Shown: piece by piece, positions 1 through 64,000 of the stretch
How the letters are laid out: every line of letters begins with the position of its first letter
Numbering within the stretch: the stretch's first letter is position 1
Source: a virus
Strand: one strand, 5' to 3'
DNA: 64,000 nucleotides
IMG/VR virus record: IMGVR_UViG_3300031840_000582
Location: 1-64,000 of that record
Made by a program: the position numbers and the translations under genes
Notes under the pieces: model-generated
Databases searched by the model: none
What the model was told of the DNA's origin: nothing
Seen by the model: only the letters and a program-made list of their open reading frames with translations

Positions 1-1
1 G

Positions 2-115
2 TCCGACCGGCTCGACAAGCTGGAAGGCGCGCCGGCCTCGCGGCCCGGGCCGCTGCCCCTGGACGGCCCGCCGGACGGCCGCGCCGACGCCCTCGCCGCG
101 CTGGAGAAACCATGA
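2..115 (+). CDS. C-terminal end of an unidentified bacterial protein (partial)
   Basis: An open frame runs from the left edge to a TGA at 113-115 and encodes 37 residues rich in Ala, Pro, Gly and Asp, ending ALAALEKP. The stop overlaps the next start as ATGA, the usual sign of translational coupling within an operon. In bacteria, otnC genes commonly sit beside a four-carbon sugar-acid kinase or dehydrogenase gene, so this could be the end of such a gene. I do not recognise the fragment and the family assignment would be a guess. The GC-rich composition matches the following aldolase fragment and not the phage DNA beyond base 450. Confidence 0.5.
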   Translation, partial: SDRLDKLEGAPASRPGPLPLDGPPDGRADALAALEKP

Positions 116-449
116 CCGAGGAAACCCGCCTTCGCGAACAGATCTGCCTGCTCGCCAAGTCCCTCTTCGACCGGGGCCTCACCCACGGCTCCACCGGCAA
201 CATCTCCGCCCGCACCCCCGATGGCGGCCTCCTCGTCTCGCCCACCGGCACCTCCTTCGGCCGCCTCGACCCGGGCCGCCTCTCCCGCTTCGACGCCCAA
301 GGCACCCTGATCGACGGCGACAAACCCACCAAGGAAATGCCCCTCCACACCGCCTTCTACGACACCCGCGCCACCGCCGGCGCCGTCGGGCACCTCCATT
401 CCACCCACTCCGTCGCCCTCTCGATGCTGCCCGACGCCGACCCCGACGA
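112..449 (+). pseudogene. Class II aldolase, OtnC-like (3-oxo-tetronate 4-phosphate decarboxylase type), 3'-truncated
   Basis: About 113 residues match the N-terminal half of the class II aldolase/adducin fold. Visible marks are the phosphate-binding GSTGNISAR segment (residues 26-34), the SPTGTSFGRL segment, the KPTKEMPLH stretch with its catalytic-type Glu, and the metal-binding HLHSTHSVALS pair of histidines. In the known family the enzyme decarboxylates 3-oxo-tetronate 4-phosphate in four-carbon sugar-acid catabolism. The family is about 210 residues, so roughly half is missing. The match ends at DPDD near base 449, where the frame continues into unrelated phage protein and base composition changes abruptly. 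I read this as a truncated bacterial gene joined to phage DNA, most likely by assembly or amplification. Confidence 0.75.
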
Positions 450-3400
450 TTTTATTAAGCCATCGGGTGGATCAGGGTATCAAGTTTTGGCTATCCGCCC
501 AGATTTAGAGTCTAAAGATGCATTCTTTAAGCTCGTAGACAGAAGTAATAATTTAACAATTGCAACTTCTAGTCTTTTCAAGGATGTCTACGAAGATAAT
601 CGTTGGGTTTTTGCGCTTAGAACCAGAAATGCTTTAACTTCCTCTATTACACCAACAAGCCCCGCAGTGTCGCATGGCATGGGAACATTTTTAACCGGCG
701 CCATCGGTGTGAGAGCTAAGGCAACAATTACTGTTATTGATTCTAGCTCTCCTCCGGGCGTACCTTTCATTGGAGAAGGTGATACTATCGAGTTAATCTC
801 GACTGATGGGACAACAGTGACTCTCACCATGCAAGGCACGGGTGGCTCTACCACGTCCTCTGAGACCAGCGGCACAACGTTAACTGCTAAAACCTTGTCG
901 GCCGGAAGCTATGCTAGTTCTACTCTTCATGCTACAGCGCAAGCGGTTGAAATTCGGACAGCGATTAATCATCACACCAAATTTAGTGCGACCAACACTG
1001 CTAACGTAATAAGTATAGTACAAGCAGAGGCCGGCGCATCTGGGAACACCACGCTCACAATAACAGAACTTGGCGCAACCGGAATGTCAAATACTAACTT
1101 CGTCGGCGGAGCCAACGCCAACCGTGTCGAGGTCAGTCTCTATGGTGTTCACACAGCCTATGACAGGATTCAAGAAGAATTTGCTCTAAGTGGTACTGCG
1201 ATTCATTCCGATATCACAGTCCCGAGAAGATATTACGTTGGTGCTAGAAGAACTAACGTTACAGGCGGCACTGTCAACGAAAAATCAAGCGTTAAGGTTG
1301 GTTACCTAAGGCATTGGCAAATGTACTTAGACAATCATGTTATCCAAGCTCACGCACGAGATACAGAGAACTATGGTACATTTAATCCGTTGCGTAGCAC
1401 TTACCTGCTAGAAAATCCTCTAACCGGAACATACCTACCCGAGATTCAAACGCTTGCATTTAACTGGGACTTTTCAAACGTAACAGCCTCCGACGCATCC
1501 GGCGAATTCACACTTCAGGACTTTTCTTCAGGCTCATTGTTGAAGCGCAGATTCCGCGATCCTGATATTGATCCAATTGTTAACAATCAATATAACGCAC
1601 GCGGTTACTTCTTCAAGACAAACACGACAGCAGCCGTGGATACAAATTATATTAGCTCTGCTCGCTACAGGCTACCAGAAGTCATGAATAGTCATGACAT
1701 GATTGATATTAGAACACAAGATGACCTAACATTTACAAAAGAATCAAGACCAATTAGTCATTTCTTCGCGTTTGAAAAGAGCATGTATCAGGCCATTTCA
1801 GAAGAAATGATCAACATGTTTGCTGGCATTAATGAGTTTAACAATCTAATTGGTGAGCCCGTTAACCGATATCGTCATGAATACAAGGATATGTCTAAAT
1901 TAAGGCAGATTTTCTATGAGAATGTAGAGAACACGCCCGATCTAGACAAATATCTATCTTATTACAAGTGGCTAGACACTGCTTTGGGTGAAATGCTACA
2001 GCAACTAGTGCCAGCATCATCAAGATTCTCTGACGATGTTCGCAACATGGTCGAGGATACAGTCCTTACAAGAAATAAGTATCGTCATATTCTTCCAACA
2101 CTTAGAACGCCAAATACTGTCATTGAGGGACAGATTAAGGGCATTGAGGAGCACCTCTACAATTGGAAGATTGGCCATGCCCCAATGAATAACACGGGCA
2201 CTAAAGTCGTCCACCCACAGCCAGAAGATAAACACTGCCTCTGGTGGAGACAACGTGCTGAGCGTCAAGGCGCATCTGTAACTTCTGATAGAGCATCCGT
2301 TGACAGGTCAGCCGCGCAAGTTGCAATTATTGATGAGCAGCGAAACATTTACAAGCGTAAAGGTTATTCCTATATATCAGCCTCTGTACCGCAGTTCACA
2401 GCCCTTCAAGGCACCGATGGTGTCACAAAGGTTGGAGTAAACAACGTTCCAATTTACACTGGTTCTTACTATCCAAACAACAGATTCTCAAGAGTCTACC
2501 GACTGTTCATGGGTGTCGGCTTTAACAGCCTATCAATAATTGGTGCATGGAATGGGTACTTGATTGCCGGTCACAACCCGGTAACAGGTCCAAACACAAA
2601 GTATACTTACTGGAGAACAACAGTTGATCCAGCAGACACTACTAAATTAATTGAAGTTTCCAGTATTATTGATGAGAGCGGCTGCGAGTATGCAGCGGCA
2701 TTGCTACCTTCACCCGGCACGTTTCCATCTAAAGATCTGCGCCCCGGTGGTGTTGTTTCACTATCAGCTACTACCACAGCAGGTAGTCTTGCTGGAAAGG
2801 CTAACAATTTACCATTTAGCCTTTATAAATCAGACGTTACAACGGGCTACAAAGCTTCAATCTCCAATGTTAATATTAAAACTACAACTGGTGCTACAGT
2901 TGCAGGCGGTCTTGAACTTAACAATTTACATCAAGACATAATTGAAACAGGCGAAGCTTCTATGCAAGGCCCGTTCACCGAGAAGTATGTTGGCGGATTA
3001 CCACATAGGCACGTTGACATAAATACAAAGAAAGGCGGCAACTTTGATGACCCAACTACCCGCGTCGAGGGATTTGTGGTTATTCCAAGCGCCAATACTA
3101 TCCAAGTCCGTGCTCCATCCGCTGCGTCAGATGACCGGGGCAGTTCCAGTCCAGAGGTCAGAGGCGACTTCTACAGAAATACAAAAGTTAAAAGACCTGT
3201 TAACGTTGCCAATATTCGTCAGTTAACAGGATCGTCCCAGCTAAATCATATTGGTAACTTCACATCATTCAGAGAAATTGTTCAAATTTCTGATCGAGAT
3301 GCCAACAATAGATCATTTGTTAAGCATGAAGGTAAAGGTCCATTCCTTGAGAATAGCAGGGCTAAGAGGAAAAGACGTGGTAATGTGAACCTTCTCACTA

Positions 3401-6400
3401 ATAATTTATTTCATCGTCTTGGAGAGTTCAAGGACGTTGCGAAACCAAACTTCTATATCTCTGGCTCATCACATAGAGAGAACGACATTATAAGTTTGGG
3501 AGGCAATCAGTTTGCTGAATCCAACACAACAGATTATATCTTTGTCGAAAGATTCTCCGCACCCGGTGGCCCTGAAACAGCGGGTGATTCCATGGGTGGT
3601 GCAGCCCTTGACTTTGGCTCCGCACAGTATTCACCATACAACAATCTAAACTATCGTAACCTGACTGTAAGGCTTCCCCTCCGCCGGCTTTTAACAGAAC
3701 ACGCAAATCAGTTTGGCTTCTCCTCTGAGCCTGACGCTTTAAAAGCAACTGCAACCATTACTGTTACGGTTGCCAATGTAGACAACATTGGGCAAGGCGA
3801 CACGATTGAGCTAACGGCCACAAATGGAAAAACGATCACCTGTACTTTACAGGGAGTAGGAGGTACGACAACTTCTACAGCAACGGATGGAAATGTGCAA
3901 GCCGCGACATTCGCATCAGGTACAGATAACACACTTCAAGCAACTTCGCAAGCAGTTGCAATTGCCACAGCAATAAACAGCAACAACTTCTTTACTGCAA
4001 CCAATAACGCCAATGTTGTTACAGTAACTCAAGCTGTTGGCGGCGGAGTTGGCAATACCGCAATTACTATAACGGAGCTTGGTGCAACCGGATTGACAAA
4101 GACAGATTTCCAAGGCGGCGCCGGCCGGGCATCGACCGTTAACTCTTTCGACTATAGGGGTATACCAGCCTTCCACGACGTTAATAGAAACTCTAGACTA
4201 CGGTTTGAGTTCTCTAGTTCTAGACAAACAGCCGAGACTGTAATTAGAAAGAAAACACATGATAACTTCTTTGTTCAAAGAGAGATCCCACAGTCTGAGA
4301 CACAATATGCTTGGATCACCGCATCTCTTACGCACATTCCCGGTCATCAAACAACAGTTCTTGGGCATCCACACCCAGACGGTACAGTGTCTAGTTCTGT
4401 TGCATTCGATTATGGTCTCGCTCAAGGTGCAAATACAGCAATTGCTAGCACAACAAAAACTGTCGGACCCGGCTTCATCCCCGCACTAAACTTTGTTAGT
4501 GCGAGTGATGTAGTAAGTAAAATAGGCGGTGGCGTCCGCCGCTGGCTTGGACCCGGTGGCAATGTAAGCCATAACACAAATGGTGGAGCCGATAAACGCG
4601 CCGTAAATTCAACTTTTCCTAATGGATTTCTCCCAACTGACTTTGTTGGAATGAATGGAAACGTGCGTCAAGTTATTAATACTGGGTCACTAATCCTATC
4701 CGGCGCCGCACATGCTTTCCACAATGACTTGCCACAGATTGGCACCGCTCCATTTTATCGAGCATCTCATCTATATATCAATTCCATAGAGGGTTCCGAT
4801 ACTGGCGAGTTCACACAAATTACTAGTGAGCCTCGAAAGGGTGACACAACAGTTCTAAATGCCCTCAACCTTAACCGCAACGGCCCTTACGGATATCCTT
4901 CCTTCAAACAAATTAGAACAGGCGAGACTCGTATTGGTAGATATCTGCGACGAAACAATATTATTTCGTTTAACGAAACACCGGGTAGACACTTAGTGTC
5001 TGAAGACGCTGGTCGTGGCCGCGAAGAAAAAATTGAAAGATTTGGAACACTAAAGCAATTCCGTGAGCCAGTAGCTGTTAGCCGCCACAAGCCAGCCAAA
5101 TTTATGGTTGGAATGAAAGAGACTTACGAGGATTCAGGCAGGACTGTAACCAAAACCAGACCGGTAATGATTGAGGCAACCTATGGAAACGACTTAGGCT
5201 TCTTCTCTGACAGAGAACTGGACGATGCAAAGGGCTTTGTTAAGCCCAAGCCTGTTGGTTACAGAACAGTTGGTGACTTTTACCTCAGGGGAGGACTGGA
5301 AAGTCCAGCTACCCCAGTTGAAAGCTTTATCGACTTTAGATACGCTGACACAGTTTATCCAAAAGAAAAGAACACATACATGCTCAAGTCTCGTTCTAGA
5401 AATGCATTCGCAAATAATTTCTGGAGAAATAATCCTCTTGATAGACTAGAACTTGGCCAATCAAAAGTAAGATTCAACGGAACAACTCCCGATGACTTGG
5501 ATGCCGCTTCAGGTGAAGCGTTTACTCCAAAGCAAACAAAACTTAGTTCGTGGAGCTTGGACGGTCCACCAATCGGACAGTTTACCACAGCGTCAGTAAG
5601 TGTGTTCAACGTACTAACTGGTAGTGAGGTTGGCATCTTGCAACATAGAAGTGCAATTTTGCACTACGGCAACAAGCACACTATGACTGCATCTGTAATT
5701 TACGCTCGTCCGCACTTGTTAGAAGCTACTGCATCTGTTAGATCCCCAGTTGGCCCATCAGCTCCTTCTAGTTCTGCCTCGATGATTCTAGCTGGTAAGC
5801 CACTTGGTCGTATGAAGATCTTTGGCGGTATTACAGCTTGGGAAGCTGGTGAGAATGCTGGTGTTGTGAATGATGATGGTGTATTTGTGAAGAGACCTAC
5901 GACACCTTTCTATGATTCATACGATGATTTCGCTGAAGATCTTCGAGTTGTAGCCAAAGACTACTCCATCGTCCCAGAGTTTAGAATTAGCGAACATATG
6001 GACTTTTATATTAAAGAGAAACAAGGTAATTTCTTAGCGGATAATCCAAAGCTGCTGTCCATCTTTGGTTCTCCCACAGGTTCAACAGTTCCACAGAACA
6101 GCTCAGAAAACGATTTCTTTACAGTTTATTCAAATACAGACTTTATGAAGCACTTTGCAGAGGTGAAAGAGGAGCATAAAGAAATTGCCAAGCCTTCAGA
6201 AATTACCTTAACATGCAAAGCAGCCATGAAGTTCTTGCCGTATAACGGATTTTATCCTGCTGAGCGGACAGTTGATATCGCGACACAATTCTCAAAATCA
6301 TATGGCGATCAAGTATCATTCACGGGTGATGACTCGGTGTTCAGCAGTGCTAGAATAAGACCATTGGTCGCGCCGCTTTTCGCCCCCGGTATTATGTATA

Positions 6401-8577
6401 ATTCAATTAAGTCTGGCATTGCAGTAGACTATCCAGTATACACATCGTCTTTCAAGCGGCACAATCCAAAAGATGCCGGTGATTCAAACGTAGCTACAAA
6501 TTATATTATGATGTCTACTGCATCCAGCCCGAGGCTTGACGCTGGGGGCAAACTTGCGGGATGGGACTTTAGAGTTCCTTTTGAGACCATTATTGAGCCA
6601 AAAAGATTTATTACAAATCTATCATTTGTTGATATGGAAGTTCATCCATCTTCGGCAATGGATATGACAGCTTCATGGGATGGCCAAGGCGATGAACTTT
6701 ATGAGCGAATGTCTAACAACTTCTTTGCCGCAGTCCCTGAGTTCTTCTTACCAGCAGGTGAATTTTCCACACTCAAGTCAAAGCCATCAAAACAATTCAA
6801 GTCTTTAGACACTGGTTCAGTTTATGGCCTAAGAATCAAACTAAGAAAGTCTTATAATAGGGGTCGCCAGCCCGGTCGCCTAAACCAATACATTGTTCCT
6901 AATGATACTTTCCTTGATTTTAATTCTACCACTGAAGGCAAGCCGTCCTTGAGAGAAACTTTTACGATGTACAGTCGCCCTAGCGCCTTCGGACCTCCGA
7001 TGTCTGGTCGCGACCAATTAGGGGCCACTGGATCGGCTGCATTGGAGCAGAACACTTTCTCAAGACAATTGTTACCCGATTCTCTGCTCGGTATGAACCC
7101 CAGCTTCACGCCTCCATATTATGATGGAGAGGCATGGTGTGATGTTTTGTTCCGGCCTAGTTCAAGCTTTGCAACGCTTGGAGATATTCTCGCTGGATCT
7201 AGAAAACTATATTGGCGATTTGATAAGCTTGGCTTGGGTACTCAACCCGGCGCTAATACGCAGCCATACGGGCAAATTAATATTAATAGGTTTGCCATGC
7301 AGCTTAGCTCATCATTCAATCTATTCCAAAGAGTTCAAGAACCAAACGTTACTTTTGATGCAGACGGCAACCCTATCACGATAGGCGAGTCTAGCGACGA
7401 CAAATCAGTTTGGGTAATCCAGCCAAAATTTGAAACGCCAATGTTTAACTTTAACGATCAATTTGGTGTGAATCCAATCGTTGCAGGTACAAACTTTACA
7501 GTGCCAACAAACAACTCAGAGTCAGTCACGAGAGGTATATGGCACCAGTTCGGTGTGTTCCCTACTGACCCACAGCAGGGCATTTTCTTAGATATTGAGG
7601 ATATCCCACAAAACTTCCTCATTAACAGAGTTAAGAATTACGGTTCTTCATCATTCTTTAACAATAACAACGGCCACCGTATTGACGAGAATGCTGCTAA
7701 CATTGATGATACTAACATCAAGGGTTTCTATGGTGGCTCTGGTACAAATCGAGTACCTTTCAAATCACTTTTAGATGTTGTGCAATTTGACAAGAAAACT
7801 ATGCGACTAGGTGAGACAGCACAAAAACTCACAGCTAGTGAAGCAGTCGTCGCTGTGCCATTTATTGAAGAGGGCGGACAGCGCAAATTCTTTAACGTTG
7901 ATAAGACACTAGTTGATAAAGTTATAGCAAACCCAAGAACAGAAGAAGTAGGTGAATCTATTAAGCACATGGTTAACAGCCTAGATAAATATGTCGTGCC
8001 TCCAACTATGGACTTCGTGGCGTTTAGGGATCGTGTTGACCCAATTGCGATGTATTTCTTTGAGTTCGAATTTGAGTTTGATAAGAACGACTTGTCTCAT
8101 ATGTGGCAAAACCTCATGCCACCTTCTGGCAAGATTGTCAAGAAATCAGAAACTAAGGTTGGACACAAGCTAGTGTTAAACGAACTACTTGGGAATGTAG
8201 CTGGTGAAACTGGAGAGTCAATTGACGACAGATTACAGTGGATGGTATTCAAGGTCAAGCAGCGCGCAAACACCAATTACTTCTCAAAGGTTGCAGGTGC
8301 AAATACAGACGCTGACCCCCGCTTCAGGAAAGAGTTCAAAGCAGGCCGAGCCAGCGAAGAAACAACAGTGCAGGATAGATTTAGCTTTAACTGGCCATTT
8401 GACTTCTTCTCAATGGTTGAGTTAATTAAGCTAGAGTCTGAGATTAAGTTCTCTGCACCCGATAAAGATATTGACGAGCGACTAGTTATTAAGTCGGATA
8501 AAGACACAGTAGACAGTGGGGTGAAGGCCGCACCAGAAAGTGCTACAACAACAAGTCTTTTGCCGTCAAAGGAATGA
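450..8577 (+). CDS. Giant virion structural protein, N-terminus missing
   Basis: About 2,709 phage-derived residues, open from the junction to the TGA at 8575-8577; the true start is lost. The first part reads like a beta-rich LamG/lectin-type module, with SVKVGYLRHWQ near base 1290. Two copies of a Gly/Thr-rich insertion domain follow (717-1125 and 3742-4131), separated by a helical segment near 1920-2150 (DKYLSYYKWLDTALGEML). The C-terminal region contains YFFEFEFEFDKNDLSHMWQ and FSFNWPFDFFSMVEL. No enzyme motif was seen. Size, lack of catalytic signatures and the adjoining large virion genes suggest a distal tail or baseplate-associated protein. Which organelle it belongs to is inference. 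The first 113 residues of the continuous frame do not belong to it. Confidence 0.7.
717..1125 (+). repeat. Insertion domain, copy 1
   Basis: This encodes about 136 residues, beginning ATITVIDS, with GDTIELISTDGT, a Ser/Thr/Gly-rich loop, QAVEIRTAIN, NVISIVQAEAG and a closing TITELGATGMSNTNFVGGA. The same order of motifs recurs at 3742-4131 in the same protein and, more divergently, inside the tail sheath at 50819-51318. The pattern resembles a mobile beta-sandwich module decorating virion proteins. Confidence 0.7.
3742..4131 (+). repeat. Insertion domain, copy 2
   Basis: This second copy is closely related to copy 1 in protein sequence: ATITVTVANV, GDTIELTATNGKT, LQATSQAVAIATAIN, NVVTVTQAVGG and TITELGATGLTKTDFQGGA. 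DNA identity has largely drifted, so the duplication is not recent. The domain is flanked by unrelated parts of the giant protein. Confidence 0.7.
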
Positions 8578-8580
8578 TAG

Positions 8581-9651
8581 ATGCTTTTTGCTAACAAAAA
8601 AGAAGAAGTAATAGACATAGAATTGACGCCACACGGTAGATATCTTTTATCACTTGGGCGTCTCAAGCCTGTGTATTATTCATTCCATGATAATAATATT
8701 CTTTATGATGGTCGATATGCAGAGATCGTGGAGTATTCAAAAGATATTGAAGACAGGATCCAACACGAGACGCCACAACCCAAGACATTGAACACGAGAG
8801 CTAGCAGAGAAAAGAACACAAAGAGAATTTTTGAAACAAATCTCGCGTTGGCTAGTAGCGTTGACAGAGCAACAGAGCTTGCATCTGTCGCCCAAATGAA
8901 TGAGCAGAAGGCTTTCTTGGCAACGCATCCAATTGGAACATGCTCACCAACCACAGATCAGGCACCCAAATGGTCAATTAAAGTATTGAACGGGGAGATT
9001 AGTGGATCGATCCCTTACCTGACCTCTAGCTACCAGACTTTAGAAATTCCACAAATTGATATTGATGTGGTCTACAAGACTGCTATTTTGGATGTGAATG
9101 ATCCGGGCTTAGTGTTACCAATCAAGCCAGACCCCGCACTTTCTAGCAACGTGTACAGTGATGGAACTTATGTGGCGATTGATCCAGACCACTTGTTGCT
9201 AGAAATCTTAGAGGAAAACACTGAATACAATAAAACAAACTTTGAGGTTGAAGTGTTCGAGGTAGAGAACGAAGACTATGTATCAGCTAAGGCTGGCCTC
9301 TCAGGCACGGAAGTTAGACAACAAGAATTAAAACCATTATTCTTCAAGAAGCCTGTTGAAAATATTGTCAACAACATTCTAGTAGATGATGCCGAATTGC
9401 CAAAGCCGCCAGCGATTGGTGACAATCCACGCATGGTAAATTATTATTTTAATGTTTTTGTAGACGAGGAGATTGATCCTGCTGACATTTGTGAGGCCAA
9501 AGAAGAACTTGACAAGAAAAACCTCTTTGTCGATCTCGACGTTGTGTGCGCTCCTAATGCAGCTACTCCAACAAGATACGATGTCTACACCGGACCAGAT
9601 CCGCTTGCACCTTGTCCAGTACCTCAAGAAGGTACGGACTGTAACGATTAG
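8581..9651 (+). CDS. Virion-associated protein of unknown function (356 aa)
   Basis: The gene starts 3 bases after the stop of the giant protein, using AAGGA in the end of that gene as its ribosome site. The N-terminus (KKEEVIDIELTPHGRYLLSLGRLKPVYYSFHDNNILYDG) is a pattern I associate with structural genes of marine phages. The rest is acidic, with no catalytic motif and no membrane segment. The tail is Pro/Cys/Asp-rich (PCPVPQEGTDCND). Its position between two huge virion proteins argues for a role in the same appendage or its assembly. Function is not recognised. Confidence 0.65.
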   Translation: MLFANKKEEVIDIELTPHGRYLLSLGRLKPVYYSFHDNNILYDGRYAEIVEYSKDIEDRIQHETPQPKTLNTRASREKNTKRIFETNLALASSVDRATELASVAQMNEQKAFLATHPIGTCSPTTDQAPKWSIKVLNGEISGSIPYLTSSYQTLEIPQIDIDVVYKTAILDVNDPGLVLPIKPDPALSSNVYSDGTYVAIDPDHLLLEILEENTEYNKTNFEVEVFEVENEDYVSAKAGLSGTEVRQQELKPLFFKKPVENIVNNILVDDAELPKPPAIGDNPRMVNYYFNVFVDEEIDPADICEAKEELDKKNLFVDLDVVCAPNAATPTRYDVYTGPDPLAPCPVPQEGTDCND

Positions 9652-9663
9652 GAGTCAGTTTAA

Positions 9664-12600
9664 ATGGGTATTTTTGTAAATTCTGTTAACGTTGATGACG
9701 CGACTCTTACTATCGGCCTTAGTGCGGAAGAACTTTATCGACCAATCAACCCAGACTGCCCTCCACCCGCTGACAGTAGCTCAGGCCCCGGTGGTGGCCT
9801 TAACATAATTCCAAGTGATCCTGTAACTGAACCTCCTTCTGGTTACACTCCCGAAGCCGGTGATAGTGGCTGGTATTATGATGAATGTATGGATTGCTGT
9901 TACCCAGTGACAGATAAAATCCTTAATTATATGGAGTTTAAGGTTGCGACATTTCTTTCGCCGGGTTATACTCAAAACATTACTTGTGAGGAAGTAGACG
10001 TAGACGCTATAGTCACCTCCGCTGAAGCCGCTGGTGACGCTGTTGTTGTGGCTATTGACCCAAGACTTCATGCTGCTGGGACGCTATCTAATGCGTTGGT
10101 CAAGGAGAAGAGCGACGGTTCTCGCGCTTATGAATTAAATTATAATGCCACCATTGAATTGCCTGACGGGGCAGACACTGATCACATTGAAGTGGTGTCA
10201 TATGTAAATATTGATTTTGAACGAATGAAGAACGATTACGGCTTTGAGGCAGGCAATAATTTGCAAGCAGAGACTATAAAATTGATGGCACTTAAGGCGA
10301 ATTTAGATAAGGTTCGAGAGCGTGGCAAAGTAAACGAGACAATCCCATACTTTGTGAATCCTGCAACAGGCAAGACATGGACCGGGCCAGTTCATTATCA
10401 CCCGCCGACAAGAGGCTATATGGGCGGCGCAAAGCACACGATGTTACCACAGCCCCTGTTGGTCCAGAGAACAATGCCGAACTTAAAAGTTGTGGATAAT
10501 TCCACTACAAAAAAAGAACTATTAGGTTTGGATTTAGGCCGCGCATTAACAAATGACCCATACGATGAAATTGATAGACTAAACAGCACCGGGACTAAAC
10601 AGCAAGTTGCCAAGACGTTTGTATCAGATCCTGTGTTGTCAAAAACTAACGACGGAAAAGTTAGCTTTGTCTTTTACATGGATCCTGAATCTGTGGTCAG
10701 AGCTAACAGTAAATTTCCCGGTATTAGGGAGCAGGGCATTTATCGAAGAACCCCAATTGAAAGCATTCAAATTTTTCGTGAGCGTGCTATCGAAGGTGCC
10801 GATCTCACAGAACTAGGCGTCAAAAAAGTTGGCAAGGACACCAGAGGCAAGCAATCACAAGAGAGGGAGCTAGTGGTTTATTCGTCAGACCAAAAGTCAT
10901 ACGGCGAAGACATGCAAACTATGAACGGTGCAGTGAAAGATGTGTACTCAAGAGGACTACAAACTAATAGATATTCCGTTGATGAAGACTTTGATGGCAT
11001 CAAGGAAGTGGAAGTAGGGATTATTTCTGAGACACCGGTTCGAAACATCACTAGTAGAGGATACCGTGCATTTACAGTAGAAGACATGCAAATCTCTAAT
11101 AGAACTTCAGGTAAATTTAGATATTCCACTGAGATTGAATTTAAAGATCCAACTGTAGCTTACATTAATCGAAAGTTAGCCGTGATTTGCGAAGCCAAAG
11201 ATAAGTTAGAGGAACTAGTTTCGTTCATTGACAACGTAAAAGCTTACGATATGTTGAACAAAAAATACACTAGAGATTATAAGAAAAGGTACAAGAGGGC
11301 ACATACTAGAACCGCTAAGATGGTGACTAGAGAGGTCATGAAGCTGCTAAAAGCAATTACCGGACAAAGCTTTAGTGCGGCACAAAATTATATGATATCT
11401 AACCTAAGTGTTCAGAACGGCAGTCCTCAAGGTATTGAAAATATAATTGAAGTGATAGGCTCAATAGAAGACAAGCTAAAGCTAGCTCTTGGCAACAGTA
11501 TTGACAATGCAAATACAAATAATGCTGGCGCTGAAAAAGATCCTACTATCTCCAAAAAGTCAAATGCAGATTTGGGGATGGTTCGCGTAGAAAAAGAGTT
11601 TGATGCAATTGTCGATCAAACAAATGAGCGCCCATTGAAACTAGACTACACAACCGCAAGGGCCAATAGCTTCCCCAGCATGACTGACAAGTCTTACGAA
11701 GAGAGAATCAATTTAGAACGTAGAAAGTTCTACTCAGACTCGAATACTCGTCGTAGGAATAACGCTAAAAGTAGGTCTAATTTACCTAAAAGAAAGCTTC
11801 AAGCTCTTAGTAGAAGTCGTAACAGATCAGATTACAGCTACCTTACACCAGCATTTGTTAGATGTGGCACAACAACCATGGATCTGGTTGGTGACAATAC
11901 ACAGATAGACAATCTAGAACAGTATAAGAGTATTAATTTTAGGTCCGCAAGAGGTAATAAGCCACTGTCTGTTGAAGCACCACCTGAAAATACTAGCATG
12001 CTAGAATTATCTGAAGACATATTGACAGAGTTGGGAATCTCTGTAACGCTACGCCCAACAGAATCAAGTAAAGACAAGCAGTACAATAGTGATAGCACTA
12101 AGGTATTTGGATCAAAAAGCTTTGCTGACAAAAACACTGAACCGGATAGGATTGCAAAGAAGCCAAAGAGAGATAGATTTGTGATGTCGGCCACCGAAAC
12201 CATTGCCACAGCGGTATTAAACAAGGCTCAAGATACCGACATATTAAATCCAGATGCGCCAATTAATCAAGACCAAGAAATTCCAGACATAACGGATGCG
12301 ACAGAGAGTCGAAAGCTTGCAATTTCAAAATTTGATGTCCTAAGAGAGGATAACATCTTAAATGATCTTGATGCATCTAAGATTGAACAAATGCCAATTG
12401 GCTTACGAGCATTGTTTGATTCAAGAGACGATGCAAGATTTAATTGGGTCGATCATGATCTTGACCTTGTAAAGGATCCAAGAGTGCAAGATATATTTAC
12501 TTACAATCAAGGTAGCACTGTAAAAGTTGAATATTTAGCCGACTTTGAATCAACCTTTGGCGGCAAATCACTTAAGAAGCCGCGATACTCTCCACTAACA

Positions 12601-13014
12601 AAAGAAGTGATAGATAGTGTCCCTGAGGGAGAATCCCTTCTCGTCAGATTGCGACCAATTAGTCTAAATGAATTTGGCGTTCCAGACGATTCGGTGCCCA
12701 GCTTAGGTGCTGATATATTGACAGAAAACTTTTTTATCACCTCGACTACGCCTTCAACAACAGGAGTAGTTGCAGTTGACCCGGTTACAAGAATGGAGGA
12801 GAGTCCAGAGATTACTGATGTCGAAACGCAAGTAAATGCAGTATACGACATGATCCCTGACGAGCCTTCGACTGTATCATATGTTTGTGTCGCAGGCGTT
12901 TCTGGCCGCATCCAGTCTGCAAATCTAGGCGCAACACTTTTTGCTGGCGATTCACGCCCCGGCCCTTTAATGCGGCCAGTTAGTTCAACGAGCACAGGAG
13001 GCGGCGGTTACTAA
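9664..13014 (+). CDS. Large virion structural protein (1116 aa)
   Basis: An AGGAG site precedes the ATG. The N-terminal region has a Pro/Gly-rich stretch and a Cys cluster (DECMDCCYP). A segment near residue 235 holds several His and Gly (VHYHPPTRGYMGGAKH). A very basic region near residues 530-720 (KKYTRDYKKRYKRAH, RRKFYSDSNTRRRNNAKSRS) could contact nucleic acid or an acidic partner. The protein ends in a Gly-rich string closed by Tyr (STGGGGY), like its downstream neighbour. No enzyme signature was found. Its TAA overlaps the next ATG as TAATG, so the two are probably translated together. Structural role is inferred from context. Confidence 0.65.
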   Translation: MGIFVNSVNVDDATLTIGLSAEELYRPINPDCPPPADSSSGPGGGLNIIPSDPVTEPPSGYTPEAGDSGWYYDECMDCCYPVTDKILNYMEFKVATFLSPGYTQNITCEEVDVDAIVTSAEAAGDAVVVAIDPRLHAAGTLSNALVKEKSDGSRAYELNYNATIELPDGADTDHIEVVSYVNIDFERMKNDYGFEAGNNLQAETIKLMALKANLDKVRERGKVNETIPYFVNPATGKTWTGPVHYHPPTRGYMGGAKHTMLPQPLLVQRTMPNLKVVDNSTTKKELLGLDLGRALTNDPYDEIDRLNSTGTKQQVAKTFVSDPVLSKTNDGKVSFVFYMDPESVVRANSKFPGIREQGIYRRTPIESIQIFRERAIEGADLTELGVKKVGKDTRGKQSQERELVVYSSDQKSYGEDMQTMNGAVKDVYSRGLQTNRYSVDEDFDGIKEVEVGIISETPVRNITSRGYRAFTVEDMQISNRTSGKFRYSTEIEFKDPTVAYINRKLAVICEAKDKLEELVSFIDNVKAYDMLNKKYTRDYKKRYKRAHTRTAKMVTREVMKLLKAITGQSFSAAQNYMISNLSVQNGSPQGIENIIEVIGSIEDKLKLALGNSIDNANTNNAGAEKDPTISKKSNADLGMVRVEKEFDAIVDQTNERPLKLDYTTARANSFPSMTDKSYEERINLERRKFYSDSNTRRRNNAKSRSNLPKRKLQALSRSRNRSDYSYLTPAFVRCGTTTMDLVGDNTQIDNLEQYKSINFRSARGNKPLSVEAPPENTSMLELSEDILTELGISVTLRPTESSKDKQYNSDSTKVFGSKSFADKNTEPDRIAKKPKRDRFVMSATETIATAVLNKAQDTDILNPDAPINQDQEIPDITDATESRKLAISKFDVLREDNILNDLDASKIEQMPIGLRALFDSRDDARFNWVDHDLDLVKDPRVQDIFTYNQGSTVKVEYLADFESTFGGKSLKKPRYSPLTKEVIDSVPEGESLLVRLRPISLNEFGVPDDSVPSLGADILTENFFITSTTPSTTGVVAVDPVTRMEESPEITDVETQVNAVYDMIPDEPSTVSYVCVAGVSGRIQSANLGATLFAGDSRPGPLMRPVSSTSTGGGGY

Positions 13015-16000
13015 TGAGTTTAACTAAAAAATACGTTTACGTCCATCACTGTAGTTTAGCTGAAGACACGCCTGATAATTTTAGAAAAGTTATGGGTCGG
13101 GCTTGGGTGCCAAGCTCTAGACTTGGGTTACAGTACGGATTTAATGTAGATCCTCCCGTTATGGATATGACATTTGGGCCTTACTTAGAGTGGGAGCACG
13201 ATTATTTCTTCTCGACCCAAGTACCAGCAACAACTCAGCTAGTCTCAATTAAACCAAATCCGTACTACTTCCCGCCGATCCCTGATGCCGAAGAGCCTTG
13301 TTGCGGTTGGTATGCATACCTCGGAAGGTTCTTTGCAGATCATTTTAGTAGTGGTAATCCGCTACAGATCCTAAGAGGAGTTCTAAAAGACAGAGTTGCT
13401 GGCTATAGAGCGTCCCTGTCTGATCTCGGCTACTCTGGGCCAATCGACCAGAAGTATTTCCCAGATGACTCGTGCGGAAGAAGGCTAAATTATGGGCCAA
13501 TCCAGTCCGACGACCCTGAAGACACGCCACCACCTGAGGTTAATATTCCGGGTGCGATGGCCTTGGTCTCAAATTCAATGGCCGTTCCTGTTAACCCAAA
13601 CCAAGCCGGTCCAGAACCAGAACAAGCCGAAACAAATAGGGCAAAAGTCAGGTTGTTCAGAGACCTTTGGTTTCAAATGTTCGCGCCTTTTTCAGAGCTT
13701 GAAGATGGGTATCTTGAAGGTAAGCCTAAGGCAATGGTTGGCGATGTTAAATTTAGCTATAACTTTTTCCTAGAGGCCTACGAGCGTCAGCTCAGAGGAA
13801 ATACTTTACCAGAAATTAGAATACCAAACTTATACTTGTCCGTGTATAAGGACGGATCAGTACCATATGTGCTATATCTAAGTGAAAATGTAGGCTGTAG
13901 ATTCAAAGAATTTGCTAAGTTAGTTCTGCAAAAGGGATACACAGAGTACCTAATTCCTGTTAAGCAGCAACCGTTTTTACAAGATAAGAATGTGTATTCT
14001 AAATCATTCCCGATGGATGCCACAGTTTCTTTCAGCACTGACAGGAATACTTTTGTTGCAGATGCTCTTGAGGACTCGAAACTAGAGTGTAACATGCTCC
14101 GTAGAGTGTCGGAAGGCGAGGTCAGGCTAGACGTTGCAACCACACCGCCAACTGCTTTTACTCCAACCTCTGAAGGCAACCTCAAGCCACCCCCTGAAGA
14201 GACAATGGAGTTTGCCTATGCAAAGCGTTACTACGATACTTTGTCGAACGCATATACTCCAAAAGCAAGCGTGCCAAATCAAGTAAGCAATTATAAAGCA
14301 TCTTACGGCCCGTTTGGTAGAGACTTGAGGACGTTCGATTTTTATCAATGGATGATGAGTCTACCAGATATCCCTGCTTCTTCAGTGTCGTTCCCCGGCG
14401 ATCATGTTTTTCTTGGTAACCAAAACGATTCCACCGACATGGCCTTAAGGTCCGGCCTATACCAAAGAGACTTGTCATACTTGGCGAATTACTTTATTAT
14501 GTCAGGTAAGGTTAACCAGATAGCCGAAACCCATCTCAGAACTTATCAGCAAATGATGAGAGGTGACACACCACACTCCGAAACTATTCTTTATAAATTA
14601 TCTAAGTATTCGACAGCCGAACTACAACAGCAGTTAGAGACAGTTCTATCTTCTAGTCCAATGTTGCGCGATCAGATCTTGCTTGGTAACGATGGGACCG
14701 CTGCCTTGGCTGGTGAAGACTTTGAAAAACTTGAAGCTATATTCGACGAAATTGAACAGATCGGCATTACTCCAATTCAAAATGTGTGGATTCCCAACTC
14801 TAACTCAATTGACATTTTTGAATATGTTGATACACAAGTAAAGTATAATAAAGAGTACACATACGTTGTAACTGCATACCAGTTGTCTGTTGGGACCGAG
14901 TATTTTTACTCTCAGTATTTTGGCCAAAGACCAGAAGATCCACAGCCACAGCCATGTGAAAACGCTACAATTGGTAATCAAGCCATTGCAGGAGTCTACA
15001 ATCTACAAGAGTCACCTCTGGATGTAACAGGGGTTCCACCAACAGGAACTGCTGTACCGCTATTAAGAATTGTTTACGATGCCTCGCTATCCGAAGGAGA
15101 AAAGTACAATCTTATAAACCAATTACTGTCAGAGAACAGCCAGTGGAAAAGCTTAACTGGTGGTGGAACGGTTGATACCTGCGAAGGTACTGGCATGGCA
15201 ATCCTCAGAAGGCAGATCTCCGATGGAGGCACCGACCAGTCAGGGCAAAGTTTTGGTCCCGAATTTGAATACCTTGTGCTTTGTTACTGTTTTGATTTCT
15301 TCAACCCCAATCCAGATCAGTGGTCTGTTGTAACAATAATTGAAAACAAGCAAGTAAGATCATCCGGCGATCAAACAGCCGGGACTGGTAAAAACGAACC
15401 AGCTTGTACAATTTATGGTCAGCTTAGAGTTGCCCTACGAGCTGAATTAAATTTAGTTGACGCATCATCGATAACTGACGAGATCTTAGAAGTGTTCGGC
15501 GTCACAGACCCTGCGGACCTCCCAACCTACCAGAGAACAACCACGGTCAGAGGGCGACTAAGAGCAGAGCAGTGTCCAGACGGTTGGATAGAGGGCAAAG
15601 TACAGAGACAAGTTACAACAGCAGAAGCCACATCATATGCAGCAGGATTTGAGGTAACTGCACTTGGGGCCACTGAACTTAAAGCAGTCTGCGAATGTCC
15701 CGAGCCTGAACCTTGCAGGGAAACCTTCTTGGTTACAACATTCCCAAGTTTAAAAGTTCATGAAATTCCGTACATGTTGTGGTCCGGCAAGGTCACAGAC
15801 TCTCATCCCGTAGGCCCCGATGTAGAAATTAATCCTTACAGAGCTGTTAATAACGAGATGTTATTCCAGATAGGTGCAGGTCTTGGCGATTACTACGACC
15901 GCCCAATTGCCATTTTTGAAAGAGAGAAGGCAATGTTCGAAGAGCTGTTAAGATCTCAGCGGTCAACTGATGGTAATGTCTTGTTTAGTTCAGACGATCC

Positions 16001-16808
16001 AGTTAGAGGGTTTGAGTCACTTATGTTAACTGACAAGCCCACAAGATATACTGACTTCTCAACCGGCGTAAGAAAACTTATATCAACAGAGGTTGCAGAA
16101 AAACCAAATCAATATGCAGATGCAGTATCTATGGTCGAAACTCTTGTTCCGAATCAAAAATATTATTATATCTTCAGATCTATTGATGTTCATGGGCACG
16201 TTTCAAACCCAACACCAATTTACGAAGTGGAACTAGTTGACACAGACGGTGCCATTTATCCATTAATTAATATTTATGAACCAGATCCAAGCTTGCCTGT
16301 CGATCTAAGCAAGCAAGGCCAGAGACTATTGCAGATTAGGCCTGAGTACCTACAATCAGTATTAGATGTAGAATCATCTGGCTTGTCCGATGCGACAACA
16401 GCCGGTACACCTACAGGCGGACCCGCTGGAGATCTCAAGCTAGGAACAAGAAGTGAGAGACTGTGGGATAAGAACTTTAAGATGCGCGTCACATCGTGTG
16501 AAACTAGAAGGATGCTAGAAATCAATCTCAAATTTAAGACTGAGCATATTGCACTGGACGCCTGCCCCCCAGAGTACGAAAAGACTACGATTAGTGCTAA
16601 CGATGGCCTCAGTATTCCTGATGGAGTAATGGATTTGATTCCGGGTAGCGAAAGTAAGCCTTCAAACGGTTCAGCTCCGAGATCTGGAGGCGGCTCCACT
16701 TCTGGTGGTACAACCGTGACAGCAGATGTTAGCAACACTATATCACTAATAAACGGCTCAGGTGGAGGCACGACTGGCGGTGGATCAACTGGCGGTTCTT
16801 CATATTAA
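13014..16808 (+). CDS. Large virion structural protein with Gly/Ser-rich tail (1264 aa)
   Basis: The ATG shares one base with the preceding stop; GGAGG lies just upstream. The protein is mostly beta-rich. A segment near residues 600-630 (IDIFEYVDTQVKYNKEYTYVVTAYQLSVG), and another near 1040-1080 (NQKYYYIFRSIDVHGHVSNPTPIYEVEL), read like fibronectin-type beta sandwiches. The Cys-containing middle (CEGTG, LCYCFDFF, CECPEPEPCRE) could bind metal or form disulphides. The last 50 residues are Gly/Ser/Thr-rich and end in Tyr. No catalytic motif was seen. It is probably a tail-tip, baseplate or fibre-network protein. Exact role is unknown. Confidence 0.65.
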   Translation: MSLTKKYVYVHHCSLAEDTPDNFRKVMGRAWVPSSRLGLQYGFNVDPPVMDMTFGPYLEWEHDYFFSTQVPATTQLVSIKPNPYYFPPIPDAEEPCCGWYAYLGRFFADHFSSGNPLQILRGVLKDRVAGYRASLSDLGYSGPIDQKYFPDDSCGRRLNYGPIQSDDPEDTPPPEVNIPGAMALVSNSMAVPVNPNQAGPEPEQAETNRAKVRLFRDLWFQMFAPFSELEDGYLEGKPKAMVGDVKFSYNFFLEAYERQLRGNTLPEIRIPNLYLSVYKDGSVPYVLYLSENVGCRFKEFAKLVLQKGYTEYLIPVKQQPFLQDKNVYSKSFPMDATVSFSTDRNTFVADALEDSKLECNMLRRVSEGEVRLDVATTPPTAFTPTSEGNLKPPPEETMEFAYAKRYYDTLSNAYTPKASVPNQVSNYKASYGPFGRDLRTFDFYQWMMSLPDIPASSVSFPGDHVFLGNQNDSTDMALRSGLYQRDLSYLANYFIMSGKVNQIAETHLRTYQQMMRGDTPHSETILYKLSKYSTAELQQQLETVLSSSPMLRDQILLGNDGTAALAGEDFEKLEAIFDEIEQIGITPIQNVWIPNSNSIDIFEYVDTQVKYNKEYTYVVTAYQLSVGTEYFYSQYFGQRPEDPQPQPCENATIGNQAIAGVYNLQESPLDVTGVPPTGTAVPLLRIVYDASLSEGEKYNLINQLLSENSQWKSLTGGGTVDTCEGTGMAILRRQISDGGTDQSGQSFGPEFEYLVLCYCFDFFNPNPDQWSVVTIIENKQVRSSGDQTAGTGKNEPACTIYGQLRVALRAELNLVDASSITDEILEVFGVTDPADLPTYQRTTTVRGRLRAEQCPDGWIEGKVQRQVTTAEATSYAAGFEVTALGATELKAVCECPEPEPCRETFLVTTFPSLKVHEIPYMLWSGKVTDSHPVGPDVEINPYRAVNNEMLFQIGAGLGDYYDRPIAIFEREKAMFEELLRSQRSTDGNVLFSSDDPVRGFESLMLTDKPTRYTDFSTGVRKLISTEVAEKPNQYADAVSMVETLVPNQKYYYIFRSIDVHGHVSNPTPIYEVELVDTDGAIYPLINIYEPDPSLPVDLSKQGQRLLQIRPEYLQSVLDVESSGLSDATTAGTPTGGPAGDLKLGTRSERLWDKNFKMRVTSCETRRMLEINLKFKTEHIALDACPPEYEKTTISANDGLSIPDGVMDLIPGSESKPSNGSAPRSGGGSTSGGTTVTADVSNTISLINGSGGGTTGGGSTGGSSY

Positions 16809-16829
16809 CAAATAAATTATTTTAACTTG

Positions 16830-16859
16830 ACTATTTACAAAGGAAAAGAACTATTTATA
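16830..16859 (+). promoter_or_regulatory. Two copies of the phage promoter-like motif
   Basis: ACTATTTACA (16830-16839) and ACTATTTATA (16850-16859) lie in the 66-base gap before the gene at 16875. The second copy begins 25 bases before the ATG, with TAGGAG between. This is the only site with two copies. The motif recurs in several other gaps, so promoter function is inferred from position and recurrence. Confidence 0.5.
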
Positions 16860-16874
16860 TCATAGGAGTACAAC

Positions 16875-17774
16875 ATGGCCTTTTTAGATAATAGTGGCGA
16901 CATCATTTTAGATGCCGTCTTAACAGATACCGGTAGAATGAGACTAGCGAAAGGGGACGGTAGTTTCCGCGTTGTTTCGTTTGCATTCGGAGACGACGAG
17001 ATTGATTATTCGAATTACACTGCTGTTACAGCGAGTGGTTACGAAGACTTATCCATCTTACAAACCCCTGTCCTAGAAGCTTTTACCAACAACGCTTCTT
17101 CAATGAAATCAAAGTTGATTACGATTCCCGATCCCGGTCTCCTGTATCTTCCAGTTGTTAAATTGAACGAGGTATTCTCGAACGACACTAAGCGATTTAA
17201 CGCCGACAACATTTTCTGTGTCGCTGTTGATGAAGCAACAGCGGTGGATGATTCTAACCTTAATAACGTGGTTGGGATCTTTAATGGTTCAAACCTTAGA
17301 GACGCAAAGCGATTTAGGTTGGATCAGGGCATCGATAACTCAGCGATTGCAGCAACTAGAACCTTGGCAGGTTCTTTATTAGAGACACAATATATCATTG
17401 AGATTGATAATCGTTTCGGAACAATTTACTCTGCTGATGGTGCGAACGCCGCAGCCGTTTCTTACATTGACGATGACAATATGGCTAGCTACTACCTAAC
17501 TCTTGATAGTAATCCAAACTTTGTCGGCATGAACACAGAAACATCAGTAACAACAGCCACACAAACAATTGCAGGTTCCAGAGGAACCATTCTAGAATTC
17601 AAGATTAAGGCCTCCTTGGATCTAGAGTCAAGCAACCACTTGTTCACTAAACTCGGATCAACTAAGACAATTGAGACCGTAAACTGTCGAACCATCGACA
17701 CATTTGTTCGAGTCACCGGCCAACGCACAGGATACAGAGTTGATATTCCTGTTAGATTCATTAAGAAGGTATAA
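16875..17774 (+). CDS. Virion structural protein, appendage family (299 aa)
   Basis: The start is set by TAGGAG 8 bases upstream. The N-terminus, FLDNSGDIILDAVLTDTGRM followed by RLAKGDGSF, is a conserved opening I associate with structural proteins of marine contractile phages. The body is beta-rich without enzyme motifs. It ends in a basic beta strand (VDIPVRFIKKV), comparable in type to the ends of the next two genes. It is preceded by two promoter-like motifs, so it probably begins a transcription unit that includes 17789 and 18889. Role as a fibre or tail appendage is inferred. Confidence 0.65.
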   Translation: MAFLDNSGDIILDAVLTDTGRMRLAKGDGSFRVVSFAFGDDEIDYSNYTAVTASGYEDLSILQTPVLEAFTNNASSMKSKLITIPDPGLLYLPVVKLNEVFSNDTKRFNADNIFCVAVDEATAVDDSNLNNVVGIFNGSNLRDAKRFRLDQGIDNSAIAATRTLAGSLLETQYIIEIDNRFGTIYSADGANAAAVSYIDDDNMASYYLTLDSNPNFVGMNTETSVTTATQTIAGSRGTILEFKIKASLDLESSNHLFTKLGSTKTIETVNCRTIDTFVRVTGQRTGYRVDIPVRFIKKV

Positions 17775-17788
17775 TAGGAAGGTAACAA

Positions 17789-18877
17789 ATGGCATCTACA
17801 TATAAAACTTTTAGCAATAACGATCTAGTCACGACAAGAACTCTTCTACACGAAGTTATTCCAATTACCGGTTCTATCGTGTCTGGAACTTATGTCGAAG
17901 GAACAACCAACGAGACAAACATTAAGAACTACTCGCACGGCATGTTCCAGTCAGTTTACGACTATCCGTATCTTAGCTCCTCCGCTAACCATATCCTTGA
18001 TATCACTGTCGGGTATTCTGCGGACTCAGCTCTTTCAAATTCTGCACCGCTCACACAGCAGATGCAAGAAAAGAAAATTAATATCTATTCTCAGATGGCA
18101 CAGATGCTTGTTGGTTTCGACCACACTGGTGCGATTCGTCCATTTGACAGAGACGGCGATCTAACCGGTGGCAACAAGATCAAAGAAGCATTCTTCCTTT
18201 CTTTCGCTCGACTTCTTACCAAAGACGAGATCCAAAAGAACACATTCAGAATGTCCTTCGCAACCGGTGCCCAGACAGCCAACGCTGACATTAGATTCCT
18301 TAACTCAATGACAGTGGGTGACTTTGGAGCGGACACCGCATTCAAGGTCAATTCACCAGCAGGCGAGTACGGTATCCTATATACAAGTTCTGCCACTCCT
18401 AATCAGGATTCAGGCGTTGGCTTGTTGTATTACCAAGCAGGTATCGCAGTTCTTACTGCATCAGTGTTCACTGCATCTGCTGACGGTGGTCTAGGGTTCC
18501 AATTTGGTTCTACTGCAACCTCTGCTGACATCACTAACGTTAATACAGTTCTTTCTGGCACTGCGATCACGGCATCTACTGATGGTTTCCGAGCCCGACT
18601 AATTAACGTTGAATTCAATAACACAACAGAGCTTAACAGTACAATCTACTTCTGCCGAGCTAATCACAGAGACTTCAACTACAGTTCTAATCCAACTTAC
18701 CTTGCTGACAGCAAGATTCGAGTCAAGGAAGTCTCTAGAGACCAGCCTGTTGCATACATTACAACTGTTGGGCTATACTCTGCCGATAAGGAATTGTTAG
18801 CAGTTGCTAAGTTGTCGGAGCCACTCAAGAAGACTCCAGCAAACGAACTTACGCTGCGTGTTAGGCTAGACTACTAA
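17789..18877 (+). CDS. Virion appendage protein, paralogue of the next gene (362 aa)
   Basis: A good ribosome site (AGGAAGG) precedes the ATG. The protein shares a C-terminal module with the 404-residue product of 18889: an asparagine-rich segment (FNYSSNPTYL), then YITTVGLYSADKELLAVAKL, and an end in LRVRLDY. The N-terminal segment (YDYPYLSSSANHILDITVGYS) is typical of structural proteins from similar phages. No enzymatic motif was seen. The shared C-terminal module suggests two subunits of one appendage attached in the same way. Confidence 0.6.
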   Translation: MASTYKTFSNNDLVTTRTLLHEVIPITGSIVSGTYVEGTTNETNIKNYSHGMFQSVYDYPYLSSSANHILDITVGYSADSALSNSAPLTQQMQEKKINIYSQMAQMLVGFDHTGAIRPFDRDGDLTGGNKIKEAFFLSFARLLTKDEIQKNTFRMSFATGAQTANADIRFLNSMTVGDFGADTAFKVNSPAGEYGILYTSSATPNQDSGVGLLYYQAGIAVLTASVFTASADGGLGFQFGSTATSADITNVNTVLSGTAITASTDGFRARLINVEFNNTTELNSTIYFCRANHRDFNYSSNPTYLADSKIRVKEVSRDQPVAYITTVGLYSADKELLAVAKLSEPLKKTPANELTLRVRLDY

Positions 18878-18888
18878 GGGGGCAGAAT

Positions 18889-20103
18889 ATGCCCACATGT
18901 TTACACAGGTTTGGCCCAGACGACATCTTCCACAATAGAATAAAGACTCATCCACAATATGAGTTCTTTATCTATGATTCGGTAGTGTACCTAAACAGGA
19001 AGTCTCTCCAGTCTGGTTCTTTTACTCCAAGTGTGCCTAACGTAGATCCGGGTTTCGTAAACTTATACGAATTAAACGTTGACCGTCTTGCAGGATCTAC
19101 AGGGTTAATTCATCCGATGATCACCAAGGGTGGTGGCGTCGAGGTATTGACTCGCGGAGAAGGCGGAACAATTTCCGATTCAGATTTCTTTACGCAGTTT
19201 GGGTATGGGGCCAAGATTACCGGATCATATCCGTTAACAGCTTCGATCAAGCGAGATTTCTTCTCTGCTAGTTCAACTAGAAAGCATGTTGATGCACTTA
19301 AGAATACACTAAACTTTTACAATCCTCTGAGTAAGCACTACCAGTTTTCTTCCTCGTTGGGCAACAAAGCAACACAAGCACTTAATTTAATTTCAATCCC
19401 ATCTATTTTTTATGGGTCTTCTATTGAGAAAGGCAGCGTTGACCTTAGATTCTATGTTACCGGTACGATGGTTGGTCAGCTCCGAGATATCAACAGAAAC
19501 GGTGAACTTATTCAAGTTGCCCCGTATGGTAGCCCTAACTCAGGTTCCGTTGCTGGCGTGGCGCTTTACAACGAAGGCTTCTTGTGCTTAACTGGTGCGT
19601 GGGGCCTTAACGATACAGAATTAAAATATACTGGCGGAACATCTGTGGACGAAGCTAGGTGGCTATACTTTGGTGTCGGCGCTAACGACGGCATAACAGG
19701 GTCTTCTGGCGAGTCTGCTTCTACACAGACTAGAGCCTCTGCTAGCTTCATGATGGCGTTCTCTGGCACTCACTATGTCCCGAATGTGACGATGATGGCT
19801 CATGCTCCTCGTGGACAACTAAACTGGTCAAACAACCCAACTTACATTGATCAAGAAAGCAGTGCGTCATTTGCCAACCCACTGACAGGCACCTATCAGT
19901 ATATTGAACGAGATAGAGTAATTGCAAATACTGTGAGCGCATCTTTTGCAGAGCCGACAGCCAGCTTCAAAAAGACAACTTATATCAGTAAAGTTGCAAT
20001 TTACGATGAGTATAAAAATGTAATCGGTATCGCCACAGTCGCAACGCCGGTAAAGAAAACTGAAGATCGCGATCTAACCTTTAAACTTCGTGTGGATCTT
20101 TAA
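18889..20103 (+). CDS. Virion appendage protein, paralogue of the previous gene (404 aa)
   Basis: AAGGGGG lies 7-8 bases before the ATG. The C-terminal module aligns with that of 17789: LNWSNNPTYI, then TYISKVAIYDEYKNVIGIAT, and LTFKLRVDL at the end. The N-terminus (CLHRFGPDDIFHNRIKTHPQ) differs, so the pair has diverged in its outer part. No catalytic residues were recognised. The gene is followed by a small hairpin at 20122-20133 and then by a palindromic promoter-like motif before the HNH gene. Confidence 0.6.
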   Translation: MPTCLHRFGPDDIFHNRIKTHPQYEFFIYDSVVYLNRKSLQSGSFTPSVPNVDPGFVNLYELNVDRLAGSTGLIHPMITKGGGVEVLTRGEGGTISDSDFFTQFGYGAKITGSYPLTASIKRDFFSASSTRKHVDALKNTLNFYNPLSKHYQFSSSLGNKATQALNLISIPSIFYGSSIEKGSVDLRFYVTGTMVGQLRDINRNGELIQVAPYGSPNSGSVAGVALYNEGFLCLTGAWGLNDTELKYTGGTSVDEARWLYFGVGANDGITGSSGESASTQTRASASFMMAFSGTHYVPNVTMMAHAPRGQLNWSNNPTYIDQESSASFANPLTGTYQYIERDRVIANTVSASFAEPTASFKKTTYISKVAIYDEYKNVIGIATVATPVKKTEDRDLTFKLRVDL

Positions 20104-20121
20104 AAGAAAACTCACTTTCTT

Positions 20122-20133
20122 CACCTTTTGGTG
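20122..20133 (+). terminator. Small hairpin, weak terminator candidate
   Basis: CACC-TTTT-GGTG follows the stop of the appendage gene by 19 bases, with only a short U-rich tail (CTTTA). The stem is 4 base pairs, so any termination would be weak. Confidence 0.25.
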
Positions 20134-20139
20134 CTTTAG

Positions 20140-20157
20140 CATACTATTTATAGTATG
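20140..20157 (+). promoter_or_regulatory. Palindromic ACTATTTATA motif overlapping the HNH start codon
   Basis: CATACTA-TTTA-TAGTATG is a perfect 7-base-pair inverted repeat containing the recurring motif (20143-20152). Its right arm ends in the ATG of the HNH gene. If the motif is a -10-like element, the mRNA would be leaderless or nearly so; if transcribed, the start codon would be buried in a hairpin. No Shine-Dalgarno sequence is visible before this ATG. Confidence 0.5.
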
Positions 20158-20901
20158 GGAAAAGGAACTATATACGAACATAGGTGCTTGTTCTGCGAGG
20201 AAAGTTTTACATCAAAAAGACCCCATAGCAAATTTTGTTCTAATAATTGTTCCAAGAAAAACAGTTATAGAAAAAGACCAAAGTTTTACGAGGGTTCCTG
20301 TGCTTACTGTGGCGAAGAGTTTAAAGCAAGAAAACCTAACCCCAAGTTCTGTTCAATAAAATGTAAAAACCATTTTCACAAGAACGCCGACACAGAAAAA
20401 CAGTGCCCAGTTTGTAAAAAGACTTTTGTGGTTTCTTTTTGCGAGAGGAATAAGACCGAGCATTGTTCCTATTCTTGCGCTGGTATTGCGCGCTGGAAGA
20501 AAATGGAAGAGTTGGGAAGAAAAGAAGAAGTATCGGCAAAGATAAGTGAAAGTCATTTAGAAGGACATAGAACAGGAAGAATTTTTAGGTTTGGGGAAAA
20601 CGCTCCTCGCTGGAAAGGTGGAATTACCAAATTAAATCAATCGGTTCGCTCACTAAAAAAGTATGACGAATGGAGAAAAGCGGTATTTACAAGAGATGAC
20701 TTTACTTGTGTTCATTGCGGAGATAAGGGGTATCTTAATGCCGATCACATAAGGCCGCTTAGTCTCCTACTTAAAGAGAACGATATAGAAAGCACAGAGC
20801 AGGCCAATAACTGCGACGAGTTGTGGGACATAGAGAACGGAAGAACCTTATGTATTCCGTGCCATAGAGAAACAGAGACATTCGGAGGGAGGGCAAGATG
20901 A
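20155..20901 (+). CDS. HNH endonuclease with zinc-ribbon repeats, free-standing homing type
   Basis: The 248-residue product begins with three Cys-pair modules (CLFC/CSNNC, CAYC/CSIKC, CPVC/CSYSC), probably zinc-binding and DNA-reading. A linker (RWKGGITK) follows that I associate with phage HNH proteins. The C-terminal HNH nuclease has CVHC, the DH of ADHIRPL near residues 197-198, and a closing CIPCH near residue 236. In this family the His-metal centre nicks or cuts DNA. It stands alone between virion genes and DNA-metabolism genes, as expected of a mobile homing endonuclease. Its composition looks more A-rich than its neighbours. It overlaps the RuvC-like gene by 4 bases. Target site is unknown. 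Confidence 0.85.
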   Translation: MGKGTIYEHRCLFCEESFTSKRPHSKFCSNNCSKKNSYRKRPKFYEGSCAYCGEEFKARKPNPKFCSIKCKNHFHKNADTEKQCPVCKKTFVVSFCERNKTEHCSYSCAGIARWKKMEELGRKEEVSAKISESHLEGHRTGRIFRFGENAPRWKGGITKLNQSVRSLKKYDEWRKAVFTRDDFTCVHCGDKGYLNADHIRPLSLLLKENDIESTEQANNCDELWDIENGRTLCIPCHRETETFGGRAR

Positions 20902-21431
20902 TGGTCTGCGGACTTGACATCAGTACGAGCATAACAGGGTATACTCTTATAGATCAAGATGGCAATGTGGTGTTGAATGGTGCTTGGGATACAAGAAAAT
21001 ATAAAGACTTCTTTGAAAAGGTGATACATGTTAAAGCAGGTTTGGAGCAAATCTACAGTCAATACGGCAAACAAATTACAGCGATTTATATCGAACAGTC
21101 GCTACAATCGTTCCGTTCAGGTTTCTCATCTGCGAAGACTCTCTCAACTTTGTCTCGTTTTAACGGCATCGTGTCTTGGCTTGTTTTTGATCAATATAAA
21201 ATTAAGCCAGAATACATCGCGGCTACGTCTGCCAGAAAACTTTGTGGCATCAAAATACCGAGGGGCGAAAAGGCAAAACAAGTTGTCTTAAAATTTTTAC
21301 TTGACAACGAGCCTAGTTTCGTGATAGATTATACTCGTAACGGCAACCCTAAGCCTGAGTCCTATGATAAAGCAGACTCAATAGTGATTGCCAAAGCGGG
21401 GGTTATATGCGAGAGGAAAAGCTTAAAATAA
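20898..21431 (+). CDS. RuvC-like Holliday junction resolvase
   Basis: The 177-residue protein has the RNase H-fold signature of RuvC enzymes. It opens with GLDIST (Asp7), carries IYIEQS with Glu66 after the central strand, and ends with YDKADSIVIAKA (Asp157 and Asp160), giving the expected acidic catalytic set. Such enzymes cut four-way junctions; in phages without endonuclease VII they would debranch DNA before packaging. The gene overlaps the HNH gene by 4 bases at the 5' end and the primase by 25 bases at the 3' end, so the three are likely co-translated. A second ATG directly follows the first and could be the true start. Confidence 0.8.
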   Translation: MMVCGLDISTSITGYTLIDQDGNVVLNGAWDTRKYKDFFEKVIHVKAGLEQIYSQYGKQITAIYIEQSLQSFRSGFSSAKTLSTLSRFNGIVSWLVFDQYKIKPEYIAATSARKLCGIKIPRGEKAKQVVLKFLLDNEPSFVIDYTRNGNPKPESYDKADSIVIAKAGVICERKSLK

Positions 21432-22336
21432 TTAAGAATGTTCTTGGCCGAAGCTACAACGCTGGCCACGAGCATCTGTTTCATTGTCCGTTCTGCAAAC
21501 ATCACAAGATGAAGTTGTCTGTGAATGTGGACAAGTCTGCGTTCAAGTGTTGGATCTGTGATAAGTCAGGTCGTGATCTAGGATACATTGTTCGTAAATT
21601 TGGAACACGCCAAGATCGTGACGAATGGTTGAAGTACGAAGACCGAGTGGAGATCACCGACTTTGACTTCCTGTTTGCAGAGCCTGAGACGCCCTCTGAG
21701 CAGCGCGTCGATCTACCCAAGGACTTGGTTACCCTAACGGGTAGCAAGCCCTCTATGACCTCACAGATCGCTTTAAATTACTTGTCTAAGCGTGGCATCA
21801 CTAAACATGACATCCTCAAGTGGAAGATTGGCTACTGTCCCGATGGAGAATATGGTGGTCGTATTGTGATTCCATCATTTAACGAAAATGGCTACGCAAA
21901 TTATTTTGTTGCTCGCTCTTATGGTGACGCTTGGCCAAGATATAAGAACCCGCCTGCAAGTCGCGATATTATTTTCAATGAATTGTATGTAAATTGGGAT
22001 GAAGACATAATTATAGTAGAGGGGGTATTTGACGCAATAAAGGCTGGTAATGCTATTCCTCTTCTTGGATCAACGCTTCGCGAATCTTCTGCTCTTTTTC
22101 AGGCCATTGTTAAAAATGGTAACACTGTTTATTTGGCTTTGGACGAAGATGCATCCAAAAAGACACGCTCTATCGCTCGACTGTTGCTTAAGTACGGAGT
22201 AAAAGTTTATGAAATTGATACAAGTGGCGTTGAAGATGTTGGAAGTATGTCTAAAAACGAGTTCCAAAGTCGTAAAAACGATGCGGCGATTGTGGAAAAA
22301 GATAACTATTTATTGCAAAGGCTTTTTGCGATCTAA
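21407..22336 (+). CDS. DnaG-type DNA primase
   Basis: The 309-residue product combines an N-terminal zinc ribbon (C27-x2-C30, H32/H33, C48-x2-C51) with a TOPRIM domain. The TOPRIM Glu lies in IIIVEGVFDAI (about residue 205) and the DxD-like acidic pair in LALDEDA (about residue 246). This is the primase layout that makes RNA primers for lagging-strand synthesis. It is shorter than bacterial DnaG and lacks a visible helicase-binding domain, like T4 gp61-type primases. A GGGGG ribosome site precedes the ATG, which lies inside the resolvase gene. No replicative helicase is seen in this window. Confidence 0.85.
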   Translation: MREEKLKIIKNVLGRSYNAGHEHLFHCPFCKHHKMKLSVNVDKSAFKCWICDKSGRDLGYIVRKFGTRQDRDEWLKYEDRVEITDFDFLFAEPETPSEQRVDLPKDLVTLTGSKPSMTSQIALNYLSKRGITKHDILKWKIGYCPDGEYGGRIVIPSFNENGYANYFVARSYGDAWPRYKNPPASRDIIFNELYVNWDEDIIIVEGVFDAIKAGNAIPLLGSTLRESSALFQAIVKNGNTVYLALDEDASKKTRSIARLLLKYGVKVYEIDTSGVEDVGSMSKNEFQSRKNDAAIVEKDNYLLQRLFAI

Positions 22337-22348
22337 GAGGAACAAGCT

Positions 22349-23626
22349 ATGAGAATTATACTAGAGAACTGGAATGAGTTTATTAATGAAGCCAACAAGG
22401 AATCAGAAGCCCAGCGCGCCGTCAACAATTTAAAACTAGAGCCTAAGCAAGCTGAAGCAGCTCTTGCCATGTTGCAGGGCGAAAAGTCTCAACTTGAAGA
22501 AGGGGTGATGGATTCAATTAATAGTCTAGTTAAAAGATATGGCAAGCGAGCGATTATGGCCGCTCTTGCAGCGTCACTTTCTGCTGGTGCTGTCCTTCCT
22601 AAAGATGCCTACGCTTCTGGTGGCGAGTATAATGTTGATACTGATGCGGATGCTGCTGCTCAAGTAATGGACACTGGGTCAGAGCAGGCCGTGGACGCAG
22701 CCGCTGCTCTTGGTTTTGTTAGCACATATGTAGACCTCAAAATCGAAAAAGGAGCAGACCGAGTGGATACGAACCTTAAGTTTGCCCCTATCATGGATGC
22801 TTTGGCAAAAGCAAAAGGCGGCGATATGTCTGCTTATAAATCTCTTAGTAGCAAAAACAAGTCAATGTATGATTTCTTTATGGGTAAAGTAAAAGACATG
22901 AAAACAAAAGATGCAAAAGCCTATGATGGATATTCAGCTTTGGGAGCTGGAACAAAAGTATCACAGAAGGGATTACAGGAGAACACTGCAATGAGACTTA
23001 CAAAGAAACAGTTAAAACAAATTATTAAAGAAGAGCTTCAAAAAGCTATGAATGAAGTATCAGAAAAAGAAGTTGTGAAGATGGCCCAGAAGATGGCTCC
23101 TAATGCTCCTAGTACGCCTGTTAAGGAAAAAGGACAGGAGGCAATTTCATTGCTCTTACAAGATCCAAAGATCCGAAATATTGTTGGTGGCATAGTCGCA
23201 GACATAGCAAATAGCGGAGACTCAGAAAATGTCATGTCTGAGGACAAGGAAGGTGGTAGTGCAGCAGCAAGCCTTCTCTCTCTAGGGACGTTTGGCGCGC
23301 CTATGTTATATATGGCCATGGGCTCTCCCGGCTATACTGCTCTTCTAAACTATCTGGGTGGCGATGCCTTGGCAGCAAACCTTTCTGTTCAGCTTGGCAT
23401 ACCCCTCGCAGCGCTAGCTACTGCGTTAATCGCTGGCATGGGCGCTGCGGCATACAAAGATATTATGGATCCTAATGTTGACACAATTGTGGGACCATAC
23501 AACGCAGAAGATTTCTCTGATTTGAAGATACCATACAAGCCTGATGGATCTGCCCCAACGCAAGGTATTGGTCGTAACATTTTTGGCGACCCACAGGTAC
23601 AGCCTCTAAGAACAAGGAAAAAATAA
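22349..23626 (+). CDS. Putative internal head protein carrying two targeting tags (425 aa)
   Basis: The start is ATG after AAGAGGAAC. The N-terminus RIILENWNEFINEA resembles the capsid-targeting peptide of T4 internal proteins, which is cut after an I/L-x-E motif by the prohead protease; FINE|A fits. A hydrophobic stretch (IMAALAASLSAGAVL, about residues 71-85) follows. At residue 215 a second tag appears (MRLTKKQLKQIIKEE), with its own AGGAG. The C-terminal half has two hydrophobic segments (FGAPMLYMAMGSPGYTALL and LGIPLAALATALIAGMGAA). No enzyme motif was seen. It may be two ancestral genes joined, and may make two products. Ejected or internal capsid role is inferred. Confidence 0.55.
   Translation: MRIILENWNEFINEANKESEAQRAVNNLKLEPKQAEAALAMLQGEKSQLEEGVMDSINSLVKRYGKRAIMAALAASLSAGAVLPKDAYASGGEYNVDTDADAAAQVMDTGSEQAVDAAAALGFVSTYVDLKIEKGADRVDTNLKFAPIMDALAKAKGGDMSAYKSLSSKNKSMYDFFMGKVKDMKTKDAKAYDGYSALGAGTKVSQKGLQENTAMRLTKKQLKQIIKEELQKAMNEVSEKEVVKMAQKMAPNAPSTPVKEKGQEAISLLLQDPKIRNIVGGIVADIANSGDSENVMSEDKEGGSAAASLLSLGTFGAPMLYMAMGSPGYTALLNYLGGDALAANLSVQLGIPLAALATALIAGMGAAAYKDIMDPNVDTIVGPYNAEDFSDLKIPYKPDGSAPTQGIGRNIFGDPQVQPLRTRKK
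22991..23626 (+). other. Possible internal translation start giving a separate 211-residue protein
   Basis: An ATG at 22991 lies in frame in the gene starting at 22349 and is preceded by AGGAG at a 9-base gap. The peptide from there begins with the same tag as the proteins encoded at 23628, 24326 and 24640. Just upstream, GLQE|NTAM would also fit a prohead-protease cut, so the split could be translational or proteolytic. Confidence 0.4.
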
Positions 23627-23627
23627 A

Positions 23628-24329
23628 ATGAGACTTACCAAATCACATCTAAAGCAAATTATTAAAGAAGAATCTCAAGCTGTTTTGGCAGAGAGGTGGG
23701 AACTACAACGTCAGCGTTCCATCATGCTTGCTGAGTCAAAACGGATTGATAATTTGCACGAGATTAGCCTTTCAGATGTAGCCAGTTTTGCTAAGAATGA
23801 GCTTCCTCATCTCGCACTAGATGTGGCCGGTCTAATTCCGGGCTTTGGAGAAGGGGCCGATTTGGCCAATGCTGGCCTATACATTAGCAAGGGCGAATAC
23901 TTTATGGCAGCTTTGTCTCTTCTATCAATGATCCCAGCGGTGGGAGATGTTGTAGGAAAGGGCGGAAAGTTCTTGACAAAGTTTGGCGATGACGCTGGAA
24001 AGGCGTCAAAGTATTTGGGTGGGTTACTTAAAAAGTACATGCCACAAATTCAAAAGCTATTGAAGACACTTAAGGACAACCCAGTTGTCGGGCCTCATGT
24101 TGACGACATCCTGCGTGCAGTCACAAAATATATTGACGACGCTGCTGAGGTCGGAGCGAAGGCAGGCAAAGAAACACTTCAAAGACTCCAGCAGGCGATT
24201 CAGACCAGACCAGTTAAGCCGATTGAAGGTGGTACTTTGAAGAAATTAGCTGTTCGCACAAAGGCAAGAAAAGATCGCGAGAAAGCGGCCTCGGCACTTC
24301 AAGGCAGAGAACAGGAGGCAGCAGAGTGA
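23628..24329 (+). CDS. Tagged putative internal head protein with pretoxin-like hydrophobic domain (233 aa)
   Basis: The gene begins one base after the previous stop. It opens with MRLTKSHLKQIIKEE, the shared tag. Residues about 65-110 (LDVAGLIPGFGEGADLANAG, then SLLSMIPAVGDVVGKGGKF) form a Gly-rich hydrophobic hairpin. That pattern resembles the pretoxin segments of polymorphic toxins and other membrane-inserting helices. The remainder is a Lys-rich amphipathic helix region. Together the tag and hydrophobic module suggest a protein packed in the head and delivered with DNA, perhaps interacting with the host membrane. That is a hypothesis. The stop overlaps the next start (GTGA). Confidence 0.5.
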   Translation: MRLTKSHLKQIIKEESQAVLAERWELQRQRSIMLAESKRIDNLHEISLSDVASFAKNELPHLALDVAGLIPGFGEGADLANAGLYISKGEYFMAALSLLSMIPAVGDVVGKGGKFLTKFGDDAGKASKYLGGLLKKYMPQIQKLLKTLKDNPVVGPHVDDILRAVTKYIDDAAEVGAKAGKETLQRLQQAIQTRPVKPIEGGTLKKLAVRTKARKDREKAASALQGREQEAAE

Positions 24330-24601
24330 TTCTTAATGAACAAACACTCAAGCGAATCATAAAAGAAGAGCTAGTAACTGTTCAGTTACGGCTGTTACAA
24401 GAGAACCCTGCATTGCTAACCAAGTTTGTACCTATGATTCAAAAGCTTGCACCGCAAATTCAAGATCTTGGCCCTGCGATTGAACAGTATGGTCCCGTGA
24501 TGACCCAGCTAATTAGCATGGTTAAGGATCTAGATGATGAGAAGTTACAGCAAGTCATGAGCCTTGTGGCAAGTGTAGGCCAATTAGGCAAAGACGACTG
24601 A
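24326..24601 (+). CDS. Small tagged putative internal head protein (91 aa)
   Basis: The start is GTG, coupled to the preceding TGA as GTGA, with AGGAGG upstream. The N-terminus MILNEQTLKRIIKEE is a variant of the shared tag, with the I-K-E site for the prohead protease. The rest is a regular amphipathic helix series (MIQKLAPQIQDLGPAIEQYG) without Cys or catalytic residues. Its position in a run of four tagged genes is the main evidence for a virion-internal role. Confidence 0.5.
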   Translation: MILNEQTLKRIIKEELVTVQLRLLQENPALLTKFVPMIQKLAPQIQDLGPAIEQYGPVMTQLISMVKDLDDEKLQQVMSLVASVGQLGKDD

Positions 24602-24639
24602 TATACAATATAGTTCAGAATACTAAAGGAATAATAAAG

Positions 24640-24984
24640 ATGCAAATTACCAAAGAAAGGCTCAAACAAATTATTAGAGAAGAAATGGAAGTCACGCTCA
24701 CCAATGAAGAGGCTGGTGAACTATTTGGCGAAGAAGTACAGCAACAGCTTGACGAAGTAGATATGTCTTCCATGGTAGACCCACAGCTCATGGAAATCGT
24801 CGCAGGCCTTTTCAAGATGGGCGTGAACATTGGTTTACCCTTAGTAATCGCCGCACTTTCTCGTATGGGATACGAGGGTATCGCATCAGCTTTGTCACAA
24901 GAGCCAATGGCACGCAAGGACAAAAATTTCCTTATGAATTACATCCAGCAAGAACTCGAAGGATATAAAGAATTCGATAAATAA
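24640..24984 (+). CDS. Small tagged putative internal head protein (114 aa)
   Basis: AAAGGA precedes the ATG. The protein starts MQITKERLKQIIREE, again the shared tag with an I-x-E cut site. An acidic linker follows, then a hydrophobic helix (LFKMGVNIGLPLVIAALSRM, about residues 57-76) that could span or insert into a membrane, then a short polar end. It closes the four-gene tagged cluster. A perfect sigma70-type promoter begins 4 bases after its stop and separates it from the nuclease-ATPase gene. Confidence 0.5.
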   Translation: MQITKERLKQIIREEMEVTLTNEEAGELFGEEVQQQLDEVDMSSMVDPQLMEIVAGLFKMGVNIGLPLVIAALSRMGYEGIASALSQEPMARKDKNFLMNYIQQELEGYKEFDK

Positions 24985-24987
24985 TCC

Positions 24988-25016
24988 TTGACAGCAGAGC
25001 TGCTGCGTGTTATAAT
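24988..25016 (+). promoter_or_regulatory. Perfect sigma70-type promoter
   Basis: TTGACA (24988-24993), a 17-base spacer and TATAAT (25011-25016) match the host consensus at all 12 positions. It lies just before the Mre11/Rad50-like fusion gene. Transcription would begin near 25022-25024, leaving a very short leader. This marks the gene as early or middle, read by host RNA polymerase. Confidence 0.85.
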
Positions 25017-25031
25017 ATATTATAAATTCAA

Positions 25032-28000
25032 GTGGGGGTAAACTTGAAGTTTGCACATATCGCGGATACACACATCCGCAATTATAAGTATCATAAAGAA
25101 TATCGAGCTATCTTCGATCAAATTTATGACCGATTGAAAAAAGAGAAAGTTGACTACATTGTACATTGTGGCGACTTAGCACATACAAAAACACAACTTT
25201 CTCCTGAATATTTTGATTTGGCTGCATCGTTCCTGAGTAATCTTGCGGACATTGCGCCTACCTATATCATTCTTGGAAACCATGATGGCAACCTTAAGAA
25301 CGAGCACAGGCAGGATGCAATTACGCCTATTGCAAAGGCACTAAACCATCCAAATCTACATCTCTTGCGAGACGCAGGCGAGACTGTGCTAAGCGATGAC
25401 TTAGCATTTAATGTTCTATCTGTGTTCGATGAGGAGAATTGGGTCAAGCCATCCAGCGACGAACGTATCAATATCGCGCTGTATCACGGTTCTGTATCAG
25501 GCGTTAAGACTGACACAGGCTGGGTGATGACACATGGCGACCACCCAATCGAAGTCTTTGAGGGACATGATTATGTGTTCCTTGGAGATATTCACAAAAC
25601 GAACCAGATCCTTGATGATGAGGGTCGGGTAAGGTATCCGGGCTCCACTGTTCAACAGAACTTTGGTGAGACAGATGACAAAGGATTCTTGCTGTGGAAC
25701 ATCCAAAGCAAAGATGACTTTACTTGTGACCACATCGTAATTCCGAATCCCAAGCCTTTTATAACAATAAATCTAACCCCCACCGGGCGCATGCCCAAAG
25801 GCTTATCTGTTAAAAAGGGATCGCGTTTACGACTTGTGTCTAACAATAATTTGTCTCTTGAAGCGATGCGGAAGGCAGTAGATGTCGCAAAACAACGCTT
25901 CAAGCCCGATACCATATCGTTTCTTAACCGCGCCGCTGGGGAGCGTGGCAACGTTGAAGAAATCACCGATAGTATTCATCAGGATGATATGCGTAACCCG
26001 CAGATTCAAGAGGAATTAATTCGTGAGTATCTGGTAGACTACCAAGTTACCGAAAGCTTGATGAAGAAGGTACTAGACCTAAACTCACTATACATCAAGA
26101 AAGCCGAAGAAAGCGAAGAAATTTCTAGAAACATTAAGTGGCGTATTGGTGAGCTACAATGGGATAATTTGTTTAACTACGGAGACAGCAATCGAATTGA
26201 CTTTGCTCGTCTGAACGGAACTGTTGGTATCTTTGGAAAGAATTATTCTGGCAAGTCCAGTATTATTGATAGCTTATTGTATACAATTTTTAATACAACT
26301 TCCAAGAACGAGCGTAAGAACGTAAATATTATCAACCAGAACAAAGAAGATGGTTCAGGCGAAGTGGTCATCAACATTGGTGATGAACAATATTACATCC
26401 GACGAAGCTCGTCTAAATACACAAAGCGACTCAAGGGGGTCGAGACTCTTGAAGCAAAAACCGATCTTGACTTTTTCAAGATTGATGCGAACGGAGAAAA
26501 GGTAAGTTTAAATGGACTCACAAGAAACGACACAGACAGAAACATCAGAAAGGTATTCGGATCCATTGATGACTTTCTACTCACTAGTTTGTCTAGCCAG
26601 TTGGATAGTCTTTCCTTTATTAGGGAAGGCAGCACAAAACGGAAGGAAATCTTGGCAAAGTTTCTCGACTTGGAGATCTTCGAAAAGAAATTCAAACTAG
26701 CAAAAGACGATGCTGCTGATATGAAGGGTGCTCTTCGACGCTTGGAAGGCAGGGAGTATGACGCCGAGATCGAAGCAGCAGAGCAAGAGCATGCTCAATG
26801 TGAAGAGAACCTAGAAGAACAGCAGTCTGTTTGCGAGACTCTCAGAAACGAAATATCCAAATTAGTTTCTGGCATTGAAGAAGTAGATCGTATGATCGAT
26901 TCTATCCCAGCGGAAATGATTGATATCGTAAACGTTAAGGCTGAACTAGTGCGTAAGCGTTCCTTGTTAGAGAGAACACAGAATAGTCTAAAAAATAACA
27001 AGACAAATTTACAAGAGAAAGAAGCACTCGTTGAGAAAATTGAAGAGTTTCTAGACAACTATGATATTGAAGACTTAATTAAGAAGCAAAGCGATTCAAG
27101 CAATCTCTGGAATCGGATCAATGATTTGCGAGCGGAGCTTGAACGAATTGATAAAAAGGCCTCGTCCCTAAACGACCCTGAGTTTCTAAGAGGTTGTAAG
27201 TGTCTTCGTGAAGCAGAGGACGCACTGGCTAAGAAGCCAGAGGTTCAAGAGAAGATCGATATATTTACCACTGAGCACCGTGCGATGGACCCGGAGGGTG
27301 TAGACAAGAAGGTGGAGCAATATAACTCTTTGGTTGCTAAGAAAGACCAAACTCAGAGAGATATTACCAACACACAATTGCTAATCGCTCAGAATGAAAA
27401 TTCTATGAGTAGCCTAATCTCTGATATCGAAGCTTTGGAGGAAAAAGAATCTTCTTACGAAGATAACAAAGAAGCGATTGAAAACTTAGAAGCTCTGCTG
27501 GCACAGAAGCAAGAGAGTGAGTCTGCTCTACAAGACCGTGAAACAAAGCTACAAGCTTGTGAAAAAGAGATTGTTACCCATCATCGTCTTGTTGGTTCGT
27601 TAGAGCAGAAGGTGCTAAATATCAAAGAACAAAAGCAAGAGTACATTGATCTTCGTGAGCAGTTTGCGGCATATGATCTATACATGCGCTGTATGCACCC
27701 TAATGGTATTGCTTATGATGTCATTAAAAAGAAGCTGCCGGTTATCAATCAAGAGATTGCGAAGGTTCTCGCCAACCTCACTACCTTTGAGGTTCTTTTT
27801 GAAGAAGAGGGAAATAAGCTAGATATCTTTATCAAGCACCCAAGCCATGACCCTCGACCGCTATCAATGGCATCTGGGGCAGAGAAAACAATGGCTGCAA
27901 TGGCGATTCGTTTGGCTTTCCTAGCCGTATCTAATTTACCAACCAGCGATATCATGGTTCTGGACGAGCCGGGTACTGCTTTAGATGAAGAACATTTGCA

Positions 28001-28142
28001 GTCCTTTACGCAGCTTCTTGACATGATTAAGGCACATTTCAAGACCATTTTGCTAATCTCGCACCTTGACTCTTTGAAAGATGTTGTAGATTCAACACTT
28101 GACATTTCTAAGAAACAAGGTTATGCTTATATAAATCAGTAA
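25032..28142 (+). CDS. Fused SbcD/Mre11-like nuclease and SbcC/Rad50-like ATPase
   Basis: One 1,036-residue chain carries both halves of the recombination nuclease that T4 encodes as gp47 and gp46. The N-terminal phosphoesterase has ADTHI (Asp12), HCGD (45-48), LGNHD (near 82-86), an ALYHGS histidine and LGDIH. The ABC-type ATPase follows: Walker A GKNYSGKS (402-409, Lys408), a long Glu/Lys-rich coiled coil (about 560-880), signature MASGAEKTMA near 947, and Walker B MVLDEPG (Asp978, Glu979). The zinc hook is atypical: C722-K-C724 instead of CxxC. A GTG at 25032 opens the frame, but TTG at 25044, after GGGGG and better placed from the promoter, may be the true start. Likely role: end resection in recombination-dependent replication. 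Confidence 0.9.
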   Translation: MGVNLKFAHIADTHIRNYKYHKEYRAIFDQIYDRLKKEKVDYIVHCGDLAHTKTQLSPEYFDLAASFLSNLADIAPTYIILGNHDGNLKNEHRQDAITPIAKALNHPNLHLLRDAGETVLSDDLAFNVLSVFDEENWVKPSSDERINIALYHGSVSGVKTDTGWVMTHGDHPIEVFEGHDYVFLGDIHKTNQILDDEGRVRYPGSTVQQNFGETDDKGFLLWNIQSKDDFTCDHIVIPNPKPFITINLTPTGRMPKGLSVKKGSRLRLVSNNNLSLEAMRKAVDVAKQRFKPDTISFLNRAAGERGNVEEITDSIHQDDMRNPQIQEELIREYLVDYQVTESLMKKVLDLNSLYIKKAEESEEISRNIKWRIGELQWDNLFNYGDSNRIDFARLNGTVGIFGKNYSGKSSIIDSLLYTIFNTTSKNERKNVNIINQNKEDGSGEVVINIGDEQYYIRRSSSKYTKRLKGVETLEAKTDLDFFKIDANGEKVSLNGLTRNDTDRNIRKVFGSIDDFLLTSLSSQLDSLSFIREGSTKRKEILAKFLDLEIFEKKFKLAKDDAADMKGALRRLEGREYDAEIEAAEQEHAQCEENLEEQQSVCETLRNEISKLVSGIEEVDRMIDSIPAEMIDIVNVKAELVRKRSLLERTQNSLKNNKTNLQEKEALVEKIEEFLDNYDIEDLIKKQSDSSNLWNRINDLRAELERIDKKASSLNDPEFLRGCKCLREAEDALAKKPEVQEKIDIFTTEHRAMDPEGVDKKVEQYNSLVAKKDQTQRDITNTQLLIAQNENSMSSLISDIEALEEKESSYEDNKEAIENLEALLAQKQESESALQDRETKLQACEKEIVTHHRLVGSLEQKVLNIKEQKQEYIDLREQFAAYDLYMRCMHPNGIAYDVIKKKLPVINQEIAKVLANLTTFEVLFEEEGNKLDIFIKHPSHDPRPLSMASGAEKTMAAMAIRLAFLAVSNLPTSDIMVLDEPGTALDEEHLQSFTQLLDMIKAHFKTILLISHLDSLKDVVDSTLDISKKQGYAYINQ
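28099..28127 (+). promoter_or_regulatory. Sigma70-type promoter candidate
   Basis: TTGACA (28099-28104), 17 bases, then TATGCT (28122-28127) lie in the last codons of the nuclease-ATPase gene, 39 bases before the ATG at 28166. The -35 hexamer and spacing are perfect; the -10 matches 4 of 6. Confidence 0.4.
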
Positions 28143-28151
28143 CTATTTATC
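28142..28151 (+). promoter_or_regulatory. ACTATTTATC promoter-like motif
   Basis: This copy of the recurring motif overlaps the stop codon region of the previous gene. It sits 24 bases before the ATG at 28166, with TAGGAG between, nearly the same spacing as at 16850. Confidence 0.45.
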
Positions 28152-28165
28152 CTATAGGAGTCGTA

Positions 28166-28354
28166 ATGACGTCGGAACAATTAAATCAAGCACTACAAGT
28201 GCTCGTAAATGCTATCACCATTGCACAAAAGCGAGGCACATACACATTACAGGAATCAGCAGCAATTTACGCCGCTATCCAGTCATTCAATGAGATGCAG
28301 CCAAGCACAACTGATAATGGTACGGTAGAAACAAACGAAGTGGAGGAAACATGA
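28166..28354 (+). CDS. Small hypothetical protein (62 aa)
   Basis: TAGGAG precedes the ATG and the stop overlaps the next start (ATGA). The sequence is a short helical domain (QALQVLVNAITIAQKRGTY) with an acidic, Thr-rich tail and no membrane segment. I have seen similar small proteins near terminase genes of related phages but know no function. Operon position with a holin-like gene suggests a lysis or late regulatory role, which is only positional. Confidence 0.5.
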   Translation: MTSEQLNQALQVLVNAITIAQKRGTYTLQESAAIYAAIQSFNEMQPSTTDNGTVETNEVEET

Positions 28355-28542
28355 ACATGATTAAAGGAGCAGTTGATAAAACTCTAGAAAAAGTTGTATC
28401 ACGAAAGCTACTTGTCTGGGCAACTGCAACTGGCCTCGCTGCCAGCGGCTTCTTGACCAGCGGAGATTGGGTTACAATCTCAGCCCTTTATCTTGGTGGC
28501 CAAGCGGTCATCGATGCTGTTGTTAAGTTAAAAAGCGCATGA
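28351..28542 (+). CDS. Small membrane protein, holin candidate (63 aa)
   Basis: The 63 residues hold two hydrophobic helices: LLVWATATGLAASGF (about 20-34) and WVTISALYLGGQAVIDAVV (about 40-58), split by a TSGD turn. The ends are charged. Size, two membrane segments and the downstream coiled-coil membrane proteins fit a holin that would make the inner-membrane hole for lysis. No endolysin is nearby in this window. The start (GGAGG upstream) and the stop both overlap neighbours by 4 bases, so the cassette is co-translated. It could also be an unrelated small membrane protein. Confidence 0.45.
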   Translation: MNMIKGAVDKTLEKVVSRKLLVWATATGLAASGFLTSGDWVTISALYLGGQAVIDAVVKLKSA

Positions 28543-28919
28543 TGAAGGGAACTTTTAGATTTCTAATCGCCCACTGGAAGGAGGTCGCTCTAGCTTTGCT
28601 GCTATTTGCGGTCTCCTTCCTATGGTGGCGTGATCACAAGGGCTTGATCGATGCGTATGATGCGTCTGTCGAGAGCTATGAAGTAAGAATTAAGGAACTA
28701 AAGCAGAGTCACGAACGCGAGACTGAGCGCAAGGCAGAGGCTCTGGAACAATATAAAGCCAAGATGGCGGAACTTGAAACAGAGTATTTCGAGTATAAGC
28801 AAGCTATCGAAGAGGCAAAGAAAGAGCGCGTGAGGGACTTTGTGACCTTACGACAAGAAGATCCTAATAAATTGATTGTAGAGATTGAGGCGAAGTTTGG
28901 TTTTGAGCACGTTGATTAA
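28539..28919 (+). CDS. Membrane-anchored coiled-coil protein, Rz/i-spanin candidate (126 aa)
   Basis: An N-terminal transmembrane helix (VALALLLFAVSFLWW, about 16-30) is followed by about 75 residues of charged coiled coil (Glu/Lys/Arg-rich). This is the topology of inner-membrane spanins, which bridge to the outer membrane in the last step of Gram-negative lysis. It directly follows the holin candidate and overlaps the next gene, also usual in spanin pairs. No sequence-level Rz match can be claimed. Two adjacent ATG codons (28539, 28542) are possible starts. Confidence 0.45.
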   Translation: MMKGTFRFLIAHWKEVALALLLFAVSFLWWRDHKGLIDAYDASVESYEVRIKELKQSHERETERKAEALEQYKAKMAELETEYFEYKQAIEEAKKERVRDFVTLRQEDPNKLIVEIEAKFGFEHVD

Positions 28920-29334
28920 AGTATTATTTTTATTTTTCTTGATGATCCCCACGGCTCATGGTGGCGAGGGTAAATTTACTCTTGTTCCTAAGGGCGGGGT
29001 TGTTCGGTTTGAAGCCACCTGTTTCGACACTGAAGCAACAGCCAAATTGTTAGCTTGGAAAGAATTTCTATCAGAAGAATACAAAGCTAAATGCGAAATG
29101 GAAAAGCAAAAGATTGTTCTAGATTCAGAACTTGTTATACAGAACATGCAAATTACGTTGGACGAAACACAGGTCCGATATCAGGTAGAGATTGACACTA
29201 GAGATCAAGAGATCGAAAAGCTCAGAGAGATAATTAAGAAAAGCAAAAAAATTAATATCCCACTAGCTGTAGCGGGAAGTGTTGTTGCAGGTGTCGCCAT
29301 TGGTTTTGGTGCATATCATATAGCGAGTAGGTGA
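28903..29334 (+). CDS. Exported coiled-coil protein with C-terminal membrane segment, spanin-like candidate
   Basis: The N-terminus reads as a signal peptide (STLIKVLFLFFLMIPTAHG). A periplasmic-type Glu/Lys coiled coil and a C-terminal helix (IPLAVAGSVVAGVAIGFGAY) follow. This layout resembles a one-piece spanin, but there is no lipobox cysteine. It begins inside the preceding gene in another frame. The start is uncertain: TTG at 28903 fits the signal peptide, TTG at 28885 or 28912 is possible, and none has a strong ribosome site. With 28351 and 28539 it forms a plausible lysis cassette. Alternatively it is a membrane protein of unrelated role. Confidence 0.45.
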   Translation: MSTLIKVLFLFFLMIPTAHGGEGKFTLVPKGGVVRFEATCFDTEATAKLLAWKEFLSEEYKAKCEMEKQKIVLDSELVIQNMQITLDETQVRYQVEIDTRDQEIEKLREIIKKSKKINIPLAVAGSVVAGVAIGFGAYHIASR

Positions 29335-29335
29335 A

Positions 29336-29734
29336 ATGAAGAAACACAAAGATCCAAATTATATAGCTAAGCTAGAGAAGGCTATCGCAGAAAAGTATGG
29401 CCAAGAAGCAATTGCAAACCCAAGAGGCAACTGGAACGACGAAAAAGAGAAAATTTATCAAGAACAGATTGAGAAGATAAGGCAAAAAGAAGTATTATTA
29501 GATGAATTGGATCAGAAAACAGAAGTTAATGGTGTTTTGATCCCTAAAAAACTACTTAATAGAGAAAGCCAAAGCAGAACTTGCCCTGTGTGCCATACAT
29601 ATTCTTTTGACTCAAAAGATGATGTGTACATGAAAAAATTTGAATGTTGTCGTAATTGCTATATTCAATGGGTTGAGGGACGCGAAGAACGCTGGAAAAC
29701 AGGATGGAGACCAAATAATGGCAACAACACTTGA
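29336..29734 (+). CDS. Zinc-ribbon hypothetical protein (132 aa)
   Basis: Two Cys pairs, C83-x2-C86 and CC-x2-C (104/105 and 108), frame a zinc ribbon in the C-terminal half. The N-terminal half is a charged helix region rich in Lys and Glu. The start lies one base after the previous stop, with AGTAGGTG upstream. The gene precedes the terminase block. It could bind nucleic acid or a packaging protein, but I do not recognise the family. Confidence 0.6.
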   Translation: MKKHKDPNYIAKLEKAIAEKYGQEAIANPRGNWNDEKEKIYQEQIEKIRQKEVLLDELDQKTEVNGVLIPKKLLNRESQSRTCPVCHTYSFDSKDDVYMKKFECCRNCYIQWVEGREERWKTGWRPNNGNNT

Positions 29735-30248
29735 AATTATCAGAGGCATTTCACAAGCCGCTGCAAACGCATATGATGGCGCACACGACGAAAAGGGAGA
29801 GCCAATCTCCATCGGTCTAAAGCGCGAAGAGGGTGACCCAATAATTGACTCAAGAGTTATGGATGGGTTCGGTGTCCGTCTACACGGCGACATCCTCAAG
29901 ATTTCATACCAATCTGAAATTAAACTTCGTGACGTACACGACAAGAGCTTCGAATCTGACATTGAGCAGACAATTCAAGACATCGCAAATTTTCTCAAGA
30001 AAGAGTTTAAAAAGATCACTGGTAACGCACTAACATTAACCCCTCAGGGGGAAGTAACAGTGCTGGTTCAAAATACATCGAAGGTCAGAGTCTTTATCCT
30101 TGCGAACATGGACTATAAGATTGGAAACCTTGGTGATGTTGACACTGTAGGTGGCGAGTCTAAAGATAGTGTTGATGCAAAGTTCAAGAGTTTCTTAGAT
30201 CAGGGAGGGTTGGGCACCAGACCGGATAACGATAAGCGTAAGGAATAA
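29718..30248 (+). CDS. Hypothetical protein before the large terminase (176 aa); small-terminase position
   Basis: I chose ATG 29718 (ATTLEIIRGISQ) because GGAG lies upstream; the open frame extends further left, but those residues overlap the zinc-ribbon gene and look random. The protein is mixed alpha/beta (ISIGLKREEGDPIIDSRVMD; LKISYQSEIKLRD; EVTVLVQNTSKVRVFI) and overlaps the previous gene by 17 bases. Its stop overlaps the terminase start (TAATG). The small terminase gp16 sits here in T4, but no helix-turn-helix or coiled-coil oligomer pattern is evident, so the role is open. Confidence 0.55.
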   Translation: MATTLEIIRGISQAAANAYDGAHDEKGEPISIGLKREEGDPIIDSRVMDGFGVRLHGDILKISYQSEIKLRDVHDKSFESDIEQTIQDIANFLKKEFKKITGNALTLTPQGEVTVLVQNTSKVRVFILANMDYKIGNLGDVDTVGGESKDSVDAKFKSFLDQGGLGTRPDNDKRKE

Positions 30249-31831
30249 TGTCTTATCAATTATCAAAGAAAGAAGCAATCAGAGAGATTGTTAAGTGTGG
30301 CAAAGACCCATCCTACTTTATTAACAACTACACTAGAATCTCTCACCCACTTGAAGGATTAATTTCCTTCAAGACCTATCCTTATCAGGACGAACTGCTT
30401 AAGGATTTCAACGATTACCGCTTCAATATTATTTTAAAAGCTAGACAGCTAGGCATCTCGACTATTTCAGCAGCCTACATTGTCTGGCTAATGTTGTTTC
30501 ACAGAGACAAGAACGTCTTGGTTATCGCAACTAAATTTGCGACTGCTGCTAACTTGGTCAAGAAGGTCAAGAATATCATGCAGAACCTTCCGCCTTGGAT
30601 TCGTATTGCCGAGATTAAAATTGATAACCGCACGTCTTTTGTATTGACAAACGGTTCCGAGGTTAAGGCGGCTTCTACGTCTGGCGATGCTGGTCGTTCA
30701 GAAGCCTTGTCTCTTCTTGTTATTGACGAGGCCGCGCACGTTGAAGGCCTTGAGGAGCTGTGGACAGGCTTGTATCCTACACTTTCCACAGGTGGTCGTT
30801 GTATTGCATTGTCCACCCCAAATGGCGTTGGCAACTGGTTCCACAAGACATATGTCGAGGCAGAACAAAACGTTAACGACTTCCATCCTGTAAATCTTCC
30901 ATGGGATGTCCACCCTGATCGAGATCAAGAGTGGTTTGAGAAAGAGACAAGAAATATGTCTCGCCGCCAAATTGCACAAGAGCTGGAGTGCAACTTTAAC
31001 TCCTCGGGTGAAACCGTAATCCACCCAGAGGATCTAGAGAGGCTGGTCTTCAGCGTGTCCGAGCCAATGTATCGAACAGGCTTCGACCGTAACTTATGGC
31101 TGTGGGAACAGTACAGTCCCGAATACACTTACTTACTAGTTGCTGATGTTGCCAGAGGAGATGGTGCTGATTTTTCTGTGTTCCACATAATTAAATTAGA
31201 GACCATGGAGGTAATTGGTGAATATCGCGGCAAACCCAACCTTGAGGAATTTGCTACAATACTTGATACCACAGGTAGAGAGTTTGGTAGTTGTCTTATG
31301 GTGGTTGAAAATAATAGCTTAGGGATATCAATCCTAGAGAAGCTACAGAGTAAAGAATACCCTAATCTATATTTCTCGGTGAAGGGAACGCACGAGTACA
31401 TTGATCAGGTGCAAGCTTCGTCTATGACAAACTCAATCGCTGGTTTTACCACCTCTTCCAAGACCAGACCACTTATCGTGGCAAAAATGGAAGAATTCAT
31501 ACGAAATAAACTAATTACAATATATTCTTCACGACTTGTTGATGAATTCAAGACTTTTATCTGGAACAATAATAAAGCTGAGGCTATGAGAAGTTATCAT
31601 GATGACTTAGTTATGGCATTAGCAATTGGATGTTGGGTAAGAGACACAGCACTTCAAACAAATCAAAGAGAAGTAGAGTACAAAAAAGCTATGGTGGGGT
31701 CAATGATGTTAAAGAGCAAAAATTTTAGAACATTAAACCCCGGCGATAAAGACATTCAACAAGGCTTAACTAAAGAACAGAGAACAGCACAAAATCAGTA
31801 CAGAGACTTTGTTTGGTTACTAAAAGGATAG
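30248..31831 (+). CDS. Large terminase subunit (DNA-packaging ATPase/nuclease, gp17-like)
   Basis: The 527-residue protein has both terminase engines. The ATPase shows a deviant Walker A KARQLGIST (Lys64 at the front, as in several terminases), Walker B LLVIDEAAH (Asp160, Glu161) and coupling motif ALSTPNG (187-193). The RNase H-fold nuclease shows VADVARGDGADFS (Asp300), VVENN (Glu354) and YHDDLVMALAIG (Asp452/453). It translocates DNA into the prohead through the portal and cuts concatemers. AAGGA lies just upstream and the start overlaps the previous stop. The portal gene follows after 4 bases, so packaging motor parts are made together. T4 gp17 is 610 residues. Confidence 0.95.
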   Translation: MSYQLSKKEAIREIVKCGKDPSYFINNYTRISHPLEGLISFKTYPYQDELLKDFNDYRFNIILKARQLGISTISAAYIVWLMLFHRDKNVLVIATKFATAANLVKKVKNIMQNLPPWIRIAEIKIDNRTSFVLTNGSEVKAASTSGDAGRSEALSLLVIDEAAHVEGLEELWTGLYPTLSTGGRCIALSTPNGVGNWFHKTYVEAEQNVNDFHPVNLPWDVHPDRDQEWFEKETRNMSRRQIAQELECNFNSSGETVIHPEDLERLVFSVSEPMYRTGFDRNLWLWEQYSPEYTYLLVADVARGDGADFSVFHIIKLETMEVIGEYRGKPNLEEFATILDTTGREFGSCLMVVENNSLGISILEKLQSKEYPNLYFSVKGTHEYIDQVQASSMTNSIAGFTTSSKTRPLIVAKMEEFIRNKLITIYSSRLVDEFKTFIWNNNKAEAMRSYHDDLVMALAIGCWVRDTALQTNQREVEYKKAMVGSMMLKSKNFRTLNPGDKDIQQGLTKEQRTAQNQYRDFVWLLKG

Positions 31832-31835
31832 ATAG

Positions 31836-33806
31836 ATGGCTAGAAACTCAAGAAATACTAGAAACCCAAGATCGGAGCTTTTTAAATCTTTAACTAAGCT
31901 ACTTTCTGGACCAATCGTTAATCGTAGAAGCCAAACAGGCCGTCGCCTCCGTCGCCATCAGCTTGACAGGTTTGCCACCCGGTTTGTTTCAGCGAGTGGG
32001 CAAGAGTTCAAAAAGAGTAACTATAATTCACTTGGCAACATGCAGCCGTCCTTGGTATCAGGCCATAACCGTACAGAGCGGTATGTGGACTTTGATCAGA
32101 TGGAGTACACACCAGAAATTGCGTCAGCACTAGACATCTATGCTGACGAAATGACTACACATTCAGCCTTGCAACCGATGCTCGGCATTAAGTGTTCTAA
32201 CGAAGAAATTAAAGCTCTACTACACAGTTTATACCACGATGTGCTCAATATCGAGTTCAACTTGTTTGGGTGGTGCCGCTCCATGTGTAAATACGGAGAT
32301 TTTTTCCTATATTTAGATGTCGATGACAACGCTGGAATTAGAAGTAGCATCGGGCTACCAATTCAAGAAGTTGAAAGGTTGGAGGGCGAAGATCCAACCA
32401 ACGCTGATTATGTGCAATTTCAATGGAACACTGCTGGCCTAACACTTGAAAACTGGCAAATGGCACACTTTAGAATCTTGGGCAACGATAAGCATGCCCC
32501 ATACGGCACATCTGTCTTAGAGTCCTCACGTCGAATCTGGAGGCAGCTAAGTCTTCTAGAGGACGCAATGATGGCTTACCGTATTGTACGGTCACCAGAG
32601 CGTCGTGTGTATTATGTTGACGTCGGCGCGATCCCTCCAAACGAAGTCGAGCAATACATGCAGAAAGTCATGACTCAAATGAAACGCAATTCTATTGTTG
32701 ACGAAGGCACTGGGCGTGTTGATCTTCGATATAATCCACTTTCTGTTGAAGAAGATATCTATATTCCACAAAGAGGCGGCACAAGCTCCAGAGTCGAGAC
32801 ACTACCCGGTGGACAGTTCACTGGTGACATTGACGACGTTAAGTATTTACGAGATAAATTATTTGCAGCCCTTAAGATCCCAGCTTCTTATCTATCAAGA
32901 GGCGAGGGCTCGGACGAAGATAAGACAACACTTGCTCAAAAAGATATTCGATTCGCCAGAACAATTCAAAGATTACAGCGTTCTGTTGTATCAGAGCTGG
33001 AGAAGATTGGAATCGTCCATCTGTACACATTAGGGTTTCGTGGCGATGATTTAATTAACTTTAAGTTGCATCTCAATAACCCATCTAAGATCGCAGAGCT
33101 GCAAGAACTTGAGCACTGGGATAAGAAGTTCGCCGTCGCAGGCGCTGCTACAGAAGGCTTCTTCTCACGCCGCTGGATTTCCGAACATCTATTCAGTATG
33201 TCTGATGAAGAATTCTTACGAAACCAGAGAGAGCTATTCTATGATCGTAAGTTTGATGCACAGCTAGCAGCGGTTGCAGAGGCTGTAGCAGAAGAGTCCG
33301 CTGGTCTTGCAGGGCTTGGTGGTGACGCAGGTGGCGACCTTGGCGGGGATCTAGGGGGCGATCTTGGAGGAGACCTCGGAGGAGACGAGCCAGCAGCCCC
33401 TGAAGCCCCGGCTGACGAACCAGAGGATGTTCTACTAGCAACTCCACCACCGGGCCGTCGTGAGGATAAGCCAACGCAAAAAAGCTTAGAGCCCCAAGCC
33501 AAGGGCAAAGAATACCGTCCGGTCAAAGATAATCGTGATCGCAGACAAGCTGGGGCGGTGAAACGTCACCGTGCCTCGCAGGCAAACACAAATGTTGGCG
33601 ATACTAGAAAGATTTTCCCCGGATTTACCGGCACTGGTGGGCTAGGAGAACTATCTAAAGGGATGTTTGAGGGCGAGGAATCTAGTTATGAGGAAAGGGA
33701 TTTACTCGAAGAGAAAAAGATTCACAATCTCAATTACGAGGTCACCAGATTAATTGAAAACTTAGAAAATTCGGAGCTAAAGAAAAATGAAATTCAGACA
33801 CAATAA
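31836..33806 (+). CDS. Portal vertex protein (gp20-like)
   Basis: The 656-residue product carries gp20-family hallmarks: YTPEIASALDIYADEMTT early on, MAYRIVRSPERRVYYVDVG in the core, a DVKYLRDKLFAALKIPASYL segment, and KTTLAQKDIRFARTIQRLQ. Twelve copies would form the ring through which DNA passes and to which the neck attaches. After about residue 480 the chain is unusual: Ala/Glu-rich helix, then five GGD[L/E] units and a Pro/Glu/Arg-rich tail. This makes it longer than T4 gp20 (524). The end overlaps the next gene by 20 bases in another frame. Confidence 0.93.
   Translation: MARNSRNTRNPRSELFKSLTKLLSGPIVNRRSQTGRRLRRHQLDRFATRFVSASGQEFKKSNYNSLGNMQPSLVSGHNRTERYVDFDQMEYTPEIASALDIYADEMTTHSALQPMLGIKCSNEEIKALLHSLYHDVLNIEFNLFGWCRSMCKYGDFFLYLDVDDNAGIRSSIGLPIQEVERLEGEDPTNADYVQFQWNTAGLTLENWQMAHFRILGNDKHAPYGTSVLESSRRIWRQLSLLEDAMMAYRIVRSPERRVYYVDVGAIPPNEVEQYMQKVMTQMKRNSIVDEGTGRVDLRYNPLSVEEDIYIPQRGGTSSRVETLPGGQFTGDIDDVKYLRDKLFAALKIPASYLSRGEGSDEDKTTLAQKDIRFARTIQRLQRSVVSELEKIGIVHLYTLGFRGDDLINFKLHLNNPSKIAELQELEHWDKKFAVAGAATEGFFSRRWISEHLFSMSDEEFLRNQRELFYDRKFDAQLAAVAEAVAEESAGLAGLGGDAGGDLGGDLGGDLGGDLGGDEPAAPEAPADEPEDVLLATPPPGRREDKPTQKSLEPQAKGKEYRPVKDNRDRRQAGAVKRHRASQANTNVGDTRKIFPGFTGTGGLGELSKGMFEGEESSYEERDLLEEKKIHNLNYEVTRLIENLENSELKKNEIQTQ
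33330..33389 (+). repeat. Tandem 12-base repeat (five units) in the portal gene
   Basis: Five consecutive 12-base units encode GGDL four times and then GGDE. Third-codon positions differ among units, so protein sequence has been kept while DNA drifted. The string makes a flexible acidic linker in the portal C-terminal region. Confidence 0.85.
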
Positions 33807-34611
33807 AAAAAGAAATACCGCTTTTTTGTATGAAACATTAATTAAAGAACTAACAAAAGCAGTTGTAGACAAAGACATTGAAAGAAAGAACTTTATTGTT
33901 AAAACAATGAAGAAGTATTTTAATTCTAGAACTCCTCTTGGCCAAGAGCTTAGAATCTACAGAGATCTCAATGAGACAAGCGGTGTAGACTTGTATACAG
34001 CCGAAAGATTATTGATGGAGTCAAAGAAAGATTTCCACAATATGGATCGTAAAGAGATTTTTAATTTACAAACCGAGCTTATCACAGAAATCAACAAGGC
34101 AATTGGAAAAGAAACATTTAACAACTTTGTGCCAAACTACAAGAGCCTAGCAACAATCTACCAGATTTTCTTAAATCAAAGCTCCACTAAGGAGCTAATT
34201 TTGCTAGAGCGTAGAGTATTGTCCAATATGGTGGCCAAGACAAAAGATGCTGTGGTTAAGGATATGCCGCATGTTAACAATCTTACACTCAAGACGTTCA
34301 TCACCAATTATAACAATAAATACTCAGAGTCTATCACTGAAGGCCAGCAGCAATTACTAAACAAGTATATTCTATCATTTACAGACAACGGTCTTGAACT
34401 AAAGGCGTACCTTAATGAAGAGGTATCACGATTGAAAGGTGAGCTTGAATCTATTCTAGAGCAGAAAGATGTCTCCACTGATGTAGACCTACAAAACAAG
34501 TTCAAAGAACTGCACGCTCTTTTAGAGTCGTTCGGCAAAACAAAGGTGGACAACCAGATGGTTACCAAAGTGCTGAAGATTCAAAAACTTATAAAGGAAG
34601 CTAAAGAATAA
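33787..34611 (+). CDS. Prohead/virion-associated protein of unknown role (274 aa)
   Basis: The protein is basic at its start (KFRHNKKRNTAFLYETLIKE) and almost wholly helical, with coiled-coil character near the end (SRLKGELESILEQKD; LHALLESFGKTK). A gene like this directly after the portal is a pattern I associate with marine T4-like phages. It starts within the portal gene and ends overlapping the next start (TAATG). A role in core or portal assembly is inferred from position and helical make-up only. Confidence 0.6.
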   Translation: MKFRHNKKRNTAFLYETLIKELTKAVVDKDIERKNFIVKTMKKYFNSRTPLGQELRIYRDLNETSGVDLYTAERLLMESKKDFHNMDRKEIFNLQTELITEINKAIGKETFNNFVPNYKSLATIYQIFLNQSSTKELILLERRVLSNMVAKTKDAVVKDMPHVNNLTLKTFITNYNNKYSESITEGQQQLLNKYILSFTDNGLELKAYLNEEVSRLKGELESILEQKDVSTDVDLQNKFKELHALLESFGKTKVDNQMVTKVLKIQKLIKEAKE

Positions 34612-35168
34612 TGCCAGTATCAATTAAAATCGGTGATGAGCAAGAAGTGGAGCCTGTTGTAGCTCCCGAAGACAAGCCTGCGGTAAGTGTCAACCTAAAT
34701 ATTAGAAAGACCATGGACGGGGATTTGATGATCTTTGATCATGCTGATATTGATATCATTATTATGAAGAAGAAGCAGAAGATTGTTGCGTTTCCTAAAG
34801 ATATAATGTCAGAGGTTGTATACGGAGCGCAGGATAGGCTCTTTAAGTTTTTAATGAAGCGCGGCATGATTCAGATTGACTCTGTAGTAGGCGGCTCAAT
34901 TTATGGCTCACTTCAAGCTGAACTGCTTCCGTCCTCTGAGTTTAACAATGTTAGATTAGCAATTGTTAACATTGAGAATTGGATTGACTCCGAACGCCCC
35001 TACTTTGAATTTGTCGAAGATTTCGAAGAGTTACAGGCAGACAGGCTTACAGATCCATCAGATGAGGACTCAACAGAGTTGGGCGAAGTGCCACATGAAG
35101 AAACAAAGGGCACTCTACGACCGGGCTATAATTACGGCCCTTATTATCAATCATATACATATGAATAG
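34611..35168 (+). CDS. Head-cluster protein of unknown function (185 aa)
   Basis: The ATG shares a base with the previous stop and AAGGAAG is upstream. The product has a beta-rich start (SVNLNIRKTMDGDLMIFDH), a Lys cluster (MKKKQKIVAF) and an acidic, Tyr-rich C-terminus (YNYGPYYQSYTYE). No catalytic or membrane motif was seen. It lies among portal, core and protease genes, so prohead assembly is plausible. Confidence 0.55.
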   Translation: MPVSIKIGDEQEVEPVVAPEDKPAVSVNLNIRKTMDGDLMIFDHADIDIIIMKKKQKIVAFPKDIMSEVVYGAQDRLFKFLMKRGMIQIDSVVGGSIYGSLQAELLPSSEFNNVRLAIVNIENWIDSERPYFEFVEDFEELQADRLTDPSDEDSTELGEVPHEETKGTLRPGYNYGPYYQSYTYE

Positions 35169-35176
35169 AGGTTAGT

Positions 35177-35485
35177 ATGGAATTACTATGGTTTATGCTC
35201 GCTTGCTACGGCTTGACTTATCTTGTCGTGTATGCAAGCATTTTTAATAGAATACGCCCAAGCAAAGAGTGGCTTGGTGGTTTTGGTAAGTTATTTAATT
35301 GTACACTTTGCTTTGGCTTTCATGCTGGATGGTTTTTATTTGCCATAAACGAGTGGACGGAACTATTTACTTTTGACTACACCTTAGCAAATTTCCTTAT
35401 TTGTGGGTGTGTAGGTTCTGGGACATCATATTTTTTATCTATGATTGTAAATGACGAAGGCCTTCGGGTATCAAAGGAACATTAA
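35177..35485 (+). CDS. Small membrane protein with CxxCxGFHxGW motif (102 aa)
   Basis: Three hydrophobic helices are visible: near residues 3-22, 47-60 and 70-92. Between the first two lies NCTLCFGFHAGW, a Cys-pair plus His motif resembling the C-x-x-C-x-G signature of small bacterial and phage membrane proteins of unknown function (DUF1360-like). The start follows GAGGT. A membrane protein within the prohead genes is unexpected; in T4, gp40 helps attach head initiation to the membrane, so a prohead-membrane role is conceivable but unproven. Confidence 0.55.
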   Translation: MELLWFMLACYGLTYLVVYASIFNRIRPSKEWLGGFGKLFNCTLCFGFHAGWFLFAINEWTELFTFDYTLANFLICGCVGSGTSYFLSMIVNDEGLRVSKEH

Positions 35486-35487
35486 TA

Positions 35488-36366
35488 ATGAAAATCTCTG
35501 AAAGCGAATTAAAACAAATTATTGTCGAATCTATTGAGCAAGAAGGCCTAGATGAGTCTGTTATGGACGCAATCCGAGGCACCTTCGGTGGTGTTAAGAG
35601 GGCAGTATCGGGAACTGGCAAAAGATTTAAAAGTGGCAAGTATGATACCGTAAAAGCTAGCACGGTCAAAAGATCTCTAGCTGCCCTTGAAAAACTAAAG
35701 GCCAGTGCAGCCGATTTTGAAGAGAGTGAAGAATTTAAAGCTGCGCTTGATTCTGCAATCCAAAACCTACAAAGCATTAATGTTTCCGAGCCAACCGAGC
35801 CAGCCGCAGCGCCAACAGGCTCGGGAGACTCCGCAACAGCAAGACGATCAGCAGCTAATGCCGCTGCCCGTGCCGCCCGTGACGCTGCTAGGTCAGGGGC
35901 TGCACCTGCAACCCCCGATGCCGGACCTGATGATGTTGACGTTGGAACACCAGAGGCCCCAGCCAGTGAGAAACCAAAAATCAGCGTTTTCAAAGGCAAG
36001 GGTGGCCAAGGTGTGCAATCCCAGATGTCACGAGCCGGTATTAGAGGAAAGGATATGGGTCGCATTCTAAAGGGCCTTAAATCAGACTTGTCAGCCGCTG
36101 GCTTTGATGTGTTGGAGGAAGCCGCTCGTAGAGAGATCTCACTAGAGAAGACTTTGCAAGCAATTGAGCAGATCGCAGATCCTGAACAAAAGAAGGCGGC
36201 AAAAACAATTATTATTAAACTTCTAAAGAAGAATAAAGTCAAGGTTGCTGATGCTCGACTTAAGAGAGAAGAAGTTAACGAATCTGTAGAGAACAACCCA
36301 AAGGGCGTAATCAGCGAGCAATTGGTAGCGAGATTCGCTCAGATTGCAGGATTAACAAAGGAGTAA
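35488..36366 (+). CDS. Tagged prohead core protein candidate (292 aa)
   Basis: AAAGGA precedes the ATG. The N-terminus KISESELKQIIVESIEQE is a relative of the tag seen at 22349-24984. The middle is Ala/Pro/Arg-rich and probably unstructured (SGDSATARRSAANAAARAAR). The last residues LVARFAQIAGLTKE echo the end of the scaffold gene at 42605 (ERFQRLAGISRN). Both ends therefore link it to prohead core assembly, perhaps as a T4 gp67/gp68 or internal-protein counterpart cleaved by the protease encoded next. The assignment is inferred from motifs and position. Confidence 0.55.
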   Translation: MKISESELKQIIVESIEQEGLDESVMDAIRGTFGGVKRAVSGTGKRFKSGKYDTVKASTVKRSLAALEKLKASAADFEESEEFKAALDSAIQNLQSINVSEPTEPAAAPTGSGDSATARRSAANAAARAARDAARSGAAPATPDAGPDDVDVGTPEAPASEKPKISVFKGKGGQGVQSQMSRAGIRGKDMGRILKGLKSDLSAAGFDVLEEAARREISLEKTLQAIEQIADPEQKKAAKTIIIKLLKKNKVKVADARLKREEVNESVENNPKGVISEQLVARFAQIAGLTKE

Positions 36367-36369
36367 ACA

Positions 36370-36420
36370 ATGCGACGTAGAAATATCCCAGAAGTTCGAC
36401 GCTGTTGTAGCGGTTCCTAA
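36370..36420 (+). CDS. Arg-rich 16-residue mini-ORF
   Basis: ATG at 36370 has an ideal ribosome site: AAGGAG overlapping the previous stop, 6-7 bases upstream. It encodes RRRNIPEVRRCCSGS after the Met. Five of 16 residues are Arg. The stop is followed after 3 bases by a stable hairpin (36424-36442) and then the protease gene. The layout resembles a leader peptide with attenuator, though a degenerate remnant gene or a genuine micro-protein is equally possible. Confidence 0.4.
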   Translation: MRRRNIPEVRRCCSGS

Positions 36421-36423
36421 CTC

Positions 36424-36442
36424 ACGCGGGTAGCGCCCGCGT
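36424..36442 (+). other. GC-rich hairpin before the prohead protease gene
   Basis: ACGCGGG-TAGCG-CCCGCGT forms a perfect 7-base-pair stem in otherwise AT-rich DNA. The following TTAATTTATTT has too few consecutive T residues for a strong intrinsic terminator, so partial termination, mRNA protection or attenuation are the options. Confidence 0.6.
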
Positions 36443-36462
36443 TAATTTATTTGGAGATTAAT

Positions 36463-37077
36463 ATGGCAAAACAACTTTTAAGAGAATACTATGCCCTATG
36501 TGATGGGGGAGTCTGCCAAGACTTACTGACAGAACAAGAAAAGAAAGACATGTCCGAGGGCAAAAAGTTCTACATGACAGGCTGTATGCAGAAGTATAAT
36601 ACTCCAAACGGCAATGGTAGAGTCTACTCTAAAAATATTCTCCAGCGTGAAGTTGAGAACTATTGGAAGCTTGTTAGAGAGCGTAGGGCTCTTGGCGAGC
36701 TAGATCATCCTGATGATTCGGTTATCAACCTTAAAAATGCATCTCACCTCGTTATTGATATGTGGTGGGATGGCGAAGCTCTAATGGGCAAGGTCGAGAT
36801 CCTTAACACCCCATCTGGCAAGATTTTGCAACAATTAGCAGAGTCAGGCGTCACGCTTGGTATTTCATCAAGAGGCCTCGGCTCTGTTCGACAGGAACGA
36901 GGCAAAACAATTGTAGAAGACGACTTTCAGCTAATCTGTTTTGACTTTGTTTCGGAACCCTCCACCCCCGGTGCTTTCATGCACGTTAAAAAAGGCATGA
37001 TGGAACACAAGGAGCCAAATATCTTTACAAAGTCAGATAGACTATACAGATCACTAAACGACATTTTGAGAGACTAG
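36463..37077 (+). CDS. Prohead maturation protease (gp21-like, family S77)
   Basis: I chose ATG 36463 (AKQLLREYYALCD) because GGAG lies at proper spacing; a TTG further upstream overlaps that site. The 204-residue protein shows the herpes-like serine protease triad: His82 in GELDHPDD, Ser135/136 in LGISSRGLGS, and Asp161 in CFDFVSEPSTPG. In T4 the enzyme sits in the prohead core and cuts capsid, core and internal proteins after I/L-x-E. LLTE near residue 24 could be a self-processing site. Its substrates here are probably the capsid protein (LLKE|A) and the tagged proteins. Confidence 0.93.
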   Translation: MAKQLLREYYALCDGGVCQDLLTEQEKKDMSEGKKFYMTGCMQKYNTPNGNGRVYSKNILQREVENYWKLVRERRALGELDHPDDSVINLKNASHLVIDMWWDGEALMGKVEILNTPSGKILQQLAESGVTLGISSRGLGSVRQERGKTIVEDDFQLICFDFVSEPSTPGAFMHVKKGMMEHKEPNIFTKSDRLYRSLNDILRD

Positions 37078-37083
37078 AGAAAC

Positions 37084-37515
37084 ATGAAACGTTCAGAATT
37101 AAAGAAAATGATTATGCCTATTGTAAAGGAGTGTGTTCAAGAGACATTACTTCGTGAGGGGCTACTATCTAATATTGTATCAGAAGTAGCACAGGGCATG
37201 GGTAACCAATTTATTGTTGAGAACAAAGAAGAGTTGGTTCCACAATTATCAAATGAGAACAGCGTCCAAGCCGACCTAATGGCCGAAAGAAAAACAAAAG
37301 AACTAAATGCTTACAAACAAAAATTACTAGACCAGATTGGCAGTGATGCCTATAACGGTATTGACTTGTTTGAGGGCACAAAACCAGCAGCCCCACAGCA
37401 GTCCGTAACACAAGCAGCGAGTCCACTAGGCAACAAAGATCCCAATGATGCCGGTGTTGATATTTCAGGAATTATGGCTTTAGGTGGAAAAAATTGGAAA
37501 GCTTTGATGGGCTAA
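37084..37515 (+). CDS. Small prohead-associated protein (143 aa)
   Basis: The product opens KRSELKKMIMPIVKECVQET, distantly reminiscent of the tag family, and continues LLREGLLSN with a possible prohead-protease site (L-R-E|G). The middle is polar and helical; the end is VDISGIMALGGKNWKALMG. It follows the protease gene after 6 bases. A core or internal-head role is likely from position, without a recognised family. Confidence 0.5.
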   Translation: MKRSELKKMIMPIVKECVQETLLREGLLSNIVSEVAQGMGNQFIVENKEELVPQLSNENSVQADLMAERKTKELNAYKQKLLDQIGSDAYNGIDLFEGTKPAAPQQSVTQAASPLGNKDPNDAGVDISGIMALGGKNWKALMG

Positions 37516-37525
37516 ACTATTTACA
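37516..37525 (+). promoter_or_regulatory. ACTATTTACA promoter-like motif
   Basis: This copy of the recurring motif directly follows the stop codon and lies 27 bases before the ATG at 37543, with AGAGGAG between. It would start the unit of surface proteins 37543-42176. Confidence 0.45.
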
Positions 37526-37542
37526 GGAAAGAGGAGTGAATT

Positions 37543-38085
37543 ATGGGAGATAAAACAGGATATATTGTTGATCACGGTCAGGGCACCGCAACTGGTTATC
37601 AGCACAGGTGGAACACGCCCGGAATCCGCAGCGTCGGATCATATCAGGTTGCAGGGCATCCGTTTATCACAGGCTCAACAAACTTGGACAATAACAAGGT
37701 TCAAATGGTAGAGTTTCCGTTTGTATCTAAGTCGTTTACCGTAATTAACAATAACGTGAATAGCGGGGAAGATCTAAGAGTTCATTTCCAAAGTGGATCT
37801 AGTTTAGCGGGTAGCCCAATTACAAAACCCGGTGATTTTGATCAATCTGGTGGCACAACAATAGCAGCCGCTGATGATGTAATTGCAGGCTTACATTTTA
37901 TCACCGTGCCCGCAGGATTTGCTAGCGTAACTTTTGATGTTAAATGCAAGAGATTCTATATTTCAAACGGCTCTGGTGTTGATGATCTCTCATATCAAGT
38001 TATGGCTGACCTAACGAATATTTCTACGGATCGGATGTACCACTTGACAGGATCAGGAATTACAGACCATCAAGACATAAGTTAA
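37543..38085 (+). CDS. Virion structural protein, probable capsid-surface type (180 aa)
   Basis: GAGGAG precedes the ATG. Features such as SYQVAGHPFITGST, EFPFVSKSFTVINN, LRVHFQSGSS and FDVKCKRFYISN follow a beta-sandwich pattern I associate with abundant small structural proteins of marine phages. No enzyme motif was seen. Its place between prohead protease and scaffold genes favours a head-surface or decoration role over a tail role. Confidence 0.6.
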   Translation: MGDKTGYIVDHGQGTATGYQHRWNTPGIRSVGSYQVAGHPFITGSTNLDNNKVQMVEFPFVSKSFTVINNNVNSGEDLRVHFQSGSSLAGSPITKPGDFDQSGGTTIAAADDVIAGLHFITVPAGFASVTFDVKCKRFYISNGSGVDDLSYQVMADLTNISTDRMYHLTGSGITDHQDIS

Positions 38086-38103
38086 TACAGAGGTAATTAA
38101 TTA

Positions 38104-38682
38104 ATGGGAAACTTTAGGCCATCAAGAACTATATTAGCAGGAGAGGAAACATCTCGCTTTACAACCGCTACCGCAGCAGGTGCCGGTTTTGACGGTGCTG
38201 CAAAAGTTGAAACTAAAATTCAAAAGATTAATGGCCAGATTATAACAACAATTCTTGTTGATCTTGAAGGCTTGGTGGTTTCTGGTACAGTTAAGGATAT
38301 TATCGGTGAGGACGGAGCCGCAGCCGCTTTTATCACTAAAACCGAACTTGCTAACACTGGGAAGATATACAAGGTCGAAATGGCTTGTGTCGAAGCACCT
38401 GCTGGAACAAACACTACTGCCGACATTGATTTGGTGGTGAGCACGGTCTCGCTGGCTGAAGACGCCACATACGATAGCTCAGGATCTTCGGTTGTCCTTA
38501 TCGCGGCAGGAGGCGACTATACCGGTGGTATGTATAAAGTTAGTGCAGTTGACACAAATATTAATGCTGCTTCATCTGTTGGTGGCCGCTTCCTGTATTT
38601 AGCTAACGGATCCGGCGCAAATTCTGGCGGGACTTACACGGCAGGCAAATTCATCATCACGCTATTTGGTGCCAATTTCTAA
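38104..38682 (+). CDS. Virion structural protein (192 aa)
   Basis: GAGGT lies upstream of the ATG. The N-terminus NFRPSRTILAGEETSRF is followed by a beta-rich domain with KIQKINGQIITTILVDLEGL and a Gly-rich end (YLANGSGANSGGTYTAGKF). It looks like a companion of the preceding small structural protein and of the decoration candidate at 45769. Catalytic and membrane motifs are absent. Confidence 0.55.
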   Translation: MGNFRPSRTILAGEETSRFTTATAAGAGFDGAAKVETKIQKINGQIITTILVDLEGLVVSGTVKDIIGEDGAAAAFITKTELANTGKIYKVEMACVEAPAGTNTTADIDLVVSTVSLAEDATYDSSGSSVVLIAAGGDYTGGMYKVSAVDTNINAASSVGGRFLYLANGSGANSGGTYTAGKFIITLFGANF

Positions 38683-38699
38683 AGTTAACTCATCTTCTG

Positions 38700-38724
38700 A
38701 CTAATTACTACAGTAATCGTTAGT
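38700..38724 (+). other. Imperfect inverted repeat before the fibre-like gene
   Basis: ACTAA-TTACT at 38700-38709 pairs with AGTAA (38712-38716) and TTAGT (38720-38724), with a 3-base bulge. It occupies most of the 52-base gap before 38735. Its function is not known; it could be an operator or an mRNA structure. Confidence 0.3.
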
Positions 38725-38734
38725 AGGGTTTTGT

Positions 38735-40846
38735 ATGTCCAATCGTAAATTAGTAGGAACCGAATTTAGAAACGAGTTTCTTAGATCACTTAACGTTCTC
38801 GCCCCCCGTATTGCAGCGGCGATTGAAAAGTATGGTGAAGATACCGTTGATGTTATTAACTTTGCCTCGTCAGGCACGGCCACGCTTAACAATGTAAGCA
38901 TTACTGGCCTGACGGATATAGTTTCTGATGCTACAACCGAAGATGTGTTGGATATTACAGCAGACTCTCTTACGACAGCTAATGTTATCGACATTTCAGC
39001 AGATGCCTTAACGACAGGAACTATCCTAAACCTTGTTTCTGATTCATCAGACAATAGTTCCCGCACTCTTTTGAAAGTTTTAAACGACAATTCAAGTGCA
39101 ACAGGAACGAGCGCCGCATCGTTTGAGACACATGCAGTTCAAACTTGCGTATCAATCCACAACGACAATACAGAAACTGATTTTGGACCTATTCTCACTG
39201 TAAATAGAAAGTCCTCCACGGTTGCTGATGATATGGGAGTTGGGATAATAAACTTTCAAGGTCTTACAGATGGTAGCACCTCAACTGGATTCGCTAGGAT
39301 ATCAGCAGAGGCAAGTGATGTATCAGATGCAACACCCAGAGGAAAATTAATTCTTCGGGCTCAATTAAATATTGATGGCTCTGAACCTAACGCTGTTGAA
39401 GAACTTATGTCCTTGGGCGGGGGAACCGGGTCAAACGCACCAGAAGTTGTTATTAATGATCTAAGCTATGATGTTGACTTCCGCGTTGAATCAAATGGCG
39501 AGACTCACATGCTGTTTGTTGACGGAGGAAACAACCGGGTCAGCATTGGAGACTCCACAGACACCCCAGCGGCAACACTAGAAATTTCAAATGCAAGTAA
39601 TGGCGGCGTTCCGCTTGTCCTACTGGACTCAAACGACACAGACAAAATATGCCTTGACATCGATGCAGCCAACATCGACGCAGATGTAATTGATATCGCA
39701 GCCGACGCAGTAACTACAGCTTTTGTCATGGATGTTACCGCAGATGGACTTACAACCGGTGGTATCCTAAACCTTGTTTCGGATTCTTCAGATACAAGCG
39801 ATAGAACACTTGTCAAAGTTACTAATGATAATACAGGTGCAACTGGCACCACAATTATGCATCTTAAGAGCGATGCCGTAACTGATGATAATCCAATTTT
39901 GCTTATCGAATCCTCTGCTGCCGACACTGGTCCCGTTCTTGAACTAAGAAATACAAACGCTGGTGTCAATCGTGAAGCAATCTTAAAATTTACAAGAAGC
40001 GATACATCAGCGGAAGCAGACGACATGGATCTTGGGCGTTTGCAATTTCAAGGTGCTGACAGTGGCAACAATGATACTATATATGTAGCTATTTTGGCAG
40101 AGGCCTCTGATGTCACTGACGGCGATGAGGGAGGCCTATTAAAATTTAGACTGTTCTCAGGCGGAACAGGAGGCACAGCCTCCTCCAATACGCTATTCTC
40201 AATCGGCGGTGAAGACGTTGCAAATTCAACACCTTGTGAAGTTATCGTCAACGAAGACGGCATCGACTGCAACTTCCGTGTTGAATCAGATAACAATACC
40301 CATATGCTCTTCGTTGATGCGGCTGACGACACCGTAACGGTCGGAGGAGACGTTGCTCTTCACAAAGATGGTTTCGCTGTTATAAACAATTATCAGGCAA
40401 CAACTTTTGAAAATACTTTAGCAGACGGGCGATTTGGTAGCGCCGAGATATTAAGATACTCTCCGGGCGCGGATGACACTCTTACAGCAGGGCAATTGTT
40501 TTTCTTGCACACAGACGGCACTTGGGACAGCACGGATGCTGATGCAGTTGCCACTGGCGCAACACAAATGCTTGGTATTGGCCTTGGTGGTTCGTCTCAG
40601 ACAGTTGGCTGTTTAATTAAAGGATTCATACGAATCCCATCTACAGAAATACTAAACCTTCCCGGCTCTGGTGCCTGCGACGGCCTGCCTCTTTATGTTT
40701 CAACAACAGCAGGCCACCTAGACTTTACAGCCCCATCTGGAAATGGTGACTTTGTTCGCACCGTTGGTTACGCAATTGATGATGATGGTGGCGACGTTCT
40801 TATTTACTTCAATCCAGATGCAACACATGTGGAGATTACAGCGTAA
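38735..40846 (+). CDS. Fibre-like virion protein with two internal repeats (703 aa)
   Basis: Two repeats of about 250 residues make up most of the protein. Each begins with a DVIDIAADAVTT/LTTGGILNLVSDSS-type beta segment and ends with DFRVESNGETHMLFVDGGNN, the usual repeat closing seen in trimeric beta-helical fibres. The last 130 residues form a separate domain (GADDTLTAGQLFFLHTDGTW ... DGLPLYVSTTAGHLDF) resembling DUF2190-type capsid modules. The gene is placed among head genes, so a head fibre or capsid-surface projection is more likely than a tail fibre. Its stop overlaps the methyltransferase start. Confidence 0.65.
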   Translation: MSNRKLVGTEFRNEFLRSLNVLAPRIAAAIEKYGEDTVDVINFASSGTATLNNVSITGLTDIVSDATTEDVLDITADSLTTANVIDISADALTTGTILNLVSDSSDNSSRTLLKVLNDNSSATGTSAASFETHAVQTCVSIHNDNTETDFGPILTVNRKSSTVADDMGVGIINFQGLTDGSTSTGFARISAEASDVSDATPRGKLILRAQLNIDGSEPNAVEELMSLGGGTGSNAPEVVINDLSYDVDFRVESNGETHMLFVDGGNNRVSIGDSTDTPAATLEISNASNGGVPLVLLDSNDTDKICLDIDAANIDADVIDIAADAVTTAFVMDVTADGLTTGGILNLVSDSSDTSDRTLVKVTNDNTGATGTTIMHLKSDAVTDDNPILLIESSAADTGPVLELRNTNAGVNREAILKFTRSDTSAEADDMDLGRLQFQGADSGNNDTIYVAILAEASDVTDGDEGGLLKFRLFSGGTGGTASSNTLFSIGGEDVANSTPCEVIVNEDGIDCNFRVESDNNTHMLFVDAADDTVTVGGDVALHKDGFAVINNYQATTFENTLADGRFGSAEILRYSPGADDTLTAGQLFFLHTDGTWDSTDADAVATGATQMLGIGLGGSSQTVGCLIKGFIRIPSTEILNLPGSGACDGLPLYVSTTAGHLDFTAPSGNGDFVRTVGYAIDDDGGDVLIYFNPDATHVEITA

Positions 40847-41436
40847 TGCTAAAAACAAGAATTGAAGATCAAAATTTAATTTTTACTGATGACGCCATTA
40901 TAGTGGAAAATGATAAGCTTCAAAATCTCCATGCTGGTATTGAAGTTATGATGGATTGGGAAAGTGGCTTGATGAGGAGGCACGCTGAATTAGTATGCGA
41001 GAATGGAGGAGATATACTAGAAATAGGGTTTGGCATGGGCATCTCGGCTAACTTTATTCAAGAACTAAATCCTGATTCTCACACAATCGTAGAAAGTCAT
41101 CCACAAATTATAGAAAAGCTAAAAGAATGGGCTACTGATAAGCCAAGTGTTACTGTGGTCGAAGGTAGGTGGTTTGATGTGATAGACCAGCTTGGCGTAT
41201 ATGATGGCGTTTTCTACGATACATTTGGTGACGATGATTATTCAAAGTTTGGCACAGAGTCAGTTAAATTTACAAAGCCCGGTAGTATTATCACAGCGTG
41301 GAATGCTGTAAGCCAGCCAAATCAAAATTTATATGGGTTCGCTGGTAACGTGACATACGAAGAAATAGATGTAACTCCCCCAGACAATGGATATTTTTTT
41401 GGTAACAAATATTATTTATTTAAGGTTGTAGTGTAA
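40846..41436 (+). CDS. SAM-dependent methyltransferase of the guanidinoacetate/arginine (GAMT/RMT2) type
   Basis: The 196-residue enzyme has the class I SAM fold: VMMDWESGLM (34-43), motif I DILEIGFGMGIS (56-67), the ribose-binding acidic IVESHP (Glu83) and catalytic-loop FYDTFGDD (123-130, Asp125). All four line up with guanidinoacetate methyltransferase, whose corresponding motifs are ERWETPYM, VLEVGFGMAIA, IIECN and LYDTYP, and with the related arginine methyltransferase RMT2. Those enzymes methylate a guanidino nitrogen. It overlaps both neighbours (TAATG), so it is co-translated with virion surface proteins. It may modify arginine in a virion or host protein, or a small guanidino compound. 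Confidence 0.8.
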   Translation: MLKTRIEDQNLIFTDDAIIVENDKLQNLHAGIEVMMDWESGLMRRHAELVCENGGDILEIGFGMGISANFIQELNPDSHTIVESHPQIIEKLKEWATDKPSVTVVEGRWFDVIDQLGVYDGVFYDTFGDDDYSKFGTESVKFTKPGSIITAWNAVSQPNQNLYGFAGNVTYEEIDVTPPDNGYFFGNKYYLFKVVV

Positions 41437-42176
41437 TGCCAACAACAAACATAACTGCTGCTGCGACTGGTGGTTTTGTAAGATCAAACGTAACCTCTAC
41501 TGGTAATGACGCCACTGACTTCGCCACTGCAAGAAACAAGAACACGGGAGATGTTATCGATCTCACCGATACCGCTGACTTAATAGGCGGGATTAAAACG
41601 ACCGGTCGAGGCGCAGCTTCGTTCTCTGTCGGGCGCTTGTTTCACGCCTTTGACACTAGTGGTATTACAAGTGGCGTAACTAGTGTTACGCTTCAGATTG
41701 AAAGGGTATCAACAACATCTGATTGCGATCTAATAGTGGTCAAAGCTAGCAAACCAGATACTAGTACGGACTTGGTTCTTGCAGATTTCGATGCTATTCC
41801 CGGTTTTACAGATGATGCATCTATGAGTGGAAATGTTACGGAATACTCATCTGAAATAGTGGCGGGTACTATCGGAACTACCAGAACGGATGTGACGCTT
41901 AATTCAACAGCTATAAGTGACGTGCAATCTCTCGATACTTTTGCTATTGCTATAATTGAGCACACTCATGACTATTCCAACGTAACACCAACGGATGCAT
42001 CAAGTTTTGTGTTTCTTGAGGGTGTTACAGGAGTACCGGCATCTGAGCAGCCTAGACTTGTTGTCGTAACATCAGGCGGCTACACACACAATGTTATGGG
42101 CGTAGCTGCTGCAAACATTGCAAAGGTTGATGGAGTCGCCACAGCCAACATTGGCAAAATCAATGGTGTTGATTAA
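41436..42176 (+). CDS. Virion protein with beta-sandwich and C-terminal repeat (246 aa)
   Basis: The main domain is a Thr/Ser/Asp-rich beta sandwich (LFHAFDTSGITSGVTSVTLQ, QSLDTFAIAIIEHTHDY), reminiscent of DNRLRE or carbohydrate-binding modules. The last 30 residues contain two repeats, GVAAANIAKVD and GVATANIGKIN, a capping motif found at the ends of some phage structural proteins. It is co-translated with the methyltransferase (TAATG). It could be the adhesive tip or a substrate-side partner in a head-surface structure. Confidence 0.55.
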   Translation: MPTTNITAAATGGFVRSNVTSTGNDATDFATARNKNTGDVIDLTDTADLIGGIKTTGRGAASFSVGRLFHAFDTSGITSGVTSVTLQIERVSTTSDCDLIVVKASKPDTSTDLVLADFDAIPGFTDDASMSGNVTEYSSEIVAGTIGTTRTDVTLNSTAISDVQSLDTFAIAIIEHTHDYSNVTPTDASSFVFLEGVTGVPASEQPRLVVVTSGGYTHNVMGVAAANIAKVDGVATANIGKINGVD

Positions 42177-42203
42177 TTTATAGGATACTACTTATTAATA
42201 CAC

Positions 42204-42227
42204 ATGTCACAAATGGAGCAATTGTGA
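42204..42227 (+). CDS. Seven-residue mini-ORF overlapping the bS21 start
   Basis: ATG 42204 reads MSQMEQL and stops at TGA 42225-42227, which overlaps the GTG of bS21 as GTGA. Its own ribosome site is poor. It could couple bS21 translation to upstream initiation, or be chance. Confidence 0.2.
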   Translation: MSQMEQL

Positions 42228-42517
42228 GCAACAGAAACTATAGAAACCACAGAGGTCGGGACCATAATCGTAGAGAAAGATATACCCCACCTCATGTAGG
42301 CAAGAGGCACAGCAATTTAACAGTCGTGCCGAGACAAAATGAGCCAATCGAAAGAGCGATTCGCAGATTTATTAAAAAATGTAAGAAGATGAAGATCATC
42401 GAAACATACAGAGAAAAGACTGATTATTATGAAAAGCCATCAGTTGTGCGAAGAAAAAAAGCAATTCGCCGCCAGAGAGCAATTGATAAGGCAAACAAAG
42501 CTAACGCAAACAGATAG
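42224..42517 (+). CDS. rpsU: Ribosomal protein bS21 homologue
   Basis: Residues 33-97 match bacterial bS21 along its whole length: TVVPRQNEPIERAIRRFIKK, then EKTDYYEKPSVVRRKKAI and a basic helical end. E. coli bS21 is 71 residues. Here a basic 32-residue extension (SNRNYRNHRGRDHNRRERY) precedes the domain. bS21 binds the 30S platform next to the 16S rRNA 3' end, where start sites are chosen. Phage copies of bS21 are known from marine viruses. The start is GTG with GGAG before it. The gene stands alone between the surface-protein block and the scaffold/capsid block, suggesting late expression and a bias of translation towards phage mRNA. Confidence 0.88.
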   Translation: MSNRNYRNHRGRDHNRRERYTPPHVGKRHSNLTVVPRQNEPIERAIRRFIKKCKKMKIIETYREKTDYYEKPSVVRRKKAIRRQRAIDKANKANANR

Positions 42518-42548
42518 TCAATTTTAAATTAACAGGATTTTGTCTTTT

Positions 42549-42569
42549 CTACATACTATTTAGATGTAG
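42549..42569 (+). promoter_or_regulatory. ACTATTTAGA motif inside a short inverted repeat
   Basis: CTACAT (42549-42554) and ATGTAG (42564-42569) flank the motif (42555-42564). It lies 50 bases before the scaffold gene and 30 bases after bS21, so it probably starts scaffold and capsid transcription. Confidence 0.45.
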
Positions 42570-42604
42570 GCAAACGATAATATTTTCTTGCAAGGGAATC
42601 CAAT

Positions 42605-43657
42605 ATGTCAACAATGTTAGAACAAGCTTTAGTAGATGCAACTGCTCTTAGAGAAGCAGCACTTAAAAACGCAGAGACTGCAATTCTTGAGAGATACGCA
42701 GATGACGTGAGAACCACCATGGACTCGCTCTTGGCTGAACAAGAGGATATGGGCGACATGGGAATGGAAATTGCCGACGAAGATCCAGAAGGCGACATTC
42801 CAGATGCAGCCACTAGTGATCTTAAGGTGTGTCCAGACGATGATGAAGTAAAGACTTTTACTTTTTCTCTAAACGACCTCCGCGACACCCTTGATAAGCT
42901 AAGTGATGATGAGGCTGGAGAGCCAGAAGATTCAGAAGAGCTTGCTATGGACATGGGCGCTGAGCCTGAAGAAGAAGAGTTGGAATTGCAAGAAGATCTA
43001 GAGTTAGACGAAGAGATGCTATTTGAGTATCCTGAAGGACAAGTTGACGAGCAAGAAGAAATTACAGAAGACGAGACTGCACTCCCAGAAGGTATCGACC
43101 TAGATAAATTGGTTGAGGAAGTTATCGTTGATCTTGCTGGAGATGAACTAACTGGCTGGGCAGGACGCCCACGATCAGATGTTGACCACGCCAAAGAAAT
43201 TAGATTAGCACGGGCTGCTTCCACCGAGGCCAAAGAGCAAAATGAAAAGCTCAAGGCAGCACTCGAAGAACTCGCAGAGTCAAGCAAGGCTGTAGCTAAT
43301 GAAAACCAACTTCTCAAGCAAACACTTGAGACTATGAAAGAGAAACTTGAAGAAGTCAATCTTTCAAATGCAAAACTACTTTACATGAATCGGACATTGA
43401 ATAGTCCCTCCCTGAATGAGCGGCAAAAAACTAAAATTGTCGAATCTATTCAGAATTCTGATTCAGTTGAAGAAGCGAAGGTAATTTTTGAAACCCTTCA
43501 AAGCGCAGTGGGCTCTTCCAAGAAGAAGCCAGAATCACTACGCGAAGCTATCAAGAGACCTTCTATTTCCGTGCCTAGTAGAAGAAACAAATCTTCACAA
43601 CGTGATACGATTGTGAAAGAACGCTTCCAACGCTTGGCTGGAATTTCTAGAAACTGA
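42605..43657 (+). CDS. Prohead scaffold/core protein (gp22-like)
   Basis: The 350-residue protein is built as a scaffold. It has a helical start, a very acidic middle (EEEELELQEDLELDEEMLFE), then a long coiled coil (ASTEAKEQNEKLKAALEELA) leading to LSNAKLLYMNRTLNSPSLNE, and a conserved basic end (KERFQRLAGISRN). It lies directly before the capsid gene, as in T4. It would form the core around which the capsid shell assembles and be degraded by the gp21-type protease. GGGAATC before the ATG is a fair ribosome site, and the gene has an upstream promoter-like motif. Confidence 0.85.
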   Translation: MSTMLEQALVDATALREAALKNAETAILERYADDVRTTMDSLLAEQEDMGDMGMEIADEDPEGDIPDAATSDLKVCPDDDEVKTFTFSLNDLRDTLDKLSDDEAGEPEDSEELAMDMGAEPEEEELELQEDLELDEEMLFEYPEGQVDEQEEITEDETALPEGIDLDKLVEEVIVDLAGDELTGWAGRPRSDVDHAKEIRLARAASTEAKEQNEKLKAALEELAESSKAVANENQLLKQTLETMKEKLEEVNLSNAKLLYMNRTLNSPSLNERQKTKIVESIQNSDSVEEAKVIFETLQSAVGSSKKKPESLREAIKRPSISVPSRRNKSSQRDTIVKERFQRLAGISRN

Positions 43658-43684
43658 TAGATTATATCTAAAATTATACTAAAA

Positions 43685-43695
43685 AAGGAGGTGAT
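43685..43695 (+). promoter_or_regulatory. Extended perfect Shine-Dalgarno of the capsid gene
   Basis: AAGGAGGTGAT is fully complementary to the conserved 3' end of bacterial 16S rRNA over 11 bases, and lies 4 bases before ATG 43700 (GGAGG ends 8 bases before it). It fixes ATG 43700 as the start over the in-frame GTG at 43691 inside the site. Confidence 0.9.
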
Positions 43696-43699
43696 AAAA

Positions 43700-45586
43700 A
43701 TGTCAGTATTAGATAAATTAACTGAAGGGATCGTTTCTCGCGATCTCCGACAAGAGGCAGATGCTCTTCTCTCCAAGTGGGAAAAGACTGGTCTTCTTGA
43801 AGGCCTCGACGCCGATAATGAGCGTCAAGGCATGGCACGCTTGCTTGAAAACCAAGCGGCACAGCTTCTCAAAGAAGCATCCTCAATGGCAGGAGGAAAC
43901 GTCGAGGGCTTTGCTTCCGTCGCATTCCCACTTGTCCGTCGAGTTTTCGGTGGCCTCTTGGCTAACGATGTTGTCTCAGTGCAACCAATGAGCCTTCCAT
44001 CAGGTCTCATTTTCTTCCTTGACTTCACACATAGTACAGAGGGTGTTGGTTCAGGTGTCCGTGGACAGGGCGCTACCGGCGAGTCAGTGTACGGTGGTGG
44101 CAAGGTTGGCTTCCAGATCACTGGTGGTGTTGATCTTGGGTACGAAGGTACTCGTGCAATTGGCGCAGCCGCTGATGGTAACCCCGGCCTAGACGTTGGG
44201 TTCTACAACCTTTCAACTGGATTCTCTGCACCTACTGGTTCAACCGTGCTTGGTGGTATCACTGAGATCAAGGCACACGCTATTGGAGCTACTGCTGCTT
44301 CCGCGTCTGCTGTTATTGATCTTGCTAGCCCAACCGACGCTCAGAAGAAGGCACTTCGTTTCGACCCAGACGTTCTAGGTCTTGGCGATGGACACGAGGC
44401 AATTTTTGCTCGCGTCAAGCTTTCCGACATTGAGGAAAGTGGACAGCTTCTTAACAAGCGTATGCTTACAGCAATCTCTTGCTCTGTTGCAGGAACCAGC
44501 CTTGATGACCTAATTATGGTTCGTCGTCTTACCACTCTTGGTCAAGATAACGGTTCAACGGACTTCAACGCTGCATTGCACCCAACCGAGGCCGGATATG
44601 ACGGAAGCGAGAACACTGTGTTCTTCGTCTTCGTTGGTACTGATGCCAATGTTATCTCAACAAACCACCAAGTAGCTGCTGCTCAGGCTGCACCTACAAT
44701 CCACTTCCCACTTGCGGATAACTTCGGTGGTGCAAGAACCAATGACGGTAACGACTCTGTTGGTACTGTGATTGCTCAGACTGATTGGGGTCTCGAAAAC
44801 GAGACAGCGATCCCTGAGATCGACATCAAGGTGGACAGCATTGCTGTTACCGCAGTCACTCGTAAGCTCAAGGCTAAGTGGACCCCAGAATTGGGTCAAG
44901 ACCTCAATGCTTACCACAACCTCGATGCCGAGGTTGAGTTGACCTCAATCCTCTCCGAGCAAATTGCTCTTGAGATTGATCGTGAGATCCTACAGGATCT
45001 TATCAATGGTGCAACTGCTGGTACGCTCTACTGGTCACGTTCACCGGGTCTATTCGTCAACCGTGAGACTGGTGCTGAAATTGGTGCGTCTTCTGCCGCT
45101 CCTGATTTCACAGGTACTGTTTCCGAGTGGTACGAGACCCTCATCGAGACCATCAATGATGTGTCTGCTAGAATCCACCGTAAGACTCTACGGGGTGGTG
45201 CTAACTTCGTGATTTGTTCACCAGAAGTTGCTTCTATCCTTGAGTTCACCAGCGGATTCCGTGCAAGCGTCACTGTTGACTCTGATGCAGGCTCAATCGG
45301 TGCTGTTAGAACCGGCTCAATCTCTAAGAAGTTCGACGTGTACGTCGATCCTTACTTCCCACGGAACGTGATTCTCGTTGGTCGTAAGGGTGGTAGCTTC
45401 CTTGAGAGTGGCTTCGTCTACGCTCCATATGTGCCACTACAGGTCACACCTACTATCTTCGGTGTCGAGGACTTCGTGCCCCGCAAGGGTGTCATGACTC
45501 GCTACGCCAAGAAGATGGTCCGTGGTGATATGTACGGTCTAGTTATCTGTCGCGGTCTTATCGGTGAGGCTGGTGCAACCAGCTAA
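43700..45586 (+). CDS. Major capsid protein (gp23-like)
   Basis: The 628-residue product has the gp23 pattern. A helical pro-sequence carries MARLLENQAAQLLKE, with a predicted cut after Glu59 (LLKE|A) by the prohead protease. VQPMSLPSGLIFFLDF follows near residue 96. The C-terminal end is YAPYVPLQVTPTIFGVEDFV ... VMTRYAKKMVRGDMYGL. T4 gp23 is 521 residues, so about 100 residues are inserted, probably in the surface I-domain region. Codon choice appears more biased than in neighbouring genes, consistent with very high expression, as does the perfect ribosome site. A strong terminator follows. Confidence 0.95.
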   Translation: MSVLDKLTEGIVSRDLRQEADALLSKWEKTGLLEGLDADNERQGMARLLENQAAQLLKEASSMAGGNVEGFASVAFPLVRRVFGGLLANDVVSVQPMSLPSGLIFFLDFTHSTEGVGSGVRGQGATGESVYGGGKVGFQITGGVDLGYEGTRAIGAAADGNPGLDVGFYNLSTGFSAPTGSTVLGGITEIKAHAIGATAASASAVIDLASPTDAQKKALRFDPDVLGLGDGHEAIFARVKLSDIEESGQLLNKRMLTAISCSVAGTSLDDLIMVRRLTTLGQDNGSTDFNAALHPTEAGYDGSENTVFFVFVGTDANVISTNHQVAAAQAAPTIHFPLADNFGGARTNDGNDSVGTVIAQTDWGLENETAIPEIDIKVDSIAVTAVTRKLKAKWTPELGQDLNAYHNLDAEVELTSILSEQIALEIDREILQDLINGATAGTLYWSRSPGLFVNRETGAEIGASSAAPDFTGTVSEWYETLIETINDVSARIHRKTLRGGANFVICSPEVASILEFTSGFRASVTVDSDAGSIGAVRTGSISKKFDVYVDPYFPRNVILVGRKGGSFLESGFVYAPYVPLQVTPTIFGVEDFVPRKGVMTRYAKKMVRGDMYGLVICRGLIGEAGATS

Positions 45587-45610
45587 TCGATAGCGATTGA
45601 CTAACAATCT

Positions 45611-45641
45611 AACCCGCTCTCTTCGGAGGGCGGGTTTTTTT
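45611..45641 (+). terminator. Intrinsic terminator with UUCG tetraloop after the capsid gene
   Basis: An 11-base-pair stem (AACCCGCTCTC / GAGGGCGGGTT, one G-U pair) closes a TTCG loop, the most stable tetraloop type, and runs into seven T residues (45635-45641). It follows the capsid stop by 24 bases. Confidence 0.93.
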
Positions 45642-45663
45642 ATTGCTTAAGATGAACTATTAA

Positions 45664-45673
45664 ACTATTTATA
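45664..45673 (+). promoter_or_regulatory. ACTATTTATA motif and long leader before the decoration gene
   Basis: This motif copy follows the capsid terminator, so the next gene needs its own promoter; this makes it the best positional case for promoter function. It is preceded by a near-copy (GAACTATTAA). The gap to the ATG at 45769 is 95 bases and contains a weak CCGC/GCGG hairpin; nothing else was recognised there. Confidence 0.55.
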
Positions 45674-45768
45674 TATGAACCAATTAAGGTTTATCCTAAG
45701 TTATTGCATGCTTGAAGGCATGGCCGCAATTTAGCGGTGACACGATTATAAAAGGAGGGTTTTTAACT

Positions 45769-46290
45769 ATGGGAACGAAAAGAGTAGGCCTCGCAAGAGT
45801 TGAGGCATTAGTAGAGAATTTGAAGAGAGAGCTAAGCTTGGGTCAAGCCACGCTCGTTGGACACAAGAAAAACGTCAAGACTATGAGTGATGGTCTTGTT
45901 CTAACAGAGGACGACAGTGGGTCATACTGTCTTTTTGCTGCCGCTGCGGCAACTGCTGTGACCTTGCCTGCACCGGCTGTGGGTTTAGAGTTCACCTTTG
46001 TCACTACGGTCACAGCGACTGCTGACCACGTTATCAGGACCGCTACCCTAAACACCGATGGGTTTTTGGGCGGCGTGCTCACAAACTCCACTACTGCTGG
46101 GCAAGCTGACTGCTTTAGCGCAGACGCTGATGGCAGTAACGACTTCATTACACTTAACGGTAGCACCACTGGTGGTCTAGCCGGAAGTAGAATTCACGTT
46201 GTTTGTATCGATGGCGAGAATTGGGCTGTGGACGGCCAATTGGTTGCCACTGGCACTGCTGCTACATGCTTCGGTGACGCACAGATCTAA
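45769..46290 (+). CDS. Probable capsid decoration protein (173 aa)
   Basis: ATG 45769 (GTKRVGLARVEALVENLKRE) is chosen for its AAGGAGGG site; the open frame extends upstream only through leader DNA. After a basic helix the protein is a Thr/Ala-rich beta domain (VLTEDDSGSYCLFAAAAATA; LPAPAVGLEFTFVTT), typical of abundant outer-capsid proteins in marine phages. It is transcribed from its own motif and bounded by terminators on both sides (45611-45641 and 46315-46345). That isolation suggests separately tuned high expression. The exact role is inferred. Confidence 0.65.
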   Translation: MGTKRVGLARVEALVENLKRELSLGQATLVGHKKNVKTMSDGLVLTEDDSGSYCLFAAAAATAVTLPAPAVGLEFTFVTTVTATADHVIRTATLNTDGFLGGVLTNSTTAGQADCFSADADGSNDFITLNGSTTGGLAGSRIHVVCIDGENWAVDGQLVATGTAATCFGDAQI

Positions 46291-46314
46291 TATTTAATAT
46301 TAGATATGTTATTC

Positions 46315-46345
46315 AAACCCCCTTCCTTCATTGGTTGGGGGTTTT
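46315..46345 (+). terminator. Intrinsic terminator after the decoration gene
   Basis: AAACCCCC (46315-46322) pairs with GGGGGTTT (46337-46344). The internal segment can add two C-G pairs across mismatches, and a T-rich tract (TTTTGTTGT) follows. Confidence 0.85.
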
Positions 46346-46387
46346 GTTGTATGCGGAACTAATTACTGTAAACAGGAGACCTAGCCT

Positions 46388-47713
46388 ATGTCCTTTCCTC
46401 AATTGACACCAAGCAGTAATACGAGTGCTGTTGTATTGCCACCTACTGGCAGTACCGGCGATGTTACAGCCGCACTTCCATTCGGAGTATACAAAGACGA
46501 TGATTTTAAGCAGGGTGCAGCCGCTCAAGTTGCTTACACATATAAGAAGCTTGGTGGAGATGTATTGGACATCGAGATCAAAGCAGACAATGTTTACGCA
46601 GCCTATGAAGAGGCTTGCCTAGAGTATTCCTATCAGATCAACATCCATCAGGCTAAGAACGTATTGTCCGACCTTCTAGGTATGGCAACGGGCACATTTG
46701 ATCATCTTGGAGAACACTCCACTTCAGAGTTAGACGCGACAAGCGGATCGCTGGTCAACATGAAGTATCCAAGATATAAATTTACATACGCTCAGCGAGT
46801 GGGTGATGGTATCGCAGAAGAGGCAGGGTTTGGTGGAAACCTAATAGAATACTCAGCATCTTTTAATCTTATCAGAGGACAACAAGATTACGACTTACAA
46901 ACGATTATATCTGGTAACTCAATTGATATCAATGCAGAGACAACCAAGGCAGTACCATACGGAACTGGTAGTATAGAGAAGTCGCCACAGACTTTGACCT
47001 CAAATCAACAAGACAGAATGAATCGTAAATTTAAGATTCGTAGAGTATATTATAAGACCCCAGCTTCAGTGTGGAGATTCTATGGATACTACGGTGGCCT
47101 GAATGTTGTTGGAAACTTAAACTATTATGGTCAGTTTGCTGATGACACAACATTTGAGATCATTCCGTCTTGGCATAACAAATTGCAAGCGATGGCTTAC
47201 GAGGACCATTTATATACTAGGCTATCTCACTATTCATACGAGATTGATAACAATAGGCTAAGGATATTCCCAATTCCGTCAGCAGAAATTCCAAAAACTA
47301 TGTGGGTTACGTTTACTATGCATCGTGATGCTTGGGAAGAGGACTCCGATAGAAAGACAGGAGTGAGCGGTATCAACAATATGAACACGTTGCCGTTCCC
47401 AAATGTGCCCTACAAGAATATCAACTCTATTGGTAAGCAGTGGATTCGTCGTTATGCACTAGCGTTAACAAAAGAAATACTTGGTCAAGTCCGAGGTAAA
47501 TTTGCTACCCTGCCAATCCCCGGAGAGTCAGTCACCCTAAACGCTTCAGATCTGCTCTCACAGGCCCGAGAAGAGCAGACATCTCTCAAGGAGGAGCTAA
47601 AGACGGTTCTAGATCAGATGACCTACAAAGCCCTAGCAGAGCAAGATGCTGCTATGGTTGCATCTGTTGATGCTGTCTACCAAGAAATCCCACTAGCTAT
47701 TTTCCAAGGATAA
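46388..47713 (+). CDS. Neck protein (gp13-like)
   Basis: The C-terminal part (INSIGKQWIRRYALALTKEI, QVRGKFATLPIPGESVTLNA) matches the conserved core of T4 gp13, which caps the filled head and joins it to the tail. At 441 residues it is longer than T4 gp13 (309), with extra sequence in the first half (YEEACLEYSYQINIHQAKNV is a conserved-looking helix). AGGAGA precedes the ATG. It begins the block gp13-gp14-gp15-sheath-tube; here the neck genes lie after the capsid gene instead of before the terminase. Confidence 0.8.
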   Translation: MSFPQLTPSSNTSAVVLPPTGSTGDVTAALPFGVYKDDDFKQGAAAQVAYTYKKLGGDVLDIEIKADNVYAAYEEACLEYSYQINIHQAKNVLSDLLGMATGTFDHLGEHSTSELDATSGSLVNMKYPRYKFTYAQRVGDGIAEEAGFGGNLIEYSASFNLIRGQQDYDLQTIISGNSIDINAETTKAVPYGTGSIEKSPQTLTSNQQDRMNRKFKIRRVYYKTPASVWRFYGYYGGLNVVGNLNYYGQFADDTTFEIIPSWHNKLQAMAYEDHLYTRLSHYSYEIDNNRLRIFPIPSAEIPKTMWVTFTMHRDAWEEDSDRKTGVSGINNMNTLPFPNVPYKNINSIGKQWIRRYALALTKEILGQVRGKFATLPIPGESVTLNASDLLSQAREEQTSLKEELKTVLDQMTYKALAEQDAAMVASVDAVYQEIPLAIFQG

Positions 47714-47718
47714 TCTGA

Positions 47719-48216
47719 ATGTCAGAGAACGAAAAGAAATGGAAACAACCTAATCAGCCTCCTCCCCCTTTATTTGTTGGGCAGAAGGAAAGGGATCTTG
47801 TAAAGCAAGTTAATGACGAACTTATTGAGCGCGTCATTGGCCAGCAAGTTGTTTACTACTCAATAGACTTGGAAAGAACAAATTTTCATCCACTATACGG
47901 CGAGGCAATTAACAAAACATTCCTGCCCCCAGTTAGAGTTTTTGCTCTTGTAGAGTATGAGGGAATACAGACACAGTTTGATACAAACATTGGTCTTGAT
48001 AAAGAAGCCTCAATTACAGTTCATTTTCACAAGCGTAGATTGACGGAAGATCAAGATTTGTTTGTGCGAGAAGGTGACTTCGTGCTGTACGGCGATATAT
48101 ACTATGAGATCACAATTTTATCAGAGCCTCGTCAGATCTTTGGGCAAGTAGATCATAAGATTGAAATATCTGCTAAATGCGTGAGAGCAAGGGAGGGTTT
48201 GTTCGATGGCACCTAA
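47719..48216 (+). CDS. Neck/head-completion protein (gp14-like candidate)
   Basis: The 165-residue product has LIERVIGQQVVYYSIDLERT, HPLYGEAINKTFLPPVRVFA and a beta-rich end (DFVLYGDIYYEITILSEPRQ). This agrees with the small beta-barrel part of gp14-type neck proteins in marine T4-like phages. T4 gp14 is longer (256). Its place between gp13-like and gp15-like genes supports the call. AAGGA precedes the ATG, and the end overlaps the next gene by 11 bases. Confidence 0.65.
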   Translation: MSENEKKWKQPNQPPPPLFVGQKERDLVKQVNDELIERVIGQQVVYYSIDLERTNFHPLYGEAINKTFLPPVRVFALVEYEGIQTQFDTNIGLDKEASITVHFHKRRLTEDQDLFVREGDFVLYGDIYYEITILSEPRQIFGQVDHKIEISAKCVRAREGLFDGT

Positions 48217-49132
48217 AGATTATAACAGAGACTACACAGAGGTGAAAGACGCCGATGGTAATCTAAAAGAAATTATTTTTATGCCATCAACGATTGAAAC
48301 CATTGACACCGCTTTCTATAACTGGGTCAATGAAACCATCAATCCGTCAGCTATAACCAATAAGGGATTTAAGAAAGTTCCTGTTATCTGGATCTCTGCC
48401 GAGCGAGCTTTTCAAATTAAAGCAGATAAAGACTTGCGCGATAAGAACGGTGTTGTTAAATTACCTCTTATGATTATTAACCGAACGGACGTATCAAAAG
48501 ACTCTTCATTCAAAGGTGTCGCATGGTCGCACATTCCAAACTTCAATGATGGTCTCCGTGGACCCCGTGGTGGCGCTATTTCAGTTGCAAGAAGAATCAA
48601 TCAAGAAAAGACTGCAAACTTTGTGAACGCCGACTCTAAGAGAAAGTTTGGAACACTTGGCTCCGCTACATCCGGCCACGGCCAAGAAAACTTTCCTTTT
48701 AGCAATCCCGGTAAAGTTGTGTACGAAACAGCAACGATGCCAATCCCAGTATATGTGTCTGTTAACTACGAGCTAACAATAAGAACAAACTACCAGCAAC
48801 AATTAAACCAGATCACAACCCCATTCATGACCACTACAGGTCAAATTAATAATTTCTTTATCAGTCATGAGGGGCATAGATTCGAAGGATTTATTCAAAA
48901 TAATTTTATTCAATCGATGGACGTGACTGGTGAACAGGAAAGCTCTTACGAAACAAAGATTGATTTTAGAATCTTAGGTTATTTGCTTGGCGGTGGGATA
49001 AATGACGAGCGACCAAAGATCGCATTCAGAGAAAATGCGGTTCAAATTAGAATGCCCAGAGAGCGCGTGATCGTAGGCGATAAACCAGAGCGGTTGACTA
49101 AGCGAGGCATCAAATCTTTTTATAAAGAGTAA
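48206..49132 (+). CDS. Tail completion/sheath terminator protein (gp15-like candidate)
   Basis: The product has 308 residues. Segments VPVIWISAERAFQIKADKDL and LPLMIINRTDVSKDSSFKGV, and a C-terminal beta domain (MPIPVYVSVNYELTIRTNYQ), follow the pattern of proximal tail proteins that stabilise the last sheath and tube rings and bind the neck. T4 gp15 is 272 residues. GGAGG inside the previous gene serves as ribosome site. Gene order neck-gp15-sheath-tube supports the call. Confidence 0.65.
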   Translation: MAPKDYNRDYTEVKDADGNLKEIIFMPSTIETIDTAFYNWVNETINPSAITNKGFKKVPVIWISAERAFQIKADKDLRDKNGVVKLPLMIINRTDVSKDSSFKGVAWSHIPNFNDGLRGPRGGAISVARRINQEKTANFVNADSKRKFGTLGSATSGHGQENFPFSNPGKVVYETATMPIPVYVSVNYELTIRTNYQQQLNQITTPFMTTTGQINNFFISHEGHRFEGFIQNNFIQSMDVTGEQESSYETKIDFRILGYLLGGGINDERPKIAFRENAVQIRMPRERVIVGDKPERLTKRGIKSFYKE

Positions 49133-49139
49133 TTTGGAC

Positions 49140-49180
49140 TTTAGCCTTTACAAATACTATTTATAATGTGAAAGGCTAAA
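49140..49180 (+). promoter_or_regulatory. ACTATTTATA motif bracketed by a perfect 10-base inverted repeat
   Basis: TTTAGCCTTT (49140-49149) and AAAGGCTAAA (49171-49180) flank 21 bases containing the motif (49156-49165), which continues into TATAAT. It lies 67 bases before the sheath gene. It could be a promoter within an operator or a hairpin with the motif in its loop. Confidence 0.55.
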
Positions 49181-49231
49181 TAACGTAAGAGCTTTATATC
49201 ATCTAGATTAAGGACAATAGGAGAGCCATAA

Positions 49232-52200
49232 ATGTCATCAGAATTAGCAAGAAAGTTTAGATTTGTATCACCGGGTATCTTCCTCCGAGAGGTAGATAAC
49301 TCCCAGTTACCTAGATTGCCGGATGCAGTCGGCCCAACAATTATTGGCCGATACGCTTATGGTCCCGCGATGCGACCTTTCAAGGTCAACTCACTAGCTG
49401 AGTTCGTAGAGACTTACGGAAATCCAATTCCGGGTGCTTCCTCTGGAGACGTCTGGCGCGAAGGCAACAAGACTGGACCAACATACGCTGCATACGCTGC
49501 ATTTGCTTGGTTGAATTCTGGCGTTGCACCTGCTAACATTGTCCGCTTACTTGGAGACGAGCACGATCAAAATGATGGCACCGTGCTTGCACAAGCTGGT
49601 TGGACCACAACTAACCCATCTTCCACCTCAACAGTTCGTGATCCATCCGCTACTGTTTCATCAAATGGTGGTGCTTACGGTCTCTGGCTCATCCCATCAG
49701 GTTCTGGCTTGGACGATGCCAGCGGAACATCATTGGGCACTGGCTCCCTCGCAGCAATTTGGTACATGCGAGACGGAGCAATCGCTCTCAAGGGCAAGCA
49801 AGTCACTCATAAGCTACAAGCAGATCTAACTGCTGTCACAGGTAACGCTGTTATGCTCCACTCGGAAGACAGCAACTACACTTTCCAAGCGAGCATTATT
49901 GACTCTTCTTATAACAACCTATACACTACTAAGTTTAACTTCGACAGAAACTCAGAAAACTACATTCGCAAAGTTTTCAACACTGACCCGATCTTGACGA
50001 ACACAAGCGTTGTTGATACAACCACTGTCAACGAAGGTCGAGGCAATTACTTCCTTGGCGAGACTTTCGAGAGTAACCTTTTCAATATTCTCGGAGCATC
50101 TGGAAATGCATACGGAATGATTCTTCCAATTGCATCTGGTACAATTAACGACGACGCTCATGGATCAGGGTCTTTTGTCGCTGGTTACCATGACCACTTA
50201 GAAGGGTTTAAGAATCCTGAAACAGGTTGGTTCTTCTCACAGGATCTATCAACAGACAATACACACTACGCAGCCGAGCGTATGACCAAGCTATTCAAGT
50301 TCCACGGTCTTGACTCTGGCGAGTGGCTACAAAACAATATTAAGATTTCAATTGCTGACGTCCGCGCTCCTACAAGCTTGGCCAATCCTTACGGAACCTT
50401 CACTGTTCAAGTTCGTAGAGCATCTGACACGGATAAGGTGCCTGTAATCCTTGAGCAATTCACCGAGTGTGATCTTAACCCAGCATCATCTAACTTTGTT
50501 GCTGCTAAGGTTGGTGATATGTTCATGGAGTTTGACTACAGCACCAACCGTCTCAGAGAGTATGGCCAGTATAGAAATCAATCTAAGTACATTAGAATTG
50601 AGATGAACCCTGCTGTAGAGAACGGCACTTCTGATCCAGAACTTCTACCATTCGGTGTCTTCGGCCCAATTCGCCCTGTCTCATGGCGTGTGCGCTCTAA
50701 TGACGGTGATGATGGAGCCACTGGAACTCCATTGTTGAAGGTTATCAGCAATGATAGTACAATTGCAGGTGCTTCTGTTGGTTCTGGATCTGCTGGCCGC
50801 ATCGCAGCGGATGGAAAAGCAACATGTGTGCTTACAGTCGCGGATGGCGATGCTGATGTCACAGCAGTGGAAGAAGAATTCATTACACTTACATCTACGG
50901 ATGGAACGACTCGTAGATACGTTATTATTGACGATAATGCAACCACTGTGACAACAGGCACCGTTATCGCAGCCGATACTGATGTCGGTGCCACCACCTC
51001 ACCCGGTGCACTATCAGTTGGAGGTATCGCAGTAGCGATCAACACGACCGGTACTAAGGCAACACAGAATGCTTTCCTAGTTCAGTTGAAAGCTGCGATT
51101 GAGGGCGCAACAGGCCACAATGGAAAAATTACAGTATCTGCTGTCCCGACCGAGGCTAATGGCGCTCAATCAATTACGCTTACTCAAGCAACCGCTGGAG
51201 AAGCGGGCAACACAGACGTGGCCGAGAACATAGCCGCAGCAGGCGCAACTATGCTTATCCCACAGCACACCGCCGGCGGTGCTACAACCACGGCATTCGT
51301 AGGCGGCGCTGATCTCGTTGGTACAATGACCACTGTTGAGGACGGTCTAATTGCAAGTCACTACTCTCCAAATCACGTTACAAGCATTGTTTTTGGTGAG
51401 GATGATGGCACAAGCACCGGTCTTGTTGGCGCGTATCGATACACTGCATCATACGAATTCCCAAGAACTCTATTCCGAATCTCGGCTTCTGATGGTGCGA
51501 TGGGCGATCCTAAGGACGCTTACTTCGGCCTCCAGACTGGCAAGACTCACACTGACTTGTCATTCGACCCCGGATATCCTGACTACGTTCGTCGCCTACC
51601 TGTTGGTTTCGCACAGATGGACACAATCACTGGAGCCGGTACTGATAGAGAATACTCTTGGACTTTCTCACTTGATGATGTTAGAACAGTTATCGATGGC
51701 GATATTGCAAGATCCGCGTTCTTCCAGTCTGGTTCTAGAAGAAACGGTGACTCTCTAACAGCTATGAGTGGAACATACAAGCAGATTCTTGATGAGGGTC
51801 ATGACCGATTCACTTCACCTCTATACGGTGGATTTGACGGATTTGACATCTATGAGTCGGAGCCACTTAGAAATACTGCAATTAGTGCAACTGATACACA
51901 ATTCTCAAACTACGCATTCAATACAGTTAAGAGAGCAATCGACACGGTTGCAGATCCTGAGTTTGTTGAGACCAACCTTATGGTTGTTCCCGGCATCACC
52001 AATAAGAATCTTACTAAGCACCTTATTGATACTGCCGAGGCTCGCGCTGATGCTCTCGCAATTATTGACATCGAAGATGTGTACACGCCGTTCACCGAGA
52101 ACACTCAATCCTACAAGAATCGTGTTGGAAGTGTGAGCAGTGCAGTTACATCACTACGCAACAGAGACCTTGATACAAGCTACGCAGCAACCTACTACCC

Positions 52201-52822
52201 ATGGGTTCAGGTCAGAGATCCTAACAACGCCAAGCTTGTTTGGGTTCCACCTTCTGTCGTCGCTCTTGGAACATTCGGTTCATCTGAAGCTAAGACCGAG
52301 CTTTGGTTTGCCCCAGCAGGCTTTACGCGAGGCGGTTTGACTGACGGTTCCGCTGGCCTACCAGTTGTTAACGTATCCGAGAGAGTTGTTCGTAAGGACC
52401 GTGACAAGCTTTACACTGCTAAGATCAACCCAATTGCAACGTTCCCGGCAGAAGGAATCGTAATCTTCGGTCAGAAGACTCTTCAGATTACCCCATCCGC
52501 TCTTGATAGAATTAATGTTCGTCGCCTCTTGATCTTCGTGAAGAAGGAAGTCTCTAGATTCGCCGCAACAGTTCTATTCGACCAGAACGTTCAGGCTACT
52601 TGGACACGCTTTGTGAATAAGATTGATCCATTCCTCGCGAGTGTTCAGACTAGACTCGGACTCACAAGCTACAAAATCGTGCTAGATGATACCACTACAA
52701 CTGCTGACTTGGTTGACAGAAACATTCTTTACGCTAAGATCTTCTTGAAGCCAGCAAGAGCAATTGAGTACATCGCAATTGACTTTGTAATCACAAGAAC
52801 CGGAGCGTCATTCGACGATTAA
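49232..52822 (+). CDS. Tail sheath protein (gp18-like) with large insertion
   Basis: The N-terminus (FVSPGIFLREVDNSQLPRLP, VGPTIIGRYAYGPAM) and the C-terminal polymerisation domain (ALDRINVRRLLIFVKKEVSR, FDQNVQATWTRFVNKIDPFL) are typical contractile sheath features. At 1,196 residues it is nearly twice T4 gp18 (659). Part of the excess is an insertion domain at residues about 530-696, related to the repeats in the giant protein at 450-8577. Sheath subunits assemble around the tube and contract to drive DNA delivery; the additions probably project outward. TAGGAGAG precedes the ATG, and an unusual promoter-like element lies upstream. Confidence 0.93.
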   Translation: MSSELARKFRFVSPGIFLREVDNSQLPRLPDAVGPTIIGRYAYGPAMRPFKVNSLAEFVETYGNPIPGASSGDVWREGNKTGPTYAAYAAFAWLNSGVAPANIVRLLGDEHDQNDGTVLAQAGWTTTNPSSTSTVRDPSATVSSNGGAYGLWLIPSGSGLDDASGTSLGTGSLAAIWYMRDGAIALKGKQVTHKLQADLTAVTGNAVMLHSEDSNYTFQASIIDSSYNNLYTTKFNFDRNSENYIRKVFNTDPILTNTSVVDTTTVNEGRGNYFLGETFESNLFNILGASGNAYGMILPIASGTINDDAHGSGSFVAGYHDHLEGFKNPETGWFFSQDLSTDNTHYAAERMTKLFKFHGLDSGEWLQNNIKISIADVRAPTSLANPYGTFTVQVRRASDTDKVPVILEQFTECDLNPASSNFVAAKVGDMFMEFDYSTNRLREYGQYRNQSKYIRIEMNPAVENGTSDPELLPFGVFGPIRPVSWRVRSNDGDDGATGTPLLKVISNDSTIAGASVGSGSAGRIAADGKATCVLTVADGDADVTAVEEEFITLTSTDGTTRRYVIIDDNATTVTTGTVIAADTDVGATTSPGALSVGGIAVAINTTGTKATQNAFLVQLKAAIEGATGHNGKITVSAVPTEANGAQSITLTQATAGEAGNTDVAENIAAAGATMLIPQHTAGGATTTAFVGGADLVGTMTTVEDGLIASHYSPNHVTSIVFGEDDGTSTGLVGAYRYTASYEFPRTLFRISASDGAMGDPKDAYFGLQTGKTHTDLSFDPGYPDYVRRLPVGFAQMDTITGAGTDREYSWTFSLDDVRTVIDGDIARSAFFQSGSRRNGDSLTAMSGTYKQILDEGHDRFTSPLYGGFDGFDIYESEPLRNTAISATDTQFSNYAFNTVKRAIDTVADPEFVETNLMVVPGITNKNLTKHLIDTAEARADALAIIDIEDVYTPFTENTQSYKNRVGSVSSAVTSLRNRDLDTSYAATYYPWVQVRDPNNAKLVWVPPSVVALGTFGSSEAKTELWFAPAGFTRGGLTDGSAGLPVVNVSERVVRKDRDKLYTAKINPIATFPAEGIVIFGQKTLQITPSALDRINVRRLLIFVKKEVSRFAATVLFDQNVQATWTRFVNKIDPFLASVQTRLGLTSYKIVLDDTTTTADLVDRNILYAKIFLKPARAIEYIAIDFVITRTGASFDD
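50819..51318 (+). repeat. Insertion domain, copy 3 (divergent), inside the tail sheath
   Basis: The order VLTVADGDADVTA, EEFITLTSTDGTTRRYVI, VGGIAVAIN, ITVSAVPTEANGAQSITLTQ, TAGEAGNTDVAE and a closing TTTAFVGGADL mirrors copies 1 and 2 at 717-1125 and 3742-4131. Similarity is weaker but co-linear. Confidence 0.6.
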
Positions 52823-52829
52823 TGAAAAC

Positions 52830-52848
52830 GGGGTGGTTTTTCCACCCC
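52830..52848 (+). other. GC-rich hairpin between sheath and tube genes
   Basis: GGGGTGG-TTTTT-CCACCCC is a perfect 7-base-pair stem 7 bases after the sheath stop. There is no downstream T run on this strand, so it is more likely an mRNA-stabilising or processing hairpin, or a partial terminator, that sets sheath versus tube levels. Confidence 0.6.
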
Positions 52849-52889
52849 ACCCACTATATATTATAGTAGAGTATAAGGAGTAATACTTA

Positions 52890-53456
52890 ATGCCATTCTG
52901 GACAGACAGCACGGGCCAAGACCCTAAAAGAAATTATAGATTCCTTGTGACCATTGGTAACATGCCAGATGGCGCAACTTGGTACGCCAAGAGTGCGACC
53001 AAGCCAGCTTTTCAGGTTACTGAGGCAGCTCATCAGTTCCTAAATCATAACTTTTACTACCCCGGTCGCGTTGAGTGGCAACCAGTAGAGGTTGTGCTTG
53101 TTGACCCTGTGTCTCCTGATGCATTGGCTAACATCCTTTCAATTATTCAGGGCTCTGGTTACAAGCCGCCCGCCAACTTCACAGAGACCACCACTATCAG
53201 CAAAGCAAGTGCAGTTAATGCGTTGGGCGGTGTTGTTATTCAAGTAATTCAGGCTGATGGCGCAATCCTTGAAAACTGGACCCTCAACGGAGCGTTTATT
53301 ACTAATGTTTCTTACGACGGGCTCGCATATGATAACGATGAGATCTCCACAATTACTTTACAGTTCCGTTATGACTGGGCAGACTGCGTAACCGCTAACC
53401 CAGCCTCAGGCGTTGCTGGACCTAACAACGACTTCTTTAAGTTAAACCCAGCCTAG
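52890..53456 (+). CDS. Tail tube protein (gp19-like)
   Basis: The 188-residue product starts PFWTDSTGQDPKRNYRFLVT and continues with WYAKSATKPAFQVTEAAHQF and FYYPGRVEWQPVEVVLVDPV, the usual beta-barrel pattern of contractile-tail tube subunits (T4 gp19, 163 residues). Hexameric rings stack to form the inner tube. TAAGGAG lies upstream. It directly follows the sheath gene, the standard arrangement. Confidence 0.93.
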   Translation: MPFWTDSTGQDPKRNYRFLVTIGNMPDGATWYAKSATKPAFQVTEAAHQFLNHNFYYPGRVEWQPVEVVLVDPVSPDALANILSIIQGSGYKPPANFTETTTISKASAVNALGGVVIQVIQADGAILENWTLNGAFITNVSYDGLAYDNDEISTITLQFRYDWADCVTANPASGVAGPNNDFFKLNPA

Positions 53457-53479
53457 TTTAAAACAATTCGAGGTGAAAT

Positions 53480-54328
53480 TTGAGTAGAAATAATCAAGAG
53501 CGACTTGGCGCTCCGCAAAGTGCAGCCCCTGCACCGCCAATCGCTCCAACCGGCGAGTCTTTCTCGTTTGCGACTCCAACAGAATTTGTAGAGTTGCCTA
53601 CAGCCGGTAAATACTATCCACAGGGGCATCCACTGCACGGTCAAGACAGTGTTGAGATTCGCTATATGACCGCGAAGGATGAAGACATTTTGTCCTCTGC
53701 TACCTTGCTAAAGAAAGGTATTGCACTTGAGAGGCTAATTCAGAATGTTCTTGTCGATAAGTCAATCGATGTTAATTCGTTGTATATCGGCGACAAGAAT
53801 GCAATCCTTATCGCTGCTCGTATAACTGGCTATGGCGAGACATACGAGGCGAAAACAACATGTCCAGCATGTAGTTCAACAATGAACTTCCAGTATGATC
53901 TATCACAGCTTGGGTTAAGACATGGAGATAAGTGGGGCGACTATGCAATTAGGCGACATACAGATGATAGGTTCATCATTGCCCTTCCAAACACAAAGGT
54001 TGATGTTGAGGTTCGTCTGCTAACAAGCAAAGACGAGGATTACCTTTCACAACTAAAAGAAAACAAGAAAAAGAAAAACCTCCCAGAGGCGAACCTAACA
54101 GATCAACTCCGCATGATTGTTTGTTCAGTCAACGGACACTCAGATCCAAAGTCACTGCAAGCTTTTATTGATGGTTTGCCAGCGAGGGATTCCAGATACT
54201 TAAGAATGGCGTATGAACTAATTGTGCCAAACGTAAACATGACACAGGACTTTAGCTGTGAATCATGCGGTCACACGCAGGAGGTAACAGTGCCCTTGTC
54301 GGCAGGGTTTTTTTGGCCTGACCGATAA
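53480..54328 (+). CDS. Baseplate hub/tail-assembly protein (T4 gp26-like)
   Basis: The product has 282 residues from a TTG start (53480) with GAGGTG upstream. After a Pro-rich leader, VELPTAGKYYPQGHPLHGQD and EIRYMTAKDEDILSSATLLK match the T4 baseplate family that includes gp26. Two Cys pairs (CPAC near 133 and CESC near 263) likely hold zinc. Such proteins act in building the baseplate hub. The gene ends in a T7 run after which a +1 shift would enter the next frame, making an extended product of about 357 residues. It sits before the tape-measure gene, as tail-assembly chaperones do in many phages. Confidence 0.75.
   Translation: MSRNNQERLGAPQSAAPAPPIAPTGESFSFATPTEFVELPTAGKYYPQGHPLHGQDSVEIRYMTAKDEDILSSATLLKKGIALERLIQNVLVDKSIDVNSLYIGDKNAILIAARITGYGETYEAKTTCPACSSTMNFQYDLSQLGLRHGDKWGDYAIRRHTDDRFIIALPNTKVDVEVRLLTSKDEDYLSQLKENKKKKNLPEANLTDQLRMIVCSVNGHSDPKSLQAFIDGLPARDSRYLRMAYELIVPNVNMTQDFSCESCGHTQEVTVPLSAGFFWPDR
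54308..54314 (+). other. T7 slippery run, candidate +1 programmed frameshift
   Basis: In GGG TTT TTT TGG the Phe tRNA on the second TTT can slip forward one base and re-pair perfectly, continuing GGC CTG ACC into the frame of 54333. That frame is open from 54288, so the overlap of the two frames is only about 40 bases and contains the run. The downstream ATG lacks a Shine-Dalgarno site. Confidence 0.5.
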
Positions 54329-54332
54329 GTAC

Positions 54333-54554
54333 ATGGCCAATGTTTATGAGGAATTTTTCCTTTTAAAGTACCATGGTGGCTGGAGCTTTTCCGAGGCTTA
54401 TAACTTGCCAGTTGTTTTGCGTAGATGGTTTTTAGAGCGACTAGCAAAACAAATTACAACAGAGAACGAGGCCAAGAAAAAAGCATCAGGAAAGAAGACA
54501 TACGACGTTGGAACCGGGCCTGATCCGGGTAGACCAATGATACCAAAAAGATGA
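54333..54554 (+). CDS. Small tail-assembly protein, probably expressed as a frameshift extension (73 aa from ATG)
   Basis: The short helical product (ANVYEEFFLLKYHGGWSFSE, VVLRRWFLERLAKQITTENE) ends with a basic disordered tail. It starts 4 bases after the previous stop without a purine-rich ribosome site. It lies in the same place as the second part of G/GT-type tail chaperones, just before the tape-measure region. T4 gp51, a hub-assembly factor, is another possible counterpart. It may be made alone by coupling, or mainly fused to the 53480 product. A terminator follows the stop. Confidence 0.6.
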   Translation: MANVYEEFFLLKYHGGWSFSEAYNLPVVLRRWFLERLAKQITTENEAKKKASGKKTYDVGTGPDPGRPMIPKR

Positions 54555-54557
54555 ATA

Positions 54558-54595
54558 AAGGCTGATGTTGAAAGACTTCAGCCTTATTTGTTTTT
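54558..54595 (+). terminator. Intrinsic terminator before the tape-measure region
   Basis: AAGGCTGA (54558-54565) pairs with TCAGCCTT (54578-54585) around a 12-base loop, followed by ATTTGTTTTT. It lies 4 bases after the stop of the preceding gene. Confidence 0.8.
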
Positions 54596-54631
54596 AGAAA
54601 CTAATTAATATATAACGAGGGAGATCACTCT

Positions 54632-54976
54632 ATGCAGAATCTTAAAGAGGATAAACTAGAGGAAGTTGTAATTGACTTTCAAGAGATGCGATCACAAGAA
54701 CTAAATGAAAGTTTTTACATGGCTCTTGGTGCATCCATTCGCCTCGCTATCGATTCTATTTTCGGGTATGGATTCTTCCCAGCAAAGTTAAAAGTAAAAG
54801 GCACTGAGCGTGAAGCAAAAGCGTTTGTTAATGCACTTAAGTCTGAGGCTAAGTATGTAAAAGCTGCAAAAGACTATGGACTTACTAACCCAAGAACATT
54901 TAAGAGCAAAAATAAATTGACCAATGCTATCAAGGGCTTCGAAAGAGTAACTGGACTTAAGTGGCCGTTTAAGTAG
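54632..54976 (+). CDS. Conserved-looking phage protein of unknown function (114 aa)
   Basis: GAGGGAGA sits 8 bases before the ATG. The N-terminal half has VVIDFQEMRSQELNESFYMA and a hydrophobic patch (LAIDSIFGYGFF); the C-terminal half has AKAFVNALKSEAKYVKAAKD and ends in ERVTGLKWPFK. This end pattern is familiar to me from other phage genes near tail genes, but no function is known. It lies between the chaperone-like genes and the tape measure, so a tail-assembly role is plausible. Confidence 0.55.
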   Translation: MQNLKEDKLEEVVIDFQEMRSQELNESFYMALGASIRLAIDSIFGYGFFPAKLKVKGTEREAKAFVNALKSEAKYVKAAKDYGLTNPRTFKSKNKLTNAIKGFERVTGLKWPFK

Positions 54977-54986
54977 GAGATTCTAA

Positions 54987-57029
54987 ATGGCAATTACTCC
55001 AGAAGAAATCCAAAGGTTAACTGATGCTTATTTGCGACAAAAGCAAACTGTTGACCAACTCCGTGACGCTCAAACTAGTCTTGCCTCTGGCACAGAAGCT
55101 TATAGAAACGCTACTCTTAGGCTTCAACAAGCAGAGGTTAACACAGCACAAGCTGAATTAGAACTCGCGATCGCACGAAACGAAACTGCCGACACGATTC
55201 AGCAAATTACAAATGAACTAAATCAGTCTACGGTTGCATTCGAAGCTAACAAAGCCGCTATAGAGGCCGCAACAAAACAGGCTGAAATAGGCCAACAAAC
55301 GTTTGGAAACCTAGCTGGCCAGATTGGATTGATGGACGAGAGTGCTAGGCAGTCAAACCTAACACTCAATGTACTCTCAGCGAGTGGTCTCAAGGGCTTA
55401 ATGAAGGGCGCTGCTGACGTATTGAATCCATTAAATATGTTGCAATCGATTTTTGCTTTGACAATTGAAAGCTCTCTTGAACTTGCAAAGGCACTTGATG
55501 AAACTACGTCTTCGCTAAACATGACCACTGGACTGGGTGACGAGTTTCACGATAGTATTGTAGATCTGCAACCAGCACTCAATGATCTAGCGATCTTTGT
55601 GCCAGAAATTGGTGAGGCCTTCGGAGTTTTAGGAACTAGGCTTGGAACATTCACAAACTTAAGCAAAGACGCGCAAATGAATATTGGGCGCACAACAGCA
55701 GTGCTAGGTAAGTTTGGCGTGTCAGCAGAGCAGACGGCAGAAAATATTGGTATTATGACAGCTACCATGGGGGTCTCGGAAGAGCAAGCAGCTTTCCTTC
55801 AGGCTGGCCTAGTAAACATGGCTAATGAAAATCAAATTTCTAGCGTGCAAATGATGAATGACTTTGCTGCAACTGCTGAATCTTTGGCTGCTTTTGGCGA
55901 CCAGTCTGTTGAGGTCTTTGGTGATTTGGCTATGGCAGCTAAACAAAGTAACATGGAGGTTAGTGAATTATTAGGCATCGCTAGCCAGTTTGATACTTTT
56001 GATGGAGCTACTCAAGCTGTTGGTAGGCTCAACGCTCTATTGGGTGGCCCTTTCCTTAACAGTTTGGAAATGGTTATGGTAACAGACCCGACGGAAAGAA
56101 TAAGTATGCTGTCTGATGCTTTGAATGCCACCGGTCGATCCTTCCAAGATATGTCCTACTATGAGAGAAGGGCAATTGCAGATGCCGCTGGGCTATCAAG
56201 TGTTGCCGATTTAGGCAAGGTCATGAGTGGTAACTTTGAAGGCCTAGCAGGTAATATAGGTAAAAGCGCCGAAGAGCTAGAAAAAATGGAAAACATGCAG
56301 GCTGACTTTATGAGTCTTACTGATGAAATAAAATCTTTATTGATGGAATTTGCTTTCCCGTTCTTGGAACCAGTTGTGCAGGGTCTTAAATCAGCCATAA
56401 AATTTGTTAAAGATCTATCTCCTGAATTCAAAAAGAGTCTTGCTATTGCGGGCGGTCTTTTAGTCATGGGTAAGATTTTCAGTGGGTTTATGTCTGATAC
56501 TGCTGAGCAATCCGAAGCCATTGCGGCTGGCGGTGGTGGTGGTGGAATAAGTGGCTTCCTTGGAGATGTGGCGAAAGGCCTTTTGCTTGTTGTGGGAGTG
56601 ATCTTACTAGTGAAGCCAGCCTTTACTCTATTGTCTAGTTTATTTGAGTCAATTGGTTCTGGGCTTTCTGGTCTTATGGAATTAGGACCGGCTTTAGATG
56701 CTATCAAGAGCGTTGGTGCAGCAGACTTTTTGGCCACTGCCGCTGGTATCAAAGCTATCAGCACCGCAGTAAACGATATTGAAACCGATAAGGCTGTGGC
56801 TATTTCCACAGTCTTCGATTCGGCAGCAGCTACAACAGCTACTCAGACAATTAATTCAGCAGCAATGACTTCAGCGGGAGCTAGTGCAGCAGGAGCAACT
56901 GGCCAAACGATGGTCGCAGCCCCGATTGAAATAACTACCAAGCTTATGCTTAACGAAAGAGAGATGGCATCTGTTGTACGGAAGCATGAAACGCTTCTTA
57001 AGTTGGCTGATGATGCAACTAACGTGTAG
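54987..57029 (+). CDS. Tail tape-measure protein candidate (680 aa)
   Basis: The protein begins with about 100 residues of coiled coil (QKQTVDQLRDAQTSL; EVNTAQAELELAIA). A long helical Ala/Gly/Met-rich body follows, with a Gly-rich linker (AAGGGGGGISG) and a strong hydrophobic segment (KGLLLVVGVILLVKP, near residues 532-546). This make-up and the position after tube and chaperone genes fit a tape measure, which sets tail length and may insert in the host membrane. T4 gp29 is 590 residues for a tail near 100 nm, so a slightly longer tail would be expected. TAGGAG precedes the ATG. Confidence 0.75.
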   Translation: MAITPEEIQRLTDAYLRQKQTVDQLRDAQTSLASGTEAYRNATLRLQQAEVNTAQAELELAIARNETADTIQQITNELNQSTVAFEANKAAIEAATKQAEIGQQTFGNLAGQIGLMDESARQSNLTLNVLSASGLKGLMKGAADVLNPLNMLQSIFALTIESSLELAKALDETTSSLNMTTGLGDEFHDSIVDLQPALNDLAIFVPEIGEAFGVLGTRLGTFTNLSKDAQMNIGRTTAVLGKFGVSAEQTAENIGIMTATMGVSEEQAAFLQAGLVNMANENQISSVQMMNDFAATAESLAAFGDQSVEVFGDLAMAAKQSNMEVSELLGIASQFDTFDGATQAVGRLNALLGGPFLNSLEMVMVTDPTERISMLSDALNATGRSFQDMSYYERRAIADAAGLSSVADLGKVMSGNFEGLAGNIGKSAEELEKMENMQADFMSLTDEIKSLLMEFAFPFLEPVVQGLKSAIKFVKDLSPEFKKSLAIAGGLLVMGKIFSGFMSDTAEQSEAIAAGGGGGGISGFLGDVAKGLLLVVGVILLVKPAFTLLSSLFESIGSGLSGLMELGPALDAIKSVGAADFLATAAGIKAISTAVNDIETDKAVAISTVFDSAAATTATQTINSAAMTSAGASAAGATGQTMVAAPIEITTKLMLNEREMASVVRKHETLLKLADDATNV

Positions 57030-57079
57030 TATGGTCGATAAATTAAGTTTGGCTCTACTTATAAGTGGAGGGTTATAGT

Positions 57080-57997
57080 ATGAGTAAGGGTAGAAAGAAT
57101 CAGTCAAAAGATACTGGTGACGGTAGTCTTGAAGTACAGGAAAGCTCCCAAAGAGAATCTACCAATGAAGGTAGAGAACGAGGTGGTCTGGCTGGTCTTT
57201 TTAACTTTGGTTCACAAAATAGTCCGTTCGAGGCAAACGATGCCAGCGACGCATACGCTCAGAGAGGCTATTACCTAAGGTTTACTCATATCCCATCAGG
57301 AAGGCAAACATCTTTCAAAGCTTTTATAACAAACTTTCAAGACTCATATGCATCTAACTGGACTCCACAGACTGCTTACGGCAGAATGGATCAGATCTAC
57401 ACATTCCAAAATACAACGCGACAATTGTCGGTTAGTTTTTCAATTCCTGCCTTTGACGAAGAAGATGCACGGTGTAACCTAACCAAATGTACAAACTTAG
57501 CTAGACAACTGTACCCATATTATAGTAATGGTGCAGGTAATAATGCTAGCACCATTGCAAAAGCACCGCTAATGAGGGTAAGATTCGCCAATTTAATTAG
57601 AGACGGACGTTTTTCGGGTGACTCACGGGGCCTTTTAGGTAAAATTAACGGGTTTACATTCACACCCAATATTGATCATGGATTTTACGACTTACAGAAC
57701 TTTCTATATCCAAAAACAATGGAAGTTACCTTTACTTTTGATGTGTTGCACGAGCATATTATGGGCTGGACTGATAATGCACCCGGTCCTGATATTTCTA
57801 AGACTAGCACAGGCATATCGTGGTCTGAGGGCAAGGCAGGCTTCTTTCCCTACGCGAGATCTTACACGCAACAAACAACTTCTACAGACACCACATCAGA
57901 TGCGGATGCCATTGACGCAGACGCAGACGACGTTGCAGCCGCTGCGGGTCTCACGTTCGAAGATCAAGAAGCAGCACTAGATGAAATTATTGATTAA
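57080..57997 (+). CDS. Baseplate tube-cap protein (gp48/gp54-like candidate)
   Basis: ATG 57080 (SKGRKNQSKDTGDG) is chosen over an upstream GTG that overlaps the GGAGGG ribosome site. A charged disordered leader of about 60 residues precedes a folded domain: YYLRFTHIPSGRQTSFKAFI, WTPQTAYGRMDQIYTFQNTT and MEVTFTFDVLHEHIMGW. This resembles baseplate proteins that start the tail tube. The acidic C-terminus is Asp/Ala-rich. It follows the tape measure and precedes the gp53-like gene, consistent with a baseplate operon. Confidence 0.6.
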   Translation: MSKGRKNQSKDTGDGSLEVQESSQRESTNEGRERGGLAGLFNFGSQNSPFEANDASDAYAQRGYYLRFTHIPSGRQTSFKAFITNFQDSYASNWTPQTAYGRMDQIYTFQNTTRQLSVSFSIPAFDEEDARCNLTKCTNLARQLYPYYSNGAGNNASTIAKAPLMRVRFANLIRDGRFSGDSRGLLGKINGFTFTPNIDHGFYDLQNFLYPKTMEVTFTFDVLHEHIMGWTDNAPGPDISKTSTGISWSEGKAGFFPYARSYTQQTTSTDTTSDADAIDADADDVAAAAGLTFEDQEAALDEIID

Positions 57998-58018
57998 AGT
58001 ACACACGAGGGTTTAAAA

Positions 58019-58360
58019 GTGCCATACAGATACACCGGAAGAACAATTATTAGAAATGACTCTGAAACTTATGAAGAACTAGTTTCCCCTAGAGATGTGC
58101 CATATGTGGACCAGTACAAGACTCCAAGACTAAAGCACCCTTCTAAATTCGAAAGGTTAAATCTAACCAGAGATAGGCATACTTGGAAGCTTGGTGATCG
58201 GTATTGGAAGCTGGCTACAGAAAATTACGGTAGCCCAAAATACTGGTGGGTCATAGCTTGGTATAACCAAAAGCCAGTTGAAAATATGCTCAGTCCGGGT
58301 GACACAATTATTATTCCAAAACCCTTGCAACTTGTGCTGGAATATGTTAAGTATTACTGA
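58019..58360 (+). CDS. Baseplate wedge protein with LysM-like domain (gp53-like)
   Basis: The start is GTG (58019) after CGAGGG. The 113-residue product contains a LysM-type fold: WKLGDRYWKLATENYGSPKY, then WWVIAWYNQKP and SPGDTIIIPKP. T4 gp53 (196 residues) carries a comparable domain and holds the baseplate wedges together. The first 45 residues are a short extension. The stop is followed by the large baseplate gene after 11 bases. Confidence 0.75.
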   Translation: MPYRYTGRTIIRNDSETYEELVSPRDVPYVDQYKTPRLKHPSKFERLNLTRDRHTWKLGDRYWKLATENYGSPKYWWVIAWYNQKPVENMLSPGDTIIIPKPLQLVLEYVKYY

Positions 58361-58371
58361 GGTTATAAACA

Positions 58372-61248
58372 ATGGCTAATGGCGACGAAAAGCCACCAGA
58401 AGAACAGAATTTCTTTGAGAACCTTCGCGATTCCGCTGCGAAAGTTATTGAAGTTGCAGGCGATGCCGCTGGCGCTGTCGCAGAGTCTGCCGGTGATATC
58501 TATGATGCGGCCTTGGCGGGTGGCGTCGCAGGCGCACTTCTGCAAGCAAGCATCGAGAAAGAAGAACTGTTTCAGAAAGCTGTAGAGGCTTTTGCCGAAG
58601 CAGGGGTGAAAAATCTAAGCAGTGAAGAAGAAGAAAAAACCCTACAGAATAGCATCAACGCCAGAGGTAGCGATCAATGCTATCTTGCATATCATATGAA
58701 ACCTCTGTCGGATTTACATGCTCAGACAATAATAGATTATAACGCTCTATCTGACTTTGCGGGCGATGAAGGTGACATTGTAAACCAAGCTGCTAATGAT
58801 CTGCTAGCAACTGAGTTTTCTCGTTTCCCACAATTTAAATATAAAAACAGCCATCTTTTAGACACACCAAAGGGACAAATCGCTGAGGTGGTCCCCAAGT
58901 TATTCCTTAGGCCAGATACATTAGCTCTACTAGACGCAACAACCGCAGAGTTATCTAATTTAGTGCCGATGGTAAAAATCTATAAAACAGTCTATGACGA
59001 CGATAATACAACTTATGAAGTGCCTTTTAAGTTTTATAATCATACAGTTAACAAAGACAATGCAAGAGAAGACTGGTATCAGTTTGATAGTTTCGAAAAA
59101 ACACCAGCAGCAGGTGTTCAAGCCAGATCCGCAGTGGGAATCAAGTCTTTTGATTGGCAGTATATTTCAGGCAACCCAGACACAGTAAAGAAAGACATTA
59201 CTGCTAAATTAGTATTATTTTTTCAAAGTATGGATGAGTTGATACGATTAAGAAATTACAGCGTGAGGGATAGCAATGGGCAACAAAAGGATGTTCAATA
59301 TTCGTATCTAGATCTCGTAGTGAATCCTGCTCGCCGTCAACCATCTTCAACGCCAGAATCAATTAATCAGGACACAAGCCAATCCGAAGGTCGAGGCAAA
59401 CCCGAAGGTGCGTTTAATCAATTTGATCCCTCGGAGTATGAAATTAAGGCATCAGTCGGCTGGGCATCTGGTAAGAACAATGTCAAAGAAATAAGTGAAG
59501 AGCTTAAAAATGCGATTGATAATACCAAGACAAATTTGTTTTTATCCTTGACAGACCATGAATTTTCTTTCAATCAAGATGGCAGCTTTGAGTTGCAAAT
59601 TTCATATCGTTCGCGCCTAGAGGGTATCTTAGAGAGCCCTAAATCAAACATTTTGTTTTGCGACAAAAAGCTAATGAACGAATCGGCAGCATTCAAGCTT
59701 TTAATTCAATATGAAGAAGAGATTGAAAAGCTAGGCGGCCAGAAATGTGCAGACAATAAGAAACAATTAGAGGACACAAAGAGAAAGCTGGTCAATATAC
59801 AAGATAGTTTGAGGCTCGAAACATATAAGTTTATAATTTTAAACATGTTGCGCCCAGAGAGATGGCTAGGATACCAGCCTGTTAGAGATTCTGCACCAGA
59901 GTCTGACATGCCGCAAAGGCTAATTTACTCAATGCTTGTTGACCCCATCGGTTTCGGTGAGTTTTCAGATGTTGGAGTCATGCCAGAAAACTTAAAGATA
60001 CTTGATTATGAATCGGTGACAACGCGAGAGATGGTATTTAAAAAACCTGATTGGGTTCACCCGTCCAGTGAGGCTAATATCAGTGGCGATAAGTTGATAT
60101 ACCGACCAGCAAACCCAGACGAGATGATTATCAATTTCTTTTATTTGGGCGATCTGGTTGAAATGCTAATGACGACCGTGTTTGACACGGAAAAGTACGA
60201 TTCGATACCAGACAGTATCAGGAAAAAGTATTCATTTAATAGAGCTGAGATAGAAAAACTAAGGCTCTTAATGGGTCCAATGCAGTTTACAGATCCGCGT
60301 ACTGGAAACATCGAGACGATAAACATTGCTGATATTCCAGTCGGTCTAAGAGCATTCACGGACTTTTTTCATCGCAAGGTGATCAAACAGCAGCTTACAG
60401 TTTACAACTTTAAATCATTCTTAAAAGATCTGATGCACGATCTAGTAATTACTGCCTTGGGCAAAGAGTGTTTTGAGGATATCCAACAAACAAACGGACG
60501 ACTAAGAAGCACATACTTAACAGCCCCAGCCCTTAGCGACGGTAGTGATCCTGTCGTAGCGAAAGGAGATAAATTTGCTGTCACCACTAGAGTGGATATG
60601 GATACGATTAATAACAGTAATCCTTTGTTTAATTATGGATCCGCAGACAAACAATTGTCAGACAAACAATTGTCAGAACACTATCATTATGTTGTACTGC
60701 ACATGCAGTCAAAAGCTGGACTAGTCTATCCGGGCATTCCGGGTGGCCCACAACTAGAAAAGCGGGAGGGTGTGGAACAAACACCTAAGGAACAAGATTT
60801 AGACCGTGGTATAAAACATTTGATTATCGGTCGAGATCGTGGTTTGTTGTTAAACGTTAATTTTTCAAAGACAAATGAGCCATTCTTAAGACAAGCACGT
60901 TTGGAAAATTCTGGAAGATTCAATCCTATTCTGCAATTATCTGATGTGTATGAAGTCGATGTTGAAATGATGGGTAATACCTTTTTCTATCCCGGCACAC
61001 AATTCTATCTAAATCCGTTCGGGCTTGGCTATACTGAATCGTTTGGCGTTCCACATAACAGAGGATCTCTTTCTAATATCATGGGCCTTGGTGGGTATCA
61101 CACAATTATTAATGTATCTAGTTATATTGAATCCGGTGTCTACAAGACATCCTTCAAAGCAAGGTTTGAAACTAACGGAGACGGGTTCAGTGACAATGAC
61201 AGTGTTAAAGCAGATTCGGGTGGTGATTGCCCAGAAGACTCTAGTTAG
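58372..61248 (+). CDS. Large baseplate/virion structural protein (958 aa)
   Basis: GAGG precedes the ATG. The N-terminal 70 residues are Ala-rich and amphipathic (AAGAVAESAGDIYDAALAGG). The middle contains beta-rich modules and a coiled coil (CADNKKQLEDTKRKLVNIQD). The end, FYPGTQFYLNPFGLGYTESF ... IMGLGGYHTIINVSSYIESG, resembles the C-terminal segment of hub proteins that bind the tube. Size and place in the baseplate block suggest a central hub or wedge protein. No lysozyme or other catalytic motif was found. A 15-base tandem repeat lies at 60646-60675. Confidence 0.65.
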   Translation: MANGDEKPPEEQNFFENLRDSAAKVIEVAGDAAGAVAESAGDIYDAALAGGVAGALLQASIEKEELFQKAVEAFAEAGVKNLSSEEEEKTLQNSINARGSDQCYLAYHMKPLSDLHAQTIIDYNALSDFAGDEGDIVNQAANDLLATEFSRFPQFKYKNSHLLDTPKGQIAEVVPKLFLRPDTLALLDATTAELSNLVPMVKIYKTVYDDDNTTYEVPFKFYNHTVNKDNAREDWYQFDSFEKTPAAGVQARSAVGIKSFDWQYISGNPDTVKKDITAKLVLFFQSMDELIRLRNYSVRDSNGQQKDVQYSYLDLVVNPARRQPSSTPESINQDTSQSEGRGKPEGAFNQFDPSEYEIKASVGWASGKNNVKEISEELKNAIDNTKTNLFLSLTDHEFSFNQDGSFELQISYRSRLEGILESPKSNILFCDKKLMNESAAFKLLIQYEEEIEKLGGQKCADNKKQLEDTKRKLVNIQDSLRLETYKFIILNMLRPERWLGYQPVRDSAPESDMPQRLIYSMLVDPIGFGEFSDVGVMPENLKILDYESVTTREMVFKKPDWVHPSSEANISGDKLIYRPANPDEMIINFFYLGDLVEMLMTTVFDTEKYDSIPDSIRKKYSFNRAEIEKLRLLMGPMQFTDPRTGNIETINIADIPVGLRAFTDFFHRKVIKQQLTVYNFKSFLKDLMHDLVITALGKECFEDIQQTNGRLRSTYLTAPALSDGSDPVVAKGDKFAVTTRVDMDTINNSNPLFNYGSADKQLSDKQLSEHYHYVVLHMQSKAGLVYPGIPGGPQLEKREGVEQTPKEQDLDRGIKHLIIGRDRGLLLNVNFSKTNEPFLRQARLENSGRFNPILQLSDVYEVDVEMMGNTFFYPGTQFYLNPFGLGYTESFGVPHNRGSLSNIMGLGGYHTIINVSSYIESGVYKTSFKARFETNGDGFSDNDSVKADSGGDCPEDSS
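60646..60675 (+). repeat. Perfect 15-base tandem duplication
   Basis: GACAAACAATTGTCA occurs twice head to tail, encoding DKQLS twice. Each unit is itself an inverted repeat (GACAA / TTGTC). The frame is kept. The identity of the copies implies a recent event. Confidence 0.9.
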
Positions 61249-61262
61249 TAGGGGAGACGACT

Positions 61263-62555
61263 ATGCCAGATAAAATAAAAGCAAAAAATACAATGTCGTC
61301 CCGTGAGTTGTACACTAACAGGACCGAATACAAATCTAGAGCCTTTTCACCCGAGCAGTATGAAGCCACTAGGGAAGGTTTCTTGCCCGCTGGGACTGTT
61401 GATTTTTGGTGGGCTGAGAGGGCATTTGTTGGCAGAATCAACACTAGTGATATCTCAGAACCAATCGAGCCATATGTTCCGTATATGAAGCCGTTGAGGA
61501 CAAAGCAGAACTCTGTGTTGGTTTTAAATTTTGTTGCCGACGCATTTAAAGAGTTCCAAGCAGAGTATTTGTTGCAAATTAGATTCGGCAATTTGCAAGA
61601 AGACGACCCGTTTCTATCAGAAATCGAAGCAGTAAAAGGTTATATGTCGATTCGAGATGCGTATAGAGAGTTACAAAAATCATTCTACAACTCTTTTGTT
61701 CGTTACTTGGCAGACAATAACATGACTGACGACATACTTGATATGAATGATTTTCTGAGGGAGATGTCTTACTATTTGCTGAATGTATACAAAGCGCCTT
61801 TCACTAGAAGTGCATTTATGTTAAGTCGTCATCTTGGCCCAATGGCAAGCGGTTTGTGCATCGATGTTCAGCCTCTGAGCTATAGCGAAGATGAGCCAAA
61901 AATTGAGTTTATTAACAGTCCAAATTTTCAACAATTTCGTAGAACTGCCAATCAATATGGATTTATGGTGGACAAGAACGTCCCTTGGAGACTGGTTGCA
62001 AATATGAACTCGCCACAAATGATCGAGTATGCGAAACAATATCAAGATGTAGAAAGCGTTGATGATATCGTAAATAAATTTTTTGTTCAAACATCGACAA
62101 AAGAGATAGAAAATTTAAAGCTTTACCTTGTGAGCCTATACAACCAATTTGTGTCCGATAACCCAATCGTCCAAAAAGAGACATTTCATCCAAACGTTAC
62201 TAGTAGGGTATCATATGGACGTTCGCCAATTACTTTGCAAAAGCTTAACGAATGCTATAGCGATTGCAGATGGTTGGAACTATTTATTAAGGTTCGAAAC
62301 AAGGAAACCGGACTTAATTATTCGACCCCTGCGGAGACGGCCATTATAAGGGTGGCGAAAGATATACAAAAAACACTTGACACACGAGAAGCGATGCGTT
62401 ATACTAGAGTAAAGTTCTCGGGGGTTGAGTTTTATAACGGTTCTCTATATCACGCGAGTGAGAAGATGCGGCAGGCAATGTCAGGCAAAGATAAGCTGAC
62501 ACCTGAAGAAGTTATAAAAAGAAAAGCCAAGAGTATCAAGAAAGTTTTTTACTAA
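61263..62555 (+). CDS. Virion-associated protein of unknown function (430 aa)
   Basis: AGGGGAG precedes the ATG. Helical segments (VLNFVADAFKEFQAEYLLQI; YNSFVRYLADNNMTDDILDM) alternate with polar regions. A long FMLSRHLGPMASGLCIDVQP segment and a basic end (VIKRKAKSIKKVFY) are visible. No enzyme motif was seen. It comes last in the baseplate block, immediately before the polymerase, and has the look of a conserved baseplate or tail-tip protein. The family is not recognised. Confidence 0.6.
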   Translation: MPDKIKAKNTMSSRELYTNRTEYKSRAFSPEQYEATREGFLPAGTVDFWWAERAFVGRINTSDISEPIEPYVPYMKPLRTKQNSVLVLNFVADAFKEFQAEYLLQIRFGNLQEDDPFLSEIEAVKGYMSIRDAYRELQKSFYNSFVRYLADNNMTDDILDMNDFLREMSYYLLNVYKAPFTRSAFMLSRHLGPMASGLCIDVQPLSYSEDEPKIEFINSPNFQQFRRTANQYGFMVDKNVPWRLVANMNSPQMIEYAKQYQDVESVDDIVNKFFVQTSTKEIENLKLYLVSLYNQFVSDNPIVQKETFHPNVTSRVSYGRSPITLQKLNECYSDCRWLELFIKVRNKETGLNYSTPAETAIIRVAKDIQKTLDTREAMRYTRVKFSGVEFYNGSLYHASEKMRQAMSGKDKLTPEEVIKRKAKSIKKVFY

Positions 62556-62568
62556 AACGGGGTTTAAA

Positions 62569-63756
62569 TTGTATTTTCAAACGCTCGACGATAAGGGCGA
62601 ATGTGTAGGAGTATATAGTGATGGAAAGCTCTACTTTGGAGACCTACCGAAAGGTCTCACTAAAACGTGGAAGTATGCTGAGTATTTGGAAGAAAGCGAT
62701 GTTGAGTACGCTCATCTTTACTGCGGAGGTAGGAGCCTTAATGACGTTTGTCCAGCTCACCTAATTGACGACTGGACAATTGTCGAGGATAAGTTGAAGG
62801 CGTTTTATCGTTCATTTGTGCTGTCAAAGGTAGATTTGAACGATAATTGTTTCTTTGATCTTGTTCCAAGGCAATTCCTCATGCAATACTGCGATATTCG
62901 CAATAAAATCACCGAATATGTGTTCGAAACTTACGAAAAGCCAGAAAACTATGACCATATGGTCGAGTTGACGAAGGTAATGTCTAAAATTAGGCGACAA
63001 AAGCTAAGTGTGGACGTGTCTAGCTTGTCACACAAGGCCCATGTGCCCAAGTATCGACAAGCAATGAAGAAGTTTGCACAGATTGACCCATTTTGTCGCT
63101 ATAATATCGACGGAACCAAGACTGGACGCCTTACAACACAGAAGGCATCCTTCCCTATCATGACAATGGATAAGGACTTTCGCTCTATCGTGCGACCGAC
63201 TAATGGGTGGTTTGTCGAGCTTGATTTCAACGCAGCCGAACTGCGGACGTTAATGGCTCTAGGAGGCGCTGAGACACCCCTAGAAGACATCCATGACTGG
63301 AACATGCATAACCTGTTCCCTAAAGGTACAACCCGCGACGAGGCTAAGCAGAGGTTCTTCTCGTGGCTCTACGATGATAACAAAACTAACCCATATCTAT
63401 CCAAGTATTATGATCGAGATAAGGTTCGACAATTATATTGGAAAAACGGTTCTGTTAAGACCATGTTTGGCCGAGAGATTGAAGCTGATCGTAAGCACGC
63501 ACTAAATTATATTATCCAAAGCACCACAGCAGACCTTGTTCTTCGACAGGTAATTAAAGTTCACAAAATGTTGCAGGGCATGCAGACTCACATTGCTTTT
63601 ACAATCCACGATAATATTGTGCTTGACATGCCATACGAAGAGCGTTATAATATACCCATGCTGGTTGAAGAGTTTTCCAACACTGCGTTGGGCAAGTTTT
63701 TGGTCAACGTGAAGGCTGGCAAAGACTTTGGAAGCTTGAGGACATTAAATCTATGA
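62569..63756 (+). CDS. Family A DNA polymerase, polymerase domain only
   Basis: The 395-residue protein, from a TTG start after ACGGGG, has the three pol I motifs. A is VELDFNAAELRTLM near 216-229; B is RDEAKQRFFSWLY (257-269, with the Arg, Lys, Phe and Tyr in register); C is FTIHDN (His347, Asp348). Motif C has Asn instead of the usual Glu after Asp. No 3'-5' exonuclease domain precedes it, so proofreading must come from another gene; a comparable split is known in Rhodothermus phage RM378. T4 itself uses a family B enzyme. It would replicate the phage genome with the primase at 21407. Its stop overlaps the next start (ATGA). Confidence 0.9.
   Translation: MYFQTLDDKGECVGVYSDGKLYFGDLPKGLTKTWKYAEYLEESDVEYAHLYCGGRSLNDVCPAHLIDDWTIVEDKLKAFYRSFVLSKVDLNDNCFFDLVPRQFLMQYCDIRNKITEYVFETYEKPENYDHMVELTKVMSKIRRQKLSVDVSSLSHKAHVPKYRQAMKKFAQIDPFCRYNIDGTKTGRLTTQKASFPIMTMDKDFRSIVRPTNGWFVELDFNAAELRTLMALGGAETPLEDIHDWNMHNLFPKGTTRDEAKQRFFSWLYDDNKTNPYLSKYYDRDKVRQLYWKNGSVKTMFGREIEADRKHALNYIIQSTTADLVLRQVIKVHKMLQGMQTHIAFTIHDNIVLDMPYEERYNIPMLVEEFSNTALGKFLVNVKAGKDFGSLRTLNL
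63623..63651 (+). promoter_or_regulatory. Perfect sigma70-type promoter inside the polymerase gene
   Basis: TTGACA (63623-63628), 17 bases, TATAAT (63646-63651): all 12 consensus bases match. Transcription would start near 63658, about 95 bases before the tubulin-like gene. Confidence 0.75.
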
Positions 63757-64000
63757 ACGTTATTGGACTAGGAAAGGCGGGTTGCGCCATTGCGGATGAC
63801 TTTGCGCGATACCCGCAGTACACAATTTTTAAAATTGATGTTGACATGGTTGGCAAGAACTGTTATAATGTACAAGCACAACCGGGACCAGAAGAGTACG
63901 AGGCCAGTGCCCCGTCGTTTGAAGAGTTTTTCAAGGGAGTTAGTGGAGACACGATTCTTGTTATTGGTGGCTCTGGGGATATCTCTGGTCTGTCACTACG
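63753..64000 (+). CDS. Tubulin/FtsZ-like protein, N-terminal part (cut by window end)
   Basis: The first 82 residues show NVIGLGKAGCAIADDFARY, matching the opening beta-strand and Gly-rich nucleotide loop of FtsZ/tubulin (VIGVGGAGCNA type). They continue with an acidic strand end (FKIDVD) and, near residue 72, ILVIGGSGDISGLSL in the place of the tubulin signature GGGTGTG. The signature is degenerate, so nucleotide binding may be altered. Jumbo phages use tubulin relatives to centre or move phage structures; that role here is inference. An NAD-binding Rossmann protein is the main alternative. The gene continues beyond the window and starts within the polymerase stop. Confidence 0.55.
   Translation, partial: MNVIGLGKAGCAIADDFARYPQYTIFKIDVDMVGKNCYNVQAQPGPEEYEASAPSFEEFFKGVSGDTILVIGGSGDISGLSL
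63841..63869 (+). promoter_or_regulatory. Perfect sigma70-type promoter inside the tubulin-like gene
   Basis: TTGACA (63841-63846), 17 bases, TATAAT (63864-63869), again 12 of 12. It lies about 90 bases into the tubulin-like reading frame and points to genes beyond the window or to a shorter product. Confidence 0.7.

What the first reader, a model, noticed from the sequence alone, without database searches (positions are those of the whole stretch)
25032..28142. Single-chain Mre11-Rad50 (SbcD-SbcC) fusion with a reduced zinc hook
Nuclease and ATPase motifs of two normally separate proteins are all intact in one 1,036-residue chain. A fusion forces 1:1 stoichiometry. The hook is C-K-C (722-724) instead of CxxC and the coil is short, so tethering between coils may be lost or different.
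Basis: partly seen in the sequence, partly recalled or inferred. Interest (0 to 1): 0.75.

Follow-up and report, generated by a model that had tools for sequence, protein, structure and literature searches.

The report
Phage Mre11-Rad50 fusion, swappable zinc hook
A marine phage makes its DNA-end repair machine (Mre11 plus Rad50) as one protein, a design described in 2011; what looks new is that the zinc-binding tip joining two such proteins has at least five cysteine spacings in its relatives and has been exchanged between them as a small module.

Summary
The ORF is real and is a single-chain Mre11-Rad50. Both halves match in sequence and predicted fold, and catalytic motifs are kept. One nuclease metal ligand is Asp where T4 gp47 has His (GDIH for GHxH), invariant in the family. 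It is no assembly error: 148 fetched loci encode the same architecture in one frame. The fusion is not new. Yoshida et al. 2011 described such fusions (Mimivirus R555, a Bacillus phage, abundant marine viral homologues), and R555 shares the same two motif substitutions. The 'reduced' C-K-C hook is real, but the reading that tethering may be lost is not favoured. Every one of 130 distinct relatives keeps at least two apex cysteines, and the apex is a local peak of conservation in the coil. Spacing varies: C-x6-C (79), CxxC (26), CxC (11), C-x7-C (11), C-x3-C (2), three-Cys (1). On a tree of the head domains, hook types are scattered. CxC occurs in three separate clades, each sister to C-x6-C relatives, and some sister genes differ mainly over about 50 hook codons, which match a more distant relative. 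The hook therefore behaves as an exchangeable cassette. Why it is exchanged is untested. New variant of a known kind.

The parts
24988..25016 (+). Promoter with perfect sigma70 consensus, TTGACA-17-TATAAT, directly upstream of the gene
   Evidence: Read from the sequence; TTGACA-like and TATAAT-like boxes lie at the same place in most close relatives shown
25034..25046 (+). GGGGG Shine-Dalgarno-like run and probable TTG start codon (25044)
   Evidence: TTGAA(G/A) start conserved in L005, L007, L008, L014, L071
25044..28142 (+). Single-chain Mre11-Rad50 (SbcD-SbcC) gene, 1032 aa from TTG (1036 aa from GTG 25032)
   Evidence: 148 loci with the same single-chain architecture
25044..25931 (+). Mre11/SbcD nuclease and capping domain (residues 5-300, GTG numbering)
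   Evidence: Pfam Metallophos; S. aureus SbcD 7dog_B, Z 25.0 over model residues 1-296
25584..25595 (+). GDIH motif (residues 185-188): Asp replaces the first His of GHxH; invariant in the family
   Evidence: the same change reported for Mimivirus R555
25998..26135 (+). Two helices (model 319-333, 337-356), probable helix-loop-helix Rad50-binding domain of Mre11, and a short linker to the first Rad50 strand
   Evidence: AlphaFold2 model; identity as HLH inferred from position
26235..26258 (+). Walker A GKNYSGKS (residues 402-409)
26724..27707 (+). Antiparallel coiled coil with the hook at its tip (about residues 565-892)
   Evidence: Helices 544-710 and 719-884 in the model
27147..27230 (+). 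Hook apex cassette around LNDPEFLRGCKCLREAE (residues 706-733); C-K-C at 27195-27203
27870..27989 (+). ABC signature SGAEK, Walker B and D-loop LDEPGTALDE (residues 947-986)
21407..22336 (+). DNA primase gene upstream of the fusion; found upstream in 47 of 50 relatives with enough flank
   Evidence: PHROG 47, E 6.7e-44; synteny

Best explanation
The gene encodes a phage Mre11-Rad50 DNA-end-processing nuclease made as one chain. Two chains most likely dimerise through the ATPase heads and nuclease domains and again through a zinc hook at the coil tip, where two Cys from each chain (C-K-C here) bind one Zn. ATP-driven closing of the heads would regulate access of the nuclease to DNA ends, giving resected ends for recombination-dependent phage replication, as for T4 gp46/gp47. 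The apex of about 30-50 residues is a self-contained dimerisation module with several cysteine spacings, and it has been exchanged between related phages by recombination. Shown here: fusion, domains, motifs, conserved apex Cys pair, hook-type scatter and mosaic genes. Inferred: dimerisation, zinc binding, activity and role in replication.
For: Domains by sequence and fold; Rad50 3av0_B Z 31.8 (model 364-1032) and SbcD 7dog_B Z 25.0 (1-296); model pLDDT 82.8. Catalytic residues invariant or nearly so in 59 sequences. 148 single-chain loci. At least two apex Cys in 130/130; apex is a local identity maximum in the coil, +19 points over flanks in 106 close pairs. Hook types scattered on a head-domain tree, 23 changes. 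L063/L064 are about 80-95% identical in coding DNA over most of the gene but 40-48% at the hook, where L064 matches L060 and L063 matches L061; informative sites there are 34 for hook partners and 0 for sisters, against 36 and 215 elsewhere. Primase upstream in 47/50, terminase downstream in 42/51. T4 gp46/gp47 act in recombination-dependent replication (PMC3175470). A hook can be replaced by an unrelated dimerisation domain in yeast Rad50 (PMC6969161).
Against: No zinc, dimer or nuclease data exist. The model is a monomer with pTM 0.50 and low confidence at the hook (block mean 54), so geometry cannot be judged. CxC is not a described Rad50 hook; published work calls CxxC absolutely conserved. 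GDIH could weaken or alter nuclease activity. The replication role rests on synteny and analogy.
Confidence: 0.8

Rival explanations
1. The C-K-C hook is degenerate: coil-to-coil tethering has been lost in this branch and the protein works only through its heads.
For: CxC departs from CxxC; the coil is short; low model confidence at the apex.
Against: Both Cys and the surrounding DPxFLxGCKCLxEA are conserved in the 11 CxC members, with small substitutions, in three separate clades whose head domains are about 50-70% identical. A decaying hook should lose a Cys in some of 130 relatives; none has.
Confidence: 0.1
2. Hook scatter is convergence or lineage sorting, not recombination: cysteine spacing drifts freely because any close pair of thiols binds zinc.
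For: Some type changes are small (C-x6-C to C-x7-C is one codon). One chosen quartet (L029/L021/L106/L131) gave no support for exchange. CxC modules are only 53-74% identical in DNA between clades, so those transfers would be old.
Against: L063/L064 and L049/L136 show DNA-level mosaicism spanning more than the cysteines. Shared residues outside the Cys within each type argue for descent.
Confidence: 0.15
3. The fusion is an assembly or sequencing artefact.
For: The window comes from one metagenomic virus record of 66,857 bases.
Against: 148 single-chain loci from many samples; cultured Microcystis phage Mel-JY01 and Tenacibaculum phage pT24 carry one-frame versions.
Confidence: 0.01

Closest known systems
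Mre11/Rad50 fusion proteins, Mimivirus R555 and marine homologues (Yoshida, Claverie, Ogata 2011, PMC3175470)
   Same: Nuclease first, ATPase second, one chain. R555 also has His for the third Asp of GDxxD and Asp for Pyrococcus His206, as here (GDLAH, GDIH). That paper already inferred that aquatic R555-like genes are mostly viral, probably from phages, and noted phage primases on their scaffolds.
   Different: R555 is 1351 aa with a long coil. The passages read do not treat hook cysteine spacing or hook exchange.
T4 gp46/gp47 and other T4-like SbcC/SbcD pairs
   Same: Same two functions, short coil, near replication genes.
   Different: Two genes; CxxC hook (CPTC in T4, Bellamy, P-HM1, phiM19, AG-345-L05); GHxH in the nuclease motif.
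Microcystis phage Mel-JY01 and Tenacibaculum phage pT24 one-chain proteins
   Same: Single chain in cultured phages. Mel-JY01 is about 30% identical over nearly the whole length with a primase upstream; pT24 has GDIH.
   Different: CxxC hooks; pT24 is 1310 aa. Annotated only as AAA domain or DNA repair protein.
E. coli SbcCD and archaeal or eukaryotic Mre11-Rad50
   Same: Domain order within each subunit and head fold.
   Different: Separate chains, long coils and a CxxC hook (the last two from the literature).

Membership tests
Mre11/Rad50 (SbcD/SbcC) fusion proteins | Mre11-type nuclease followed by Rad50-type ATPase in one open frame | tested here: met
Mre11/Rad50 (SbcD/SbcC) fusion proteins | Nuclease metal ligands D-x-H, GD, GNHD, H, GxxH | tested here: met
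   one ligand position is Asp instead of His, as reported for R555
Mre11/Rad50 (SbcD/SbcC) fusion proteins | Walker A, Q-loop, signature, Walker B, D-loop, H-loop | tested here: met
   signature reads SGAEK
Mre11/Rad50 (SbcD/SbcC) fusion proteins | Helical Rad50-binding region and short linker between the halves | tested here: inconclusive
   Two helices at model 319-356 and about 8 residues before the first Rad50 strand; contact with the coil root not measured
R555-like aquatic viral subgroup | Sequence kinship to Mimivirus R555 | not tested
   R555 sequence was not at hand; only the two published motif substitutions were compared
Canonical Rad50 zinc hook | Cys-x-x-Cys at the coil apex | tested here: not met
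   C-K-C; no Pfam Rad50_zn_hook match. That model also missed CxxC relative L061 and hit T4 gp46 only below its cut-off
Canonical Rad50 zinc hook | Zn-dependent homodimerisation | not testable with these tools
   Needs protein

The most novel reading that the evidence does not exclude
The Rad50 hook of marine phages is a diversifying specificity module. Phages swap apex cassettes with different cysteine spacing so that their Mre11-Rad50 pairs only with its own kind, either avoiding mixed dimers with co-infecting relatives or escaping a hook-binding inhibitor made by a host or rival phage.
Probability: 0.2. Interest if true: 0.78.

Novelty: new variant of a known kind. Interest (0 to 1): 0.5.

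Why it matters
The Rad50 hook is described as an absolutely conserved CxxC (PMC13402864; PMC5093744). A large phage family keeps two thiols but uses at least five spacings, and exchanges the tip while keeping the rest of the gene. That offers natural experiments on what a zinc hook needs and whether hook identity controls partner choice. The single-chain form also gives a simple system for Mre11-Rad50 biochemistry.

Tried and rejected
Assembly error: rejected. Hook loss: not favoured. Rfam search for an intron in L002/L070 and for RNAs in the window: no match at gathering thresholds. No other Mre11-Rad50 copy in the window's own record, which is only a 66.9 kb record. Quartet L029/L021/L106/L131 did not support exchange. 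A label-free scan found few sharp dips at the hook (2 of 106 close pairs), because the flanking coil is itself fast-evolving, so the exchange claim rests on the tree and on individual mosaics. The quartets were chosen by hook type, so their P values are biased. The inverted repeat in the promoter spacer is not evident in the relatives shown. Literature searches found no description of non-CxxC Rad50 hooks, but most subscription papers are not held. A key T4 gp46 coiled-coil paper could not be read.

Full report
What is there. The window holds one open frame, 25032-28142 on the + strand, 1036 aa from GTG. A TTG at 25044 behind GGGGG is the likelier start, and the same TTG start recurs in close relatives. 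A perfect sigma70-type promoter, TTGACA-17-TATAAT, lies at 24988-25016, with similar boxes in most relatives shown. Pfam finds a calcineurin-type nuclease at 5-189 and an AAA_23 domain at 375-595. PHROGs finds SbcD-like (5-366) and SbcC-like (304-1034) profiles. An AlphaFold2 model (mean pLDDT 82.8, pTM 0.50) matches Rad50 (3av0_B, Z 31.8, 357 residues, rmsd 4.3) and SbcD (7dog_B, Z 25.0, 277 residues, rmsd 3.8). The two halves are joined by two helices, probably the Rad50-binding domain of Mre11, and about eight residues.

Motifs. Across 59 sequences D12, H14, D48, N83, H84, H152, D186 and H188 are invariant, as are the P-loop Lys, signature Ser-Gly, Walker B Asp-Glu and the H-loop His. D186 stands where T4 gp47 and most split phage SbcD examined have His (GHxH). 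Mimivirus R555 is reported to have the same substitution, and also His in place of the third Asp of GDxxD, as here (GDLAH).

Not an artefact. A protein search of viral contigs gave 79 loci, and a profile search returned 80 (some of them contigs seen before) out of 578 confirmed matches. Of those and the phage and genome loci, 148 encode the full architecture in one frame; most of the others are cut by a contig end. Cultured phages Mel-JY01 and pT24 also have one-chain versions.

Known before. Yoshida et al. 2011 (PMC3175470) described thirteen such fusions, including R555 and a Bacillus phage, and inferred that abundant aquatic homologues belong to viruses, probably phages. So the fusion is a known kind. 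T4-like phages shown here keep two genes.

The hook. In the family the commonest hook is PCGxxFPxCKFIxDA (C-x6-C). Counts in 130 distinct full-length sequences: C-x6-C 79, CxxC 26 (23 of one type, 3 of another), CxC 11, C-x7-C 11, C-x3-C 2, three-Cys 1. All 130 have two or three apex Cys. In 106 close pairs the apex is on average about 19 percentage points more identical than the less conserved flank, a local peak within the coil. This argues for a kept function. Moorella phage MTATph1, with separate genes, has a C-x7-C hook, so odd spacing is not limited to fusions.

Exchange. A tree from head and nuclease columns only, with coil and hook left out, scatters the hook types: 23 parsimony changes, against 48 for shuffled labels, so there is inheritance but also frequent switching. 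Of 73 nearest-neighbour pairs, 23 differ in hook class (that count uses the first regex classes, and some changes are one-codon C-x6/C-x7 shifts). CxC occurs in three separate clades, each sister to C-x6-C sequences with high support (L017, L077, L135). L063 and L064 are about 80-95% identical in coding DNA over most of the gene but 40-48% across roughly 50 hook codons; there L064 resembles L060 (79-81%) and L063 resembles L061 (79-89%), pairs that elsewhere in the coil are mostly 50-70% alike. L049 and L136 share a C-x3-C hook at 74-78% DNA identity within 42-51% flanks, while their sisters L051 and L150 keep C-x6-C. In the window's own quartet (L013, L017, L114, L135; L013 is 100% identical to the window protein) the hook has 11 sites for hook partners and none for sisters; the rest of the protein has 13 and 99. 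These quartets were picked by hook type, so their P values overstate the case, and one other quartet gave no support. Donor and recipient hooks are not identical, which speaks against chimeric assembly.

Mechanism. By family knowledge, two Rad50 heads close on ATP, Mre11 dimerises beside them, and the hook ties the two coils through one zinc ion. [quoted passage not shown] That fits a module that tolerates different cysteine spacings and moves between genes. The gene lies downstream of a primase (47 of 50 loci) and upstream of the large terminase (42 of 51), which fits DNA-end processing for recombination-dependent replication as in T4. Zinc binding, dimers and nuclease activity are inferred.

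Verdict. The hook variety and its exchange appear undescribed in the papers searched and are the part worth following.

Noticed in passing
L154 4164-5092 and L156 6959-7920: A GIY-YIG homing-endonuclease gene (Pfam match for L154) lies between the fusion gene's end and a second copy of its last 65 or so codons (Walker B to the end). It looks as if the element inserted at the Walker B codons and brought a replacement 3' end. L128 has a similar tail copy directly downstream without an obvious endonuclease.
   Followed up: partly
L002 3672-4578 and L070 6654-6752: In two distantly related fusion genes the frame is interrupted just after the GDIH nuclease motif. The first halves end in similar in-frame tails (EEDELEKYLNSGWK / DEKDLDKYLEDGWE). 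L002 carries a 305-codon ORF with a weak TnsA-like endonuclease match. No Rfam intron hit.
   Followed up: partly
window 22349-24984: Four successive genes share a short motif (MRLTKxxLKQIIKEE-like), at the N terminus in three and internal in one; possibly a sorting or prohead-targeting tag.
   Followed up: no
window 24988-25016: The consensus promoter's spacer holds an inverted repeat CAGCAG-AG-CTGCTG (24992-25005), a possible operator; not evident in the relatives shown.
   Followed up: partly
window 112-16808: A 2821-codon ORF (112-8577) and two further ORFs over 1100 codons (9664-13014, 13014-16808) stand upstream of the primase; not examined.
   Followed up: no

What the first reader, a model, noticed from the sequence alone, without database searches (positions are those of the whole stretch)
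42224..42517. Phage ribosomal protein bS21 with a new basic extension, placed before capsid genes
The bS21 match is full length, and 32 extra Arg/His-rich residues precede it. bS21 sits beside the anti-Shine-Dalgarno end of 16S rRNA. Late placement beside the capsid operon suggests remodelling of host ribosomes at the time of maximum virion synthesis.
Basis: partly seen in the sequence, partly recalled or inferred. Interest (0 to 1): 0.75.

Follow-up and report, generated by a model that had tools for sequence, protein, structure and literature searches.

The report
Phage ribosomal protein bS21, N-extended
A marine T4-like phage carries, among its head-building genes, its own copy of ribosomal protein bS21 with an arginine-rich front tail that selection preserves; both such tails and such late-gene placements were already reported for other phages, so this is a well-supported new member of a known kind.

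Summary
A 97-aa ORF at 42224-42517 holds a near-complete bS21 domain (residues 33-86, Pfam 51.2 bits against a cut-off of 27) behind about 30 extra R/H/N-rich residues. Strong purifying selection acts on the extension (pN 0.09, pS 1.0 against a relative), so it is a translated, functional part. It is clade-linked: other marine T4-like phages carry related M-x-[YN]-x-R-N tails, while most relatives have a normal short N-terminus. bS21 lies between prohead protease and scaffold/MCP across nearly all ~120 loci, and in an isolate, Microcystis phage Mel-JY01. It has its own promoter-like site (TACTACTTA), a strongly strand-biased motif found before structural genes, which supports late expression. 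Best mechanism: it replaces host bS21 on the 30S platform, its tail reaching RNA at the mRNA exit. New leads: the putative late promoter, and a 12-nt Shine-Dalgarno on the MCP gene of part of the extended clade. Ribosome association is untested; the host is unknown but probably uses SD.

The parts
42224..42517 (+). bS21 gene (97 aa) with N-terminal extension
   Evidence: Pfam PF01165 1e-13, PHROG 21469 9e-8; homologues in about 120 viral loci
42224..42313 (+). R/H/N-rich N-terminal extension, about residues 1-30 (MSNRNYRNHRGRDHNRRERYTPPHVGKRHS)
   Evidence: Absent from cellular bS21 and from most relatives; purifying selection; predicted unstructured, pLDDT 53-69
42320..42481 (+). bS21 domain (residues 33-86)
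   Evidence: Pfam alignment; AlphaFold helices 42-56, 58-65, 72-96
42186..42194 (+). TACTACTTA, putative late promoter -10-like element of bS21
   Evidence: Strand-specific motif: 13 (+) against 0 (-) in the window, 250 against 8 in relatives' loci; conserved in L001, L002, L004, L005, L015, L032
42215..42218 (+). Shine-Dalgarno GGAG of bS21
   Evidence: Sequence; same in L001, L002, L004, L005
42554..42562 (+). TACTATTTA, putative late promoter of the scaffold gene
42605..43657 (+). scaffold/prohead core-like gene next to bS21 (350 aa)
   Evidence: Assigned by position before MCP and by conserved synteny; no convincing profile match
43684..43695 (+). AAAGGAGGTGAT, 12-nt complement of the 16S 3' tail, SD of the MCP gene
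43700..45586 (+). Gp23-type major capsid protein (ORF opens at GTG 43691; ATG 43700 is the likelier start)
   Evidence: Pfam PF07068 9.6e-72; relatives start at the same Met

Best explanation
The gene makes a phage version of ribosomal protein bS21 late in infection. It probably replaces the loosely held host bS21 on the 30S platform, where bS21 lines the mRNA exit and touches the SD/anti-SD helix. Its disordered, arginine-rich N-terminal tail then adds RNA contacts there: with mRNA 5' leaders just upstream of the SD, or with the 16S 3' end or bS1. This would help it out-compete host bS21 and favour initiation on abundant late phage mRNAs. Shown: gene, domain, extension, selection, synteny, promoter-like site. 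Inferred: late timing, ribosome entry, tail contacts, mRNA preference.
For: bS21 domain and alignments; extension translated and constrained, pN 0.09/pS 1.0 against core 0.07/0.72 for window vs L004; tail recurs in a clade of marine T4-like phages; conserved place between protease and scaffold/MCP in nearly all loci and in Mel-JY01; own promoter-like site shared with structural genes. Literature: HTVC008M bS21 enters E. coli 70S (PMC6375957); phage bS21 and MCP highly transcribed together (PMC9723584); Arg17 and Arg21 near the bS21 N-terminus contact the SD (PMC10123108); by my alignment the equivalent positions here are R47 and K51.
Against: No expression, ribosome or binding data for this phage. 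In the one biochemical test, ribosomes with phage bS21 had about 5% activity in an E. coli in vitro system (PMC6375957). The closest-studied late-bS21 phages infect Bacteroidetes, which ignore SD, and carry the gene on the opposite strand; this phage has SD before 37 of 45 genes, so that model does not carry over directly. Fold comparison was weak (best E 0.09).
Confidence: 0.6

Rival explanations
1. The protein replaces host bS21, but the tail serves only tighter ribosome binding or protein stability, without preferring phage mRNAs: a dosage or repair role when host bS21 is limiting.
For: Most relatives at the same locus work without the tail; tail sequence and length vary while basic character stays.
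Against: Does not by itself explain strong constraint at the sequence level between W and L004.
Confidence: 0.22
2. The phage bS21 slows or blocks host translation (poisoned ribosomes) rather than promoting phage translation.
For: E. coli ribosomes with HTVC008M bS21 had ~5% activity (PMC6375957).
Against: Late-type promoter and head-gene block argue for action when the phage needs maximum translation; that test used a distant host.
Confidence: 0.08
3. The protein is a head-associated or injected nucleic-acid-binding protein that uses a bS21 fold and is packaged with the prohead.
For: Sits directly before the scaffold gene; tail is arginine-rich.
Against: No T4-like [LI]xE cleavage site in the tail (read from the sequence); bS21 core is conserved including SD-contacting basic positions; in pelagimyophages bS21 belongs to no specific gene cluster (PMC7029224).
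Confidence: 0.05
4. The GAMT/Rmt2-like methyltransferase two genes upstream modifies the arginine tail, making a functional pair.
For: GAMT match 1e-16 and two-gene distance.
Against: The enzyme travels with its neighbours o38735/o41436 in loci where no bS21 was found in the stretch fetched (L091-L096), and most extended bS21 loci lack it in the stretch fetched.
Confidence: 0.03

Closest known systems
Huge-phage rpS21 with N-terminal extensions (Al-Shayeb et al. 2020, PMC7162821)
   Same: [quoted passage not shown] same proposed function
   Different: This is a marine T4-like fragment of 66.9 kb; here selection on the tail, its clade distribution and the late-promoter context were measured.
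Late-expressed bS21 of freshwater Bacteroidetes phages (Chen et al. 2022, PMC9723584)
   Same: bS21 embedded among TerL, portal, prohead protease and MCP genes; late expression shown there by metatranscriptomics
   Different: There bS21 is on the reverse strand and hosts are Bacteroidetes that do not use SD; here it is co-directional with the head genes, SD is strong, and an N-terminal extension is present
Pelagiphage HTVC008M bS21 (Mizuno et al. 2019, PMC6375957)
   Same: phage bS21 of a marine myovirus; incorporated into E. coli 70S
   Different: No extension described in the passages read; not part of a specific gene cluster in pelagimyophages (PMC7029224)
Microcystis phage Mel-JY01 RpsU (PP395634)
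   Same: same syntenic place: protease - hypothetical - RpsU - ... - MCP, same strand
   Different: 75 aa, no arginine-rich tail; the stretch read lacks the ACTAYTTA motif on its coding strand

Membership tests
bS21 (Pfam PF01165) | Domain score above the curated cut-off over nearly the full profile | tested here: met
   51.2 bits against 27, positions 1-53/55
bS21 (Pfam PF01165) | Helical bS21 fold | tested here: inconclusive
   AlphaFold helices 42-56, 58-65, 72-96; the top four Foldseek hits come from bacterial ribosome entries (two of them bS21 chains also found by sequence), but E is only 0.09-0.22
bS21 (Pfam PF01165) | Present in the 30S subunit near the anti-SD | not testable with these tools
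   needs infected cells or purified ribosomes
[quoted passage not shown]
   13 R/K/H and 2 Y in the first 30 residues; cellular bS21 start about 15 aa before the helix-1 motif
Phage rpS21 with basic/aromatic N-terminal extension (PMC7162821) | Genome above 200 kb | tested here: inconclusive
   record is a 66.9 kb fragment
Late bS21 of head-gene blocks (PMC9723584) | bS21 among TerL, portal, protease and MCP genes | tested here: met
Late bS21 of head-gene blocks (PMC9723584) | bS21 on the strand opposite to the head genes | tested here: not met
   same strand here and in the tabulated relatives' loci
Late bS21 of head-gene blocks (PMC9723584) | Bacteroidetes host | tested here: inconclusive
   no host found; 37 of 45 genes have SD of 4 nt or more, which argues against it; Flavobacterium phage immuto has no SD at its MCP
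T4-like myovirus | Gp23 MCP, Gp21-type protease, Gp20-type portal, contractile sheath | tested here: met

The most novel reading that the evidence does not exclude
The extended bS21 and the unusually long (12-nt) Shine-Dalgarno of the capsid gene form a matched initiation pair: the arginine tail at the mRNA exit handles or stabilises the long SD/anti-SD helix, giving capsid mRNA privileged access to phage-modified ribosomes.
Probability: 0.08. Interest if true: 0.75.

Novelty: new member of a known kind. Interest (0 to 1): 0.36.

Why it matters
Phage bS21 is the most common ribosomal protein reported in virus genomes, yet what it does in infection is unproven. This clade offers a clean natural comparison: same gene, same head-gene block, with and without a conserved arginine tail, in phages whose capsid mRNA can have an exceptionally strong SD. 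That makes the 'specialised late ribosome' idea testable in SD-using bacteria, outside the Bacteroidetes case.

Tried and rejected
Arginine methylation by the neighbouring GAMT-like enzyme: rejected, because the enzyme follows o38735/o41436 without bS21. Host assignment: two genome-contig scans gave no cellular relative, only a phage contig (short form) binned in an Acidiferrobacteraceae MAG; too weak to name a host. Searching GenBank phages with the protein gave only weak matches (best E 0.03). An apparently long SD in the o37084 gene turned out to be coding sequence. A first reading of the MCP SD as 13 nt (...GATC) was wrong; it is 12 nt, GGTGAT followed by A. Phage-specific basic residues in helix 1 (R at -5, K at +3 and +5 from the Phe) look striking, but the search patterns partly selected for them and the cellular sample was the top-scoring Pseudomonadota, so no claim is made.

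Full report
The finding is real. The ORF at 42224-42517 encodes 97 residues. Its residues 33-86 match the bS21 profile almost end to end, and solved bacterial bS21 chains align from residues 33-38 onward. About 30 residues precede the domain: MSNRNYRNHRGRDHNRRERYTPPHVGKRHS. The window is part of a 66.9 kb IMG/VR record. It is a T4-like myovirus with terminase, portal, Gp21-type protease, Gp23 capsid protein, tail sheath, tube and baseplate genes.

The extension is a genuine protein part. The only plausible start is GTG behind GGAG, kept in the four near relatives where it can be read. Comparing the window with L004, where synonymous sites are near or at saturation, the extension shows pN 0.09 against pS 1.0, and the core 0.07 against 0.72. 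A non-translated or idle stretch would not look like this. AlphaFold gives three helices in the core and low confidence in the tail (pLDDT 53-69), consistent with a flexible tail.

Homologues were fetched from about 120 viral loci, with some contigs fetched twice. N-terminal length before the helix-1 motif falls into two main groups: most have 16-23 residues, and the extended ones have 33-52. A small third group (L043, L051, L066) has 29-31. Extended members are the window, L001-L005, L012, L015, L017, L018, L032 (shortest), L103, L108, L115 and L116. Many begin M-x-[YN]-x-R-N or a close variant and end in a [KS]-x-P-[SA]-[NH] type linker. On a core-only tree the label needs 4 changes against 11.9 for shuffled labels, with ten of thirteen in one supported group; the tree has only 70 columns and is weakly resolved. 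In 30 Pseudomonadota genomes inspected, the nearest Met lies 15 residues before the equivalent point, so none shows such a tail (these were the best-scoring of 398 genomes).

Placement is conserved far beyond this phage. In nearly all loci long enough to show it, bS21 lies between the prohead protease/o37084 and scaffold/MCP, on the same strand. Short forms mostly sit between o37084 and o37543. Extended forms, apart from L012, sit directly before the scaffold gene where the stretch shows it. The isolate Microcystis phage Mel-JY01 has an annotated RpsU at the same place.

Late expression has sequence support. The octamer ACTA[CT]TTA occurs 13 times on the + strand and never on the - strand of the window; 8 of the 13 lie in the 1472 intergenic bases. 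Over 904 kb of relatives' loci (partly redundant) the count is 250 against 8. About half of the copies lie in stretches called coding, some as a conserved coding word, and nearly all genes in these loci run on one strand, so part of the strand bias is coding bias; the intergenic enrichment is the firmer point. Intergenic copies share a G pair 19-20 nt upstream, a T-rich run at -16 to -13 and a purine 13 nt downstream, and lie a median 32 nt from the next start. This looks like a promoter of this lineage; the Flavobacterium phage immuto has it too, 7 against 0. One copy lies upstream of bS21 (42186-42194) and one before scaffold (42554-42562). That it is a late promoter is inferred from the genes it precedes; some copies lie before other genes (e.g. 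the HNH endonuclease at 20155).

The phage depends on SD: 37 of 45 genes have 4 nt or more. The MCP gene has AAAGGAGGTGAT, a 12-nt complement of the 16S 3' tail. Across relatives, a true 12-nt SD was found only before MCP genes, in the window, L002, L004, L018, L108, L115 and L113; all but L113 have the extended bS21. Other extended members have 5-8 nt, and most short-form relatives 6-7 (rank test p=0.002). The rows share ancestry and some contigs were counted twice, so the p-value overstates the case. This is a lead, not a result.

Comparison with the literature came last. Al-Shayeb et al. [quoted passage not shown] Chen et al. 2022 describe bS21 inside head-gene blocks and expression with MCP late in replication (PMC9723584). 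Mizuno et al. 2019 showed that the bS21 of pelagiphage HTVC008M enters E. coli 70S ribosomes, which then had about 5% activity in vitro (PMC6375957). In E. coli, bS21 lines the mRNA exit and two arginines near its N-terminus touch the SD (PMC10123108).

Verdict: a confirmed and well-constrained new member of a known kind. The additions are the selection on the tail, its clade distribution, the putative late promoter and the MCP SD lead. Ribosome association, timing and host remain untested.

Noticed in passing
window 16830, 16850, 20143, 28142, 37516, 42187, 42555, 45664, 49156 (+): Promoter-like motif [AT]ACTA[CT]TTA before many structural genes, unlike T4's TATAAATA; found on the coding strand in many marine relatives and in Flavobacterium phage immuto. 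No paper with 'late promoter', 'phage' and CTATTTA was found in the library.
   Followed up: partly
window 43684-43695: 12-nt perfect SD (AAAGGAGGTGAT) on the major capsid gene, also in L002, L004, L018, L108, L113, L115; most relatives have AAAGGAG.
   Followed up: partly
window 25032-28142: Single 1036-aa ORF matching SbcD-like (residues 5-366) and SbcC-like (304-1034) families: a fused recombination endonuclease, separate genes (gp47/gp46) in T4 as recalled.
   Followed up: no
window 40846-41436: GAMT-like methyltransferase (PDB 3orh, E 1e-16) in a cassette with o38735 and o41436 that recurs in other phages without bS21 in the stretch fetched.
   Followed up: partly
window 49232-52822: Very long tail sheath (1196 aa); sheath match begins only around residue 620, so a large N-terminal or inserted part is unexplained.
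   Followed up: no
window 62569-63756: 395-aa ORF with a short DNA polymerase match near its C-terminal end (residues 272-358), near the record's end; possibly a split or truncated polymerase gene.
   Followed up: no
L102 (PBOB01000007.1): Phage contig of this lineage, with a short-form bS21, binned in an Acidiferrobacteraceae MAG; possible host hint or binning error.
   Followed up: partly
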